Assembly: GCA_037893225.1 (NCBI GenBank)
Contig: JAZGUH010000363.1
Coordinates: 558,001-622,000, forward strand
Source: Hippasteria phrygiana
Lineage: Eukaryota; Echinodermata; Asteroidea; Valvatida; Goniasteridae
Reading direction: 5' to 3'
DNA length: 64,000 nt
Part shown: piece after piece, positions 1-64,000 of the stretch
Layout of the letters: each line of letters opens with the position of its first letter
How positions within the stretch are numbered: the first letter of the stretch is position 1
Made by a program: the position numbers and the translations under genes
Notes under the pieces: generated by a model
Seen by the model: the letters and a program-made list of their open reading frames with translations, nothing else
Told to the model about the DNA's origin: nothing
Database searches by the model: none

Positions 1-217
1 GTAAACAACCTACATGTACAATATTACATGTACTTCATGACAATTTTTTTGTTATGAAAACGAAATGTTTCTGTTACCTTTATATTTCTACTTGCCTTCA
101 TTATTTCACAATAATTATTTTATCTACCTCAGTTCCAAAAAATATAGTACATGTACATGTACATGTACATGTATTATTAATTTGTTTGGCAGCAAATCAA
201 AATAGTCAGCCTGAAGG
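1..217. other. Non-coding with ACATGT microsatellite
   Basis: I see no gene here. An (ACATGT)n microsatellite lies near 147-173. The same motif recurs throughout the window (near 470-490, 6225, 6590, 8320, 61140), which suggests a genome-wide simple repeat and not a local feature. Confidence 0.6.
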
Positions 218-392
218 GCTGGTCACACTGGTCAGGATAACGATGACGAAAACGAAAACGATGCGAATAAACACTATTGGCGGGTAGAAGGCGCATGTAT
301 TACATGGGCGACAATTCAACCAACCAATCAATGGTGTATATTCTCAACGTTTTCGTTATCGTTGTCGTTATCGTGGCCAGTGTGACTGGCCT
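216..392. mobile_element. Short inverted-repeat (MITE-like) element
   Basis: Two inverted ends face each other: GGCTGGTCACACTGG near 218 and CCAGTGTGACTGGCC near 377-391. Each is followed inward by runs of CGAAAACG/CGTTTTCG and GATAACGA/TCGTTATC. The ~175-bp span can fold into one imperfect hairpin. I could not assign a target duplication or a superfamily. Confidence 0.5.
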
Positions 393-755
393 TTAAACTA
401 ATTAGGCGTAAGAAAATAACATGGCACTTTGTAAAACCATATACATGTATGTGTAGGCGGTGCAGATACAGGTACATGTACATGTACATTGTAGATGGTG
501 CATCTGATAGTTGCATTGTATAGAAACAGCTTATCCCCCTCCTCACTTCAAAATAATTAGGTTTCATCAGTGGGGATGAAATGGTCACCAAGATTTTTTT
601 TCTATTATTTCTTTTCAGTGTCCAGATGATGAGGGTGGGAGAGATGTTGTGTATTGAAGTAAAATGAAATATGCAAGTTTCCAACAATGCTTAGTCAGAT
701 GTTTGGAATTTGTTATAAGATTGTTTCTACTTGGGAGAGTTGGAAACCTGACAAG
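393..755. other. No recognised feature
   Basis: AT-rich non-coding DNA. The only open frames are short and have no protein-like composition. Confidence 0.5.
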
Positions 756-759
756 TTAA

Positions 760-935
760 AGTTAGTGTACATATTTGGTCATTGCTGCAATTTTCAGAAA
801 TGGGCGGATTTGGGGGTTTAGTATTTTATAGGAAATATCGTTCTACTGACCTGTTCAAAGTTTTGCATTGTTTGATGGCGAAAAAAAAACGAAAGAAAAA
901 CGGCGCTCGTTTTCAACCATCGGGCGGATGATAGT
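760..935. mobile_element. Truncated TTAA-flanked MITE (family A, copy 1)
   Basis: The segment begins after TTAA (756-759) with AGTTAGTGTACATATTTGGT. It matches, in reverse orientation, the right half of the complete copy at 48522-48961, including the GGCGGATTTGGGGGTTAGTA stretch and the GGCGAAAAAAAAACG stretch. The match fades after about 930, so this is a one-ended copy. Confidence 0.55.
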
Positions 936-1788
936 TTTACTTTCAACATTGGTGTATCAATCATTTTAGTTTATAAATAACCGAGTTAACCAGGGCTTAA
1001 AAAAGATGGGAAAAATCACACTTTTAAATGCTGTGTTTCAATGTCACAACTTCTTGACTAAAATTTTAGGTTATTTTGAACCAAAATTAGGACAATGCAT
1101 TGTCATGATACAAATTTTGTTGGTTTTATTTAGTTCACAATGATGTTAGTTACACAATAAAAACACAGAAAAGAATATGTGAACTAACCACACTTGACAA
1201 ATCCGCCAAGAAAGTATAGGAATGTACATTTTTACCATTGGCCCCCATATTTATGGAATGACCCTAATGTCAATTTATACAAAGGATGTAAATTTACAAG
1301 CACTTTGTAAAAATAATTCTAACATATTTGCTGTAAATATACAGCATCACATTGAAATGTTGTTTATTTACAGAGAATCTACTGTTCTACAAAAATCTCA
1401 TTAAGCAGCAACCAACTGACCAATCAAAATTGAATTTGTGTGTTTACAAAAGCCATGTTAAATTGTAGTGTTTTCTTCCTCCACGTGTACAGCAACAGTA
1501 AACTGCGTGTGTGTATTAAAGGCGATTTCACTGCACACTATCACTGCACACTGCAAAAATCGCATTGATACATTCACACGACCAATCTCGGTGATCGTCG
1601 CACGGATGTCGCATCGATGCGCAATTTTGGATGTCTCCTTGAACCCTGTCACGAACCGCACGGGACCCATGCGATTTGGTGACAGGGATACATACATGTA
1701 ATACTACACACGGCACAGAATCCGTGCGTTCGTGACATGCAATTTCATCACACGGGACCCGTGCTACACTGCATGTTTCTCAATAACA
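936..1788. other. No recognised feature
   Basis: Non-coding. Short open frames near 1222-1404 and 1458-1716 overlap on both strands and do not look like proteins. The 1500-1760 stretch is GC-richer, with several CACGGG-type words, but I assign no function. Confidence 0.45.
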
Positions 1789-1937
1789 TTAACCCTCCTA
1801 TACTTATAACTATCACAGCCTATCAAAAACTCTAAACACCAACTCTGACAGTTTGTGTGTGTTTCAATCTGTCATTTGATAGGTTTTGATCTGTACAACA
1901 ACTGGGTCGATTTTTGCCAGGTGCATAGGAGGGTTAA
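1789..1937. mobile_element. 141-bp piggyBac-type MITE (copy 1)
   Basis: The element 1793-1933 is flanked by TTAA on both sides (1789-1792 and 1934-1937). It has inverted ends CCCTCCTAT / ATAGGAGGG. A second copy of exactly the same length lies at 7243-7383 and is nearly identical inside. TTAA target duplication and CCC-beginning ends are characteristic of the piggyBac superfamily. There is no coding capacity. Confidence 0.85.
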
Positions 1938-3583
1938 TGCACCTATCAATTGCAAGACGGACCCTCGGACCCCCGGGGAATGTGCGTCAGTGTCCAATGT
2001 AAGGCCAGATTCTAGGGTCCCGTGACGCACCCTTGCGCCCTGTTCGTAACGAACCATTCATGTAAAACTGACGCTATAAACCACATTTTTTGACGCACCA
2101 TGTCTAGAAAACAACTCACCAAGACGGACCAATATGACGGACATAATCATGAAGCCAACGAACGAATCTTACTGCCGCGCCGAAGCGGCATAAACGCACG
2201 CACAGTGCACGTTAATACGCGGGTACCTGTCTACACCACGTGCCAACCTTTTGCGTGTGCGTATTTGTGATTTGTGCAGAGGATACTACTCTACATGGAT
2301 TACTTTGAGGACGATGTTGAATGGCAAGTTCGGTTCCTATTTCACTAACGAAACGTACGGCACAACGCGATCACGACGTACAGAACAGTACAAGGCACAA
2401 CACTGTCCGTTTATCGTACGGTGGTAAGCGTACGTGATGCACTTTGTGTGTGGCGGGCGGCGATGAACCTCGTGTTGCGGTAGAAAATGTCGGGAAAACA
2501 CGCTGCGGTGTACGAGCGGTACATCCTCGAAATAAATTCATGAACACGGAAAATGCATACACAGACAAAATAGATCAAGTTCTGTGAATTAACGTGCAGA
2601 AATCTTCTTTCTCTGTCGAATTTTTTAGCCTAATTATTCATCGAAACTTTTGACAATCGGAACACCGCGTGTTGTGACCAAAGTTCATGAAGTTACTGTA
2701 TGTAGCGCGCCGAAGGCGTGCTTCATAGCGCCGCCTGCAGGGCGCGTTTCCTCGTACACGAACATCGATGTGTATTGTGAGGCGCACACACGTGCAAGTA
2801 CTGAGAAAAGGAAAGTCAGTTGACTGCACGTAAACGTTGCCGTACATGTACATACTCCTGCTGCTTTGTGTGTACGTACGAATACACACATTTAATCTTG
2901 CGGTGGGGGTGTTGATGCTTAAAGTATCGGCATACTCCGAAACTGGACCAGATTCAGTTTGTGTGCATGTATAAATTCTGTACATGTTGTGCAGCGAGAT
3001 TTTATGAAGGGCTGGCATGACATCGAAAAAACAAATGATATGAAGGGATTGTAGAGGCTGTGTTTTTGCAAAAAGGGCACGGCGGCCAAGGTAAATATGG
3101 GGCAAGACAAAACTGGCCGTAAAGACGGAGATTTCTTGTGGGGCACCTCGGCCAGTAAGAAGTCGTTCATTTCAAGCCCTGGCTAGCGAGCGAGCTACGC
3201 ATTTAAAACGTTTTAGCCCGTTTTGGCGGTAAGCAATTTGGTGTCGCTGACTTATTTCATTCCGTGTGGTTTTCTGAAAAAAACTCAAGTATAAATGTAG
3301 ACATCATAACAGATCTGCAGCAGTTTTTATTCAAACAAAATATCAGTATTTTGGATTTTAACATAGGTCGATTAAAATGTGTCAAAATTGCTACGTATGT
3401 AGTGCAACAAGCTTGAAACTGCATGACGCACCATGACGCACCCGCGACGCAACCCGCTTCGTATTTACGACGAACCAAAGCCGTACTTGACGCACCCCAT
3501 TCGTCACGATTTGACTGACATTAGCGGGACATGACGCACGTCCCCCGGGGGTCCGAGGGTCCGTCTTGCAATTGATAGGTGCA
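1938..3583. mobile_element. 1.65-kb inverted-repeat element with TAA duplication
   Basis: About 45 bp at 1938-1982 is repeated inverted at 3540-3583, starting TGCACCTATCAATTGCAAG. The flanks show a 3-bp direct repeat TAA (1935-1937 and 3584-3586). Inside both ends the motif TGACGCACC or its complement recurs several times, as expected of subterminal transposase-binding repeats. A TWA 3-bp duplication is typical of PIF/Harbinger, but no transposase is encoded, so the superfamily is an inference. Open frames inside (for example minus strand 2638-3105) are not protein-like. Confidence 0.65.
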
Positions 3584-3586
3584 TAA

Positions 3587-4379
3587 CCTACCCAGCCTGC
3601 CTGCCTTTCCTGAGAAGCATTTCTCTGATGATGTGTCCACTTCTGTCATGCATGGTCACAATCCTCTTGGGGATCCACTGCTACATGTACCTCCAACACC
3701 TCAAAGAAGTCCAGTGAAGGGCCCAGAATTATAGGTGGCCTCTCTAACACTCAAACTTTTCGTTGAAAAACAAGCACAAAATAAAATTATCTTGGATACA
3801 TTTTTAGCAGTAACGAAGCCTTGTTTTTTTCTAGGAAGCACAGTACAGTAAAACATCTCCAGCAGCAGTAAATACAGTACATGCAGTAGTACATGTTTTG
3901 AGGGTCAAATCACAACACAAATTCTTGTTTATCACACAGTGAAATTGGCAACCAGCATACCTTTGGTGTAAGTTGATAGCTGATGTTACATAACATAAAC
4001 AGTCTCTGCTGGAGCACATGTATGACATGAGATAAGTAAATAGGTGCCTGTGTGCATACAGGAGTGTGATAAACTCAAGGCCATCTACACATAGGGTCTA
4101 GTGAAGACTGGTGGTCCCACTTTAGCCCCTGGTGACTCTAATTTAGCCCCTTGTTTTTAATAACCATCATTTTGGAGATGGTTGGACAGGAATATTGAAA
4201 TTGTTTTGGGTATTGTATGATGTACATAGGTTTATGAGGGGTTGCCTAATGCAGCGATTTAACATTTCATTCAACATCAGAATAAAAAAAAAACATGTTA
4301 ACAGGAGTTAGCCCATTTTTTTCACAATAACTTTTGCAAACAATAACATTGAATTATCAAAATCATTTTAAAAACACAA
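3587..4379. other. No recognised feature
   Basis: AT-rich non-coding DNA without an open frame or inverted repeat that I can support. Confidence 0.45.
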
Positions 4380-4815
4380 TAGAACTTACACCATTTACTT
4401 TGGTGTAATTAAAAAAAATCAATGGATTTGCGGTTAGTATTTCATAGCATGATAATGGCAAATACTCTAGCACCGACCTGTTTAACGTGTGCATACATGT
4501 AGATGCTGGGAAAATAGAGACGGAAATTATGTTCTACTTGTCTGGTTCCCTGACCATACTTTGGCCAAACAGATCAATTTATAGAGTCAGGGAATCATCA
4601 GGTCGGGGCACTATAGACTATTTCCAATGCTTGTCAGCAGACAGTCATTGGGAAAACAATATAAATTTCCTTTCTTGAAAAATGACAGCACACCATGTGC
4701 CATGATTTCACAGGATGCCTGATGAGACTGCTATTTACTTACAGTCTAGTATAGTATTTCGTAATAATTCAGTAGTTTTGTTTTCTGATGTTTGCAAATG
4801 TTGTATACTACATTT
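4380..4815. repeat. Dispersed repeat family B, copy 1
   Basis: About 435 bp matches 54880-55325 in the same orientation. Shared blocks include ATGCTGGGAAAA near 4502, GACAGCACA near 4683 and GTATTTCGTAATAATTCAGT near 4755. It also shares the GGATTTG..GTTAGTATTT and GACCTGTTTAA words with family A. The boundaries are approximate. Confidence 0.6.
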
Positions 4816-4972
4816 AAATCTTGAACTATAAGAGGCTGTGCATGCCATGTTTGTTAGGACAGTAGAAGAGTTGGTACTCAGAGATTTGTTGTGTGTTCTT
4901 GTTTTCCTTTTCCTTTTTCTTTTCTTTTAAAGTTCATTTGACCCTTCTTATCATGGGGTGTTTCCTACATGT

Positions 4973-6164
4973 ATATGGGTTATTCCATGAAATTGAGACA
5001 CACACACATTTTGGCATTCTTTGATCATGTAATTGTTTTTCTTGTTTAAACCAAACTAGCTTTAATGATGATTATGGTACGAACTTGAAGAGTAAAAGGA
5101 AGGCTTTTGAATGATACAAAACACGAGGGCATTATATGTGATATATTTATGTTTTGTCACCAAGTGTGATGGTGTCCCGGGCTAAATTATGGGGTAATTT
5201 TGTGACATAAAAACTTACAAAGTACAAATAGGGTTCAGAGGTAAAACAAATTAACAATTTGTTTTCTTTTACATGAGAAGTTAGGAAAAACTGCATGTAA
5301 CTTAACAACAACAAATCATATTTTCAGTATAGGTCTCTTACATCTTTTCTGTTATATGGCTAACAAATCTGTGGTTAAGGAGGTAACGGATGGTGTCCCA
5401 CTCTGTTAAATTTTGTTACATCCTGCCTGCATGTCCAGCTTTCTTACTTTTCATCAAATGAAGTCTGAATTAAATTTCTTTTCTTTTGTGTGATTACCGT
5501 TTTAATAAAATTAACTTGTACAGTCAATATATTGGACTGCCTTTTCAAAATTGGGGCAAAATGGACTAGGATGTAACGGTGGTGTCCCACGTTACATCCT
5601 AACAATTTTGGGAACTTTCTTCCATAATTTATCTGTAAGCAGTATGTGAAATGTCCATGCAACATGATAACAAAGACTTGGAGAACCTCTTTTTAAAAAC
5701 ATAAAAAAGAACCCCTAAATTGGTGTCATGTGTTAGTTTTACACCCTTGATGGAGTGGTGTCCCATGTTACATCCTTGCAGGCTTGCCAAATCAATTATT
5801 ACATCAAATGTTTTAGCCAACTGTATTTGATGGGTATGTAAAAGGATAACATTTTCTAACTACCACATACAGATTTTGATGCTTTAACATGATTATTTAT
5901 GAATTATGAGCAACATAAACTAAGATGTAACCGGGACACCGTATCCCTTGTTACATCGTTGATTTATCCATAGTAAGTCTATGGGAGTTGATGTGAAACT
6001 CAAGAGAGAGGACCCTAAACTAAATATTATGTCACAATGAATCTAAGCTATGATGAAATAATTGTATAGAATCACATGTGGTGTAACAAATTTATTTTAC
6101 ACCAATTTAAAATGTTTACCAATATGTCACACATTGTGTCTCAACTTCATGGAATGACCCATAT
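4973..6164. mobile_element. 1.18-kb inverted-repeat element with internal ~180-bp repeats
   Basis: The inverted ends are GGGTTATTCCATGAAATTGA at 4977 and its near-complement ending at 6160, flanked by ATAT (4973-4976, 6161-6164). Inside, a GTGTCCCA...GTTACATCCT motif recurs at about 5394, 5581, 5757 and 5936, roughly every 180 bp. Several copies are preceded by the complementary GGATGTAAC, so each repeat can form a small hairpin. There is no coding content. Confidence 0.6.
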
Positions 6165-7238
6165 GTACATGTACATTGTACCTCCATGATTCAAGTGAAA
6201 TTTTTCCAAAAAGGGTTCTAAAGTACATGTACATGTACAATATCTACAATGCTACCATGGAGGTAGGATGATGCTACCCACAGCATGCATGCATGTAGGT
6301 ACTAGGGTAATATACTATTTAAACCACCTCCATGTACAAATGTACTACATGTAAGCATAGAGCAAGGAAAGCCGCTCAAACCAAACTAAAAAAACATGTA
6401 CATTGTAATGTACATTGTACATGTGCACACATGCAAAACCACCATGATTCCTGTCACACAACAGAAAATGTCCTTGGGGCTTATGCTCATGGGGGCCTGC
6501 TCATAAAACCTTATCAGGCTTAAGTAATCAGGACTGATGACCCCCACTTGCTTGCATCAACTACATGTAAACTACATTGTACATGTACATTTTGTAGGTC
6601 TTACCATGGAGCTTACCATCCTCCATGGTCTTACCATCCTCTATGGTCTTACCACAAAGAATGTATAGCACTAGGGTTACAACTAATTTTGAAAGTGGTA
6701 TCGACTGTGAAATTTGTGATTTATTTGGGAATATTAGGAAATTCTTAAACCTTGTGAAAAATTTCGGAAGTACAAAAGTAAAATAAAATAAATGTCAAAA
6801 GATGGTTGATGTACTTGGACAAACATTTTTAGGATAGCCGATGAGTGTTTAAGAAGAAAGGGAATGAATATCCTTTAGTATTTGAAAATGACCACTCAGA
6901 AAACTACATATCTTAAAAACCCTGTTCACTGGTGACAGGATTTTCAGTCGACAAAGATATTACAAAATCACTGATAGGAGGGATGGACTTTTTACACTAT
7001 ACTTATGTATCACAAGTACATGTACATTTGTAGTTACAATGTAGGAGCGGAAATTACTAGAATGTCGGACACCATCTTTTCAAAATACATGTAAATTATA
7101 ATTAAATCCCGACAAAAAATCCTGAAATCAGGAAAAATCCTGACAAATCTCACCCCTGGTATACTTTTAGGATTGGCATATTTTTTTTTACCAACGATCG
7201 AGTACGACTGCACGTAGTACGTTTAAAAAATTTACTTA
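6165..7238. other. No recognised gene; simple repeats
   Basis: Non-coding, with many ACATGT words (6170-6600) and a short tandem CCATCCTCCATGGTCTTA-type repeat near 6605-6655. No open frame looks like a protein. Confidence 0.45.
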
Positions 7239-7387
7239 TTAACCCTCCTATACTTATAACTATCACAGCCTATCAAAATCTCTAAACACCAACTCTGACA
7301 GTTTGTGTGTGTTTCAATCTGAAATTTGATAGGTTTTGATCTGTACAGCAGCTTGGTCGATTTTGGCCCTGAGAACAGGAGGGTTAA
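7239..7387. mobile_element. 141-bp piggyBac-type MITE (copy 2)
   Basis: The element 7243-7383 is flanked by TTAA (7239-7242, 7384-7387) and has CCCTCCTAT at the left and AGGAGGG at the right. It has the same length and near-identical sequence to 1793-1933, so the two copies are young. Confidence 0.85.
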
Positions 7388-7830
7388 ATTGGCACAAATG
7401 ATCATTGACGGACAGGAGAAGTTATCTTTTTGAACATTTTGATCTAAAGCAGGGCACAACACTCAACATACTCAATAACGAAAATTGGCTTCAACACCAA
7501 CACCATGCGTACTCACGTTGGTCTTGGTCTCGGAAGTTGAGGTCTCAGTCTTGGTCTCGGAAGTTGAGGCCTCAGTCTCAGTCTCGGAGACCTAATGTTA
7601 GGTAAGGACATAATAAATGTGTGAGGGTGCTGTTTGTTTGGTGACTCATTTTCTGAATAGGAAATTGTGATTTATTTTTTTGAACATTCTTACAGCTTTA
7701 TTTAAATTCAAATATGCCTATCAGAATTTTTGAAATCATGATTGCCATCTGCCTTTTATTCATTGAAATAAGGCATGAGTTTTAAGCAGTTCTGTCATAA
7801 TCTTTTAGTCTCTCTACGTTAGGCTATGTC
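7388..7830. other. Non-coding with a short tandem repeat
   Basis: Two to three copies of a ~30-bp TCTCGGAAGTTGAGG...CTCAGTCT unit lie at about 7525-7592. Nothing else is recognised. Confidence 0.45.
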
Positions 7831-8127
7831 TAGCCCTATGGGCTCCGTGCGCCAACAAAAGAGGGCGCTGTCCACATAGCAACCGCACTTCCGTGGGGAG
7901 TACGTCGCTGGTATTACGCACTGCGCTCCTCGTTCATTTGATACTCGTATACCAGTGGGATTGCTTTGTCTGTTTGCCGACTCTCGATAATTGAGTTTTC
8001 AATAAGAATATCACAGCGGGAACCAGACACTAAAATTGAAGTCAGGTAAGATGGCGTCGATATTGACCCCCCAACTCGCCTTTTCTTTCCGCTGAGGGGG
8101 TAGTTGTGCACGGAGCTCATAGGGTTG
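7831..8127. mobile_element. Short inverted-repeat element, ~290 bp
   Basis: CCCTATGGGCTCCGTGCGCC near 7833 is mirrored by GCACGGAGCTCATAGGG near 8108-8125. No clear target duplication is seen. The right end overlaps the left end of the next element (8122), so one element may have inserted at the edge of the other. Confidence 0.4.
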
Positions 8128-9360
8128 TAAATGGTTCCTTTTTTAACTTCTAACTTTTTACTGTCACCATTACCATGATTACAGCCCTACTCCAACGGCA
8201 CGCCACCCCTACAACCGGTCGACTTTGTACACATGTATGTATCTCCCCAAATTCTTATCGCTGAACACTTTTATACATCATTGTATTCCTGAGATGTTAG
8301 CAATTTCTACAATATATACATGTACATGTAACAAGGCTTAACTAAATGCTGAATTCGTCCGGCTGTCTTAAAAAAATGACAAATGCTCCAAAACCTTCCA
8401 AAACGTCTTTACATGGAGGCCGCCATCTTGTTTGTATTCATCGCTATGATCTAAAGAAGTCAGGGCACCCGGCGGTTGTAGAAAATGGTCTGTCATGAAT
8501 TATGCATGACATGTCTCGCGGATGTTTATTTGCATACGCACAACCAACATGTACAAACTTGTATTGCAGCCGGTCCCCGTATATATTTTGTGCGCATGCA
8601 CGAAACAACCGCACGACGTTACATGTATACAAAAAGACGTCTTGGAAGGTTTTGGAACATTTGTTGGTAATCCTCATCTTTAGGACACCTCTATTTTGTT
8701 TACGAGTTCTGTTCAAAACTTACTTTTGCAGATGACTTTACAGTACTAAAGGGACTTTTGTAGGCTAAAGCAGTATTTTTTTCTTCAGATATCATTAACT
8801 CATGCTTGTTGTAATTTTTTGAAACGCATTTTCAAAGAAAATGTGACTTTCTTACCTTTTTATGCAGTCAGAGACGTTGCCGTTTTACCCCATAATTTCC
8901 CTCATAAATCAAAACCCTGCCCTCTTTCAACAAAATTGAACTTGCTCTGTTGCTCATATTCAACATGATATCTTAGCTAACTATTTACTATAATTTAGAT
9001 GATTTCAAGCACACGGAGTGACTTTTCCTGCCTGTATCATCGCAAAATATTGAGGTACCTTCCGAAACATAAACTTATGGAACGGGGTTTTAAAGATAAG
9101 GATTATCCATTTGTCATTTTTGAAAACCTCACACAAATTCAGCATTTAGTAAGCCTTGTTGTAGAAATTGCTAACATCTCAGGAATACAATGATGTATAT
9201 AAAAGTGTTCAGCGATAAGAATTTGGGGAGATATTTGAAATCAAAGTCGACCGGTTGTAAATCCCGGCGTGTAGGGGTGCCGCTGGAGTAGGGCTGTAAT
9301 CATGGTATTATGGCGACAGTAAAAAAGTTAGAAGTTAAAAATGAACCATTTCCAGCCATA
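8120..9360. mobile_element. Diverged GGGYTGTAAATGG inverted-repeat element
   Basis: About 230 bp at 8122-8350 is repeated inverted at about 9130-9358, including AACTTCTAACTTTTTACTGT / its complement and CTCCCCAAATTCTTATCG / its complement. TA flanks both ends (8120-8121, 9359-9360). A further inverted pair (CCAAAACCTTCCAAAACGTC near 8388 and GACGTCTTGGAAGGTTTTGG near 8636) lies inside. The ends match the cleaner 549-bp copy at 59081-59629, so the two belong to one family. Confidence 0.65.
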
Positions 9361-9422
9361 TTTGTAGGGCTAGGCAATGTCTCGGTCTCTGAACATGAAC
9401 TTTAAAATCGACTACAACTATG

Positions 9423-10171
9423 GAGCGTCAAAAGTGGACAACCGTATTTTCCCATTTTTTGCTAGTAGAATTTTAGGTTTTTAGAGTTTTAAAAAACCTC
9501 AATTTTCTGCTGGCAGAAATTTGGATTTTACTTTGACGACTATCTCGGCGCCTCAAAAGTGGACAACTAAAAATCTCAAATTCTTTCTCACAAAAATCAT
9601 GATGCTCCAAAAGTGGACAACCCCGTTTTCCCATTTCCTGCTAGCAGAGATTTAGATTTTAGAAGTAGCAACACCCGTTTTAAAAAATGTCAATTTTCTG
9701 CTACATGTAGCAAAAATGTTGGTTTTACTTTGCGACTTTTTTGACGCCTCAAAAGTGGACAACTAAAAATCCGTAATTTCTGTCAGTAAAAAGCCGCTGA
9801 CCAGCCTTCGCAGATAGGAATCGTCCACACTTTGCACAGGGGTTATTAGGTTAACTGAGAACGTGATGACGTGAACAGAAAATTGACATTTTTTAAAACA
9901 GGTGTTGCTACTTCTAAAATCTAAATCTCTGCTAGCAGGAAATGGGAAAACGGGGTTGTCCACTTTTGGAGCATCATGATTTTTGTCAGTAAGAATTTGA
10001 GATTTTTAGTTGTCCACTTTTGAGGCGCCGAGATAGTCGTCAAAGTAAAATCAAAATTTCTGCTAGCAAAAAATTTTAAAAATGTTTTTTAAAACCAGTG
10101 TTGCCATTTCTAAAACCCTAAAATTCTACTAGCAGAAAATGGGAAAATATGGTTGTCCACTTTTGACGCTC
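9423..10171. mobile_element. 749-bp long-hairpin element
   Basis: The ends are GAGCGTCAAAAGTGGACAAC at 9423 and its complement ending at 10171. The word AAAAGTGGACAAC recurs inside both arms (near 9558, 9609, 9749 and inverted near 9956 and 10009), so nearly the whole element folds back on itself around 9760-9800. No target duplication is certain. It ends four bases before the duplication of the next element. Confidence 0.65.
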
Positions 10172-10184
10172 AGTACTAGTACAA

Positions 10185-11440
10185 GGGTGTGGGTGAAAGT
10201 CGGACCCAGTCGGACCTAGTCGGACCTAGTCGGACCTAGTCGGATCCACCATTTAAAATGATTGATTGATTGTAAAAAGGAAATCAATCACAAAAATAAC
10301 ATTAGAATACACGTAAATTGCTTTTAGGTGTACAAAAAACCGAAGGAAAGGTTATATTTAACCAGAAAATTCCAGTTTTCGAAGGCCGTAATACCCCGAC
10401 ACGCAACGCTAGCTTGCTGCACAAATACAGCAGTACAGTATAGAGGGCGCTAATAAAGTCAGTTATCTATTGTTTGCACACCGGTGATCTCCCCGCGCCG
10501 AAACAACACCGAGGACGGAACGGTCAGTCTGCGTACGTACATGTACGTGTGTGCTCACTGTACGTAATAGACGGCCAAGAACAATTGATTCGACCGTATC
10601 TCATTAAAACGGGCATCCGGATCCTACCTTTAAAATCGTTCTCTTTTGTTTTCCTGACTTGTTCTTTTTACAAACGTTATTAAATATATCATACCATACC
10701 GTATATTTTAATAATGAAGTTACATATGCCCCCAAACAGTTCTTAAATATAAACTTTGCGTTGGCAATTTCTGCACGCACGTACGTAATACATGGCCACA
10801 GGCCACGTACACATTATTTTTCGACCGTATTTTATCAAAGCGGGCAGCCGGATCCTTTTTCTAAAATCGTTATCTGTCATTTTTCGGACTTGTTCTTTGG
10901 ACATAATGTATAAAAGATACCCAACCACACTTTTACATTGTACAAATGAAGAAATATACCTCTGAACAGTTCTTAATTGACAATTTCATGTTGCCATTGT
11001 CAAGCGCATGCACGTATAATGCACAGAGACGGACACATTATTTTTTCGACCGTATCTCATCAAAGCGGGCATCCGGATCCTACCTTTTAAATCGTTATCT
11101 GTCTTTTTTTATGGAATTTTTTCTTTTGGCAGAATTTATTAAATAGATCCTATTATAGCGTTATTTGTAAAAATGAAGTTACATACCCCCGAACAGTTTT
11201 TAAATGACAACTTCATTTTGGCCTTTTCAAGCGTACGCACGTAATGCATGGAAACGTTACACATTTTTTTCGACCATATCTCATGAAAGAGGGAAGCCGG
11301 ATCCTCCTTTTAAAAACGTTATCTGTCATTTTTTGGAATTGTTCTTTTGACAGAATGTGTAAAATATATCCTACAATACCTGTACATTGGACAAATAAAG
11401 GTACATACCACCGGTCCCTAACAATTCCAACTTGACAACA
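10185..11440. repeat. FB-1 left arm (four ~228-bp units)
   Basis: The outer 10-bp GTCGGACCTA repeats (about five copies) occupy 10199-10245. Four tandem units follow, each marked by CCGGATCC (near 10619, 10849, 11071, 11296), spaced 222-230 bp. The arm ends at about 11440 with ACCGGTCCCTAACAATTCCA, the complement of 18105-18125. Confidence 0.8.
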
Positions 11441-12392
11441 TAAGTATCCTTATGTTCAAATGATAATTTGGAGACTCTGCTTTCGAGCCTTTTATGACTT
11501 TGTGCTTTGTCAAATGGGTTTTTTTTATTAGCATTTACATCGAAACGTCGGAATTACTCAACAAATCGAACAATTCTTTTTTAAAGTTAAACCGCAAAAT
11601 ACCGTTCGCTTTGGTGCCTTGTTGAATGGACCTATTTGACAAGTGACCAATTTCGGTCCTCCATATGTTTTCTGTGGTAATGTCCTGGTACATGGTGACC
11701 CATATCCCTACATAGTGCAAAAATGCAGTTTTTATTGACCGTCATGTAGCAGTAATAATATAATGTTTTAAGAGTTCTATTGTGTTATAATCTTTGTATA
11801 GAAATGTTTTATTAAAATGCGCGTGTGTTTTAATCGGTTTTCGCAGCTGTTCAGAAAGTCAAATGCATTAAGGATATTTCAGTATATAAAACACTAATTA
11901 CCTAGACCTGGATTAGTTTTTCAGAAACGATAAATCAGGCACCGGGAACTATACTTTAGGTAAGTTCAAGCATTACGCATTGTAGACAGTTTTATACGGG
12001 CACATTAAAATGCCCATAGGCATGCTCCGTCATGAGATCTTCAAGCAAGAAGTAACGTACTGTCATGTATGCATACATTCAACCAAACCCAAACGATGTA
12101 GATTGAAAAGAAATTGTGACATTACTTCGACATTAAATGACACCTATGTCATATTTTATGCACATACTTAGGTATAAAGATGTATACCGTCAGTGCCAAT
12201 TTCGAGTTTCAACCCTAAATAATGAAAGTTGTTTAAATGCTATTTGTCTATATAGCAATTCAATAGTGACTCAATATTAAATTGGACATGAAGCGAAAAA
12301 ATTACGCCAACGTGTAGTTGTCAAATTATCAATTCACAATTTTTTATTAGTGGCGGATCGTAAGTATTTCAGACAGGTTTATTGAGCACCTA
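11441..12392. other. FB-1 interior, no recognised feature
   Basis: AT-rich non-coding sequence between the left arm and the first protein-like open frame. Confidence 0.45.
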
Positions 12393-12845
12393 ATGTGGGT
12401 TCCCCAACGTCTGCATATAACGATCGTAAAGTATGCACAAACTAGCTCCGTGGTCTGCGATCGTAGAACAATGACAAGAAAAAAAATTAAAAACTGTGAA
12501 TCTTCCAACCTATTATATCTGAGAATATCAATGGCAGCAACAAACACGTATTCATCAGGGAAAAATAAAAAATATTGGCTTCTCAGAAGATGGAAAAGAC
12601 ATGAAACTACTGCGATTTTTTCATTGGTTTATAATGACGTACCTTTGCAGACTGGTAACGATTATCATCAGCTGCAGTGCTCACCAAATGCGTACGTTTA
12701 TTCTGTAACCCTCCCAAATGAAGTTATTATAGAAAGAAACGTTTTTTGTGGAGAAGTGAAAATATTCCACATTGAACTCAATTTCATCAAAGAAAAAGTA
12801 CTTTTCTCAGAAAATTCCTCGAGAGCACGGACAGTACATCTTTAA
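12393..12845 (+). CDS. Unrecognised 150-aa open frame in FB-1
   Basis: The frame starts at ATG 12393; a second Met at residue 47 (reading MAATNTYSSGKNKK) is an alternative start and gives ~104 aa. Composition is mixed and polar, with basic patches (RRWKRH) and no low-complexity bias, which makes it more protein-like than the surrounding frames. I recognise no family, domain, signal peptide or membrane segment. It could be an exon of the element's own decayed gene, because it sits in the unique interior of FB-1. A TAA stop is followed by AT-rich sequence. It may equally be a chance frame. Confidence 0.25.
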   Translation: MWVPQRLHITIVKYAQTSSVVCDRRTMTRKKIKNCESSNLLYLRISMAATNTYSSGKNKKYWLLRRWKRHETTAIFSLVYNDVPLQTGNDYHQLQCSPNAYVYSVTLPNEVIIERNVFCGEVKIFHIELNFIKEKVLFSENSSRARTVHL

Positions 12846-13212
12846 TTTTACACGTGATATAATGATGTGAAAATTGTAATGTTAATTGTAGTGTTACGAA
12901 CCATGGAGGATGGAAGAGGGATAAATTATAGAGCACATTGCTCAAAGGGTGCGAGGACGCACGAGCCCATACAACGAGAACACGATCAGGGCAATTTGAA
13001 ATAATGAGATCTCAGTGACATTCAGTATCGTTAACTGCATTTCAAAATTATGCAGTCAGTTTCCAATTCTTGTACTTTTTAATATGTATTGCTAGACCAT
13101 TTTGAATAGGGGTGTCATCCAAGATTTGCCAACAGGTTACGACGGATTTAAAAAATAAATTCAAAAAGAAGTAACCCCGAATTTTTTTCCGACCGGGAAA
13201 TAATTTGAAAAG

Positions 13213-13260
<48 letters not shown>

Positions 13261-14544
13261 GTTGGACATTGAGGGCACCATGCAATTGCTATTATGCACG
13301 ATGCTAATACACTAAACATAACCACGAAATGGTTTAAAGTAGAAACCTGAAAAGTGTGGCGATTGTATTTTCATAAATTCTATGAATTTATGTATTGCTT
13401 TTTCAACATAGCTCATTCCTTTTCCGAGCTTATAACCTTGGGAGTTGTTACAGTCAGGCCCCTTTGTTTTGAAAAAAATGAAGCTTTGTTTAGTTTGGAA
13501 CGTGTGATGTACGCTGTCAGTACCAAAAACATCACCACGAAACAATATTTGAAATTTGAATTGGGCTTTACAATTTTGAGATCTGATACAATAGTGTGTT
13601 CCTTTTCAAAATAAAGAAAGCGCAGTTTACTGCTCGTGGACTGCGCATGCACTTATATAAACACGTCCCTTTTTTGTGTGTGGGGGGGGGGGGGGGGGGT
13701 GACCGCGAAAAGCATTTAGAATCACCTTTTTCAGACATCTGTATATTTTTAGTTTTGATCCCTACCTCTATCCAAAACCTGGGTAGGCCTATGCCACTTC
13801 CGCAGTGATGTTACTGCACTGCTGTGCCTTTCCACAGAAATGATGTCAGTAATGCATTTATTGAAATATTATACAGTTGATGCGCGGAAATGGGGTCGCA
13901 TAACGGTTATTACATTTATTATATTGCAAAATAAACATATCCGTCGGGCAAAAAAATCTCAACTGCCTGAAAGTTTTTTTGCTAAAATAAATAAATAAAC
14001 AATTAACACCACACCATGTTAACACGCCAAAATGTATGGTTGTATTTGTATTCACTTCAGCTATAAGTTCACCTGAAATAGATAAAGGTGGTATATCCGT
14101 CATTTGGGTGTGTCACCCTGAAAGTAAATGTTCTAAATGAATTGTTATTTTTCATAACATAAGTTTGTAAAGGTATAGTACATCATTTCTACAGCCAACA
14201 ACATATTTGCAGACGGGGTTCATACTTTGTGTGATGCAACATATACATGAAATAATAAAACTGTCAAAGTCATGATAAAATAGCGAAAACAAATTTCTTT
14301 TTACAGTGATTTTGCGCACGTTCATGGTGCTTAATTTTGAGTTTGCACAATCTACATAAGCTATAGCGGTTTTGAAGTCTTTGGATGTTTTTTTCTCGAA
14401 GATGACAGCATTTTAGACAAAAATATTTCACCCGAGGATTGTTACTGGTATCATCTTCATATAGCTAGCTATATAATCAGGTTTCAAATATAAACTGACG
14501 ATTTTAGTTTTTATTGATTTATTTTTTTGTAGGGGGCATTACCA
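12846..14544. other. FB-1 interior with poly-G tracts
   Basis: The main features are a ~45-base G run at 13215-13259 and a shorter one at 13682-13699. Frames across them give only poly-proline or poly-glycine. No gene is supported. Confidence 0.5.
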
Positions 14545-14742
14545 ATGATGTATCATATACCTTTCAATGAGACGTTCCACAAAAAAACGACGATAAGTAA
14601 CATACGTCAAGACGTATCAAGTTTGGAATCTGGAGCGCTGCGGGAAGCTCAGCATAATTCAAACAGTATTATTGTGTATCAATCTTTGCGCGCTGCGTTT
14701 AACAATATATTTCGGGAAGACCAAATAGAATGCACACTGTAG
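14545..14742 (+). CDS. Unrecognised 65-aa open frame in FB-1
   Basis: It begins at ATG 14545, shortly after a TTTTTTTGTAG sequence that could act as a 3' splice site, and ends with TAG at 14740-14742. Composition is mixed, with serine, asparagine and acidic residues and no simple repeats. No family is recognised. It could be an exon of a degraded gene of the element. Confidence 0.2.
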   Translation: MMYHIPFNETFHKKTTISNIRQDVSSLESGALREAQHNSNSIIVYQSLRAAFNNIFREDQIECTL

Positions 14743-16732
14743 TAAGCGCTGTTTTGGTGCTGAACACAAAATAATTCTGCAGTTGGAGTAAATTCAATGA
14801 AAGATAAACAGTTAAAAAAAATTACTGGCATTATTCATGCTTTGTGTGATACATGAACTAATAAAGCTAGGAAAGTTTGATCTCAATCTGTCGTCCATAA
14901 ATTAACGAGAAATATAATGGAAAACCATTTTCGTTTAACATTGATGTTGTTCATGCACGTTCATGGGCGTCGATCGGTGTGGCACATGCCCTCCCTCACC
15001 CAATTTTGTAAGGGGGGGGGGGGGGGGTCGTCATATTATTTGTCCCCTCCCACTCTTTTTCCGTCCCCGAATAATTGATCTTTATAGTGGGAACAAGTGT
15101 GATGAATTTCATTAGCGTAAGTCAGGAAGTCAGGAATATTATTTTTATTGTTTAGCTCGTAAAGATTATGCTCCACAATGTCGGATTGCTGGTCCTTTCA
15201 TTAATGGATCGTATCGCTGTCACGGCGTTGATATGTGAAGGAGAGGGGGATATGGCCCTCTACTTTTCTATAAGGTTATCATTATCCCCACCGGGTATCC
15301 TAGTTCTTTTTATACTCTCCCCCCCCCCCCCCCGAATAAAAATTGTAGGCCTATTAGATACACGCTGATCCAATTACCGTTACGGTACATCTTAACGAAA
15401 ATACTAATATCCCAAATTAATGGGAAAAGATTGGTAAATTCTGACCCAAACAACTATGCCGATGCAAGACTCACGTGTTTTATATGGTCATGTGCGTCGG
15501 CCTAATGACCTAGTTTGATCAATATACCCGCTTGTCGTGCCAGACACGTTCGTAATTATGACGTATTTTACGGACGCAACGCTGCATATATACATGTATA
15601 TGTTTAACTCTAATCAAAGACGATTCCGTAGCAATTTCCACTTGTGAAGAGTTCATTCTTTTTTCAGACGAGTTATCAATACAGTTTTTACGCAGCAGCA
15701 TCTTCAGAGCCAATGACATACAGAGGGAAGTCTAGGACACCCCCCCCCCCCCCAAAAAAAATGGCCCCAAACTTTAAACTTCCCATTTAAGTCATTTTGG
15801 TGAATACAGAATTATTAATGTCTTTGTCAACGTACATCAATCGTGCGGTATGCAGAGCGATACATGACTATGCAGAGCGATACATGATGACGTCCATTAG
15901 CGCTGTTGCAGAAACGTCTGCAATATCTATTTGTGGATTAACCCCCACCCCCCCTCCCCCCACATACATATGACACCTTGTGTGGTACTTTTTGACTTGT
16001 ATTAGATTTCCGCGCTGCGCGTTATAATAGATTTATGAGGCGTGATTAGTACCGCGACACGTTATTTTACTCCTCTTTAAAAGCAGCAAATTAATCTATA
16101 ACTTTATGTCATTAAAGAGTCCCTTTATGGTGTGCTGGCCTTTGCCCATCCACGTCCCCCGTCAAGTTTTAACTATTAGGCAGTATGTAACTTAATTTGT
16201 ACAATCCACAGGTATTGGGATATATACTTTAGATGTCATCAAAATTTGAAAAAGAAACATTTTAAAGGTACGATCCGACTTCCCATTTGATGAAATCAAG
16301 GCGAAAAATACCGTGTCAGTGGCGTGCATGCGCTTGAAAATGCCAGCATACGAATTAATCGGGACGGATCAAGGGGGGGGGGGGAAACAATCCCCCATCC
16401 CCACCCCTGCTCGTTGCCAATTTTTTTTTGATTAGTGCATTTTTTGCTTGTAGGGGCCTATGCATACATTTTGAAACCCCAAAATGCATAGGGGTACGAT
16501 TTCGCGTTTACGAGTAAGAACAAAACAAATATGGCGGCGCCACCAACGTCGGCAAAGAGTAACTGATCCCCCCCCCTCCCCCTCCCCCCTCCCCCTCCCC
16601 CCTCCCCCCCCCCCCCCTCCCCCCCTCCCCCCCTCCCCCCCCCCCGGAAAATTTTATACGGAAGCGAAAACATTTGGGGGGTCCAAAAAATTCCAACCGC
16701 ACCCCAACCCCGCAAAAATCATGGATCAGCCC
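14743..16732. other. FB-1 interior, G/C-tract-rich
   Basis: Homopolymer runs lie near 15014-15027 (G), 15321-15334 (C), 15740-15753 (C), 16373-16384 (G) and a C/T-rich stretch at 16567-16646. A CATGGGCGTCGAT segment near 14964 resembles 30841-30853, where it also precedes a G/C tract. No gene is supported. Confidence 0.5.
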
Positions 16733-19123
16733 CTGAAGTTGACAATTTGGAACGTTTATACAGGGTATGTAAATTCATTGGTACAATATACAGGTTTTGT
16801 AGGATGTATTTAATAACTTCTGCAAAAAAGAAAAAGGTCATAAAAATGACCGATAACGATTTGAAAAATGGGATCCGGCTGCCGGTTTGAAAAATATGGT
16901 CGAAAAACACTATTTCCGTTCCCACGGTGTATTACGTGCATATATACGCTTGAAAAGGCCAAAAACAATGAAGTTGTCATTTCAAAACTGTTTGGGTTAT
17001 GTAACTTCATTTGTACAATATACAGGTTGTAGGATATATTTAATAACTTCTCCAAACAAAAGTAGTAAAAATGACAGATAACGATTTTAAAGGTAGGATC
17101 CGGCTTCCCCCTTTGATGATATAAGGTCGGAAAAAAACGAGTGTGTAACGTTTCCATGCATTACGTGCGTACGCTTGAAAAGGCCAAAAGAAGTTGTCAT
17201 TTATGAACTGTTTGGGGTATGTTACTTCGTTTTGACAATAAACATGTACTGTAGGATATATTTCATAACTTCTGCAAAAAGAACAAATCCATAAAAAGAC
17301 AGATAACGATTTTAAAGGTAGGATCCGGCTTTCCTCTTTGATGATGGTCGAAAAAAACGAGTGTGTAAAACGTTTCCATGCATTACGTGCGTACGCTTGA
17401 AAAGGCCAAAATGAAGTTGTCATTTATGAACTGTTCGGGGGTATGTTACTTCGTTTTGACAATAAACATGTACTGTAGGATATATTTCATAACTTCTGCA
17501 AAAAGAAAAAATCCATAAAAAAGACAGATAACGATATTAAAGGTAGGATCCGGCTTCCCGTTTTGATGAGATTATGGTCGGGGAAAAAACTGTGTACGTT
17601 TCCATGCATTACGTGCGTACGCTTGAAAAGGCCAAAATGAAGTTGTCATTTAAAAACTGTTCGGGGGTATGTAACTTCATTTTTACAAATAACGCTATGA
17701 TAGGATATATTTAATAAATTCTGCCAAAAGAAAAAATTCCATAAAAAAGACAGATAACGATTTTAAAGGTAGGATCCGGATGCCCGATTTGATGAGATAC
17801 GGTCGAAAAAAATAATGTGTCCGTCTCTGTGCATTATACGTGCATGCGCTTGACAATGGCAACATGAAATTGTCAATTAAGAACTGTTCGGAGGTATATT
17901 TCTTCATTTGTACAATATAAAAGTGTGGTTGGGTATCTTTTATACATTATGTCCAAAGAACAAGTCCGAATAATGACAGATAACGATTTTAGAAGAAGGA
18001 TCCGGCTGCCCGCTTTGATAAAATACAGTCGAAAAATACTTTGTACGTGGCCGTACATTACGTATACGTGCGTGCGATTGAAAATGCCAACGCGAAGTTG
18101 TCAAGTTGGAATTGTTAGGGACCGGTGGTATGTACCTTTATTTGTCTAATGTACAGGTATTGTAGGATATATTTTACACATTCTGTCAAAAGAACAAGTC
18201 CAAAAAATGACAGATAACGTTTTCAAAAGGAGGATCCGGCTTCCCTCTTTGATGAGATACGGTCGAAAAAAATAATGTGTCCGTCTCTAGTGCAATATAC
18301 GTGCATGCGCTTGACAATGGCAACATGAAATTGTCAATTAAGAACTGTTCAGAGGTATATTTCTTCATTTGTACAATATAAAAGTGTGGTTGGGTATTTT
18401 GTATACATTATGTCCAAAGAACAAGTCCGAATAATGACAGATAACGATTTTAGAAAAAGGATCCGGCTGCCCGCTTTGATAAAATACGGTCGAAAAATAA
18501 TGTGTACGTGGCCTGTGGCCATGTATTACGTACATACGTGCGTGCAGAAATTGCCAACGCAAAGTTTATATTGAAGAACTGTTTGGGGGCACATGTAACT
18601 TCATTATTAAAATATACGGTATGGTATGATATATTTAATAACGTTTGTAAAAAGAACAAGTCAGGAAAACAAAAGAGAACGATTTTAAAGGTAGGATCCG
18701 GATGCCCGTTTTAATGAGATACGGTCGAATCAATTGTTCTTGGCCGTCTATTACGTATAGTGAGCACACACGTACATGTACGTACGCAGACTGACCGTTC
18801 CGTCCTCGGTGTTGTTTCGGCGCGGGGAGATCACCGGTGTGCAAACAATAGATAACTGACTTTATTAGCGCCCTCTATACTGTACTGCTGTATTTGTGCA
18901 GCAAGCTAGCGTTGCGTGTCGGGGTATTACGGCCTTCGAAAACTGAAATGTTCTGGTTAAATATAACCTTTCCTTCGGTGTTTTGTATACCTAAAAGCAA
19001 TTTACGTGTATTCTAATGTTATTTCTGTGATTGATTTCCTTTTTACAATCAATCAATCATTTTAAATGGTGGATCCGACTAGGTCCGACTAGGTCCGACA
19101 GGATCCGACTTTTACCAACCTCC
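16733..19123. repeat. FB-1 right arm (nine ~228-bp units)
   Basis: Nine tandem units, each with GGATCCGG (near 16870, 17097, 17321, 17549, 17774, 17999, 18233, 18461, 18696), are spaced 223-235 bp. They are inverted relative to the left arm. The outer domain 18760-19080 mirrors 10240-10555, and GTCCGACTAG-type 10-bp repeats close the element. The arm is about twice the length of the left arm, which points to unequal expansion. Confidence 0.8.
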
Positions 19124-19247
19124 CTAGTACAACGTCAACACTGCCTCCTTTCCAATTCTTAAAACGGCCACCAAAATACTAGATACGCCACCTAAGATAC
19201 CAGTACAGTTCCAGGAACTAAGATGCGTGGTACTAAGGTTTACTTAC

Positions 19248-19335
19248 GATCCGGATGAAAAGAGAAGTTTTCCGTTCCGTTCAAGTTAGACATGTTAGAG
19301 GGGCACCCGTCATCCCGTACCGTCGCGTCGGCCAT
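19248..19335 (-). CDS. Candidate first coding exon (minus strand), partial
   Basis: On the minus strand an ATG at 19335 in the context ACAAGATGGCC opens 29 codons plus one base, beginning MADATVRDDGCPSN, and stops at a good donor C|GTAAGT (GT at 19247-19246). A purine at -3 and G at +4 suit initiation. Any downstream exon would have to lie left of the FB-1 insertion, more than 9 kb away, and I have not found one. The sequence from about 19165 to 19290 resembles the arms of the element at 57930-59053, so it may instead be transposon-derived. I recognise no protein family. Confidence 0.35.
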
Positions 19336-19535
19336 CTTGTCCACTTTGTTTGTGACCTCGTCGTATTCTCCGAACGCGTGTGATATGCGACTAGTGTTAA
19401 TTATTTGAATGCAATGTTAAATCTGCATGTCGAACCTTAACCACACCTGCTGTAAACTATATTTAGCCTGATAAAAGTCGAATATTCAGCAACATACATA
19501 CGTCATGTGGGTAGCCACGTCAAGTTGCCAACTGA

Positions 19536-19920
19536 CCTGGCGGAAGCTAGCCCGAGATTCAGCACGCGATTCAGCCTGCGATTCAGCCCGCGATTCAGCC
19601 CGCGATTCGCAATAGGGCCCGCGATTCGCCCGATCAGAGCGGCCGCATATAGAAAACTAGAATCCATCCGACAAAAGGAGTTCTTTTTTTTAATGAAATC
19701 ACTGGATTCAGGCAACGAATTTTCGAAAAATATCAAGAAATTACAAACCAATTTTGCTTGAATTTTCAGAATAGGTATAGGCAAAGCTGTACATATTATA
19801 CTGAACGATATTTTACGTGTATTTTTTATGAAATAATTTGTCAATTCGCGAGGGCCCATTTCAAAAGCTTCTCTACATCAATTCCTTTCGGCTCAGCACA
19901 ATAGCTTCTGTTTAAAAGAA
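19536..19920. repeat. FB-2 left outer domain
   Basis: After the terminal CCTGGCGG, five to six degenerate 12-bp units (GCGATTCAGCCC) occupy about 19554-19630, followed by a unique stretch. The whole domain is repeated inverted at 36004-36390 with few differences; both copies are close to 385 bp. Open frames within it on both strands are simply the arginine/serine reading of the 12-bp repeat. Confidence 0.8.
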
Positions 19921-22900
19921 AGTGTACCACACACGTTTTGGAAAATTCACATTTTTCTTTCATATTCATAATTCCCACCTTCCTGGGCACACTTAATTTC
20001 AGCAAGGGCCTATTTCAAGAATGGCTTCTGCTCCAATTAGCCGCTTAAAGACGGACAATTTTAAAGAAAATTTGGAAATGCGGTATTGTAGTTCGGGTGG
20101 AATGCCGTCTTTGAGAGAAAGTGTACCGCACATGTTTTGGAAAATTCATATTTTTCTTTCATATTCATAATTCCCACCTTCCTGGGCACACTTAATTTCA
20201 GCAAGGGCCTATTCCAAGAATGGCTTCTGCTCCAATTAGCCGCTTAAAGGCGGACCATTTTTCAGAACATTTGAAAATGCGTTATTAAGAGTTTCGGGTG
20301 GAATGCCGTCTTTGAGAGAAAGTGTACCGCACATGTTTTGGAATATTCATATTTTTCTTTCATATTCATAATTCCCACCTTCCTGGGCACACTTAATTTC
20401 AGCAAGGGCCTATTCCAAGAATGGCTTCTGCTCCAATTAGCCGCTTAAAGACGGACCATTTTTAAGAGAATTTGGAAATGCGGTATTTGGAATACCGTCT
20501 TTGACAGAAAGTGTACCGCACATGTTTTGGAATATGCACATTTTTCTTTCATATTCATAATTCCCACCTTCCTGGGCACACTTAATTTCAGCAAGGGCCT
20601 ATACCAAGAATGGCTTCTGCTCCAATTAGCCGCTTAAAGACGGACCATTTTCCCAGAATATTTGAAAATGCGGTATTTGGAGTTCGGGTGAAATGCCGTC
20701 TTTGAAAGAAAGTGTACCGCACATGTTTTGGAATATTCATATTTTTCTTTCATATTCATAATTCCCACCTTCCTGGGCACACTTAATTTCAGCAAGGGCC
20801 TATTCCAAGAATGGCTTCTGCTCCAATTAGCCGCTTAAAGACGGACCATTTTTAAGAACATTTGGAAATGCGGTATTGTAGTTCGGGTGGAATGCCGTCT
20901 TTGAGAGAAAGTGTACCGCACATGTTTTGGAAAATTCATATTTTTCTTTCATATTCATAATTCCCACCTTCCTGGGCACACTTAATTTCAGCAAGGGCCT
21001 ATTCCAAGAATGGCTTCTGCTCCAATTAGCCGCTTAAAGGCGGACCATTTTTCAGAACATTTGAAAATGCGGTATTTGGAATACCGTCTTTGAGAGAAAG
21101 TGTACCGCACATGTTTTGGAAAATTCACATTTTTCTTTCATATTCATAATTCCCACCTTCCTGGGCACACTTAATTTCAGCAAGGGCCTATTCCAAGAAT
21201 GGCTTCTGCTCCAAATAGCCGCTTAAAGGCGGACCATTTTTCAGAACATTTGAAAATGCGTTATTAGGAGTTTCGGGTGGAATGCCGTCTTTGAGAGAAA
21301 GTGTACCGCACATGTTTTGGAAAATTCATATTTTTCTTTCATATTCATAATTCCCACCTTCCTGGGCACACTTAATTTCAGCAAGGGCCTATTCCAAGAA
21401 TGGCTTCTGCTCCAATTAGCCGCTTAAAGGCGGACCATTTTTCAGAACATTTGAAAATGCGGTATTTGGAATACCGTCTTTGAGAGAAAGTGTACCGCAC
21501 ATGTTTTGGAAAATTCACATTTTTCTTTCATATTCATAATTCCCACCTTCCTGGGCACACTTAATTTCAGCAAGGGCCTATTCCAAGAATGGCTTCTGCT
21601 CCAAATAGCCGCTTAAAGGCGGACCATTTTTCAGAACATTTGAAAATGCGTTATTAGGAGTTTCGGGTGGAATGCCGTCTTTGAGAAAAAGTGTACCGCA
21701 CACGTTTTGGAAAATTCATATTTTTCTTTCATATTCCTAATTCTCACCTTCCTGGGCACACTTAATTTCAGCAAGGGCCTATTCCAAGAATGGCTTCTGC
21801 TCCAATTAGCCGCTTAAAGACGGACCATTTTTCAGAACATTTGAAAATGCGTTATTAAGAGTTTCGGGTGGAATGCCGTCTTTGAGAGAAAGTGTACCGC
21901 ACATGTTTTGGAAAATTCACATTTTTCTTTCATATTCATAATTCCCACCTTCCTGGGCACACTTAATTTCAGCAAGGGCCTATTCCAAGAATGGCTTCTG
22001 CTCCAATTGGCCGCTTAAAGACGGACCATTTTCCAGAATATTTGAAAATGCGGTATTTGGAGTTCGGGTGAAATGCCGTCTTTGAGAGAAAGTGTACCGC
22101 ACACGTTTTGGAAAATTCATATTTTTCTTTCATATTCATAATTCTCACCTTCCTGGGCACACTTAATTTCAGCAAGGGCCTATTCCAAGAATGGCTTCTG
22201 CTCCAATTAGCCGCTTAAAGACGGACCATTTTTAAGAAAATTTGGAAATGCGGTATTGTAGTTCGGGTGGAATGCCGTCTTTGAGAGAAAGTGTACCGCA
22301 CATGTTTTGGAAAATTCATATTTTTCTTTCATATTCATAATTCCCACCTTCCTGGGCACACTTAATTTCAGCAAGGGCCTATTCCAAGAATGGCTTCTGC
22401 TCCAATTAGCCGCTTAAAGGCGGACCATTTTTCAGAACATTTGAAAATGCGTTATTAAGAGTTTCGGGTGGAATGCCGTCTTTGAGAGAAAGTGTACCGC
22501 ACATGTTTTGGAAAATTCATATTTTTCTTTCATATTCATAATTCCCACCTTCCTGGGCACACTTAATTTCAGCAAGGGCCTATTCCAAGAATGGCTTCTG
22601 CTCCAATTAGCCGCTTAAAGGCGGACCATTTTTCAGAACATTTGAAAATGCGTTATTAAGAGTTTCGGGTGGAATGCCGTCTTTGAGAGAAAGTGTACCG
22701 CACATGTTTTGGAATATTCATATTTTTCTTTCATATTCATAATTCCCACCTTCCTGGGCACACTTAATTTCAGCAAGGGCCTATTCCAAGAATGGCTTCT
22801 GCTCCAATTAGCCGCTTAAAGACGGACCATTTTTAAGAGAATTTGGAAATGCGGTATTTGGAATACCGTCTTTGAGAGAAAGTGTACCGCACATGTTTTG

Positions 22901-25900
22901 GAATATTCATATTTTTCTTTCATATTCATAATTCCCACCTTCCTGGGCACACTTAATTTCAGCAAGGGCCTATACCAAGAATGGCTTCTGCTCCAATTAG
23001 CCGCTTAAAGACGGACCATTTTCCCAGAATATTTGAAAATGCGGTATTTGGAGTTCGGGTGAAATGCCGTCTTTGAAAGAAAGTGTACCGCACATGTTTT
23101 GGAATATTCATATTTTTCTTTCATATTCATAATTCCCACCTTCCTGGGCACACTTAATTTCAGCAAGGGCCTATTCCAAGAATGGCTTCTGCTCCAATTA
23201 GCCGCTTAAAGACGGACCATTTTTAAGAACATTTGGAAATGCGGTATTGTAGTTCGGGTGGAATGCCGTCTTTGAGAGAAAGTGTACCGCACATGTTTTG
23301 GAAAATTCATATTTTTCTTTCATATTCATAATTCCCACCTTCCTGGGCACACTTAATTTCAGCAAGGGCCTATTCCAAGAATGGCTTCTGCTCCAATTAG
23401 CCGCTTAAAGGCGGACCATTTTTCAGAACATTTGAAAATGCGGTATTTGGAATACCGTCTTTGAGAGAAAGTGTACCGCACATGTTTTGGAAAATTCGCA
23501 TTTTTCTTTCATATTCATAATTCCCACCTTCCTGGGCACACTTAATTTCAGCAAGGGCCTATTCCAAGAATGGCTTCTGCTCCAAATAGCCGCTTAAAGG
23601 CGGACCATTTTTCAGAACATTTGAAAATGCGTTATTAGGAGTTTCGGGTGGAATGCCGTCTTTGAGAGAAAGTGTACCGCACATGTTTTGGAAAATTCAT
23701 ATTTTTCTTTCATATTCATAATTCCCACCTTCCTGGGCACACTTAATTTCAGCAAGGGCCTATTCCAAGAATGGCTTCTGCTCCAATTAGCCGCTTAAAG
23801 GCGGACCATTTTTCAGAACATTTGAAAATGCGGTATTTGGAATACCGTCTTTGAGAGAAAGTGTACCGCACATGTTTTGGAAAATTCACATTTTTCTTTC
23901 ATATTCATAATTCCCACCTTCCTGGGCACACTTAATTTCAGCAAGGGCCTATTCCAAGAATGGCTTCTGCTCCAAATAGCCGCTTAAAGGCGGACCATTT
24001 TTCAGAACATTTGAAAATGCGTTATTAGGAGTTTCGGGTGGAATGCCGTCTTTGAGAAAAAGTGTACCGCACACGTTTTGGAAAATTCATATTTTTCTTT
24101 CATATTCCTAATTCTCACCTTCCTGGGCACACTTAATTTCAGCAAGGGCCTATTCCAAGAATGGCTTCTGCTCCAATTAGCCGCTTAAAGACGGACCATT
24201 TTTCAGAACATTTGAAAATGCGTTATTAAGAGTTTCGGGTGGAATGCCGTCTTTGAGAGAAAGTGTACCGCACATGTTTTGGAAAATTCACATTTTTCTT
24301 TCATATTCATAATTCCCACCTTCCTGGGCACACTTAATTTCAGCAAGGGCATATTCCAAGAATGGCTTCTGCTCCAATTGGCCGCTTAAAGACGGACCAT
24401 TTTCCAGAATATTTGAAAATGCGGTATTTGGAGTTCGGGTGAAATGCCGTCTTTGAGAGAAAGTGTACCGCACACGTTTTGGAAAATTCATATTTTTCTT
24501 TCATATTCATAATTCTCACCTTCCTGGGCACACTTAATTTCAGCAAGGGCCTATTCCAAGAATGGCTTCTGCTCCAATTAGCCGCTTAAAGACGGACCAT
24601 TTTCTCAGAATATTTGAAAATGCGGTATTTGGAGTTCGGGTGAAATGCCGTCTTTGAAAGAAAGTGTACCGCACACGTTTTGGAAAATTCATATTTTTCT
24701 TTCATATTCATAATTCTCACCTTCTTGGGCACACTTAATTTCAGCAAGGGCCTATTCCAAGAATGGCTTCTGCTCCAATTAGCCGCTTAAAGACGGACCA
24801 TTTTTAAGAACATTTGAAAATGCGTTATTAAGAGTTTCGGGTGGAATGCCGTCTTTGAGAGAAAGTGTACCGCACATGTTTTGGAAAATTCAAATTTTTC
24901 TTTCATATTCATAATTCCCACCTTCCTGGGCACACTTAATTTCAGCAAGGGCCTATTTCAAGAATGGCTTCTGCTCCAATTAGCCGCTTAAAGACGGACC
25001 ATTTTTAAGAAAATTTGGAAATGCGGTATTGTAGTTCGGGTGGAATGCCGTCTTTGAGAGAAAGTGTACCGCACATGTTTTGGAAAATTCATATTTTTCT
25101 TTCATATTCATAATTCCCACCTTCCTGGGCACACTTAATTTCAGCAAGGGCCTATTCCAAGAATGGCTTCTGCTCCAATTAGCCGCTTAAAGACGGACCA
25201 TTTTTAAGAGAATTTGGAAATGCGGTATTTGGAATACCGTCTTTGAGAGAAAGTGTACCGCACATGTTTTGGAATATTCATATTTTTCTTTCATATTCAT
25301 AATTCCCACCTTCCTGGGCACACTTAATTTCAGCAAGGGCCTATTCCAAGAATGGCTTCTGCTCCAATTGGCCGCTTAAAGACGGACCATTTTCCAGAAT
25401 ATTTGAAAATGCGGTATTTGGAGTTCGGGTGAAATGCCGTCTTTGAGAGAAAGTGTACCGCACACGTTTTGGAAAATTCATATTTTTCTTTCATATTCAT
25501 AATTCTCACCTTCCTGGGCACACTTAATTTCAGCAAGGGCCTATTCCAAGAATGGCTTCTGCTCCAATTAGCCGCTTAAAGACGGACCATTTTCTCAGAA
25601 TATTTGAAAATGCGGTATTTGGAGTTCGGGTGAAATGCCGTCTTTGAAAGAAAGTGTACCGCACACGTTTTGGAAAATTCATATTTTTCTTTCATATTCA
25701 TAATTCTCACCTTCTTGGGCACACTTAATTTCAGCAAGGGCCTATTCCAAGAATGGCTTCTGCTCCAATTAGCCGCTTAAAGACGGACCATTTTTAAGAA
25801 CATTTGAAAATGCGTTATTAAGAGTTTCGGGTGGAATGCCGTCTTTGAGAGAAAGTGTACCGCACATGTTTTGGAAAATTCAAATTTTTCTTTCATATTC

Positions 25901-26784
25901 ATAATTCCCACCTTCCTGGGCACACTTAATTTCAGCAAGGGCCTATTTCAAGAATGGCTTCTGCTCCAATTAGCCGCTTAAAGACGGACCATTTTTAAGA
26001 AAATTTGGAAATGCGGTATTGTAGTTCGGGTGGAATGCCGTCTTTGAGAGAAAGTGTACCGCACATGTTTTGGAAAATTCATATTTTTCTTTCATATTCA
26101 TAATTCCCACCTTCCTGGGCACACTTAATTTCAGCAAGGGCCTATTCCAAGAATGGCTTCTGCTCCAATTAGCCGCTTAAAGACGGACCATTTTTAAGAG
26201 AATTTGGAAATGCGGTATTTGGAATACCGTCTTTGAGAGAAAGTGTACCGCACATGTTTTGGAATATTCATATTTTTCTTTCATATTCATAATTCCCACC
26301 TTCCTGGGCACACTTAATTTCAGCAAGGGCCTATTCCAAGAATGGCTTCTGCTCCAATTAGCCGCTTAAAGACGGACCATTTTTAAGAGAATTTGGAAAT
26401 GCGGTATTTGGAATACCGTCTTTGAGAGAAAGTGTACCGCACATGTTTTGGAATATTCATATTTTTCTTTCATATTCATAATTCCCACCTTCCTGGGCAT
26501 ACTTAATTTCAGCAAGGGCCTATTCCAAGAATGGCTTCTGCTCCAATTAGCCGCTTAAAGACGTACCATTTTCCCACAATATTTGAAAATGCGGTATTTG
26601 GAGTTCGGGTGAAATGCCGTCTTTGAAAGAAAGTGTACCGCACATGTTTTGGAATATTCATATTTTTCTTTCATATTCATAATTCCCACCTTCCTGGGCA
26701 CACTTAATTTCAGCAAGGGCCTATTCCAAGAATGGCTTCTGCTCCAATTAGCCGCTTAAAGGCGGACCATTTTTCAGAACATTT
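19921..26784 (+). repeat. FB-2 left array: 35 copies of a 189-201-bp unit
   Basis: I counted 35 ATGGCTTCTGC sites from 20021 to 26732, spaced 189, 199, 200 or 201 bp. Each unit contains, in order: AAGTGTACCGCACATG, a T-rich TTTTTCTTTC block, ATTCCCACCTTCCTGGGC, TTAATTTCAG, and then an ATG in good initiation context encoding MASAPISRLK. Length classes reflect a deletion of about 12 bp in the spacer after the short reading frame. The last unit runs without a break into the 942-aa gene. In the other units the frame stops after 14-22 codons. Confidence 0.9.
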
Positions 26785-29560
26785 TCACTTTCGTGATGCA
26801 ATGTATTGGATTGGTCTTCTCGTACAAGCAAGCACCCTTGACGAAATCGATGAAATCATACTGTCTATGACAATAATAACATGTTCGGAGTTTGCAACGG
26901 ATCTTGTAAAATCAAACTTTGAGAAACTAAAATCTAAAATTGAACATCAGAATTCCACCCAAAATGATTACTTGGAAGAGAATGTATCTGAACACGCCGA
27001 TGGAGAGGGAGACCCTTCCACATCAGACTTCAACAACTTGGCTGAGAGCGAAACAAGCAGCCTTGATATTTCGGAGGACGAATATATTCAAAAAGGATAC
27101 AACTCACCATTTAAGGCTCATTTTCAAGGGATTATCGAACTAGGAAAAAGGGAAATTGACAAATATGGCAAGGGTACAAACACTGCAGTACAGCATCTCA
27201 AAAATCCCTACTTAGGGAAAGAATTTCTGAATTATCTTTTGCAATTTCCACTCTCAAACATAGCTAGCTGGTCAGCACTTTTACTACATGATCATGGAAG
27301 GCACGGAACATCGCAGATTTATGAAAACTATTCAAAGATGTACAGGGTTCTAGAAAATTCAAAATTTCAGAATATATCAAGGGACAATCGGACACAAGGG
27401 ATAGTTGAAAAATCCATGCAAGAGACGAAAAGAGCGAAATTGATGTACAATAGGGTTGGAAAATTGATTGATTTCGTTCTCATTTACGAAAGAGACATGC
27501 TCCCCCTACAAAGGGAATTCGTTGAAGCATTCTGCACCTCTAAACGGACCATCCGTAAACGATCTTTGAAACTGTCTACTGAGAAATGGTCCAAACGTCC
27601 AAAAACAAGCACACCAACAAATAAAGGTGTCTACCTTACTCCCCCAACTCAGGAATTGCGGTTTAAAGACGGGTCAAACAAAAAAAGGGGAAAGCAAGAA
27701 CAACCAAAACCGGAAAGCGCAAACGCCTTTCTTCACAAAGTGAAAAAGAACCACTCGTCTAAACACAAGAAAACCGCAGTCGTGGACACGACAAATCAGT
27801 CAACATCGTCTTTACTCAGGGGGATTTCAAACAATCAAGTATCTTGTTGGTGGATTTCAACCATCCAAGCTGTTCGACCATTCATTGATGCAACAAAAAT
27901 CAATGTTGCTAAGTTTCAAGGAAGCGAAGTATTTCTTTGGCGAAACCTATTGAAGCTTTTTGAATCATTAAACAATGGAAATACATCCGCTGTTCCATTC
28001 CACGAAGTGAAGCCATTGGTAGAAGAGAGTGCATTGCAAATGGGAATTAATTCCAAACACCAGCAAGATGCTGCCGAATTTTATTCGCAACTGATTGTAC
28101 CTTTTTTGGGGGAGTCTTGTCTCACCAACGAAATAGAAATTATAAAATCAGTGATGTGCCTACGTTGTGACGAAAGCGAACCAACAGAAAATTCAAGTTC
28201 GGGAGTGTTGCCGGTTCCTCTGAATAAATCGACTTTAGATAAATGCATTCAACAGGTTTTTGAAGATGAAATGATTTCGGACGTAAACTGTGATTTTTGC
28301 CGCGAGACATTGTGTAAAAAGATCATGACAACGCGCATCGTAAATTGTCCGTCTGTGTTAGTCGTGCAACTACTACGGACCCGTGTCGTTGAAAACAAAC
28401 TTGAAAAAATTACTACAGAAGTTCTCCCCAGTGTAGAAATAGATTTACGCCGATTCTGTTTGAACAAAACACCCGCCGTTTACCGCCTGAGATCTGTAAT
28501 AACGCACGAGGGTCAATCCCTACAAAGCGGACATTATAAAGCCTTTGTTAGGGAAAATTTGTACGGTACTGGTTCAGTCACGAAATTCGACGACTCACGG
28601 GTAGACCGCATAGGCACGTTTGCTTTTACCACCCAGATATCGGAATCTGGTTACATATACTTTTTTGAAAGAACAGATGTTCACAGGAAAGACAAAGACT
28701 GCACGGGCTCATGCACTTCAGATGACAATTTCGTGGTAAGCGATAAGGAGAGAGAATTTGTGAACATTCTATGGTGTTCGCTCAATGAAAAAAACCTGCA
28801 TAGCGTTGCAGTCGAAAACACAACGAACACCGAGTTCTTAACATTTTCCCAATTGGCAACGATTAATTCTTCTCCCTCCCCTGCTATTGTGAAGCGCCTG
28901 AAACATGCATACACAAATTATCAACCAGGATGGTTGGGAGAAGGAGTGATAGATTTTTACCTGAACCAGCTTTGCAAACTGTCACATAATGATCCCCACC
29001 AGAAAAGAAAGTTTGGGTCCGTGCAGTGCTTTGTGACCAAGAAGATATTGCATAATAAAATAACTCCAGAAACGTATCGATCAGTGGCAAAACACTGCTT
29101 TGTAGGTATGCGTTTCTGCGAGGTGATGTTATTTCCCCTATTAGAAAATATGCAATTCACCCTGTACGCCATCGACACTAAAAGTAGCAGGATAGATTGT
29201 TTGGATTCCATGAGTGACAGGAAAGACACCAGGCAGAAGAGGTTAGCCCATGGTCATGCATTCAGGGAGTTTTTTCAGAACGGTCTAATCAAGAGATACT
29301 GGAATAATACTCACGGTGTTCTTCAGTGTGAAAAAATGATTAACATAAGACAAGCACCATGTCTGCAGCAAACAGATTCAGCAAGTTGTGGTGTTTATTG
29401 CTGCTTGTTTGCCGAGGAAATGTGTCTGGGAGAGAGAAAACTTCACATAGGCAATGATAGTGAAGAACTCCGAATGTATCTCACGGTTCAGCTAATACAA
29501 CGATCCAATATTGTTGACCCTCAGCTTCAACAATTATATTCAACTTATATGAATTTGTAA
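26732..29560 (+). CDS. USP + Ulp1-like double protease of foldback element
   Basis: An uninterrupted 942-aa frame. Residues 1-17 are encoded by the last array unit. Residues about 120-265 (SALLLHDHGRHG; then SRDNRTQGIVEKSMQETKRA) resemble, from memory, the C-terminal part of transposases of invertebrate foldback/MULE elements; the catalytic DDE part is absent. A lysine-rich linker follows (270-350). Residues 361-648 form a USP-type (C19) deubiquitinase: Cys box GISNNQVSCWW (Cys372), QQDAAEF (444-450), two CxxC pairs (476/479, 520/523), SGHYKAF (His601) and FDDSRV (619-624). Residues ~730-905 are Ulp1-like (C48): WLGEGVIDFYL (Trp734), YAID...LDSM (Asp825), LQQTDSASCG (Gln880, Cys886). The usual HW of that family is Gln808-Phe809. 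AATAAA overlaps the stop. Predicted role: removal of ubiquitin/SUMO-like tags in the host cell; substrate unknown. Confidence 0.8.
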   Translation: MASAPISRLKADHFSEHFHFRDAMYWIGLLVQASTLDEIDEIILSMTIITCSEFATDLVKSNFEKLKSKIEHQNSTQNDYLEENVSEHADGEGDPSTSDFNNLAESETSSLDISEDEYIQKGYNSPFKAHFQGIIELGKREIDKYGKGTNTAVQHLKNPYLGKEFLNYLLQFPLSNIASWSALLLHDHGRHGTSQIYENYSKMYRVLENSKFQNISRDNRTQGIVEKSMQETKRAKLMYNRVGKLIDFVLIYERDMLPLQREFVEAFCTSKRTIRKRSLKLSTEKWSKRPKTSTPTNKGVYLTPPTQELRFKDGSNKKRGKQEQPKPESANAFLHKVKKNHSSKHKKTAVVDTTNQSTSSLLRGISNNQVSCWWISTIQAVRPFIDATKINVAKFQGSEVFLWRNLLKLFESLNNGNTSAVPFHEVKPLVEESALQMGINSKHQQDAAEFYSQLIVPFLGESCLTNEIEIIKSVMCLRCDESEPTENSSSGVLPVPLNKSTLDKCIQQVFEDEMISDVNCDFCRETLCKKIMTTRIVNCPSVLVVQLLRTRVVENKLEKITTEVLPSVEIDLRRFCLNKTPAVYRLRSVITHEGQSLQSGHYKAFVRENLYGTGSVTKFDDSRVDRIGTFAFTTQISESGYIYFFERTDVHRKDKDCTGSCTSDDNFVVSDKEREFVNILWCSLNEKNLHSVAVENTTNTEFLTFSQLATINSSPSPAIVKRLKHAYTNYQPGWLGEGVIDFYLNQLCKLSHNDPHQKRKFGSVQCFVTKKILHNKITPETYRSVAKHCFVGMRFCEVMLFPLLENMQFTLYAIDTKSSRIDCLDSMSDRKDTRQKRLAHGHAFREFFQNGLIKRYWNNTHGVLQCEKMINIRQAPCLQQTDSASCGVYCCLFAEEMCLGERKLHIGNDSEELRMYLTVQLIQRSNIVDPQLQQLYSTYMNL

Positions 29561-30438
29561 TAAATAAGATGAACCCTAATGACAATTTGCGTCATTTTGG
29601 TATTTTACAATATTATCTAATCTCTGTTGGTGCAATGTATTGATTATGCTTGATCTTGCCTTTGACAAGTACAATCGCTTCATTTAAAACTTTATATCAC
29701 ATTGGAAAGGCTCTTATAATTTATATTCATATGCAATCGGGAAATCACCTTTTTAACGTAACACTGAAATTTAGAAAGCTGCATGCTACACTGGGTAAAG
29801 TGAAACAATTTGCATCTGACTGGTCATACACCTATGACGTCACATTGTTTACGGAAGCTTGCCAAATATTGTCCTCGTGTAGCGTTCATTCTATTGCGTG
29901 GTTTGCTGTTGAGCTGTCAAGACGTCGTGCAGACAGCACCGCTTGTTATATTAATTTCACTTTTGGAATTTGTTTTAATGATTTCCTTTTAACCTTAATT
30001 GAATTTGTATAGATTTGTTTAAATAGCTTTTAGTAATACATTGTAGTTCAACTTATATTTTTCCAAATTCTTTGTGTGTTTTACGTGTCACTAACATTGG
30101 TAGCTTAGGGCCTATACATAAATGGTGATGATTTTTTAATTTACGATTTATTCTCTGCGCATGAATTTAAGTATTTCTGTCACAGTCATTATTTAAGCGC
30201 CTTCGTCATAACATTTTGCACTTTCTCAAATCATTTCAATTGTCTGACTTGCATTTAGTATTAAGCAAGAACATTATTAGTTTTTCCGGTTTTGATCACA
30301 CATTTTGTTTGTTAATTTCGAGTACGTGTAACAATTAATCTTTTTCAAATTTCAGATTTGAACATTTTTTTATTCCTTTCTCATATTAACTTGCTGTTAT
30401 TAAACTTTGATTGCGAAAGTTGTGATTTAAAGGTGATC
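29561..30438. other. FB-2 interior, no recognised feature
   Basis: The 3' flank of the protease gene. A 120-codon open frame at 29650-30012 has no protein-like signature and I do not call it. Confidence 0.45.
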
Positions 30439-30855
30439 ATGGCCGATAAACGTAGCAAACCTAACCGTTCTTTGGAGGATGTTTTTCAGTTGCTTTCAGG
30501 GGGAGGCTGTCCTGTTGGAATGAGTCGTGACTAGCGGCGAACTGTTGGAAGATTTGCAAGCTGCTTCAGACTATATAGAAGGTATAATGCCAAAGATGTA
30601 TACGTGTCCATATAACCATTCGAGTTTCTTTTAGGATTCATTGCAAGTTCAACTGACGAATTTGACGCAAGGGCAATTAGCAGCATTGAAAATGGAACTC
30701 TTCACAAACATTGGTTCTTTGGTTTACAAACATTGGCTCAATATTTTCAAGTAAAAATAAATCGCAATTCAAATTGTTTTGAACTTGACAATTGCCCTCA
30801 ATTTGAACATAATTCACCGGTGTCTGTCTTCATCAGGGTTCATGGGCGGCGATAA
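30439..30855 (+). pseudogene. Frameshifted second gene of FB-2 (weakly OTU-like)
   Basis: ATG 30439 opens 31 codons (MADKRSKPNRSLEDVFQLLS...) ending at TAG 30532. One base out of phase, a second frame continues from about 30533 as GELLEDLQAASDYIEG. It crosses a 53-bp GT-AG gap (30582-30634, donor AAG|GTATAA, acceptor TTTTAG|GAT) in frame, and runs on through ENGTLHKHWFFGLQTLAQYF to a stop at 30853-30855, where a G/C-tract repeat begins. A single indel near 30525 would join the parts. The ENGT..HW..GLQTLAQ..QVKI pattern resembles the central strand-helix of OTU cysteine proteases (WGG..EL.ALA....I), but the OTU Cys and His motifs are not seen, so this is only a suggestion. Confidence 0.35.
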
Positions 30856-31450
30856 CGAGGTGAGGGGACGGAGGGACACGTCCCCCAATATTTTGGGAGG
30901 AGGGGTCGGCTATGGCAGTGTCCCCCCCCCCCCCCCCCCCCAATAATTTCGTGAATACGCAAAGATCGGCACACACTTTCAAATATTTCCCAGGATACAG
31001 AAGATGTACACCGAGTGGAAAATGCTTAACAATTATTCTTGGGTGTCTGCTTTTTTCTTCCGTCCCCCAACCTTGACGACAACTCGCCGCCGCTGTCGGG
31101 GTTCACAAAGCTGCATGCACATTCATTGTTGTGTGCAACCCGTTTATCAGTTATATTGGATGATTATTAGGCCGTGTCCGAAATGGGCGTCTAGAGCTAC
31201 AGCTACGGCTACGTCACGCGTAGTTGTAATGGACGAACACCTATAAACAATAGCCATAGACAAGCGATTCGGACGCAGCTTTAAGATATATTAATTGTAC
31301 ACTTTTAGGGTTTACATATTAATTTCAAAATAAAAATAATCGGTTCAAAAATTATCTTGCATGTTGGAGCGTCATAGTCAGGGAGGTACTACATACTTTA
31401 CATTGTATTGAACAGATTACCTAAATATACATGTGTATATATATGTGTAT
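30856..31450. other. FB-2 interior with poly-C tract
   Basis: A C-rich tract (30924-30942) sits in a segment similar to 14960-15065 in FB-1. An open frame at 31004-31246 is not protein-like. No gene is supported. Confidence 0.45.
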
Positions 31451-34400
31451 ACATTTTCTCTCAAAGACGGTATTCCACCCGAACTCCAAATACCGCATTT
31501 CCAAATTTTCTTAAAAATGGTCCGTCTTTAAGCGGCTAATTGGAGCAGAAGCCATTCTTGGAATAGGCCCTTGCTGAAATTAAGTGTGCCCAGGAAGGTG
31601 GGAATTATGAATATGAAAGAAAAATATGAATTTTCCAAAACATGTGCGGTACACTTTCTCTCAAAGACGGCATTCCACCCGAACTACAATACCGCATTTC
31701 CAAATTTTCTTAAAAATGGTCCGTCTTTAAGCGGCTAATTGGAGCAGAAGCCATTCTTGGAATAGGCCCTTGCTGAAATTAAGTGTGCCCAGGAAGGTGG
31801 GAATTATGAATATGAAAGAAAAATATGAATATTCCAAAACATGTGCGGTACACTTTCTTTCAAAGACGGCATTTCACCCGAACTCCAAATACCGCATTTT
31901 CAAATATTCTGGGAAAATGGTCCGTCTTTAAGCGGCTAATTGGAGCAGAAGCCATTCTTGGAATAGGCCCTTGCTGAAATTAAGTGTGCCCAGGAAGGTG
32001 AGAATTATGAATATGAAAGAAAAATATGAATTTTCCAAAACGTGTGCCGTACACTTTCTCTCAAAGACGGTATTCCAAATACCGCATTTTCAAATGTTCT
32101 GAAAAATGGTCCGCCTTTAAGCGGCTAATTGGAGCAGAAGCCATTCTTGGAATAGGCCCTTGCTGAAATTAAGTGTGCCCAGGAAGGTGGGAATTATGAA
32201 TATGAAAGAAAAATATGAATTTTCCAAAACATGTGCGGTACACTTTCTCTCAAAGACGGCATTCCACCCGAACTACAATACCGCATTTCCAAATGTTCTG
32301 AAAAATGGTCCGCCTTTAAGCGGCTAATTGGAGCAGAAGCCATTCTTGGAATAGGCCCTTGCTGAAATTAAGTGTGCCCAGGAAGGTGGGAATTATGAAT
32401 ATGAAAGAAAAATATGAATATTCCAAAACATGTGCGGTACACTTTCTTTCAAAGACGGCATTTCACCCGAACTCCAAATACCGCATTTTCAAATATTCTG
32501 GGAAAATGGTCCGTCTTTAAGCGGCTAATTGGAGCAGAAGCCATTCTTGGTATAGGCCCTTGCTGAAATTAAGTGTGCCCAGGAAGGTGGGAATTATGAA
32601 TATGAAAGAAAAATATGAATATTCCAAAACATGTGCGGTACACTTTCTCTCAAAGACGGTATTCCAAATACCGCATTTCCAAATTCTCTTAAAAATGGTC
32701 CGTCTTTAAGCGGCTAATTGGAGCAGAAGCCATTCTTGGAATAGGCCCTTGCTGAAATTAAGTGTGCCCAGGAAGGTGGGAATTATGAATATGAAAGAAA
32801 AATATGAATATTCCAAAACATGTGCGGTACACTTTCTCTCAAAGACGGCATTCCACCCGAAACTCTTAATAACGCATTTTCAAATGTTCTGAAAAATGGT
32901 CCGCCTTTAAGCGGCTAATTGGAGCAGAAGCCATTCTTGGAATAGGCCCTTGCTGAAATTAAGTGTGCCCAGGAAGGTGGGAATTATGAATATGAAAGAA
33001 AAATGTGAATTTTCCAAAACATGTGCGGTACACTTTCTCTCAAAGACGGCATTCCACCCGAAACTCTTAATAACGCATTTTCAAATGTTCTGAAAAATGG
33101 TCCGCCTTTAAGCGGCTAATTGGAGCAGAAGCCATTCTTGGAATAGGCCCTTGCTGAAATTAAGTGTGCCCAGGAAGGTGGGAATTATGAATATGAAAGA
33201 AAAATATGAATTTTCCAAAACATGTGCGGTACACTTTCTCTCAAAGACGGCATTCCACCCGAAACTCTTAATAACGCATTTTCAAATGTTCTGAAAAATG
33301 GTCCGCCTTTAAGCGGCTAATTGGAGCAGAAGCCATTCTTGGAATAGGCCCTTGCTGAAATTAAGTGTGCCCAGGAAGGTGGGAATTATGAATATGAAAG
33401 AAAAATATGAATTTTCCAAAACATGTGCGGTACACTTTCTCTCAAAGACGGCATTCCACCCGAACTACAATACCGCATTTCCAAATTTTCTTAAAAATGG
33501 TCCGTCTTTAAGCGGCTAATTGGAGCAGAAGCCATTCTTGGAATAGGCCCTTGCTGAAATTAAGTGTGCCCAGGAAGGTGGGAATTATGAATATGAAAGA
33601 AAAATATGAATATTCCAAAACATGTGCGGTACACTTTCTTTCAAAGACGGCATTTCACCCGAACTCCAAATACCGCATTTTCAAATATTCTGGGAAAATG
33701 GTCCGTCTTTAAGCGGCTAATTGGAGCAGAAGCCATTCTTGGAATAGGCCCTTGCTGAAATTAAGTGTGCCCAGGAAGGTGAGAATTAGGAATATGAAAG
33801 AAAAATATGAATTTTCCAAAACGTGTGCGGTACACTTTCTCTCAAAGACGGCATTTCACCCGAACTCCAAATACCGCATTTTCAAATATTCTGGAAAATG
33901 GTCCGTCTTTAAGCGGCCAATTGGAGCAGAAGCCATTCTTGGAATAGGCCCTTGCTGAAATTAAGTGTGCCCAGGAAGGTGGGAATTATGAATATGAAAG
34001 AAAAATGTGAATTTTCCAAAACATGTGCGGTACACTTTCTCTCAAAGACGGCATTCCACCCGAAACTCTTAATAACGCATTTTCAAATGTTCTGAAAAAT
34101 GGTCCGTCTTTAAGCGGCTAATTGGAGCAGAAGCCATTCTTGGAATAGGCCCTTGCTGAAATTAAGTGTGCCCAGGAAGGTGAGAATTAGGAATATGAAA
34201 GAAAAATATGAATTTTCCAAAACGTGTGCGGTACACTTTTTCTCAAAGACGGCATTCCACCCGAAACTCCTAATAACGCATTTTCAAATGTTCTGAAAAA
34301 TGGTCCGCCTTTAAGCGGCTATTTGGAGCAGAAGCCATTCTTGGAATAGGCCCTTGCTGAAATTAAGTGTGCCCAGGAAGGTGGGAATTATGAATATGAA

Positions 34401-36003
34401 AGAAAAATGTGAATTTTCCAAAACATGTGCGGTACACTTTCTCTCAAAGACGGTATTCCAAATACCGCATTTTCAAATGTTCTGAAAAATGGTCCGCCTT
34501 TAAGCGGCTAATTGGAGCAGAAGCCATTCTTGGAATAGGCCCTTGCTGAAATTAAGTGTGCCCAGGAAGGTGGGAATTATGAATATGAAAGAAAAATATG
34601 AATTTTCCAAAACATGTGCGGTACACTTTCTCTCAAAGACGGCATTCCACCCGAAACTCCTAATAACGCATTTTCAAATGTTCTGAAAAATGGTCCGCCT
34701 TTAAGCGGCTATTTGGAGCAGAAGCCATTCTTGGAATAGGCCCTTGCTGAAATTAAGTGTGCCCAGGAAGGTGGGAATTATGAATATGAAAGAAAAATGT
34801 GAATTTTCCAAAACATGTGCGGTACACTTTCTCTCAAAGACGGTATTCCAAATACCGCATTTTCAAATGTTCTGAAAAATGGTCCGCCTTTAAGCGGCTA
34901 ATTGGAGCAGAAGCCATTCTTGGAATAGGCCCTTGCTGAAATTAAGTGTGCCCAGGAAGGTGGGAATTATGAATATGAAAGAAAAATATGAATTTTCCAA
35001 AACATGTGCGGTACACTTTCTCTCAAAGACGGCATTCCACCCGAACTACAATACCGCATTTCCAAATGTTCTTAAAAATGGTCCGTCTTTAAGCGGCTAA
35101 TTGGAGCAGAAGCCATTCTTGGAATAGGCCCTTGCTGAAATTAAGTGTGCCCAGGAAGGTGGGAATTATGAATATGAAAGAAAAATATGAATATTCCAAA
35201 ACATGTGCGGTACACTTTCTTTCAAAGACGGCATTTCACCCGAACTCCAAATACCGCATTTTCAAATATTCTGGGAAAATGGTCCGTCTTTAAGCGGCTA
35301 ATTGGAGCAGAAGCCATTCTTGGTATAGGCCCTTGCTGAAATTAAGTGTGCCCAGGAAGGTGGGAATTATGAATATGAAAGAAAATATGAATATTCCAAA
35401 ACATGTGCGGTACACTTTCTCTCAAAGACGGTATTCCAAATACCGCATTTCCAAATTCTCTTAAAAATGGTCCGTCTTTAAGCGGCTAATTGGAGCAGAA
35501 GCCATTCTTGGAATAGGCCCTTGCTGAAATTAAGTGTGCCCAGGAAGGTGGGAATTATGAATATGAAAGAAAAATATGAATATTCCAAAACATGTGCGGT
35601 ACACTTTCTCTCAAAGACGGCATTCCACCCGAAACTCTTAATAACGCATTTTCAAATGTTCTGAAAAATGGTCCGCCTTTAAGCGGCTAATTGGAGCAGA
35701 AGCCATTCTTGGAATAGGCCCTTGCTGAAATTAAGTGTGCCCAGGAAGGTGGGAATTATGAATATGAAAGAAAAATATGAATTTTCCAAAACATGTGCGG
35801 TACACTTTCTCTCAAAGACGGCATTCCACCCGAACTACAATACCGCATTTCCAAATTTTCTTTAAAATGGTCCGTCTTTAAGCGGCTAATTGGAGCAGAA
35901 GCCATTCTTGAAATAGGCCCTTGCTGAAATTAAGTGTGCCCAGGAAGGTGGGAATTATGAATATGAAAGAAAAATGTGAATTTTCCAAAACGTGTGTGGT
36001 ACA
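31451..36003 (-). repeat. FB-2 right array: 23 inverted copies of the unit
   Basis: I counted 23 inverted start-codon sites between 31555 and 35905, spaced 188-201 bp. They read on the minus strand, so both arrays point into the element. The sequence of unit types matches blocks of the left array. The right array is 12 copies shorter. No gene begins from its innermost unit; the sequence beyond it (31450 leftward) is unrelated to coding sequence. Confidence 0.9.
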
Positions 36004-36390
36004 CTTTCTTTTAAACAGAAGCTATTGTGCTGAGCCGAAAGGAATTGATGTAGAGAAGCTTTTGAAATGGGCCCTCGCGAATTGACAAATTATTTCATAA
36101 AAAATACACATAAAATAGCGTTCTGTATAATATGTACAGCTTTGCCTATACCTATTCTGAAAATTCAAGCAAAATTGGTTTGTAATTTCTTGATATTTTT
36201 CGAAAATTCGTTGCCTGAATCCAGTGATTTCATAAAAAAAAAAAACTCCTTTTGTTGGATGGATTCTAGTTTTCTATATGCGGCCGCTCTGATCGGGCGA
36301 ATCGCGGGCCCTATTGCGAATCGCGGGCTGAATCGCGGGCTGAATCGCAGGCTGAATCGCGTGCTGAATCTCGGGCTAGCTTCCGCCAGG
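36004..36390. repeat. FB-2 right outer domain
   Basis: An inverted copy of 19536-19920, with the 12-bp GGGCTGAATCGC units at about 36300-36372 and terminal CCGCCAGG, immediately followed by the TGCCAACTGA duplication. Confidence 0.8.
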
Positions 36391-36400
36391 TGCCAACTGA

Positions 36401-37813
36401 TAACTTATTGTTTACATCGGCGAGTATCTAGACCCTGTCCAAAGGCATTACTTAAAAATTAGAAATGGGGCCAGTCTGGAGGGTATCATGTTTTAATGGG
36501 CTTGTTCTAAAATGTTAAATTAGCAGGAAAAAAGGTTCTCCTAAGAAATCTTTTTGTAACTATATTTTGAAAAAAAATTAATAGTTACATTTAAACAACT
36601 ATATGCCGCAAATATATTTTCTTAGTTTTGTATATTAAATACCATCCAAATAATATTTATAACAGCGCCACCAACAGTTTAATCTGAGCCAACCAAAAGT
36701 TAGAAGTGCCACCCCTCACGCGTCACAGATGTCATCGTGCAATTTTTGTTTTACACAGGGTCTACGAAGCATAAATGAATGTTCACCTTGTTTTGTAGCT
36801 TTAAACACACCAACAATATTCTGGGCAACATGTTACAGAAGAATTTCCAAATACCAAGATTATTGTCTCAGAATCTCAGAAAGTTGACTGGATATCGCCG
36901 CTAGGCATCATCATCCAGTTAAAACCATGGAGGAATTTCTCTATGTTAAAACTATACATCACGATTTCCATCATGCATGGTAAACCATGTCACAGATAGA
37001 GAGCAAAAGTACGTACGTGTAGGGTCTGTATGGGTTCGCGACTGAAACAAAAATTCCTTTTTTTTTTAATGAACTAAACATGTTAAAACAAATTGCCAAA
37101 TTACTTCAACCGACTTAGAAAGTAGAATGTGCAAATAATGCAAAAACAAAGGAACAAACGTGATTGTTTCTGACTGTCCTTTTTTTTCTTTCTATTACAT
37201 GTAGTCCTACCGCGACCAATTCACTTCTGGACTAATAAAATAATATCAATCGGTCTGTAAAATATGTATTTTGAAGATTTTTGAGCTGGGTCCGTGCGGA
37301 CGGTAGGCCTGTCCAATTCTAATATCTACATTCAGTGTAAGGCAATTTGATATTTTTACAATGAGTACTGGGTCACAAAACACTGCCAAGCACATTTTTG
37401 GGAGTGACCGTCTTAAAAAAGTAAGGCAACATTAATGTTCGTTTAAAAGTGAAGTGTTTTGTTTTCATAATAGGAAATCTGTTTTCAGTCAGTGCACGGA
37501 TATACCGACTTTAATTATTTTTGCAGCGCGTATAATATGAATTCTGTGGGTTTCAGATTTTTCAATAGTTTAGGCTTGAGGTTTGCACAGGGAAGACGCC
37601 AGGGTTTTTTCTTTGATCCAGCAAGCAAATTCACTCTTATAGACATAATACAATGTATGAGTGTCGTTTCCATCCAGTTAATATGATAATGATTCTGTTG
37701 ATCTAAATTATGACCTATAAGAAATTCTGTTGAGCTAAATCATGAATTAATTAAGACCCAGTTATTGAGGATTACTTTTACTTTTTTTCTTTTTCGTTTC
37801 AGTGAACACTTAA
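36401..37813. other. No recognised feature
   Basis: AT-rich flanking DNA between FB-2 and the piggyBac element. The short open frame at 37492-37686 is not convincing. Confidence 0.45.
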
Positions 37814-37937
37814 ATGGGTGTCAAAAACGTCAATGAACGTGATACCACCATACCCATGAAAAATGTTAATGAGGCAAACGAACCTGTTAAAAAGAAGTCC
37901 AAACCCTTTGAACATAACGCTCAGGCTGAGATTGAAG
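37814..37937 (+). CDS. Candidate small coding exon, unrecognised
   Basis: A pyrimidine-rich acceptor (TTTCTTTTTCGTTTCAG) precedes ATG 37814 by 13 bp. The frame is hydrophilic (MGVKNVNERDTTIPMKNVNE, then KKKSKPFEH) and reaches a possible donor GAAG|GTGGGA after 37937; read through, it stops at 37987. The next ~100 bp lead straight to the TTAA of the piggyBac element, so a host gene could have been interrupted here. No family is recognised. Confidence 0.22.
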
Positions 37938-38316
37938 GTGGGAGTTTTTGCAATTTTAACGTTTCCTCAGTTCGGAAAAATTTATGAAGCTACGCGTCGA
38001 CTAAAACCAAATCAACTGACGAAAATTCGAAATTCCTTAGGTTAACCCTATCAATACCGCGCGCGCCACCTGGGCTCAATGTTGCATGGACGTTCGCTAC
38101 CATCGTGCTTGTTTGTCACAGGAATTTATAAGCTTTACACGACCAGCGTTCTCTGTTGGCACGAGCTACTATTGTTTGCAACTGAAATGTGAACAGCGCC
38201 CTCACTTTGGGCAGCGCTGTGCAGTTGGTTTTATACACTTACTTGAAAAGGCACGCGCGCGAAAGGCAGTTTGCATCATCCCCACGCGACGCCACTTTAT
38301 AATTATAGCCGCTATC

Positions 38317-41300
38317 ATGGCAGAAAACGCTTCCAAGATTTTGGAGGAAATCTTCGCAGATAGCGGTTCAGATATGTCCGATGATGAATCTTCTCTAGCG
38401 ACATCTGACGACAGTGATGGCGAAGCTATGCAAACTTCGTCAACTTCGTCGGGAAAGCCAAACTTCAGGTAGGGAGGTTCATAAAACTTAAAAGGTTCAA
38501 CTTGGCTAGTCTCGAAATGTTTCGCATCCGTCATTCATGTCTATAAAAATATTACTGGGCTACTGTAATGTAACCTTTGCTTTTTAATGTTCTTTCGCGG
38601 GGAAAATCATAAAAAGCACTGAACGTTTAAGTTTGAAATCCAATTAGAAATTGATGAAAATATTGAATTTGTACCTGAAGTATGCAAAGTCAAGTGTGAT
38701 GATTTTGCATCCAAATCAAAGTTCAGATAGGACAGCAAATGCAATGCTGAAAAAAAAAACACATTTCAATTCCACTGAATTGGGCCTTATTCAATTACTA
38801 AAAAAAAGACTGGCGGCAATAATAATCTATAAAAAGGAGGAGATTTGAATGTAATTAAAAACTACAATTTGTATTAATTAATGTACATGTACCCCCGAAA
38901 TCAAAATATTAATCACAATTTCCTATAAGAACATTGGTCTACAAATGAACAGCAGCCTCGTACATGTTTCTGAATGTCCGTATTTTTACTTGTTCGCTAA
39001 GAATAAGATTGATAAGTAAGATACTAGAAATATTAACTACAATCTGTGTCTTATGTGAATTTAGGGATAAAAGGCCTACAGCAATTAAATCATGGCTGCA
39101 CTTATTTCAGTGGGAACACTAGATATGAGCATCCAAAAACAGCATTGTATGGACAGTTTTGTCATTAAAGGTAATACAACATTTGCGACCACCCACCCCC
39201 CCCCCCCCCCCCACCCCACACAGACAAGAAAAAAAAACTACCTCATTATTATGAATGACCGTACTTGACAGTCAAGAATAGCCTCGAGCATCCTGTGAAA
39301 TCAGGGCACCTGGTGTGCTGTTCTGTTTAACCAAACTGACATTTTGTAGCAATTTCCAAAGATGGTTGGCCAACCGGCGTCCAAACAAATACTAAACCCC
39401 GGATCAATCCGTTGGACCCAAAAAACAAAAGCTAATGTTGTATCCCAGCTAGCACCAGACGGTTGGCCCAGGCTTGGCCCAGGCGTGGCAAAATCTGGCA
39501 TGGGTTGGCCCAGCCGTGCCAACCCAGGGCCAGTGCTGGCCCACAGCTGGCATCATTTCCTAATATAAACTGGCTATTGCCAGCTCTGGGCCAGTGCTGG
39601 GCCAGTCTGGGCACCACGTGAAGTCGTTTTTAGAGGGTTTTGTTTTGTTTTGTTTTGTTTTGTTTTGTTTTGTTTTGTTTTGTTTTGTTTTGTTTTGTTT
39701 TGTTTTGTTTTGTTTTGTTTTGTTTTGTTTTGTTTTGTTTTGTTTTGTTTTGTTTTGTTTTGTTTTGTTTTGTTTTGTTTTGTTTTGTTTTGTTTTGTTT
39801 GCCGGGGTGTAGGTTTTTTTTTTTTGGGGGGGGGGGGGTTGTTTGTTTTGTTGTTATTTGCCTTTTTTTTTTTTTTTTTAATTGTTTTTCGAATAAAAAA
39901 ATATACCTTGTATATACCCAGAAGCAAATATGGATTAAAATAAAATCAACGAAATTAAAGTACTCCTAAAAACAGTTGCTTTTTTGTGGTGTTTGTTGTT
40001 TAATGAAGGCCCTACTTGTCTTAGCGCATGAACACATTGCACATGTTGCACCGGCCGCCTTTGCAAATTCAATTAAAAAAATTTACAAGAGATCATTAAA
40101 CCTTTTAAAAACATGTAAAACGATTATGCTACAGCATATTTTTTTAAGTTTAATATTATTTTTAGTAAGTTAAAATTGTGCTAAAAATTTAAAATATATC
40201 ATGAAAATCAGTTATTTATTTGAATCTCTAGAATTCATACGCTAAGCTTAAGTCAGTTGAGTATGTCTGGTTCCCTAATCAACATTTACTGTTGAGTATA
40301 GTAATTTCTACGGGAACCAGACTCTTTCCCTCCATGCCGGTTTGCTGGTTGTCGACGCCGTACGTGCCTCAAAACTTCCCTGAATCTTTCTTCATCCTTC
40401 ATTATTCTTACCCGATTGTGGTAAATTCTAAGGTAATTACAATCCATTGAAGAAGTGGATAATCTTAATTCTTGGATGTTTACTTACATCTAACAAAACA
40501 TGTTTATTTATTCCTCATTGCTCAATCCTGCTGCTGACGTGTGCATACGTTTGTACATGTAGGAATCCTGCTGACAGTGCACTATTCATGCTATTGTGGG
40601 TGTACATACACGTGTGCAGAAACTCTCTTTTCCCTCCATGCCTGTTTGATGGTATGACACTGTGCCTTAATCTTTCTTCATTCTTCATTATTCTTACCTG
40701 ATTAAGGTAACAAGCATCTGAACTAGTCGGTAAGGTGGATTATTTACTTACAAAGCATCAAAACATGCAAGTTTTATTCCTCTCGTGGCCATTGCCGTAT
40801 TGCTCAATCTAAGCCTGGTTGTGCATGTAATGTACATACATGTACAGTGTAGGCCTGTGAGTCTGTGGCATTTTATGTACATATAGAAGTGGTACTGGTA
40901 GGGCATATTTTCGTAGTTGAACATGGAAAGCCAGTGATTAGGACCAATCTTTATTTTTCTGCCTGCAATTGCCCTGTGTACTTGTGTCATTGGTCTGGTT
41001 TACAAATTCATCATTCTCTACAAGGCTAAACTTCTCAACTTTTTTCCAAAACATTTTCTATTTACATGTAGGCTTATTTTTTGTTGGCATCAGTGGATTA
41101 ATTTCACTTCATTTAGTACATTTTATAGGCCTAACAAGTTGAAGTCCAATACATGTATGCATACTGGTGTGTAAATGTCCAGACACTGTGAGCATGAAGC
41201 GTATTAGGTATGGTGACTCCTATTGGACAAAGCGTCGACGAATCAAAGAAAATACTGTTGCTGCAATGCGAGAAGTGGAAAAATTGTTAAATCGGGAAGA

Positions 41301-44300
41301 AGATGATGATGCTGCAGTTGAACAAATATACCCAGATCTTGATGAAGATGAAACCAGCTCAAACGAGACCGAAGATAATAACGTAGTTGTAGGCTTGGAA
41401 AAATGTATCTTTGAGTGCCGTGAGCATACAAAACTTGATGAGAGAGACAGCAATGATATTGCCCCTGCCCTGTATCATACATGTACTGATCAATTGCAGT
41501 CTTCAGAAAACACTGAGTCTGTTTTGGCGTCATGTTCTGGTGTTGAAAATACTTCAGAAGATACAAGTGATACTTCAAGTTGGCATTCTTATGCTGCGTC
41601 AGACATATCAGATTGTGACTCTGAGACAGATGCACAAGCAGAAGAGGCTTTGATTCCTGATGAAAAACAACTGTCTTCCAGGTTGGCAAATTGGGCAACA
41701 GAATGTAATATTGCACATGAGCACATTCGTAAACTTCTGAAAATATTGCATGTTCCTCACCCAGAATTGCCAACAGATCCCAGAACACTACTTGGTACAC
41801 CAAAGCATTGCAAAGTCCAGGAAATTGCTGGTGGTCTTTATTACCACTTTGGTGTAGCAAATGGAATTTCCAGTATTCTGCAATCGGTTGATGAAAACTG
41901 TCCAGGAAGAGTTCATGTTCAGATCAACATTGATGGCCTCCCTCTCTTCAAAAGCTCAAAAGTGCAATTTTGGCCAATTTTAGGTAGAATTGTTGAGTAT
42001 GAAGAGTGTCCTCCTTTCACCATTGGGCTGTTCAGTGGCCAGGGAAAGCCGAACAATATCAAAGAATTCCTCTTTGACTTTGTTGAAGAAATGAAAGAAA
42101 TTGAAGTAAATGGTGTGCATGTTGAAGGGTCTGAATGTAATGTAGAGGTAAAGCTGTCCTGTTTCATTTGCGATGCACCTGCAAGGGCATTTGTAAAGCA
42201 AGTTAAAAGCCACAATGGTTATTATGGATGTGAACGCTGTGTACAACGAGGCTCTTGGGTCGACAAGGTTACATTTCCTCTGACTAACTCATGCCTACGC
42301 ACTGATGAAAGCTACAGTCAAGTGTTGGATTCTGAGCACCATTGTGGCCCAGTTCCTTCTCCTCTGTGTGAGTTGTCTGTTGGCATGGTCACTCAGTTTG
42401 TCCTTGACCCCATGCATTTGGTTTACCTTGGGGTAACCAGAAGACTTATATGGCTTTGGATGAAAGGTCCAGTAGTTGCGAGTTGTCGAGTTGGTGGTAA
42501 AAGTGTTGCTGCAATATCAAAAATGTTGCTTTCATTTCACTCATATATTCCTCGTGAATTTGCAAGAAAATGTCGATCTCTTAGTGAAGTAGACCGCTGG
42601 AAAGCCACCGAGTTCAGGCAGTTCCTCTTGTACAGTGCCATTGTTGCACTGAAAAACAACATCCCTGATATTCCTTACAGGCATTTTTTGCTTCTTTTTG
42701 TCGGTATCTTCTGCTTATCTAATTCGCTTTACTGTGTAACGCATTGTGATTATGCTAATGAACTTCTCCATATGTTTGTCGACCAGTTCGGAGATATCTA
42801 TGGAAAAAACATGCTTGTTTACAATGTTCATTCCTTGGTGCACACAGCTGCAGATGTAGAACGCTTTGGGGCTCTTGACTCCTTCTCAGCATTTCCCTTT
42901 GAAAGCTTCCTGGGTAGGCTGAAAAAATTGCTGAGGAAACCAAATGCTCCTTTAATTCAAGTTGTTAAGAGGATTACTGAAAGAAAGTTGCACAAAGTCA
43001 ACATTTTTACAAGTAGTAGTACAGCTCTACAAGCTCTTGGAAAGAAACACAAACATGGCCCACTTCCTTATGAATACAGGGACTTACACCAGTACAGAAG
43101 TATCCGGCATAAGGGATTGTATTTTTCGGCAGAAAATACAGATAACTGCATACAAGTTGGCACACAGATTGGTCTAATAAGAAACATCATAAAGTCCCAA
43201 AGTTCAAACACCATTCTTCTTTGTGAGCCTTTCACATCAGTGACAGATTTTTTTGATTATCCTTTGGTTTCATCTCATCTTGGGGTTCATCAGGTTTCAA
43301 AACTTTCTGGATCACTTGTTTCTGTGTCTATTGATGAAGTTACCTGTAAGTACATTCGACTTCCATTTGTTGGTGAGCATATCATTATTCCGTTACAGCA
43401 TAAGCTTTGTTAGTTTTGTTTTGAGTGACCGAGCATAACCTGATCACTGGCTTGAAATGTGCAACTTCTCCTTTTTTTCTGCGCGATAATTATCTGGATC
43501 ATTTCTCCTAATTGGTTTATGATATGAACTTGTAACGTGAACATATATCGATCCTGAGTGGTGCATATTTTACTCTATGATACACATGTACATGTATCCT
43601 ATCTGAAATTAATCACTGTATCCTTTTTTGACTGCTGTCACCAAACCGGAAATAACGCGGACATGTACTTAATTGATGTACTGAAATGTATGTCCCAAAA
43701 GATTTTTTTCCAAATCAACAAATAGTGGAAATGCTAAAAAACAAAAATTAACTGGGCCAATGTCTAATGAAAGAGTTGTCTGCCCAAAGACTTGTTTGTA
43801 ACACGTCATCGTCAAGTCGTGGCTGGGAGATCTCCAGCAACACGGGAAAACACATTTGGAAAAAACAAAATCCACATTTTGAAAAAAGGTTCTAGTTTCC
43901 TCAATATGAGCTTGAATGGTTTATTGCAGTTAAGTATTTTTTTTTTACAAATATCTACAGTGAATCAACATTTCTTTGGCATTTGTGCTCTATATTTGAG
44001 GGCATGTCGATGTCATCAGACTTGGACGACTATCTTGTTGTCGAATTTACTGATGACAATAGAGTGGCAGTCATTGCCTCAAATTGGCTGGAGGGTACGA
44101 GGTGTGCTGTTTGGCCTCCATACAATGAGGACGGTCGAGTAAGAAATGCAGCTAAAAGGAGGGAGGTGCCAGGAGACACATGGAAGGCATTTCCCATCCA
44201 AGAGCCTTACCACTATGAGACAGGTAAGAGTTCTAGTACCATATATCTTTCAGTCTGATGTATTTTAATGCACAATACCAGCACAAGTCAACAGAACATC

Positions 44301-47300
44301 ATTTATATTCAGCAAGATCTACATGAACTTGGTCCTTCCTAAGTCAACGCATGCAGTTCCTTTTTTTTTTTTGCTGAGAAATCTAGAAAATTCATTTCAG
44401 CCTTATGCTACACATAAGTGTCACATACATATCAAATTTACTCAATAGAAGTCTGAACAAGCTCAGCCTTTGAAAACAGTTTGTGGTTCTGATAATTTTG
44501 ACCTTAAACAAAGTGAAGGTTTATAACCCTAAACCCCCAGGGTGTGTGGAAATTCGTATTGATATTGATGGATTTAATATAGACACATTACTAGTTAGCA
44601 ATTGAATCCCTCTAATATAATGACATGATTAGGCAATCATGCATGTTCAAGTGTTTTTTCATTTTTCTGAAGCAGTCTCAAATGTACATCTATCAGTCAC
44701 AGATACACACGTACATGTACCTGTGAACTTTTTTATTTGTGGTCTAAATGTGTTATTTTAATCTGTGCAAATAGACGATTGGGAAAAGGCTGTGAGCAAG
44801 TGCCGAAAGTTGGAGCAGGATGGTACGGTGGAGTCGACTGACCAAGAAAACTTAGGGCGTTCCAAGAGACGTAAGAGGTAAAGTATTGGGACATCAGTAT
44901 TTTATGTTGCAGTCTCCATGCACGCGCAAGCTTAAGCATGTCCATGTTTGCTTAAGCTTGCATACACATGGTGATTTCTATTGTGATGTCACTGATTTAA
45001 GGAACTTTTTTCCTCAGTGGTTAAACATGCTTTTCCTGTGCTTACTGTCAACAGTCTCTGTGAAATGACGGAGGCTGTATTAAGCACAAAATCAGCTGTT
45101 AAGCGGCACTATGAAATTGGGTCCAGGTATGAGATATCTTTTGATGCCGCAGATTGTACGCAATTTAAAAAGGGCCTCTCTATTGTTGGCATATACATGT
45201 ATGTATGTACATGCTTTTTTGTATGTGCCCCCCTATTACGCCACTGAAGGCTGAAACAGATACAAACTTTTTTGAAAAGGCTCTGAATTTATGAAGGGGA
45301 AATATCATTGCCTTGCTGCAGGAACAATCCTAATGCATTCAACTGCAGCAAATACATTTAAAAGTTCAAATTTAAGTAATAAGTTTTCTCCTTTCAGTCA
45401 GCCATGAATGTCTTTAATTTCAACAGATCCCCAGTAAGATTTGGAAGATCCAGGTCCCCTAGTCCCTGTATGTCCACATTCAAAAGAATCAGACGTGCTC
45501 CACGGGATGTTGACGACTCATCCGATGAAGAGGCATGTACACCTCGTAGATATTCACAACCTCCGCCCCCACCGCCACCACAACCTTCAAGATCCATGTC
45601 AGGTGAGGCTAAATTGGATTAGATGATGATTTGGAATTAGGATTCAACTTTTTTGAGGGATCCACACCCTGTAAATATGTGAAAATGTTTTGCTTGCACA
45701 AAAAACTGCACAGTAAACATGTTATGTGGGCGCATAGTAATTGGGAATGGATTCTGAATGGGGTTATTCATTGCCGGGAATTGGAATTGATTCCAAGCTG
45801 TCATAATTCCCATGACCTTGCAATTAAGCTATATTAACTTATGGTCAATATACGATTTTGTCGCATGTTGTCAGTTATTGATATTTTTTCAAACTGGTTG
45901 TTTTACATAGAATGATCTGCGGTTGCATGTATTTCTTGCACTGTGAATTATCTGTTCCAGAACTTAATGAGGCCTCTTTGTTTTACAGTCTTGCAATACT
46001 CCCAAGAACGAAATGAGACACCTCGTAGACGTGGGAGTGGAACTCCTGGACATTCAACCCCAAATGGTATGAATGTTACAAATACATGTATATCTATTCA
46101 TATATCGGCATTTTTTTTCAATCAAAAAGCAATGTGACCAATCTTACTTAAATTAAACAAATTGAATGCACCTTATCGATTTTCAGTCCGCATCCAAACC
46201 GATAGGCATGGTATGGTGTCGGTTGCAGCTTTGGAGCCTATTCTAAGTAAGTAAAATTGCATGACAGCATCAAATAATTTGCATGGCAGCACCAAAGAAT
46301 TGATCTTGTATCATCTACATGTACAGTCACATGCATAAATTTGTTTAACTCAACTAACCGGCATGCATCATGCTCTAATTTACAACTGAATCAACTAGAT
46401 TTGGGTCATTCCATAAAGTTGGGGTCCAACAGTGTGACTTTTTTGGTGACCCTGTCACACCTGATCTGTGTAATTTACTAATTTCCACCAAGTATTAATT
46501 CCACATTATTTTGTACTTGTTTGGAGATAGAAGGCATTAAAGAATGGTTACCGGTTAAAATAAGTCATTGAGTAAATTAAAACAAGGAGCCACTGTTACG
46601 CACAAACATGTCTGGCGTGGCCAAGACAGAGACGAATTATTGAAACTCCTGCTCTCTGGGAAAGACATAAATAGTTGGCCGCCGGACGTTTAGTGAAAGG
46701 AAGAATGAGGATCGGCTTTGTTGATGATGACTTTAACAAATCCCTCCCCCCCCCCCTTATAAGTTCAGACTCGTTTGCGGCTATTTGTTGGAATGATCAA
46801 ACCATCAAAGAATCCACTGATTATTCTTCTAACGTAGCCCGCACATACCGGGACTGTCATCTTGCAGAAATAGTGGCTAAAACTGACTCCCTCGAAGCGT
46901 AGTCCACCTTAAAAAAGAAAGAAATTACGCCTCAGGTGGGTCAGTCACAAATCCACATGGCTGGCATACCCACTAACCAATTCGTAAATATACAAGGATA
47001 ATTTCTGCAAGACCAGTCACCTACGTAAAAACCGATCATGAAACTTCGCTCAACAGAATCTTTCGCCCTCTAACCTTTCCCACAAATAGAAATAGAATGG
47101 AAAGAGAGAGTAATGATTTTGTTGATGCCTTTAACAACCCCCACCCTCCCTCTCCCCTAAACGAATTTTGACTCACTGCGGCTATTTCCTGAAATGATCA
47201 AGAAATTAAGAAAAAATGATCATTACTTGAATTTTGCCTGCACACACCGGTTCTTTCTTTCTTGCTTCTTTCAAAATTTAAAAGCGCCTTGTCTTGTAAA

Positions 47301-50300
47301 GAACAACAAATTTAACCAAAATGAACAATCGGTTAACCAAGGCCCTGAAACAAAAGTTCCATCACATTGACTCAAAATCGTAACATATAGTCTGCATGTA
47401 TGATTACGCCCCCTCCCAATAAACACAAAAACATTGACGTGTCATCAATACAAAGGTCTATTGCTGTTAAAATGTTTCTAGGCTCCATATTCAAGACTTT
47501 GGAGGAGATCAAAGTGGAGCTGCGAGCCCTGAAAAAAATCAGACGGGTTGAGCCAAACAGTGGCAACAGGACTGAGGAATTACCGTTCGACCTATTTCCA
47601 CTGAAGACGATGGAAGAACTCCTCAAGTTCGAGGAACGACTTCAAAATGAAGACTTCTTGGGTCAGGTGGTAAGTATTTTCATAACTTGAAGCTAAAGGA
47701 ATGTTTGTATTACACAAATTGTAGCTGATTTGATGTTTCTGCTGATTTAAAGTGTAGAAAATGAAATCTACATAACTCATATGGATATTAAAACTGAAAA
47801 AAAATGTTAAAATCCATTGGCCCAGTAAAAAAATATTGTATATTTATCTAAGCATCAGTTCTCTGGGACAGCATTTCTAACAGACTATTACAAAAACCTG
47901 AAGCTATGATATAAGCCGCAGACTTGTTGAACATGCACTTTTCCCATAAGAGTTGCATATGGTTCATGTTGCTCGTATCCTTAAAAAAACATTTAAAATA
48001 TAGGTTTCCAAAATTCCCAATGAATTTTGGCTATTGGAAGGAAAATAAAAGTGTACGTGTCAATTTTAACTTTCCCCTTTTTAAACTTTGCATTATATTT
48101 AGATAAGACTACTTGGGGTATATACCGGCCGTACGCCAAAGGAGGAGGTATATAATATCCTCAACAACGTCTTGGACAACCATGTTGTGGGGCTGTTCAA
48201 TTTGTCTGGGAAAGGGCACAAAAAGAAGAAGGCCTTTCAAGTCCTCCGACTCTACAAAGTCATTAAAAGTGAGTATATACAGCAAACTGGTGTCTTTATA
48301 CTTTTCACTCTAAAAACTAAGAAACCCCGAACCAGCAAATTGTTTTCCATACAAGATGTAGTTCATGTGATCATATGTAAGTTTTTGTTGCTTGTACATT
48401 CTAATACATTTTCCCCTCCAGAATGAACTCTCTGTGTATTGACAATATTTAAAATTCAGTAAATTCGATAAAATGAATTGTGGCCTATTTGGGGCTTCGC
48501 ATCTGCACATGAACAAATTAAAGGTAGTGTATACGATTGGTAATCCAATTTTTTTGGGGCTGAATTATTACGAAATACCTTACTAGACACTAAGTGAATA
48601 GAAGTCTCACTCGTCATCAAGAAAAGTAGAAATTTATACCGTTTTCCAACAATTTCCAGCTGGAAATCGTTGGAAAACTGCCCTGTATCCTTTAGTCAAG
48701 GCTCGCGTGGCTACCCGGACAAGTGGCGTGCCCGAACAAACTGGCATTCGGGGCGCGTCACGCGTAGCAACGCACGCCTTGACTAAAGGCTATCATCCGC
48801 CCGACAGTTGAGAACGAGCGCCGTTTTTCTCTCGTTTTTTTCGCCATCCAACAACGCAGAACTTTAAACAGGTCAGTGGAACAATATGTCCTATAAAATA
48901 CTAACTCCCAAATCCGCCCATTTTTGAAAATTGCAGCAATGACCAATCATGTACACTACCTTTAAAATGCCCTTTTTTCTGTTACAGAAAAAAAGTCTGC
49001 AATTTTAGAAAAGAAATCTCCTGTATGCTTATGCAAATGTACATGTAGTCATGTTTGTTTTCGTTTTAGCTATAATTGCCAAACGCTACCCAAACATGCC
49101 CGACCAAGAATTTCGTGACAAGGTGAGCGACTTCTTGGGAGGATCTGGTGACAGAGATGGGGGCAGAAAACTTCGTCAGGAGCAAGCCAACACGGCAGTC
49201 CAAGCACCACACGAGGAAGACTAAAGACTTTTTTTTTTTTTCGGGGGGGGGGGGGGGTGTTTGTTTAGGTTTTGGCCGATTGTTGAAAATACAATTTTCA
49301 GGTTATAAACAGGTTGTGCAACAATTATGGATTCCATTTATAACAAGGAAAACTTTCGGAAATCCCAAGTGCCTTCACTACTTTCTTGTTTTAACCCGGA
49401 AATTTTAGGTCCCAAATATTTTTTTCCCCAATTTTCATTGCATTCCTGATGCAATTTAATGTTATAAGACTGGTCTAATGAAGAACAGTTTAGGTTCCAA
49501 GTCTTGGTTTTGCATTATCCTGATAGAACAAGGTTCTTGTAAGATAATCTGTGAAGTAATTTGTTATACAACTGTCTGCTTAAAATGTGGAAACTTCAGG
49601 TTCTAAGTGCGATTTTGTCTGCTTTGAATTTTTGATAGCACAAGTTACTTACTATAAAGGAGTAAAGTATTATACATTCTGCAGCTGACATAAGAAATTT
49701 GGGTTTCAAGTCAGGCAGGCATGCCCATGTTTTGATAACATAATGTGACCTAACACATATCCAACTTTTGCATTCTATTTTTAATTTGTGGGGAATTTGT
49801 TTTATGTACACTGTTGACTTTAATCCTGTAATGTACAGAAAAATGTTTGTGGTGCGACTGAACGAGTATGTAAAACTTTTAGATACAAGTTAAAACATTT
49901 TTTTTGTATAGGCTATTTCAGCATTTCATAGGTGAAATGTCTTCGGGATAAAATAATTGACTTGGTGTTTATGCAATGTTACGTGAAGGCACCAGGTGTG
50001 CTGTCGTTTTTAGGAAAAGTGGAAATATATATCGTTTTCCAATGATTTCCAGCTTGAAATCGTTGGGACAACTGCCCTGTTCCCTTTAGTCAAGGCGCGC
50101 GTGGCGCACCCATACTCTGGACATGCTGGCATTCGGGGCGTGCAACGTGCACCTTGACTAAAGGCTATCATCCGCACGACTGTTAAAAGCTAGCGCCGTT
50201 TTTCTCGCATTTTTTTCTGCCATCCAAACAACGCAAAACGATTTTTCCTGTAAAATACTAACCCCAAAATCCGTCCATTTCTGAAAATTGCAACAATGAC

Positions 50301-52750
50301 CAATCATGCACACTCCCTTTAAACCTGTGAACGTTGTGCGCCATTTCACTGTGTATTAAACCTGTTCGATGTGCCTTTAATTATCCAAAACGACCATGTG
50401 AATCATATACATGTTGTAATTGTAAGCATGTGCACTTTAAATACGTATTTTGTTCACAAATGTTAAAGGATTAAACCAGAAATTTTAAAATAAAGCAAAA
50501 TCACTTCTGGAACATTTTGATTGGATTTATAAAGTAGATTTACTCAAACTGTAATGACATTTAGAAAGCAACTTGCACCAATATTCTATTGGTTTATCAG
50601 CAGCCGGTCGGCTGCTACCCTTTTCTTTGTTTTTCTTTATGTTGAACTACCAAAAGTGGGGGGCGGGGGGAGATGGCCGCCAGTGTCAGCAACCTATTTT
50701 AACCCAAGATGCATTGACAAACGAATGCGAATTAAGCTCTAACTTTCTCTTCCCCATTTTCTGGTCAACAGAAGTGGAAAGAAATTCTGTTAAACAGTAA
50801 AATTTGGGGTATATATCTCAAAATAATTGCATGACATCTGCCAGCCTTGAGCCAACCATTTACACTGGCTAGCCGGGTCTGGCCCGGGTCAGCAATGCCA
50901 GTGCCAGCCTTGGGCCAGCCATCTGCCAGCTCTGGGCCAGTTCTGGCTGCCACTGGCTGGCCAGTCCTGGCCCGGGTCTGGCCCGGGTGAGCAATAACGG
51001 GCCTGGTCCAAGGTTGGCAAGGGTTGGCCCAGGGCTGGCCAAGGTTGGGCCAGCTGTGGCATGCCAGGCCTGGACCACCCCTTTCTGCCAGGTCTTGCCA
51101 GGACTGGGCCAACCCTGGGCCAAGGGTCAATTGCTGGCTGGGATACTACCTTAAAGAAAATGTGCCTTGAAATGAATAGCGTCCCATTACCTTTCTGAAT
51201 GTTCCTATTTCAGGTGTGGATGGAATAAAGCAAGCACCTCCTACAGCAAGCGCCCACCGATGAACTTCAATGAAGCGACTGGCTGTACGGAAGATTTCAG
51301 TCACCTGTCACCCATGCAGATCTTTCAGCTCTTCTTCTGCCAAGCAGTGTGGGAGTTGATGGTGGAGGAGACCAATCGCTATGCCGACCAAACAATGTGT
51401 GCAGATGCAGCCAATCATCAGCCTGCCTGGACTCCAACTACTGTTCCTGAAATGATGGCATTCATGGCCTTGCTTCTGTGCATGGGTATCAACAAAAGGC
51501 CTCGCTACAGCATGCACTGGTCCAGGTCCGAAGTTCTGCGAAGTCCCCTGTATTCGGCGACCATGTCTCGCAATCGATTCACTGCGATCCTTCGATTTTT
51601 CCACCTTGCCAACAACAGAGCTCAACCAGGTGATGCTCCCCCTGACAAACTGTCCAAGGTTCGCCCGCTGCTCGACATTGTATTGCCATCCTTTCCTCGC
51701 ATTTACAAGCCAGGCCGAAACCTCTCACCGGATGAGACAATGATCAAGTTCAAAGGCCGACTTGGTTTCAAACAGTACATGCCACGAAAGTCCGCCAAAT
51801 GGGGATTGAAATGTTTTTCATTGAACGAGTCAGAAACCGGTTATACATGTGCCTGGAAGGTGTTCACCGGCTCTCAGCCCACATCAAAAGAATCTAGTCA
51901 ATCCTCCGTTGGTTATGCTTCAACACACCACCCACCTAATCTTTCATCTGCTGGGCATGTAGTCCTCGACCTTATTAAAGGACTCGAACATAAGGGACAT
52001 TTAATTTTCATGGACAATTGGTACACGAGCCCGGCTCTCGTCTGCAAGTTGTCACAGTTAAAGTTCGGAGCTCGTGGAACTGTCCGCTACACCTCACAAG
52101 GGATTCCAGATTGTGCAAACCCCAAAAAGTTCCCCATGAGAAGAGGTGCTGACCCCCAGTTTTACACCAAAGCCGGGCAACTGTGCGTCGTTTGGCAGGA
52201 TGCCAAACGTGTAACTCTTCTTACCAATTTTGGAAACTGCGATATCGACACGAAAGACATTCGGAGCAAAAACAGTTTGAGTGGACTTCGTACAATCAAA
52301 AAACCTGCTGTCGTCAATGATTATAATAAATACATGGGAGGAAGTGATCTCGCAGCACAAATGTGTCAGTACTACTCGCACCCTCACAAATCGATGAAAT
52401 GGTGGAAAAGAGTTTTCGTGACCATTCTTGACATCTGTTTGTTGAATGCTACCATTGTATACAACAGCATCCCTACAAACCAGCACTTGACCACTTTGGA
52501 TTTCAGGGTCAAGGTGATAGGACTTCTTTCCACCTGGAAGCACAACCCAGCTCAGCATGCCAGTCAAGTGACATGTGGTTCCAGCCGCTTTCCAAATCAT
52601 CACTATCCTGGGAGAAATGTTGCTGGCAAAAAGCGCAACTGTGTTGTTTGCAGTACCAGAGCCAAGCGGAAACAAACTCGCATAATTTGTAAACAGTGTG
52701 ACAAACCAATGTGTGTAATACCATGCTTTGAGAAGTTTCACAGTCTGTGA
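38317..52750 (+). CDS. piggyBac transposase (2 exons, 562 aa)
   Basis: Exon 1 is 38317-38468 and exon 2 is 51214-52750. Exon 1 encodes an acidic N-terminus (MAENASKILEEIFADSGSD...) and ends AACTTCAG|GTAGGG in phase 2. Exon 2 follows CCTATTTCAG and resumes in the same phase (Arg51 split, then CGWNKASTSYSKRPP). Exon 2 alone reads 496 aa from ATG 51260. It holds the DDE_Tnp_1_7 fold with SPDET (Asp224), MDNWYTSP (Asp318) and GGSD (Asp429), matching the DDD triad of piggyBac transposases. A C-terminal cysteine-rich finger follows (Cys527, Cys530, Cys543, Cys546, Cys551, Cys555, His560). Length fits the family (about 560-600 aa). No stop or frameshift is present, so it could be active, provided the 12.7-kb intron is spliced. 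The enzyme cuts and pastes DNA at TTAA sites in the nucleus. Confidence 0.85.
38469..39439. other. piggyBac intron, left part
   Basis: Intronic, non-coding. Contains a C-rich tract at about 39187-39215. No other feature is supported. Confidence 0.5.
39637..39800. repeat. (TTTTG)n microsatellite
   Basis: About 32 uninterrupted copies of a 5-bp unit, followed by T and G runs up to 39880. Long phenylalanine/cysteine/leucine frames here are artefacts of the repeat. Confidence 0.95.
40262..40324. mobile_element. Short TCTGGTTCCC hairpin (MITE remnant)
   Basis: TCTGGTTCCC near 40266 and GGGAACCAGAC near 40312-40322 form a 60-bp inverted pair. The same terminal word bounds the element at 56810-57415 and occurs singly near 4538 and 8016. 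This is probably an internally deleted copy. Confidence 0.45.
40325..41193. other. 5' flank of CACTA-like transposase
   Basis: Non-coding. Two related ~230-bp segments (40325-40460 and 40620-40740) share TTTCCCTCCATGCC and CTTCATTATTCTTACC words, an imperfect tandem duplication. The promoter is presumably here but I cannot point to it. Confidence 0.4.
41194..43413 (+). CDS. CACTA-like (Tnp2-type) DDE transposase, intact
   Basis: 739 aa from the first ATG at 41194; the frame is open a further 27 bases upstream but without an ATG. The N-terminus is basic (KRIRYGDSYWTKRRR, a likely nuclear signal), then acidic and serine-rich to about residue 155. The core carries QINIDGLPLF (Asp247) and CFICDAPARAF (Asp327), the first two acidic residues of the RNase H-like fold. 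A GCERC cysteine pair (~346-349) and LDPMHLVYLGV follow. YNVHSLVH...FPFESFLGRLKKL (Glu570) corresponds to the DUF4218-like segment downstream of Tnp2 in plant CACTA transposases. Many animal genomes hold close relatives of this protein. No stop or frameshift is present. It probably mobilises the element at 39440-51146, in which it is the first gene. Confidence 0.75.
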   Translation: MKRIRYGDSYWTKRRRIKENTVAAMREVEKLLNREEDDDAAVEQIYPDLDEDETSSNETEDNNVVVGLEKCIFECREHTKLDERDSNDIAPALYHTCTDQLQSSENTESVLASCSGVENTSEDTSDTSSWHSYAASDISDCDSETDAQAEEALIPDEKQLSSRLANWATECNIAHEHIRKLLKILHVPHPELPTDPRTLLGTPKHCKVQEIAGGLYYHFGVANGISSILQSVDENCPGRVHVQINIDGLPLFKSSKVQFWPILGRIVEYEECPPFTIGLFSGQGKPNNIKEFLFDFVEEMKEIEVNGVHVEGSECNVEVKLSCFICDAPARAFVKQVKSHNGYYGCERCVQRGSWVDKVTFPLTNSCLRTDESYSQVLDSEHHCGPVPSPLCELSVGMVTQFVLDPMHLVYLGVTRRLIWLWMKGPVVASCRVGGKSVAAISKMLLSFHSYIPREFARKCRSLSEVDRWKATEFRQFLLYSAIVALKNNIPDIPYRHFLLLFVGIFCLSNSLYCVTHCDYANELLHMFVDQFGDIYGKNMLVYNVHSLVHTAADVERFGALDSFSAFPFESFLGRLKKLLRKPNAPLIQVVKRITERKLHKVNIFTSSSTALQALGKKHKHGPLPYEYRDLHQYRSIRHKGLYFSAENTDNCIQVGTQIGLIRNIIKSQSSNTILLCEPFTSVTDFFDYPLVSSHLGVHQVSKLSGSLVSVSIDEVTCKYIRLPFVGEHIIIPLQHKLC
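43414..44003. other. Intergenic between transposase and DUF4806 gene
   Basis: 590 bp, non-coding. Open frames on both strands (43669-43875, 43792-44142) are overlapping and not protein-like. The promoter of the next gene, if it has its own, should lie here. Confidence 0.45.
44004..49224 (+). CDS. DUF4806-family protein, nine exons, 405 aa
   Basis: Exons I infer: 44004-44223, 44775-44877, 45055-45126, 45427-45602, 45989-46066, 46187-46246, 47482-47669, 48103-48268, 49070-49224. All introns are GT-AG, and the joined exons (1218 nt) keep one frame to TAA 49222-49224. The N-terminus YLVVEFTDDNRVAVIASNWL, then CAVWPPYNEDG, is the conserved head of DUF4806 proteins. EKAVSKCRKLEQDGTVEST follows, then a basic/serine-proline linker (RSRSPSP, poly-proline). 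The C-terminal domain holds LPLKTMEELLKFEERL-type and VVGLFNLSGKGHKKKKAFQV sequence, the DUF4806 core. I judge this family by memory. Such proteins are common in cnidarians and arthropods and their function is not established. Here it shares a transposon with a CACTA-like transposase, suggesting an accessory or DNA-binding role. The exact boundaries of exon 3 are the least certain. Confidence 0.75.
46690..47295. repeat. Diverged tandem duplication in intron 6
   Basis: Two ~200-bp segments (46690-46905 and 47096-47295) share TTTGTTGATG..CTTTAACAA, GCGGCTATTT and GCACA(T/C)ACCGG in the same order, about 405 bp apart. They may be the remains of a retroelement or of an old insertion; nothing coding is recognised. 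Confidence 0.45.
48518..48965. mobile_element. 440-bp TTAA-flanked MITE (family A, full copy) in intron 8
   Basis: The element 48522-48961 is flanked by TTAA (48518-48521, 48962-48965) and has inverted ends AGGTAGTGTATACGATTGGT and the near-complement. Internal palindromic pieces include TTTCCAACAATTTCCAGC / GCTGGAAATCGTTGGAAA (48650-48680) and a pair of CCTTTAGTCAAGG / CCTTGACTAAAGG words (48689, 48777). Related copies lie at 760-935 and 49990-50322. Confidence 0.7.
49225..49989. other. 3' flank of DUF4806 gene
   Basis: Starts with T and G homopolymers (49229-49257). No gene is recognised. Confidence 0.45.
49990..50322. mobile_element. TTAA MITE family A, copy 3 (left end diverged)
   Basis: This matches 48640-48965 in the same orientation, sharing TTTAGTCAAGG...CCTTGACTAAAGGCTATC, CGCCGTTTTTCTC and ACCAATCATG. 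It ends in CCTTTAA at 50316-50322. The left terminal repeat is not visible. Confidence 0.6.
50323..50829. other. CACTA-like element, right interior
   Basis: Non-coding, AT-rich, before the TGGCCC-rich right end. Confidence 0.45.
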
Positions 52751-54168
52751 TAAGCATTCGCCCGAGTAGGTTTTATTGCGGTCCCCCCCCCCCCATTTCA
52801 ATGTTGGAGTGACGGTGCACACTGCCAACCCAACATTGAATCGGGGGGGGGGGGGGGGGGGGGGGGGGGGAGCTGCATACACAGCATTTATACCCTGCAT
52901 TTATACCCTGCATTGGTGCACAGCGCCCGCTGAAAATTGATTCAGCATTGACCATCGTGCGAAGCATGCTAAAAATCACAAAGCTAGGAAGTCAAAATAA
53001 TTGGTCAGCGAGGTTAACAATTGAGCATACATGTAGTTCATAATTCCACAATGTTGCGCCTGCCTGTGCACACATTTCATGTCGTATTGACTGCACACGC
53101 AAAACATTGATCAGAAATTACACATCTTACGATTGACGCAAAATTGCAACTAATAATTATAATAAATGGGGAAGGTACCAAAATAATCATGAATAAATAA
53201 TCTTCCTAAACAACCGTTTCCTTAAAAAATTTCCAATTCGAGTGAAAATGGGAAAAAAAACCTAAAATGCACACTATTTTGTTTACATGTACTTGTCTAG
53301 GTAGACCTGTATTTTTGCAGTCTCCTGAACTCTGATCGACCCTTCGAATTTGTCAGATCCGTAATACATTGACATTCTAAAAGATTATTTTTTCACAATT
53401 TTGTTCATGGCTTGTAACGGAGATGGGCAGCTATAGGGAGTTAGCTCAATTTGACACATTGTATAGATTTTCATTGCTGGTCAAATCAGCGCTAGCGACG
53501 CGTATTATAGTTGCTTTGTGTACACTGTATAACTTATGTTTCTAAATCTTTACTTTTTTTTTTTAATGTGTTTTGTTATGTCTGGTATGCCTTACACAAG
53601 CTGTCGCTTTTTAGGTTTTGCCTCTATAAGATCTTCTTGACTTGATTTTCTTATTTGTATTCTTTTATATCTGTTGTGAATTACCATGAAGAGGAAATAA
53701 ATGTTGCTTGTTGCTTGCATTAAAAACATCAAACGTTTATATACATTTGTACATGTACATGTAGCCAAAACTATTCAAGATCTTGCCTAATCTGGGGACA
53801 AAATTTCGTGAAGCCCGAGTCCAAGCCAGGGTTTGAGAAATGCCCTCTTAACTGCATCCAAACGTTACTAATTTGTTCAAGTTTGTGCAATTATCACAAC
53901 AATCCTTGAGAGTTGGGGATTTATGAACCACCCCTCAAAATAAATTTCTTTTCAAAGAGCAATATTTTAGTTCTCATTCAATTAGTTAGGTTGGGGTGCT
54001 GTTTCTCAATGAACCTCAGGATTCCACAACACTTCAAAGAATAGCCTTTCATTACATTGCCTTGTGAGGGCGCTATACACTAAAACTTGGCCAAAAGTGT
54101 CTGGTAAAGAACTGGACATGTCATGTACACGAGTGTGGTATCCAGAGCACAGTCACAAAATATGCCTT
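52751..54168. other. 3' region of piggyBac element
   Basis: Contains a poly-C ... poly-G inverted pair (52783-52870) with CAATGTTGG / CCAACATTG-like words next to the tracts. An AATAAA (about 53696) is followed by a TTGCTTGTTGCTTGC repeat. The rest is non-coding up to the right terminal repeat. Confidence 0.5.
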
Positions 54169-54185
54169 GGTATTGAAAGGGTTAT

Positions 54186-54879
54186 TCATTATCGTCGCGA
54201 CGAATGTGATACTTTGAAGTGGCAAAAGTGTGTGGCCCGCACTAAATGAAAAATAAAAGAAGAAATCAAACAAGTAATAATTATGACATTATACGCATTC
54301 CCAGATGAATTGGACAAATTAGTTCGTCTAAACGCCGATCAGTTCAGGCCGGACGGACGGACGCCCCGACGGCCCGACGGGGGGATGGATATATTTTATT
54401 ATCGTCAACTTGGATTGGCAATCATTCTGTTGTATGGTGATTATATGCGCCATACTGCAACGTTATGTAAAGCCTCATTGAAAGTCCCCCCCCCCCCCCC
54501 GCACCCCCTCCCCCCCCCCCCCCCCCCCCCCCCCGCCCCCTGAAACTATTTACAAGTTTTTCTCAGTACTTTTTCTGACATGTTTTATTTTAACCAAAAA
54601 CCTACTTTTTGTTAATTTGGGCGTCTGCAAATTCTTCAAAAAGGTTTAAATTATTCTTGGTTGATTTCGCATTATCTAATGCACATAAAGATTCACCATT
54701 ATTGTCGGTCCCAAAGAATTCGATATTTGCAAAGTAATTATTTTATGGGTGGGCCTATTCGTTTGACGGTCTCTTTAACAGTGAACAACTTTTGTATCGC
54801 TAGAAAAATTAGCAAAAAATACATTACTTTTCAAGGTGAAACTCGAAAGAGCACTGACAATATCTTTGCACATCCATAA
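54186..54879. other. Non-coding with long C tract
   Basis: A ~50-base C-rich tract occupies 54487-54540. The flanking open frames are artefacts. No gene is supported. Confidence 0.5.
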
Positions 54880-55325
54880 AAAAATAAACTTAGTACCATT
54901 TGCTTTTGCTGTAATTTTGAGAAATAAATGGATTTGGGGTTAGTATTTTAGCGTGCTAGCAAATACTGTAGTACATGTACTGACCTATTTAAATTTTTGT
55001 GCGCATAGATGCTGGGAAAACAGACAGAACAAGTTGTAGTCTTCTTGGGCCCTGGCTATACTATAGACAAAACGCAGCAATTTATAGACGGTATAGGGAT
55101 TATCAGGTCGGGACTATTCCAACGATTGTCGGCCGTCGGACAATCGTTCGAAAACGATATAAATGCACGGTCCACTTTTCTTGACAAAACGACAGCACAT
55201 CAGGCACGTGCCATCATTATTTCACATGATGCTTGAGACTGCTATTTTATTACAGTAAAGTACGGTATTTCGTAATAATTCAGTAGGTTGCTTTTTGAAG
55301 TGTGTAAATTGTTGTATACCTTTAA
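54880..55325. repeat. Dispersed repeat family B, copy 2
   Basis: Same orientation as 4380-4815. It shares the start GGATTTG.GGTTAGTATTT, GATGCTGGGAAAA, TTTATAGA...CAGGTCGGG and the end GTATTTCGTAATAATTCAGT. The middle carries an extra small palindrome, CGATTGTCGGCCGTCGGACA. Confidence 0.6.
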
Positions 55326-56411
55326 ACAAAACAAAACAAAACAAAACAAACAAAAACAATTAGCGTACAGTTGCGGTAAATTGGTTTTTGTCCATGATGA
55401 ACTATGCCTTAGAGGACAGTCGAGAGGGGGGGGGGGGGGGGGGGGGGGGGGCGGGGCGGGTGAAGTTGCGACTTTGCCAGGGGTGCGAAGCAGTGGTAGC
55501 TGCATACAGAGGCTAAAGTGACTTTCCCTAGGCGCTCAAGCTGCCCGAAAACTCTCGCACATTCAACTACATTTCTCGATGATTTAAACTTATTAATATT
55601 GTATATATGGAAATTCGGCCAAAAAAACCCACAAACTTGTGCTGCCCTGAAATGGGAAAAATGGGAGGGAGGGTCGGTCGGTCTATTTTTTTTTACCATC
55701 CATGAAAACAATACTACAGGCAAAAGTAAGCTAAAAGTGAGATGGCGAAATGGACGATTGTACCAGCTGTATTTATAAAGACTGATTTTAATAAAACTTG
55801 TGCGGGAAAAAGTGAGATTTCGAAAATGTCTTTAAAGATTAAAAAACACGCGACACGACTTTTGTGACTTTAAGTTAGGGTCGGTCGGGTGGGGCAACAC
55901 AACTATTTTTTGGCCTTCTATTACACGAGGGCCAATCGGACTAATTAAAGCATATCCACAGGCCTATTGTACAGCAAGGCCTACTGTGCGTGAACCAGTC
56001 TAATTGTGTGAAATTAAATGTTATGACAACATTCAGCACCTGTACCCGATTCCCCCACCCTCCCAGCACCCCTTCTACACCCCACCCAACCCAATGTTGG
56101 GAAGTGACTGAAAACCCCTTTTGGCGTACGTGTAATATTGCCAAAACCACCAATCCCGACGTACGTCCAGCTGCAGGTGGAACCGAGAAGTCCGCCGGTG
56201 GCCGGGGGGGAGAATATTTTCCCAAACGACATCCGAATGGGTTAACGCTATGAGGTTTCGGACTTGACCTTTTTTTTTTTTGTAAATCCTCCGGAGCCAC
56301 ATATTAGGAGAAAAGAATGAATTCGAACGTAATGAAATTCCGGACTTTATTTCCCTTTTAAAAAATCCCCCAAAGCTGAAAATTAAAAAAATAAAATAAA
56401 ATGGTAACATT
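55326..56411. other. Non-coding with G tracts and GGTCGG words
   Basis: A ~23-base G run lies at 55428-55450. TAGGGTCGGTCGG-type words recur near 55672 and 55880. No gene is recognised; frames over the C/G-rich parts are artefacts. Confidence 0.45.
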
Positions 56412-56478
56412 GGGGTCTCGAACCATGTGCCTTCTGCCACATGGTCTAGCACCGTATCCACTAGGCCATCGGAATGCT
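56412..56478 (-). tRNA. tRNA-like remnant (pseudo-tRNA or SINE head)
   Basis: On the minus strand a good A box, TGGCCTAGTGG (56468-56458), is followed after 33 bp by a good B box, GGTTCGAGACC (56424-56414). The D-arm region (GGCCTAGTGGATACGG) looks like a real tRNA, but the T stem does not pair and the anticodon region is replaced by a CCATGTG...CACATGG hairpin. It is therefore not a functional tRNA; an internal Pol III promoter of a SINE is possible. Confidence 0.4.
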
Positions 56479-56602
56479 CAGCAGACCTCGAGAATTATTG
56501 CATTATATACCCAGCCCTATAACGCATGCGTACGTATATTAAAAGTATTATAGAGGGCGCTCAACAATGAATCTATTCGGATGTAGTTTGGGACAAATAA
56601 TT

Positions 56603-56648
56603 CGCGGCCGGGGGGGGGGGGGGGGGGGGTGGAGGGGGGGGGGGGGGT
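56603..56648. repeat. Interrupted poly-G tract
   Basis: Two G runs separated by TGGA, together over 40 bases and capable of G-quadruplex formation. Proline/glycine frames across it are not genes. Confidence 0.8.
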
Positions 56649-56807
56649 GTGAAGGCAACCCGCCGGAGTGCATAGCGGCGGGGAGGCCCGCTGGGAGGGG
56701 TGTGGAAAACAACTGAATGATGTATTATCATGACAATAAGGTTTATATTTGCCGGACTATGGAATGTCTCGTGCACCCGGCCACGGAGGAAGGTTTTCAT
56801 TTATGTA

Positions 56808-57417
56808 TAGTCTGGTTCCCTGTCCTGAAGATTCCCTGACGTCTAAATATTCGGTCAGGTAGCTACCGCGGTTTAAAATAGATCATGACGTACAGTGTTA
56901 GTCCGAGTGACGTCAGTGGCATCATTCAAATTTTAACATTCTTGCAAAATCCAGTCCGCAAAATACTGCAAGAGTGTGGCATTGATTTTTCAGTTTGTAT
57001 GCAGGCCTATAATGGAGAATTCAAATTCCAGGATCTGTAACGGGCCTGACAGATATTTTGGTATTCCGAACATCAACGTTAATAGCCGAATATTACCGAA
57101 AACAAGTTCGGAAAACCTCGGACATTTTCGGAAAAGGCCAGAATCTGGGAATTTTCGTCACGTGACATTGGCGGATACCGGAAGCACGATGTGGGGGGAA
57201 AAGGGAACCCCTCTTTTGTGTTGGTCATTGTGTTCCCGGAATTTTAGGAATTCTATTCAGAAATCTAGGGGATGTGTTAGATAACAATAATCTGGAGTGT
57301 GCTTAGGGTATAGGGATAAAAGGGGGGGGGGGGGGGGGGTAAACCCTTTCCCCATGCCATCGTGCAGGGTATCCGGATCAGAAATAGTCAGAATATTTTG
57401 GTCTGGGAACCAGACTA
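56808..57417. mobile_element. 606-bp MITE with GTCTGGTTCCC ends
   Basis: GTCTGGTTCCC at 56810 and its exact complement ending at 57415 are flanked by TA (56808-56809, 57416-57417). An 11-bp perfect inverted repeat with TA duplication suits a Tc1/mariner-type MITE. A G tract lies inside at 57321-57339. There is no coding content. Confidence 0.55.
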
Positions 57418-57761
57418 GACGATGCATATGCAGTGCGCTGCATAGGAGGTGCGCATACCCCGTGTCTAGATTTCGCGTACGAACTCGCGATCGCATCGCA
57501 CACATGGATGGGTACGGGTACGGATGCATGCTAGTCCATGCTTGCCAGTGAATAAGCCAATGAGAAGAGGTCTACTACATCTACACACTACGCTGGTATA
57601 CGTATACGTATACGTATACGTATCAGCGGTTTGACATGCCATGCCGTAAGTAAAATATGGCGCCGTTTCAAACAAAGTCGTAGTGTATTAAGCCACGTGT
57701 GCGGTGAATAGACATGATTTGATCATCCCGCGATCCATATTCGTCCAAAGTTGTCTGACTA
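57418..57761. other. Non-coding with (TATACG)n
   Basis: A short (TATACG)n microsatellite occupies 57594-57623. No gene is supported. Confidence 0.5.
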
Positions 57762-57920
57762 CAGTTGCAGCCACACAACTCACATCTGTCATGTCTGTCA
57801 GTAGAAGTTCTACCAAAGCACCGTATGGCGGGTAAGTAACTAACAACACAGTTTACATGTAGTTCAGGCTAACTATGCTTCGGACATGTGTATGGCCGGT
57901 CATGCATGGAGGAAGAGTAG

Positions 57921-59062
57921 CCTCACGACTAGTCCGAGTAACTTGGACCCTTCATATCGCCTTTTTTAACATTTGGACATGATCTGGCGATAGTAGGGTC
58001 CAAGTCGATTGCGCGATAGAGAATGGCCAAAAATTCAATCCAAACAAAAAACATCAGAATTCAACCTTATACAACGGCCACCAAAATACTAGATACGCCA
58101 CCGCCTGAACAAGTGGGGTTCCATGATCAGATAAATGTACCAAGGTTTACTTAACATCCAAATGAAATGAAATTTTACCGTTTAATTCCCAGAGACCTCC
58201 CGCAGAACATGTCTTTTCGCTTTTTTGGAGTTCAAATATAGTGACTCCTCCATCTTGCATGACGTACGTCACCCTGATGCGCAGCGCCCGCATGCACCTA
58301 GTCTAGGTTCCAAGACGTTCTTAGCAGTGCGCGACGTATAGCGCGCACGGCCGGCCGACAGCACCCTCTCGCTACACATACACACGCCAAGGCGTGTGTT
58401 TGTGTTTGTGTAGCTAGAGGGCGCTGCCGTGCGCGCTGTACGTCGCACCGCGCTAAGGACGTCTTGGAACCAAGACTAGCATGCACTGCGCGACAACCTG
58501 TTTATGCCGGCGACTGTTTCGTGAAGAATTTCCTACCCCATGACGCGCGTGCAACCTCGAATCAATATACTACACATGCTACATGTATAACTCTATGATC
58601 TACACACGAACACGTACAGCGACCGTTTTACCACTCACGAAACAGTCGCCGGCAGGTTGTCGGGCGGTGCATGCGGGCGCTGCGCATCAGGGTGACGTCA
58701 TGCACGGTCGAGGGGTACGGTCACTATTCGAACTACGTACTGACCGACTACAAAAAAGCGAAAAGACATGTTCTACGGGGGTCTCTGGGAATGAAACGGT
58801 AAAATTTCACTTTTTATTTGGATGTTATTGTTAAGTAAACCTTGGTACATTTATCTGATCATGGAACTCCACTTGTTCAGGTGATGGCGTATCTAGTATT
58901 TTGGTTGCCGTTGTAAGGTTGAATTCTGATGTTTTTTGTTTGGATTGAATTTTTGGCCATTCTCTATCGCGCAATCGACTTGGACCCTACTATCGCCAGA
59001 TCATGTCCAAATGTTAAAAAAGGCGATATGAAGGGTCCAAGTTACTCGGACTACCTCACGAC
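57921..59062. mobile_element. 1.12-kb foldback element with 9-bp duplication
   Basis: The element 57930-59053 lies between perfect 9-bp direct repeats CCTCACGAC (57921-57929, 59054-59062). Its inverted arms (57930-58300 and 58660-59053) start TAGTCCGAGTAACTTGGACC and stay nearly complementary for ~370 bp. A second hairpin (GTTCCAAGACG / CGTCTTGGAAC, 58308-58475) sits in the centre. The 9-bp duplication matches that of FB-1. Confidence 0.85.
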
Positions 59063-59078
59063 TACCTACAAATACATG

Positions 59079-59631
59079 TAGGGCTGTAAATAGTTCTTTT
59101 TTTTTTACTTCTGGCTTTTTACTGTCACAGTGAAAAGCCAGAAGTTAAAAAGGAGGCGATTGTGTAGTGTAGGGATTTTTGTTCCCTTAATCATGGTTTC
59201 CTACCTCCATGCCCTAAGCATAAGGGAACAAAAATCCACTTTTACTTGCCAAACTAGTTAGTAGTTAACGACATTACAAACCAACAGGTATGCCGTAGAT
59301 AAAGGGCAGGGGTTTAGTTTTGAGGGAAATTTGGGGGTAAAGCGGCGATGAGGACAACAAAACGCAATGCAAAAATAGAGATGGCGATCACCGCGACGCA
59401 CAGTAAACAGGCAAAACCGCGTCATTCGCATAGCAACTGCCGTAAAGCGCGTAAGAAAATTGCATTTTCTACTGAAATAAACTGTTCAAAATTACAAAAA
59501 ACAATAAGTCTGCTTTTAGGTTGAAAAAGTCATTTTGGAATGAGAAAAAATACCCTTGAATCTAATTTCATCAAAACTAAAGAGGGGCCCTACACTACAC
59601 AATCGCCAAAAAGGAACCATTTACAGCCCTA
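59079..59631. mobile_element. 549-bp MITE, GGGCTGTAAAT ends, TA duplication
   Basis: The element 59081-59629 has ends GGGCTGTAAATAGTTC and GAACCATTTACAGCCC, flanked by TA. A hairpin CTGGCTTTTTACTGT / ACAGTGAAAAGCCAG lies at 59113-59143, and CGATTGTGTAGTGTAGGG (59157) mirrors CCTACACTACACAATCG (59589). The family also includes 8120-9360. Confidence 0.75.
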
Positions 59632-59644
59632 TTATTTGTTGGGC

Positions 59645-60405
59645 TACCCCACGACTCTAGTGTGGCTGGCGGATTTTGACATCGGGCTGGTCCTTTACAT
59701 GTCCATATACATGTATATGTTCGTGTGGTGAGAATTTCAAAAATTTGTGCGGTTGGGTAGCACTATCTGGACAGCGTTTTTAACGGTCTGGAGGTGTTCT
59801 CTGTCGTCTTAGTTAGCTATCCCCCAAACTGCTAACGGCTAGTCATCTTACTCACCATAGATGTTCCACTGAAATGGAATGGTGTCCAAGTTGAGTTCAA
59901 TGTCCAATATTTCGGGAAATGGTAAGTAAGATGACTAGCCATAAGCAGTTTGGGATAGTTAATACCACAGAGAACACATCCAGACCATTAAAAACTGGTG
60001 TCAGCCATTTGGAAATGACGTCACCGTGTTCCAAACAGCTTGCTGACGGTTGTTTGATGAGAGCACAGCTAGCTTATTACGATTTCGCATGAGATGTTCC
60101 ACTGAAATCGTGTTAGCTAGTTTGCTCTCATTAAGCAGCCGTCGGCAAGCTGTTTGGAACACGGTGACGTCATTTTAAAATGGCTGACACAAGTTGAAAT
60201 CGTTTGCACGCAAGACTATGGTGTCCAAGTTTAATGTCCAATATTTCGGAAAATGGTAAGTAAGATAGCTACATGTGTAAGATGACAATCCAGACCGTTC
60301 AAAACGCTGTCCAAATTCTCACCACACGAACATATGGGCAGGACGTGTGGCAGATCAGCTCGATGTCAAAATCTGCCAGCCACACTCATGGGGCTAGGAG
60401 GAAAA
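59645..60405. mobile_element. Nested palindromic element
   Basis: Arms near 59657-59810 and 60270-60395 are complementary (GTGTGGCTGGCGGATTTTGA / TCAAAATCTGCCAGCCACAC; CACGAACATA; GTCCAGACCGTT-type words). Inside is another palindrome around 60010-60180 (CACCGTGTTCCAAACAGC / GCTGTTTGGAACACGGTG). Terminal bases and duplication are unclear. Confidence 0.5.
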
Positions 60406-60817
60406 GGCACGATACTATCCTCCGTAGTCATTTGAACTTGAAGCATGTACAACGTCGCGTCATGATCGTCATTACCTACTATACACTGGGCTTGAATTTC
60501 ATTCAAATAATTTTACGCTGACAAGATCATCATTGGACTACGCGTACTACCAGACCAGAGCATTTGGGAAAAGACAAATTATTATGTTTATCAAAAGTCA
60601 GTAACTGAAACTGATCAGGAATTTCTGTTCAGGCAGTGTCAACTGTATAACAAAAAAATATCAAAATTTGTCAATGATGAAAAAAATCCGGCAGACTTCA
60701 TTCCTCCATGGTTAGGCCAAGTAAACAAAACATGTTTAGCATTCGGGTTTTGTAAACAAAAAAAAGGACTGGCTTTTTATTGTTTGTTTTTAAGATGGCC
60801 GCCATTCTTTTTAAATG

Positions 60818-62013
60818 TCCAGCTACACAACTCACATCTGTCAGGCTGTCCTTCCCTTCTACTGCAGTAGTGGTAGTTCTACCAAAGCACCGTATGCCGG
60901 GTAAGTAAGTTTTATGTATAGTACATGTAGCCTCGTTGTGCTTGGGGCTCGGACAACTCTACCGTTGGCCGACGTGATTCGGGACAACTCGTCCATTGAG
61001 ACAAGTCAACTCGCAGATAGGGGAATCGCTGGGGTAATCCCTGGGGTACTCGACGAGGGGGGGGGGGGGGTTCGCTGGGGATCTGGGCTGGGCGTCGGTC
61101 TATGTTTTGTGGCAAGGGGCTGGGATATGCGGGGACCTTCATGTACATGTACATGTACATGTATGTAGGAACCTTGCTTATTGTACGTTAATTGGGGGAA
61201 TAAATTTGAAACCTGTCGAATACAAGCATTACAAAATATCAGAAAATACTTCGAATAACAAACTACATGAACTAGTATTAAACCATAACGAATTTGGAAT
61301 CCACAAATTTAACATCTTGCCGCTACACTGACTATCATCAACTGAGATGGTTAGGAATACCGGCTTATCAATGCATCGGTGCTATGATAAATAATGGTGC
61401 GGCTGCACGCGCGTACATGGTGCGCCACGCCATCTGCACCGTGAACTCGACGGTCGCGTTGTCTCGCTGGTCTCGACGGTCGCGTTGTCTCGACGGTCGC
61501 GTTGTCTCGACGGTCGCGTTGTCTCGACGGTCGCGTTGTCTCGACGGTCGCGTTGTCTCGACGGTCGAATCGGCCGACATCTGCTCAGACATGTACATGT
61601 ATGGTCATGCATGGGGGAGTCATTTGAAGCATGTACAACGTCACATCATGATCGTCGTTACCTACTATATACTGGGCCTGAATTCCATACAAATAATTTT
61701 TAACACTGACAAGATCATCATTATGCATACTACCAGACCAAAGCATTTGGGAAAAGACAAATTATGTTTATCAAGTCAGTAACTGAAACTGATCAGGAAT
61801 TTATGTTCAGGCAGTGTCAGGTGTTAACTGCAATTCGTATAACAAAAAATTCAAAATTTGTCAATGATGAAAACAATCAGGCATACTTTATTCATACAAA
61901 ATGTGGAATTGTTTTTTTTCTCTTTGGTTAGGGCAATTAAAAAAAAAAAAAAAAAAAAAAAATCAAGGTTTATTTTTAAGATGGCTGCCATTCTTTTTAA
62001 TTTCTAACAACCG
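60818..62013. repeat. Tandem duplication, copy 2
   Basis: This is the intact-order partner of 57762-60817, with a ~660-bp private insert (60946-61605) that contains a G run (61058-61070) and the 17-bp repeat. It ends with AAGATGGCTGCCATTCTTTT, the counterpart of 60793-60812. Confidence 0.6.
61448..61568. repeat. 17-bp minisatellite
   Basis: About six copies of TCGACGGTCGCGTTGTC, the first interrupted by TCGCTGG. The arginine-rich open frames on both strands are produced by this repeat. Confidence 0.9.
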
Positions 62014-62046
62014 TAGGTTTTTCAGCTGTTCAAATACACAAAAATC

Positions 62047-63157
62047 CAGGCGACTAAGCCTGTTCGATATGACGATATTTCCCGATATTTCGATATTTTT
62101 TTCATATCGAAAATCGTATCGGCCCCTTTAAAAAAAACCGGAATATCGGGGAATTCGATATACCGAAGAATATCGCGATATATTTCTTTTGTGGATTTGT
62201 CCAGTTTACTTTGCTCGAAATTCCAGTTATTTCCAATTATTGGACGGTAGAATAGTATATAATGTATCATGATGTACCATGGAGGAATAACAAAATACAT
62301 ACATGCACTAAATGTGTCTTTCTTTGACCGTTTTCTAAACCCCGACATGACATCTCCGCTCCGCGCGATTTACCTTCCGAACGATTTGCCCTCCGCGCCG
62401 TACGTTGTCAAGTGCAAACAACGTCTTATTCCCAGTGTACAATGTACGTACCTACACGCTTGCGAACTCATCTTGAGATCGAGGGGTATGGCAATTGTTT
62501 GCAATAAGGTCAACCCCTGTAGCGCATCTGCGCGTGCGCGTTGCTTTGTTGCTAGCCTTCGTCAAGTGCAAGCAACCGCACTGAATGCCAACGTCTTTCC
62601 CCAGTGTACAAGGCACACGCAGTTAGGTGTAGCATGGAGGTAGGTCCATGGGTGTAGTTACGTGTAGCGAACTGCGCCGCGTCTTGAGAAAAGATTAAAA
62701 CACGTGGCGCGCATCCATTGTACATTGTGCAATGTCATGTCGTCTTCACAAAAAATACGACACGATCGTTTGTTGACAGCTCGCATGTGATCGTCCATGG
62801 TATTATCATCTGTGTTACTAATCAACAATGCTGAAATAGAAACAAACGCTAGTCTTTCTGGAGTGCCATAAAGTAGCCAACTGAAGGTAAATGTCGTAAA
62901 ACTCCAAATACTCAACGAGCGAAGGGAAGCTTTGTCAAACCGGCCCCCCGTTCCTGCCGTTAAATCCCGGCGGGCCCGATCCCGGCGGTGGCCCCGATCT
63001 CATGATGCCGTGGTGACTTCCGTCATGTATTTTTTATTCCTCCGTTCTTCCGGTAATGAAAAAGTGACGTCATCACGATAATATCGAATATCGCGATATT
63101 TTTCTGCCGATATTTCGGTATCAAAATAAATGGATATCGAACAGCCTTACAGGCGAC
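62047..63157. mobile_element. hAT-type non-autonomous element with 8-bp duplication
   Basis: The element 62055-63149 lies between 8-bp direct repeats CAGGCGAC (62047-62054, 63150-63157). The ends are TAAGCCTGTTCGATAT and the complement of TAAGGCTGTTCGATAT. Subterminal GATATTTCG / CGAAATATC words repeat near both ends. The 8-bp duplication fits hAT. No transposase remains. The open frames inside (62269-62643, 62658-62915) are not recognised. Confidence 0.75.
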
Positions 63158-63799
63158 CCTAAAAAGGAAATGGGAGGGGATGCTAAACATGTCTTTTTTT
63201 TACTTTGGTGTTGGACTGTGCTAAATATGTAGACTCTGCAGTATACCCAAATTACTGGAATCTGGCCATGTGTATTTCAAGCCTCTCCATACCATGAACT
63301 ATATGAAGCCCCCACGGATGTGGCTGGGTAATTTGCTATGCGGTACCCTTATTAGCCAGTTGAAGCCCATGCATCTGTGTATCCAAATTTATGAACAATG
63401 ATGTTAAACAAATTTCCAAGCATGCCAAGTAGGCCTGGCATCAGATGTCAAAAGTGAATGTACCGGTACATGTACATCCAGTGGAAATGGGGAACTGCAG
63501 TGCATATCCAATGTAAACATGATAAGCAAGTGAAAAAAAAAGCCTTGCCACTGAGGCAAAATGCCTGCAAAGCCAAATTGTGTACTAACCTCATATCTCT
63601 CAAATATACTTCAGTCAGTCACATTTTGATGTACATGTGTATTAAATGAATGTTTACTGATATTGTTTATTGCTGTCTGAATGCTGTCTGATGCACTGAA
63701 AATTGTCATTAAACTGTTGCATTATAAACCAACAAGATTAGTGTATTATTTAATTATTATGATTTTGATTTAATTCTCGCTTTACTGTCTTTTCTACAG
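63158..63799. other. No recognised feature
   Basis: AT-rich, probably intronic with respect to the exon that follows. It ends in a pyrimidine tract and TTTTCTACAG at 63799. Confidence 0.4.
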
Positions 63800-63813
63800 A
63801 TTATCATGGGTGA

Positions 63814-64000
63814 CCGGAGAAAGCCCCCTCTGAATGTGATGATGTGGAAAATGTCACTACTTTGAAGAATGGTGTTCTTGTGGCACTGTATGCAAAGTAC
63901 ATGTATATCAAAGAAATACCACTGGCACAGTGCTACATGGACAGGTACAATGCAAACCATTATATAATGGTGTCGGATCAAACAGGAAACCTGCCTGATT
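63814..64000 (+). CDS. Partial coding exon at window edge, unrecognised
   Basis: An open frame runs from 63814 to the window end and reads TTLKNGVLVALYAKYMYIKE, then IPLAQCYMDRYNANHYIMVS, which has a strongly protein-like composition. A 3' splice site ends at 63799, but this frame has a TGA at 63811, so either the real acceptor is AG at 63818-63819 or there is a frame error. An ATG at 63806 opens only 20 codons in another frame. I recognise no family; the exon continues beyond the window. Confidence 0.4.

Follow-up and report, generated by a model that had tools for sequence, protein, structure and literature searches.

A transposon of the starfish Hippasteria phrygiana carries the start of its own gene in the repeat units of its two inverted arms, and the question is whether the gene was the source of the arms or itself begins in one of them. 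From an analysis of a window of 64,000 nucleotides (the whole stretch of DNA studied), we favour with moderate confidence a foldback DNA transposon, probably Mutator-like, in which a module of the terminal inverted repeat (TIR) expanded as a satellite and the innermost unit gives the gene its 5' end.

Boundaries and plan of the element

The foldback-type element occupies positions 19536-36390 (16,855 bp, ~17 kb) and has two long inverted arms. A target-site duplication, TGCCAACTGA, abuts the inverted ends, its left copy (19526..19535) and right copy (36391..36400) being identical in 10/10 bases. Each arm begins with a unique end domain of 382 bp, 98.4% identical between the left end (19536..19917, forward strand, 19-bp terminus CCTGGCGGAAGCTAGCCCG) and the right end (36009..36390, reverse strand). 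Five subterminal 12-bp repeats were located by TRF on each side (19549..19608, forward; 36318..36377, reverse), and the order from the outside inwards is the five repeats within the unique domain, followed by the unit array. Long tandem-repeat TIRs and such a duplication are features of the foldback class, to which the preliminary description had assigned the element; its inverted arms, perfect 10-bp duplication and subterminal repeats uphold that assignment, and the element is a real, unusual version of an already known foldback kind.

The left array (19918..26784, forward strand) comprises 35 units, 189-201 bp in length, in each of which an ATG faces inward, while the inverted right array (31450..36008, reverse strand) comprises 23 units spaced 188-201 bp. 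Anchoring on a unit motif gave 35 and 23 units at a spacing of 188-201 bp, and TRF counted 34.8 copies on the left (19917-26784) and 23.0 on the right (31450-36009), in agreement with the unit length and numbers first proposed, all copy numbers being those of the assembly. An exact 18-mer, AAGAATGGCTTCTGCTCC, made up of four bases 5' of the ATG and the first 14 coding bases, was present in 58/58 units, and its occurrences in the window (35 on the forward and 23 on the reverse strand) all point inward, as had been claimed for the starts. A core block of 89 bases was letter-perfect in 29/58 units (15 forward, 14 reverse).

By unit type, the left arm reads JADFBCACAHEBAADFBCACAHEGIBDEGIBDDK, followed by the gene unit, and the right arm JADFBCACAHEGBAAADFBCGBL; the succession of the outer 11 units is common to both arms, and further in it is reshuffled in the manner of a satellite. 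Identity between the arms is 99.6% in the outer 2,552 bp, as would be expected had satellite reads been collapsed or mirrored during assembly. Such an artefact is nevertheless very improbable, since the arms differ in length, in inner order and by 10 substitutions and one gap, and the flanks carry a matching target duplication; the private unit variants present in the arms also speak against it. The copy numbers could be off even without a mirrored artefact.

The gene start lies within the diversity of the arm units

The sole recognised gene of the element is an uninterrupted open reading frame (ORF) of 942 codons (26732..29560, forward strand), with UCH and Ulp1/C48 domains. A putative polyadenylation signal, AATAAA (29559..29564, forward strand), overlaps its stop codon. 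In the interior 3' of the gene (29561..31449) no gene was recognised, the longest stop-free stretch being 122 codons.

The innermost left unit, L35 (26629..26784, forward strand), contains the upstream sequence, the ATG and the first 17 codons of this gene, and only this unit opens the 942-codon ORF, while the ATGs of the other 57 open just 14-49 codons. The match between ORF and units runs through 17 codons and two bases and then departs at one clean point. Beyond it, the gene lacks the unit tail, which spans 44 alignment columns, and from codon 19 to position 27200 no significant match to the unit or the end domain was found (p 0.135-0.975, four comparisons). The observation that the arms bear the upstream sequence, start codon and 17 codons of the gene was thus confirmed.

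The preliminary description had also taken the arms to be derived from the gene, a course of events in which its promoter and first 17 codons would have been copied out, tandemly amplified and mirrored into both arms. This would account for the fact that every unit holds sequence from upstream of the gene, its ATG and its first codons, and for the single clean point of divergence. However, L35 showed zero differences from the internal right unit R19 over alignment columns 1-157, where the mean difference between units was 5.2 (columns 1-158), and the gene start therefore falls inside the diversity of the units. Copying from the gene would also leave unexplained the tail that the other units possess, and the 14 codons common to units and gene vary at five sites, all of them nonsynonymous, with not one synonymous change among them (27/117 possible changes are synonymous). 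We consider copying from the gene unlikely. The reverse order, in which the innermost arm unit provides the beginning of the gene, agrees with the data no less well, and later homogenisation could have wiped out the original order of arms and gene start. Thus, of the earlier interpretation, the foldback element with gene-start-bearing arms stands, while the derivation of those arms from the gene is a less likely conjecture.

Constraint on the unit and its relation to the ends

Variation along the unit was analysed in 28 distinct sequences from 57 units, with the gene unit left out. Variable columns numbered 12/109 in the core (37-145) against 23/57 after it (146-202), with a Fisher p of 3.4e-5 that is optimistic because the boundaries were picked after the profile was viewed and the units are related. 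Recent homogenisation could look like such constraint. As the variable coding sites are all nonsynonymous, no constraint is visible at the protein level, five sites being too few to exclude a weak one. The core is most likely kept for a role as DNA, in transposase binding and/or as a promoter, and not for the 14-17 codons that it encodes.

A putative promoter activity of the unit is central to another reading, in which the arms, by analogy with the 5' monomers of mouse L1, would be a tandem promoter selected since more units give more transcription. The conserved core lies directly upstream of and over the ATG, as this reading would have it, and a second monomer is described as raising mouse L1 promoter activity (PMC9022269). 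However, every one of the 34 left units 5' of the gene unit contributes a further ATG in an identical context, with an ORF that stops after 14-49 codons, and read-through transcripts would therefore bear many upstream ORFs. The right arm is built of these units too, with no recognised gene under its control. Promoter amplification is, in our judgement, very unlikely.

No strong RNA fold accounts for the unit, the z-scores of four unit types being -1.56, -0.15, -0.59 and -0.88. An inverted repeat across codon 17, considered as proof that the unit predates the gene, was dropped, as these scores are weak and only one of four units rose above its shuffles (60 each; p 0.03 in one unit, 0.33 in another, and no such repeat in two). 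The unit may have arisen from the unique end domain, an origin put forward for the repeats of Tetris, but the alignments gave mixed results. Local alignment of the unit with the unique end domain gave p 0.16. When six units were aligned end-anchored with that domain, p was 0.05-0.24 relative to shuffles and, relative to random segments of the window, 0.005-0.053 (5/6 below 0.05). The unit anchor, with up to three edits allowed, also matches each end domain once (19843 and 36083), 152 bp outside the anchor of the first unit, a hint that the module may belong to the inverted repeat.

A neighbouring element and searches of the window

At a distance of 393 bp from the first element is a second, apparently older one, built to the same plan and bearing a 9-bp duplication. 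Among its 13 units an inward AATGAA occurs in 9/13 and an outward ATG motif in 7/13, and its interior holds no stop-free stretch above 164 codons. A tblastn search of the window with the 942-residue protein (E 1) found no match outside the gene and arrays of the first element. A scan of the window against Rfam at gathering thresholds returned 0 matches, and an exact 26-base unit pattern had no match in viral and bacterial/archaeal collections, as expected for animal-like sequence. A piggyBac ORF is also present in the window and, with its general composition, gives the sequence this animal-like character.

The encoded protein

The UCH domain (residues 364-645) matched Pfam PF00443 with 96.6 bits (cut-off 23.9), and residues 501-647, including the His region, aligned to USP2. 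With C372, H601 and D620/D621, by their motifs the presumed catalytic Cys, His and Asp, in place, the protein is a predicted UCH (USP) deubiquitinase. The Ulp1/C48 domain (residues 734-916) matched PF02902 with 38.4 bits (cut-off 20.7), and the region aligned to SENP2 (E 3.6e-4). Set against the catalytic residues of SENP2, D825 and C886 are kept and Q808 replaces the His, leaving the His-Asp-Cys of Ulp1/SENP proteases incomplete; from Q808, Ulp1 activity is predicted to be weak or absent.

No transposase was recognised in the protein by Pfam, and residues 1-363 had no match in the PDB up to E 10 or in Pfam up to E 1. Two Pfam matches below cut-off, PF23329 (E 0.032) and PF00770, adenovirus endoprotease (E 0.074), fall inside the protease regions. 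For the whole protein, NCBIfam gave 0 families up to E 1, the viral collection gave no match, and single-sequence structure prediction returned a mean pLDDT of 34 and a pTM of 0.23 and was set aside.

Superfamily and proposed origin

The Ulp1 domain is associated with Zisupton (KDZ) transposons, which were considered for that reason. Zisupton does not fit in its target duplication, which is 8 bp (PMC12730594) against 10 bp in the element. The duplications of 10 bp and, in the neighbouring element, 9 bp lie within the 8-10 bp of Mutator. The majority of foldbacks are apparently members of Mutator (PMC4079207), the TIRs of which are stated to contain promoters and transposase sites (PMC3310237), and hydra and lancelet Mutator elements are described as containing Ulp1 domains (PMC2836005). 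Since no transposase was recognised, the probable Mutator-like assignment rests on duplication length and architecture, and architecture is not diagnostic, because the arms of Galileo, of the P superfamily, are similar (PMC3573991).

We propose that the TIR carries a ~200-bp module, including the ~110-bp conserved core with its start codon, which would have grown into satellite arrays through unequal exchange inside an arm and through copying between arms. The innermost left copy would provide the UCH-Ulp1 gene with its 5' end, and the gene start would, as a consequence, evolve in concert with the arms. The inverted-repeat module would have come first and the gene joined later, and for its movement the element most likely depends on a Mutator-like transposase acting in trans.

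A bolder version, which we hold to be quite unlikely, is that the arms are kept as a control array, made up of 57 decoy starts of 14-49 codons and a single innermost module from which the protease gene opens. Exchange of units would constantly rewrite the promoter and start of the gene, and protein would come only from transcripts begun in, or spliced into, the last module, where a TTTCAG with its end 18 bases 5' of the ATG is a candidate splice site. If so, the length of the arms would tune the dose of a deubiquitinase easing transposition.

Comparison with known systems

The closely comparable Tetris foldback of Drosophila virilis is described as having an outer flanking domain followed by tandem repeats of ~220 bp in its TIRs, 8-10-bp target duplications, satellite-like repeats and no transposase found (PMC4079207). 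Its TIRs reach 1.7 kb, against ~7.2 and ~4.9 kb here, and its repeats share 37 bp with their own flanking domain (PMC4079207), a relation for which the alignments of unit and end domain noted above gave mixed results here. Unlike the present element, Tetris has no conserved ORF, and no gene start is mentioned in the account of its repeats on which we draw (PMC4079207).

Mutator-like TIRs (PMC3310237), including those of Tm1 (PMC3169594), resemble the arms in being long and tandemly duplicated and are credited with promoters and transposase sites. Tm1 also shares composite foldback-like TIRs and duplications of mostly 8-10 bp (PMC3169594). In contrast, these elements duplicate whole TIRs and not tens of short units, the portions consulted describe no start codon or coding segment in their repeats (PMC3310237, PMC3169594), and some Tm1 elements encode a transposase (PMC3169594). 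Galileo has internal tandem repeats of ~210 bp in long TIRs with unequal copy numbers between arms (PMC3573991, PMC3688188), and its tandem repeats are reported to hold transposase binding sites, those of one subfamily binding the transposase THAP domain (PMC3688188). It differs in having two or three copies per TIR against 35 and 23 here, TIRs of up to ~1.26 kb in the species described, and a known transposase (PMC3573991, PMC3688188).

The left arm may also be set beside the 5' UTR of mouse L1, the monomers of which are ~200 bp in length. These are likewise tandem units upstream of an ORF, with a promoter role in L1 (PMC9022269). L1, however, is a retrotransposon, its array one-sided without an inverted arm and with a tether between monomers and ORF1 (PMC9022269).

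Significance

Tandem arms are described, in the foldback literature cited here, as non-coding and of uncertain role. Because unit and gene share an exact 5' end, the arms of this element should not be regarded as inert, and exchange of units can rewrite the gene start. The element thus offers a natural test of the purpose of tandem arms, whether as transposase sites, as promoters in number or as upstream start codons. Arms of such length could be a source of dispersed satellites, an idea put forward for Tetris (PMC4079207), and the link proposed between ubiquitin/SUMO pathways and transposition (PMC2836005) gains a further case in a transposon gene that combines UCH and Ulp1-like domains.

Structure of the first element and its arrays

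The first foldback element spans 19536-36390 (16,855 bp) and is flanked on both sides by the target-site duplication TGCCAACTGA (19526-19535 and 36391-36400). Each end carries five 12-bp subterminal repeats, and the unique end domains, the 382-bp non-array outer parts of the inverted repeats, are 98.4% identical between left and right, confirming the direct repeat and inverted ends of the preliminary description. The unit numbers claimed there were likewise recovered, as assembled, with 35 units in the left array (19918-26784) and 23 in the right (31450-36008), at a spacing of 188-201 bp in both. The 18-mer AAGAATGGCTTCTGCTCC was found exact in 58/58 units, with 35 occurrences on + and 23 on -, so that the start codons of the units all face inward, as had been proposed; the 89-base block around it is without any mismatch in 29 of the 58.

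The 57 units outside the gene comprise 28 distinct sequences. When these were grouped by single linkage (<=3 differences, gene unit left out), the unit types A-L were ordered JADFBCACAHEBAADFBCACAHEGIBDEGIBDDK in the left arm, ahead of the gene unit, and JADFBCACAHEGBAAADFBCGBL in the right. The order is common to both arms for the outer 11 units, and 10 substitutions and a single gap separate the arms over their outer 2,552 bp. Inward of this, blocks have been duplicated and reshuffled, with many identical units within and between arms, which argues against the arrays being a simple mirror artefact of assembly, copy numbers being those assembled. This pattern would be expected from unequal exchange inside the arms together with copying from arm to arm, the mechanism that we infer.

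Relationship of the arms to the gene start

The innermost left unit (L35) forms the opening of a 942-codon ORF (26732-29560, + strand), and it had been suggested that the upstream sequence and start of this gene were copied out and then amplified into both arms. The units do share the start of the gene exactly. However, the gene unit matches R19 of the right arm without a difference across alignment columns 1-157, and one further site (column 27) separates it from units such as L02 and L06. Among themselves the units differ by a mean of 5.2 over columns 1-158. Thus the gene start is one among the units and not visibly their ancestor. In addition, the unit tail is missing from the gene, and the gene from codon 19 onward gave no significant match to the units. 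Homogenisation could conceal an original copying from gene to arm, but on this evidence we consider that order unlikely. We favour instead the reverse, in which a repeat module, originally part of the inverted repeat, would have become the 5' end of the gene. The module may have come from the neighbouring unique end domain, where a degenerate match to the unit anchor is present in both arms, but alignments of units with this domain score no better than shuffles (p 0.05-0.24) and only weakly better than random window segments (p 0.005-0.053).

Conservation within the units was concentrated in columns 37-145 (the 67 columns that precede the ATG, plus 14 codons), where 12/109 were variable, compared with 23/57 in columns 146-202 (Fisher p 3.4e-5, indicative only, as boundaries picked after viewing the profile were applied to related units); columns 1-36 had 9/36. 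All five variable sites within the 14 shared codons are nonsynonymous, where 27 of the 117 changes that could occur would be silent. Five sites are too few to reject anything, but nothing suggests that it is the peptide that has been conserved. The reading frames that start at the 57 non-gene ATGs are 14 to 49 codons long. In the conserved core of L35 (26629-26784), and likewise in the other units, TTTCAG ends 18 bases before the ATG and resembles an acceptor for 3' splicing or for a spliced leader; Tm1 is reported to have an acceptor of this kind ahead of its predicted start codon (PMC3169594).

The encoded protein

Pfam identified a UCH domain (residues 364-645, E 2.3e-27) and a Ulp1/C48 domain (residues 734-916, E 1.6e-9) in the 942-aa protein, and no transposase domain. 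Residues 501-647 align with USP2, and the UCH triad positions C372, H601 and D620/621 presumably are intact. In the Ulp1-like domain, Q808 aligns with the catalytic His of SENP2, and the activity of this domain is therefore doubtful. Residues 1-363 had no PDB match up to E 10, and a single-sequence fold of the protein (mean pLDDT 34) was useless. AATAAA overlaps the stop codon, and the interior 3' of the gene (29561-31449) contains no stop-free stretch of more than 122 codons.

A second foldback element and other features

A second foldback element was found at 10185-19123, where a 9-bp sequence (CTAGTACAA) is duplicated at its borders. It too has subterminal repeats (of 10 bp) and end domains, and its arrays consist of ~225-bp units, of which a GGATCC anchor counts 4 in the left array and 9 in the right. 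Over 861 bp the outer arms show 95.5% identity, with 19 substitutions and 20 gap columns, and similarity among the units ranges from 51 to 97%, units truncated at an array edge giving the lowest values; the element is thus probably older than the first. Its interior has no stop-free stretch of more than 164 codons. With the arrays of the first element masked, no blastn match of more than 60 bases was found between the two; with everything included, the five best matches (E 5e-4) lay within one poly-C tract, and tblastx gave no match at E 1e-3. The presence of two elements of the same plan only 393 bp apart suggests that foldback architecture is general in the host genome.

Elsewhere, an uninterrupted piggyBac-like transposase ORF of 496 aa (51260-52750; PF13843, E 2.3e-80) carries a C-terminal zinc finger (PF13842). 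A 748-codon ORF (41167-43413) without a Pfam match at E 0.01 we take, by eye, to be like invertebrate transposon proteins. Inverted repeats of ~310 bp, 94% identical and spanning ~1.1 kb (57930-59053), are probably a short non-autonomous element, and a perfect (GTTTT)n array of ~33 copies lies at 39637-39800.

Comparison with known elements

Foldback elements with tandem arms are already known. Tetris has tandem arms of ~220-bp units and 8-10-bp duplications (PMC4079207), compared with 188-201 bp and 10 bp in the first element; Galileo has ~210-bp units in two or three copies (PMC3573991), in contrast to arrays of 35 and 23; and Tm1 is a Mutator/foldback element with tandem arms (PMC3169594). 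Tandem repeats can act as transposase sites (PMC3688188), promoters are carried in Mutator TIRs (PMC3310237), Ulp1 or ubiquitin hydrolase domains are recurrent in transposons (PMC2836005), and Zisupton has duplications of 8 bp (PMC12730594), unlike the 10 bp here. For the first element, we infer the superfamily, that this copy is mobile, and that promoter activity and binding of a transposase occur. The protein had no match in viral contigs, and an exact 26-base pattern of the unit had none in viral or prokaryote contigs. Among the matches listed, titles and abstract openings of open-access foldback papers report no arms bearing a gene's start codon. What is distinctive of the first element is the size of its arms and the exact identity of the unit with the gene start.
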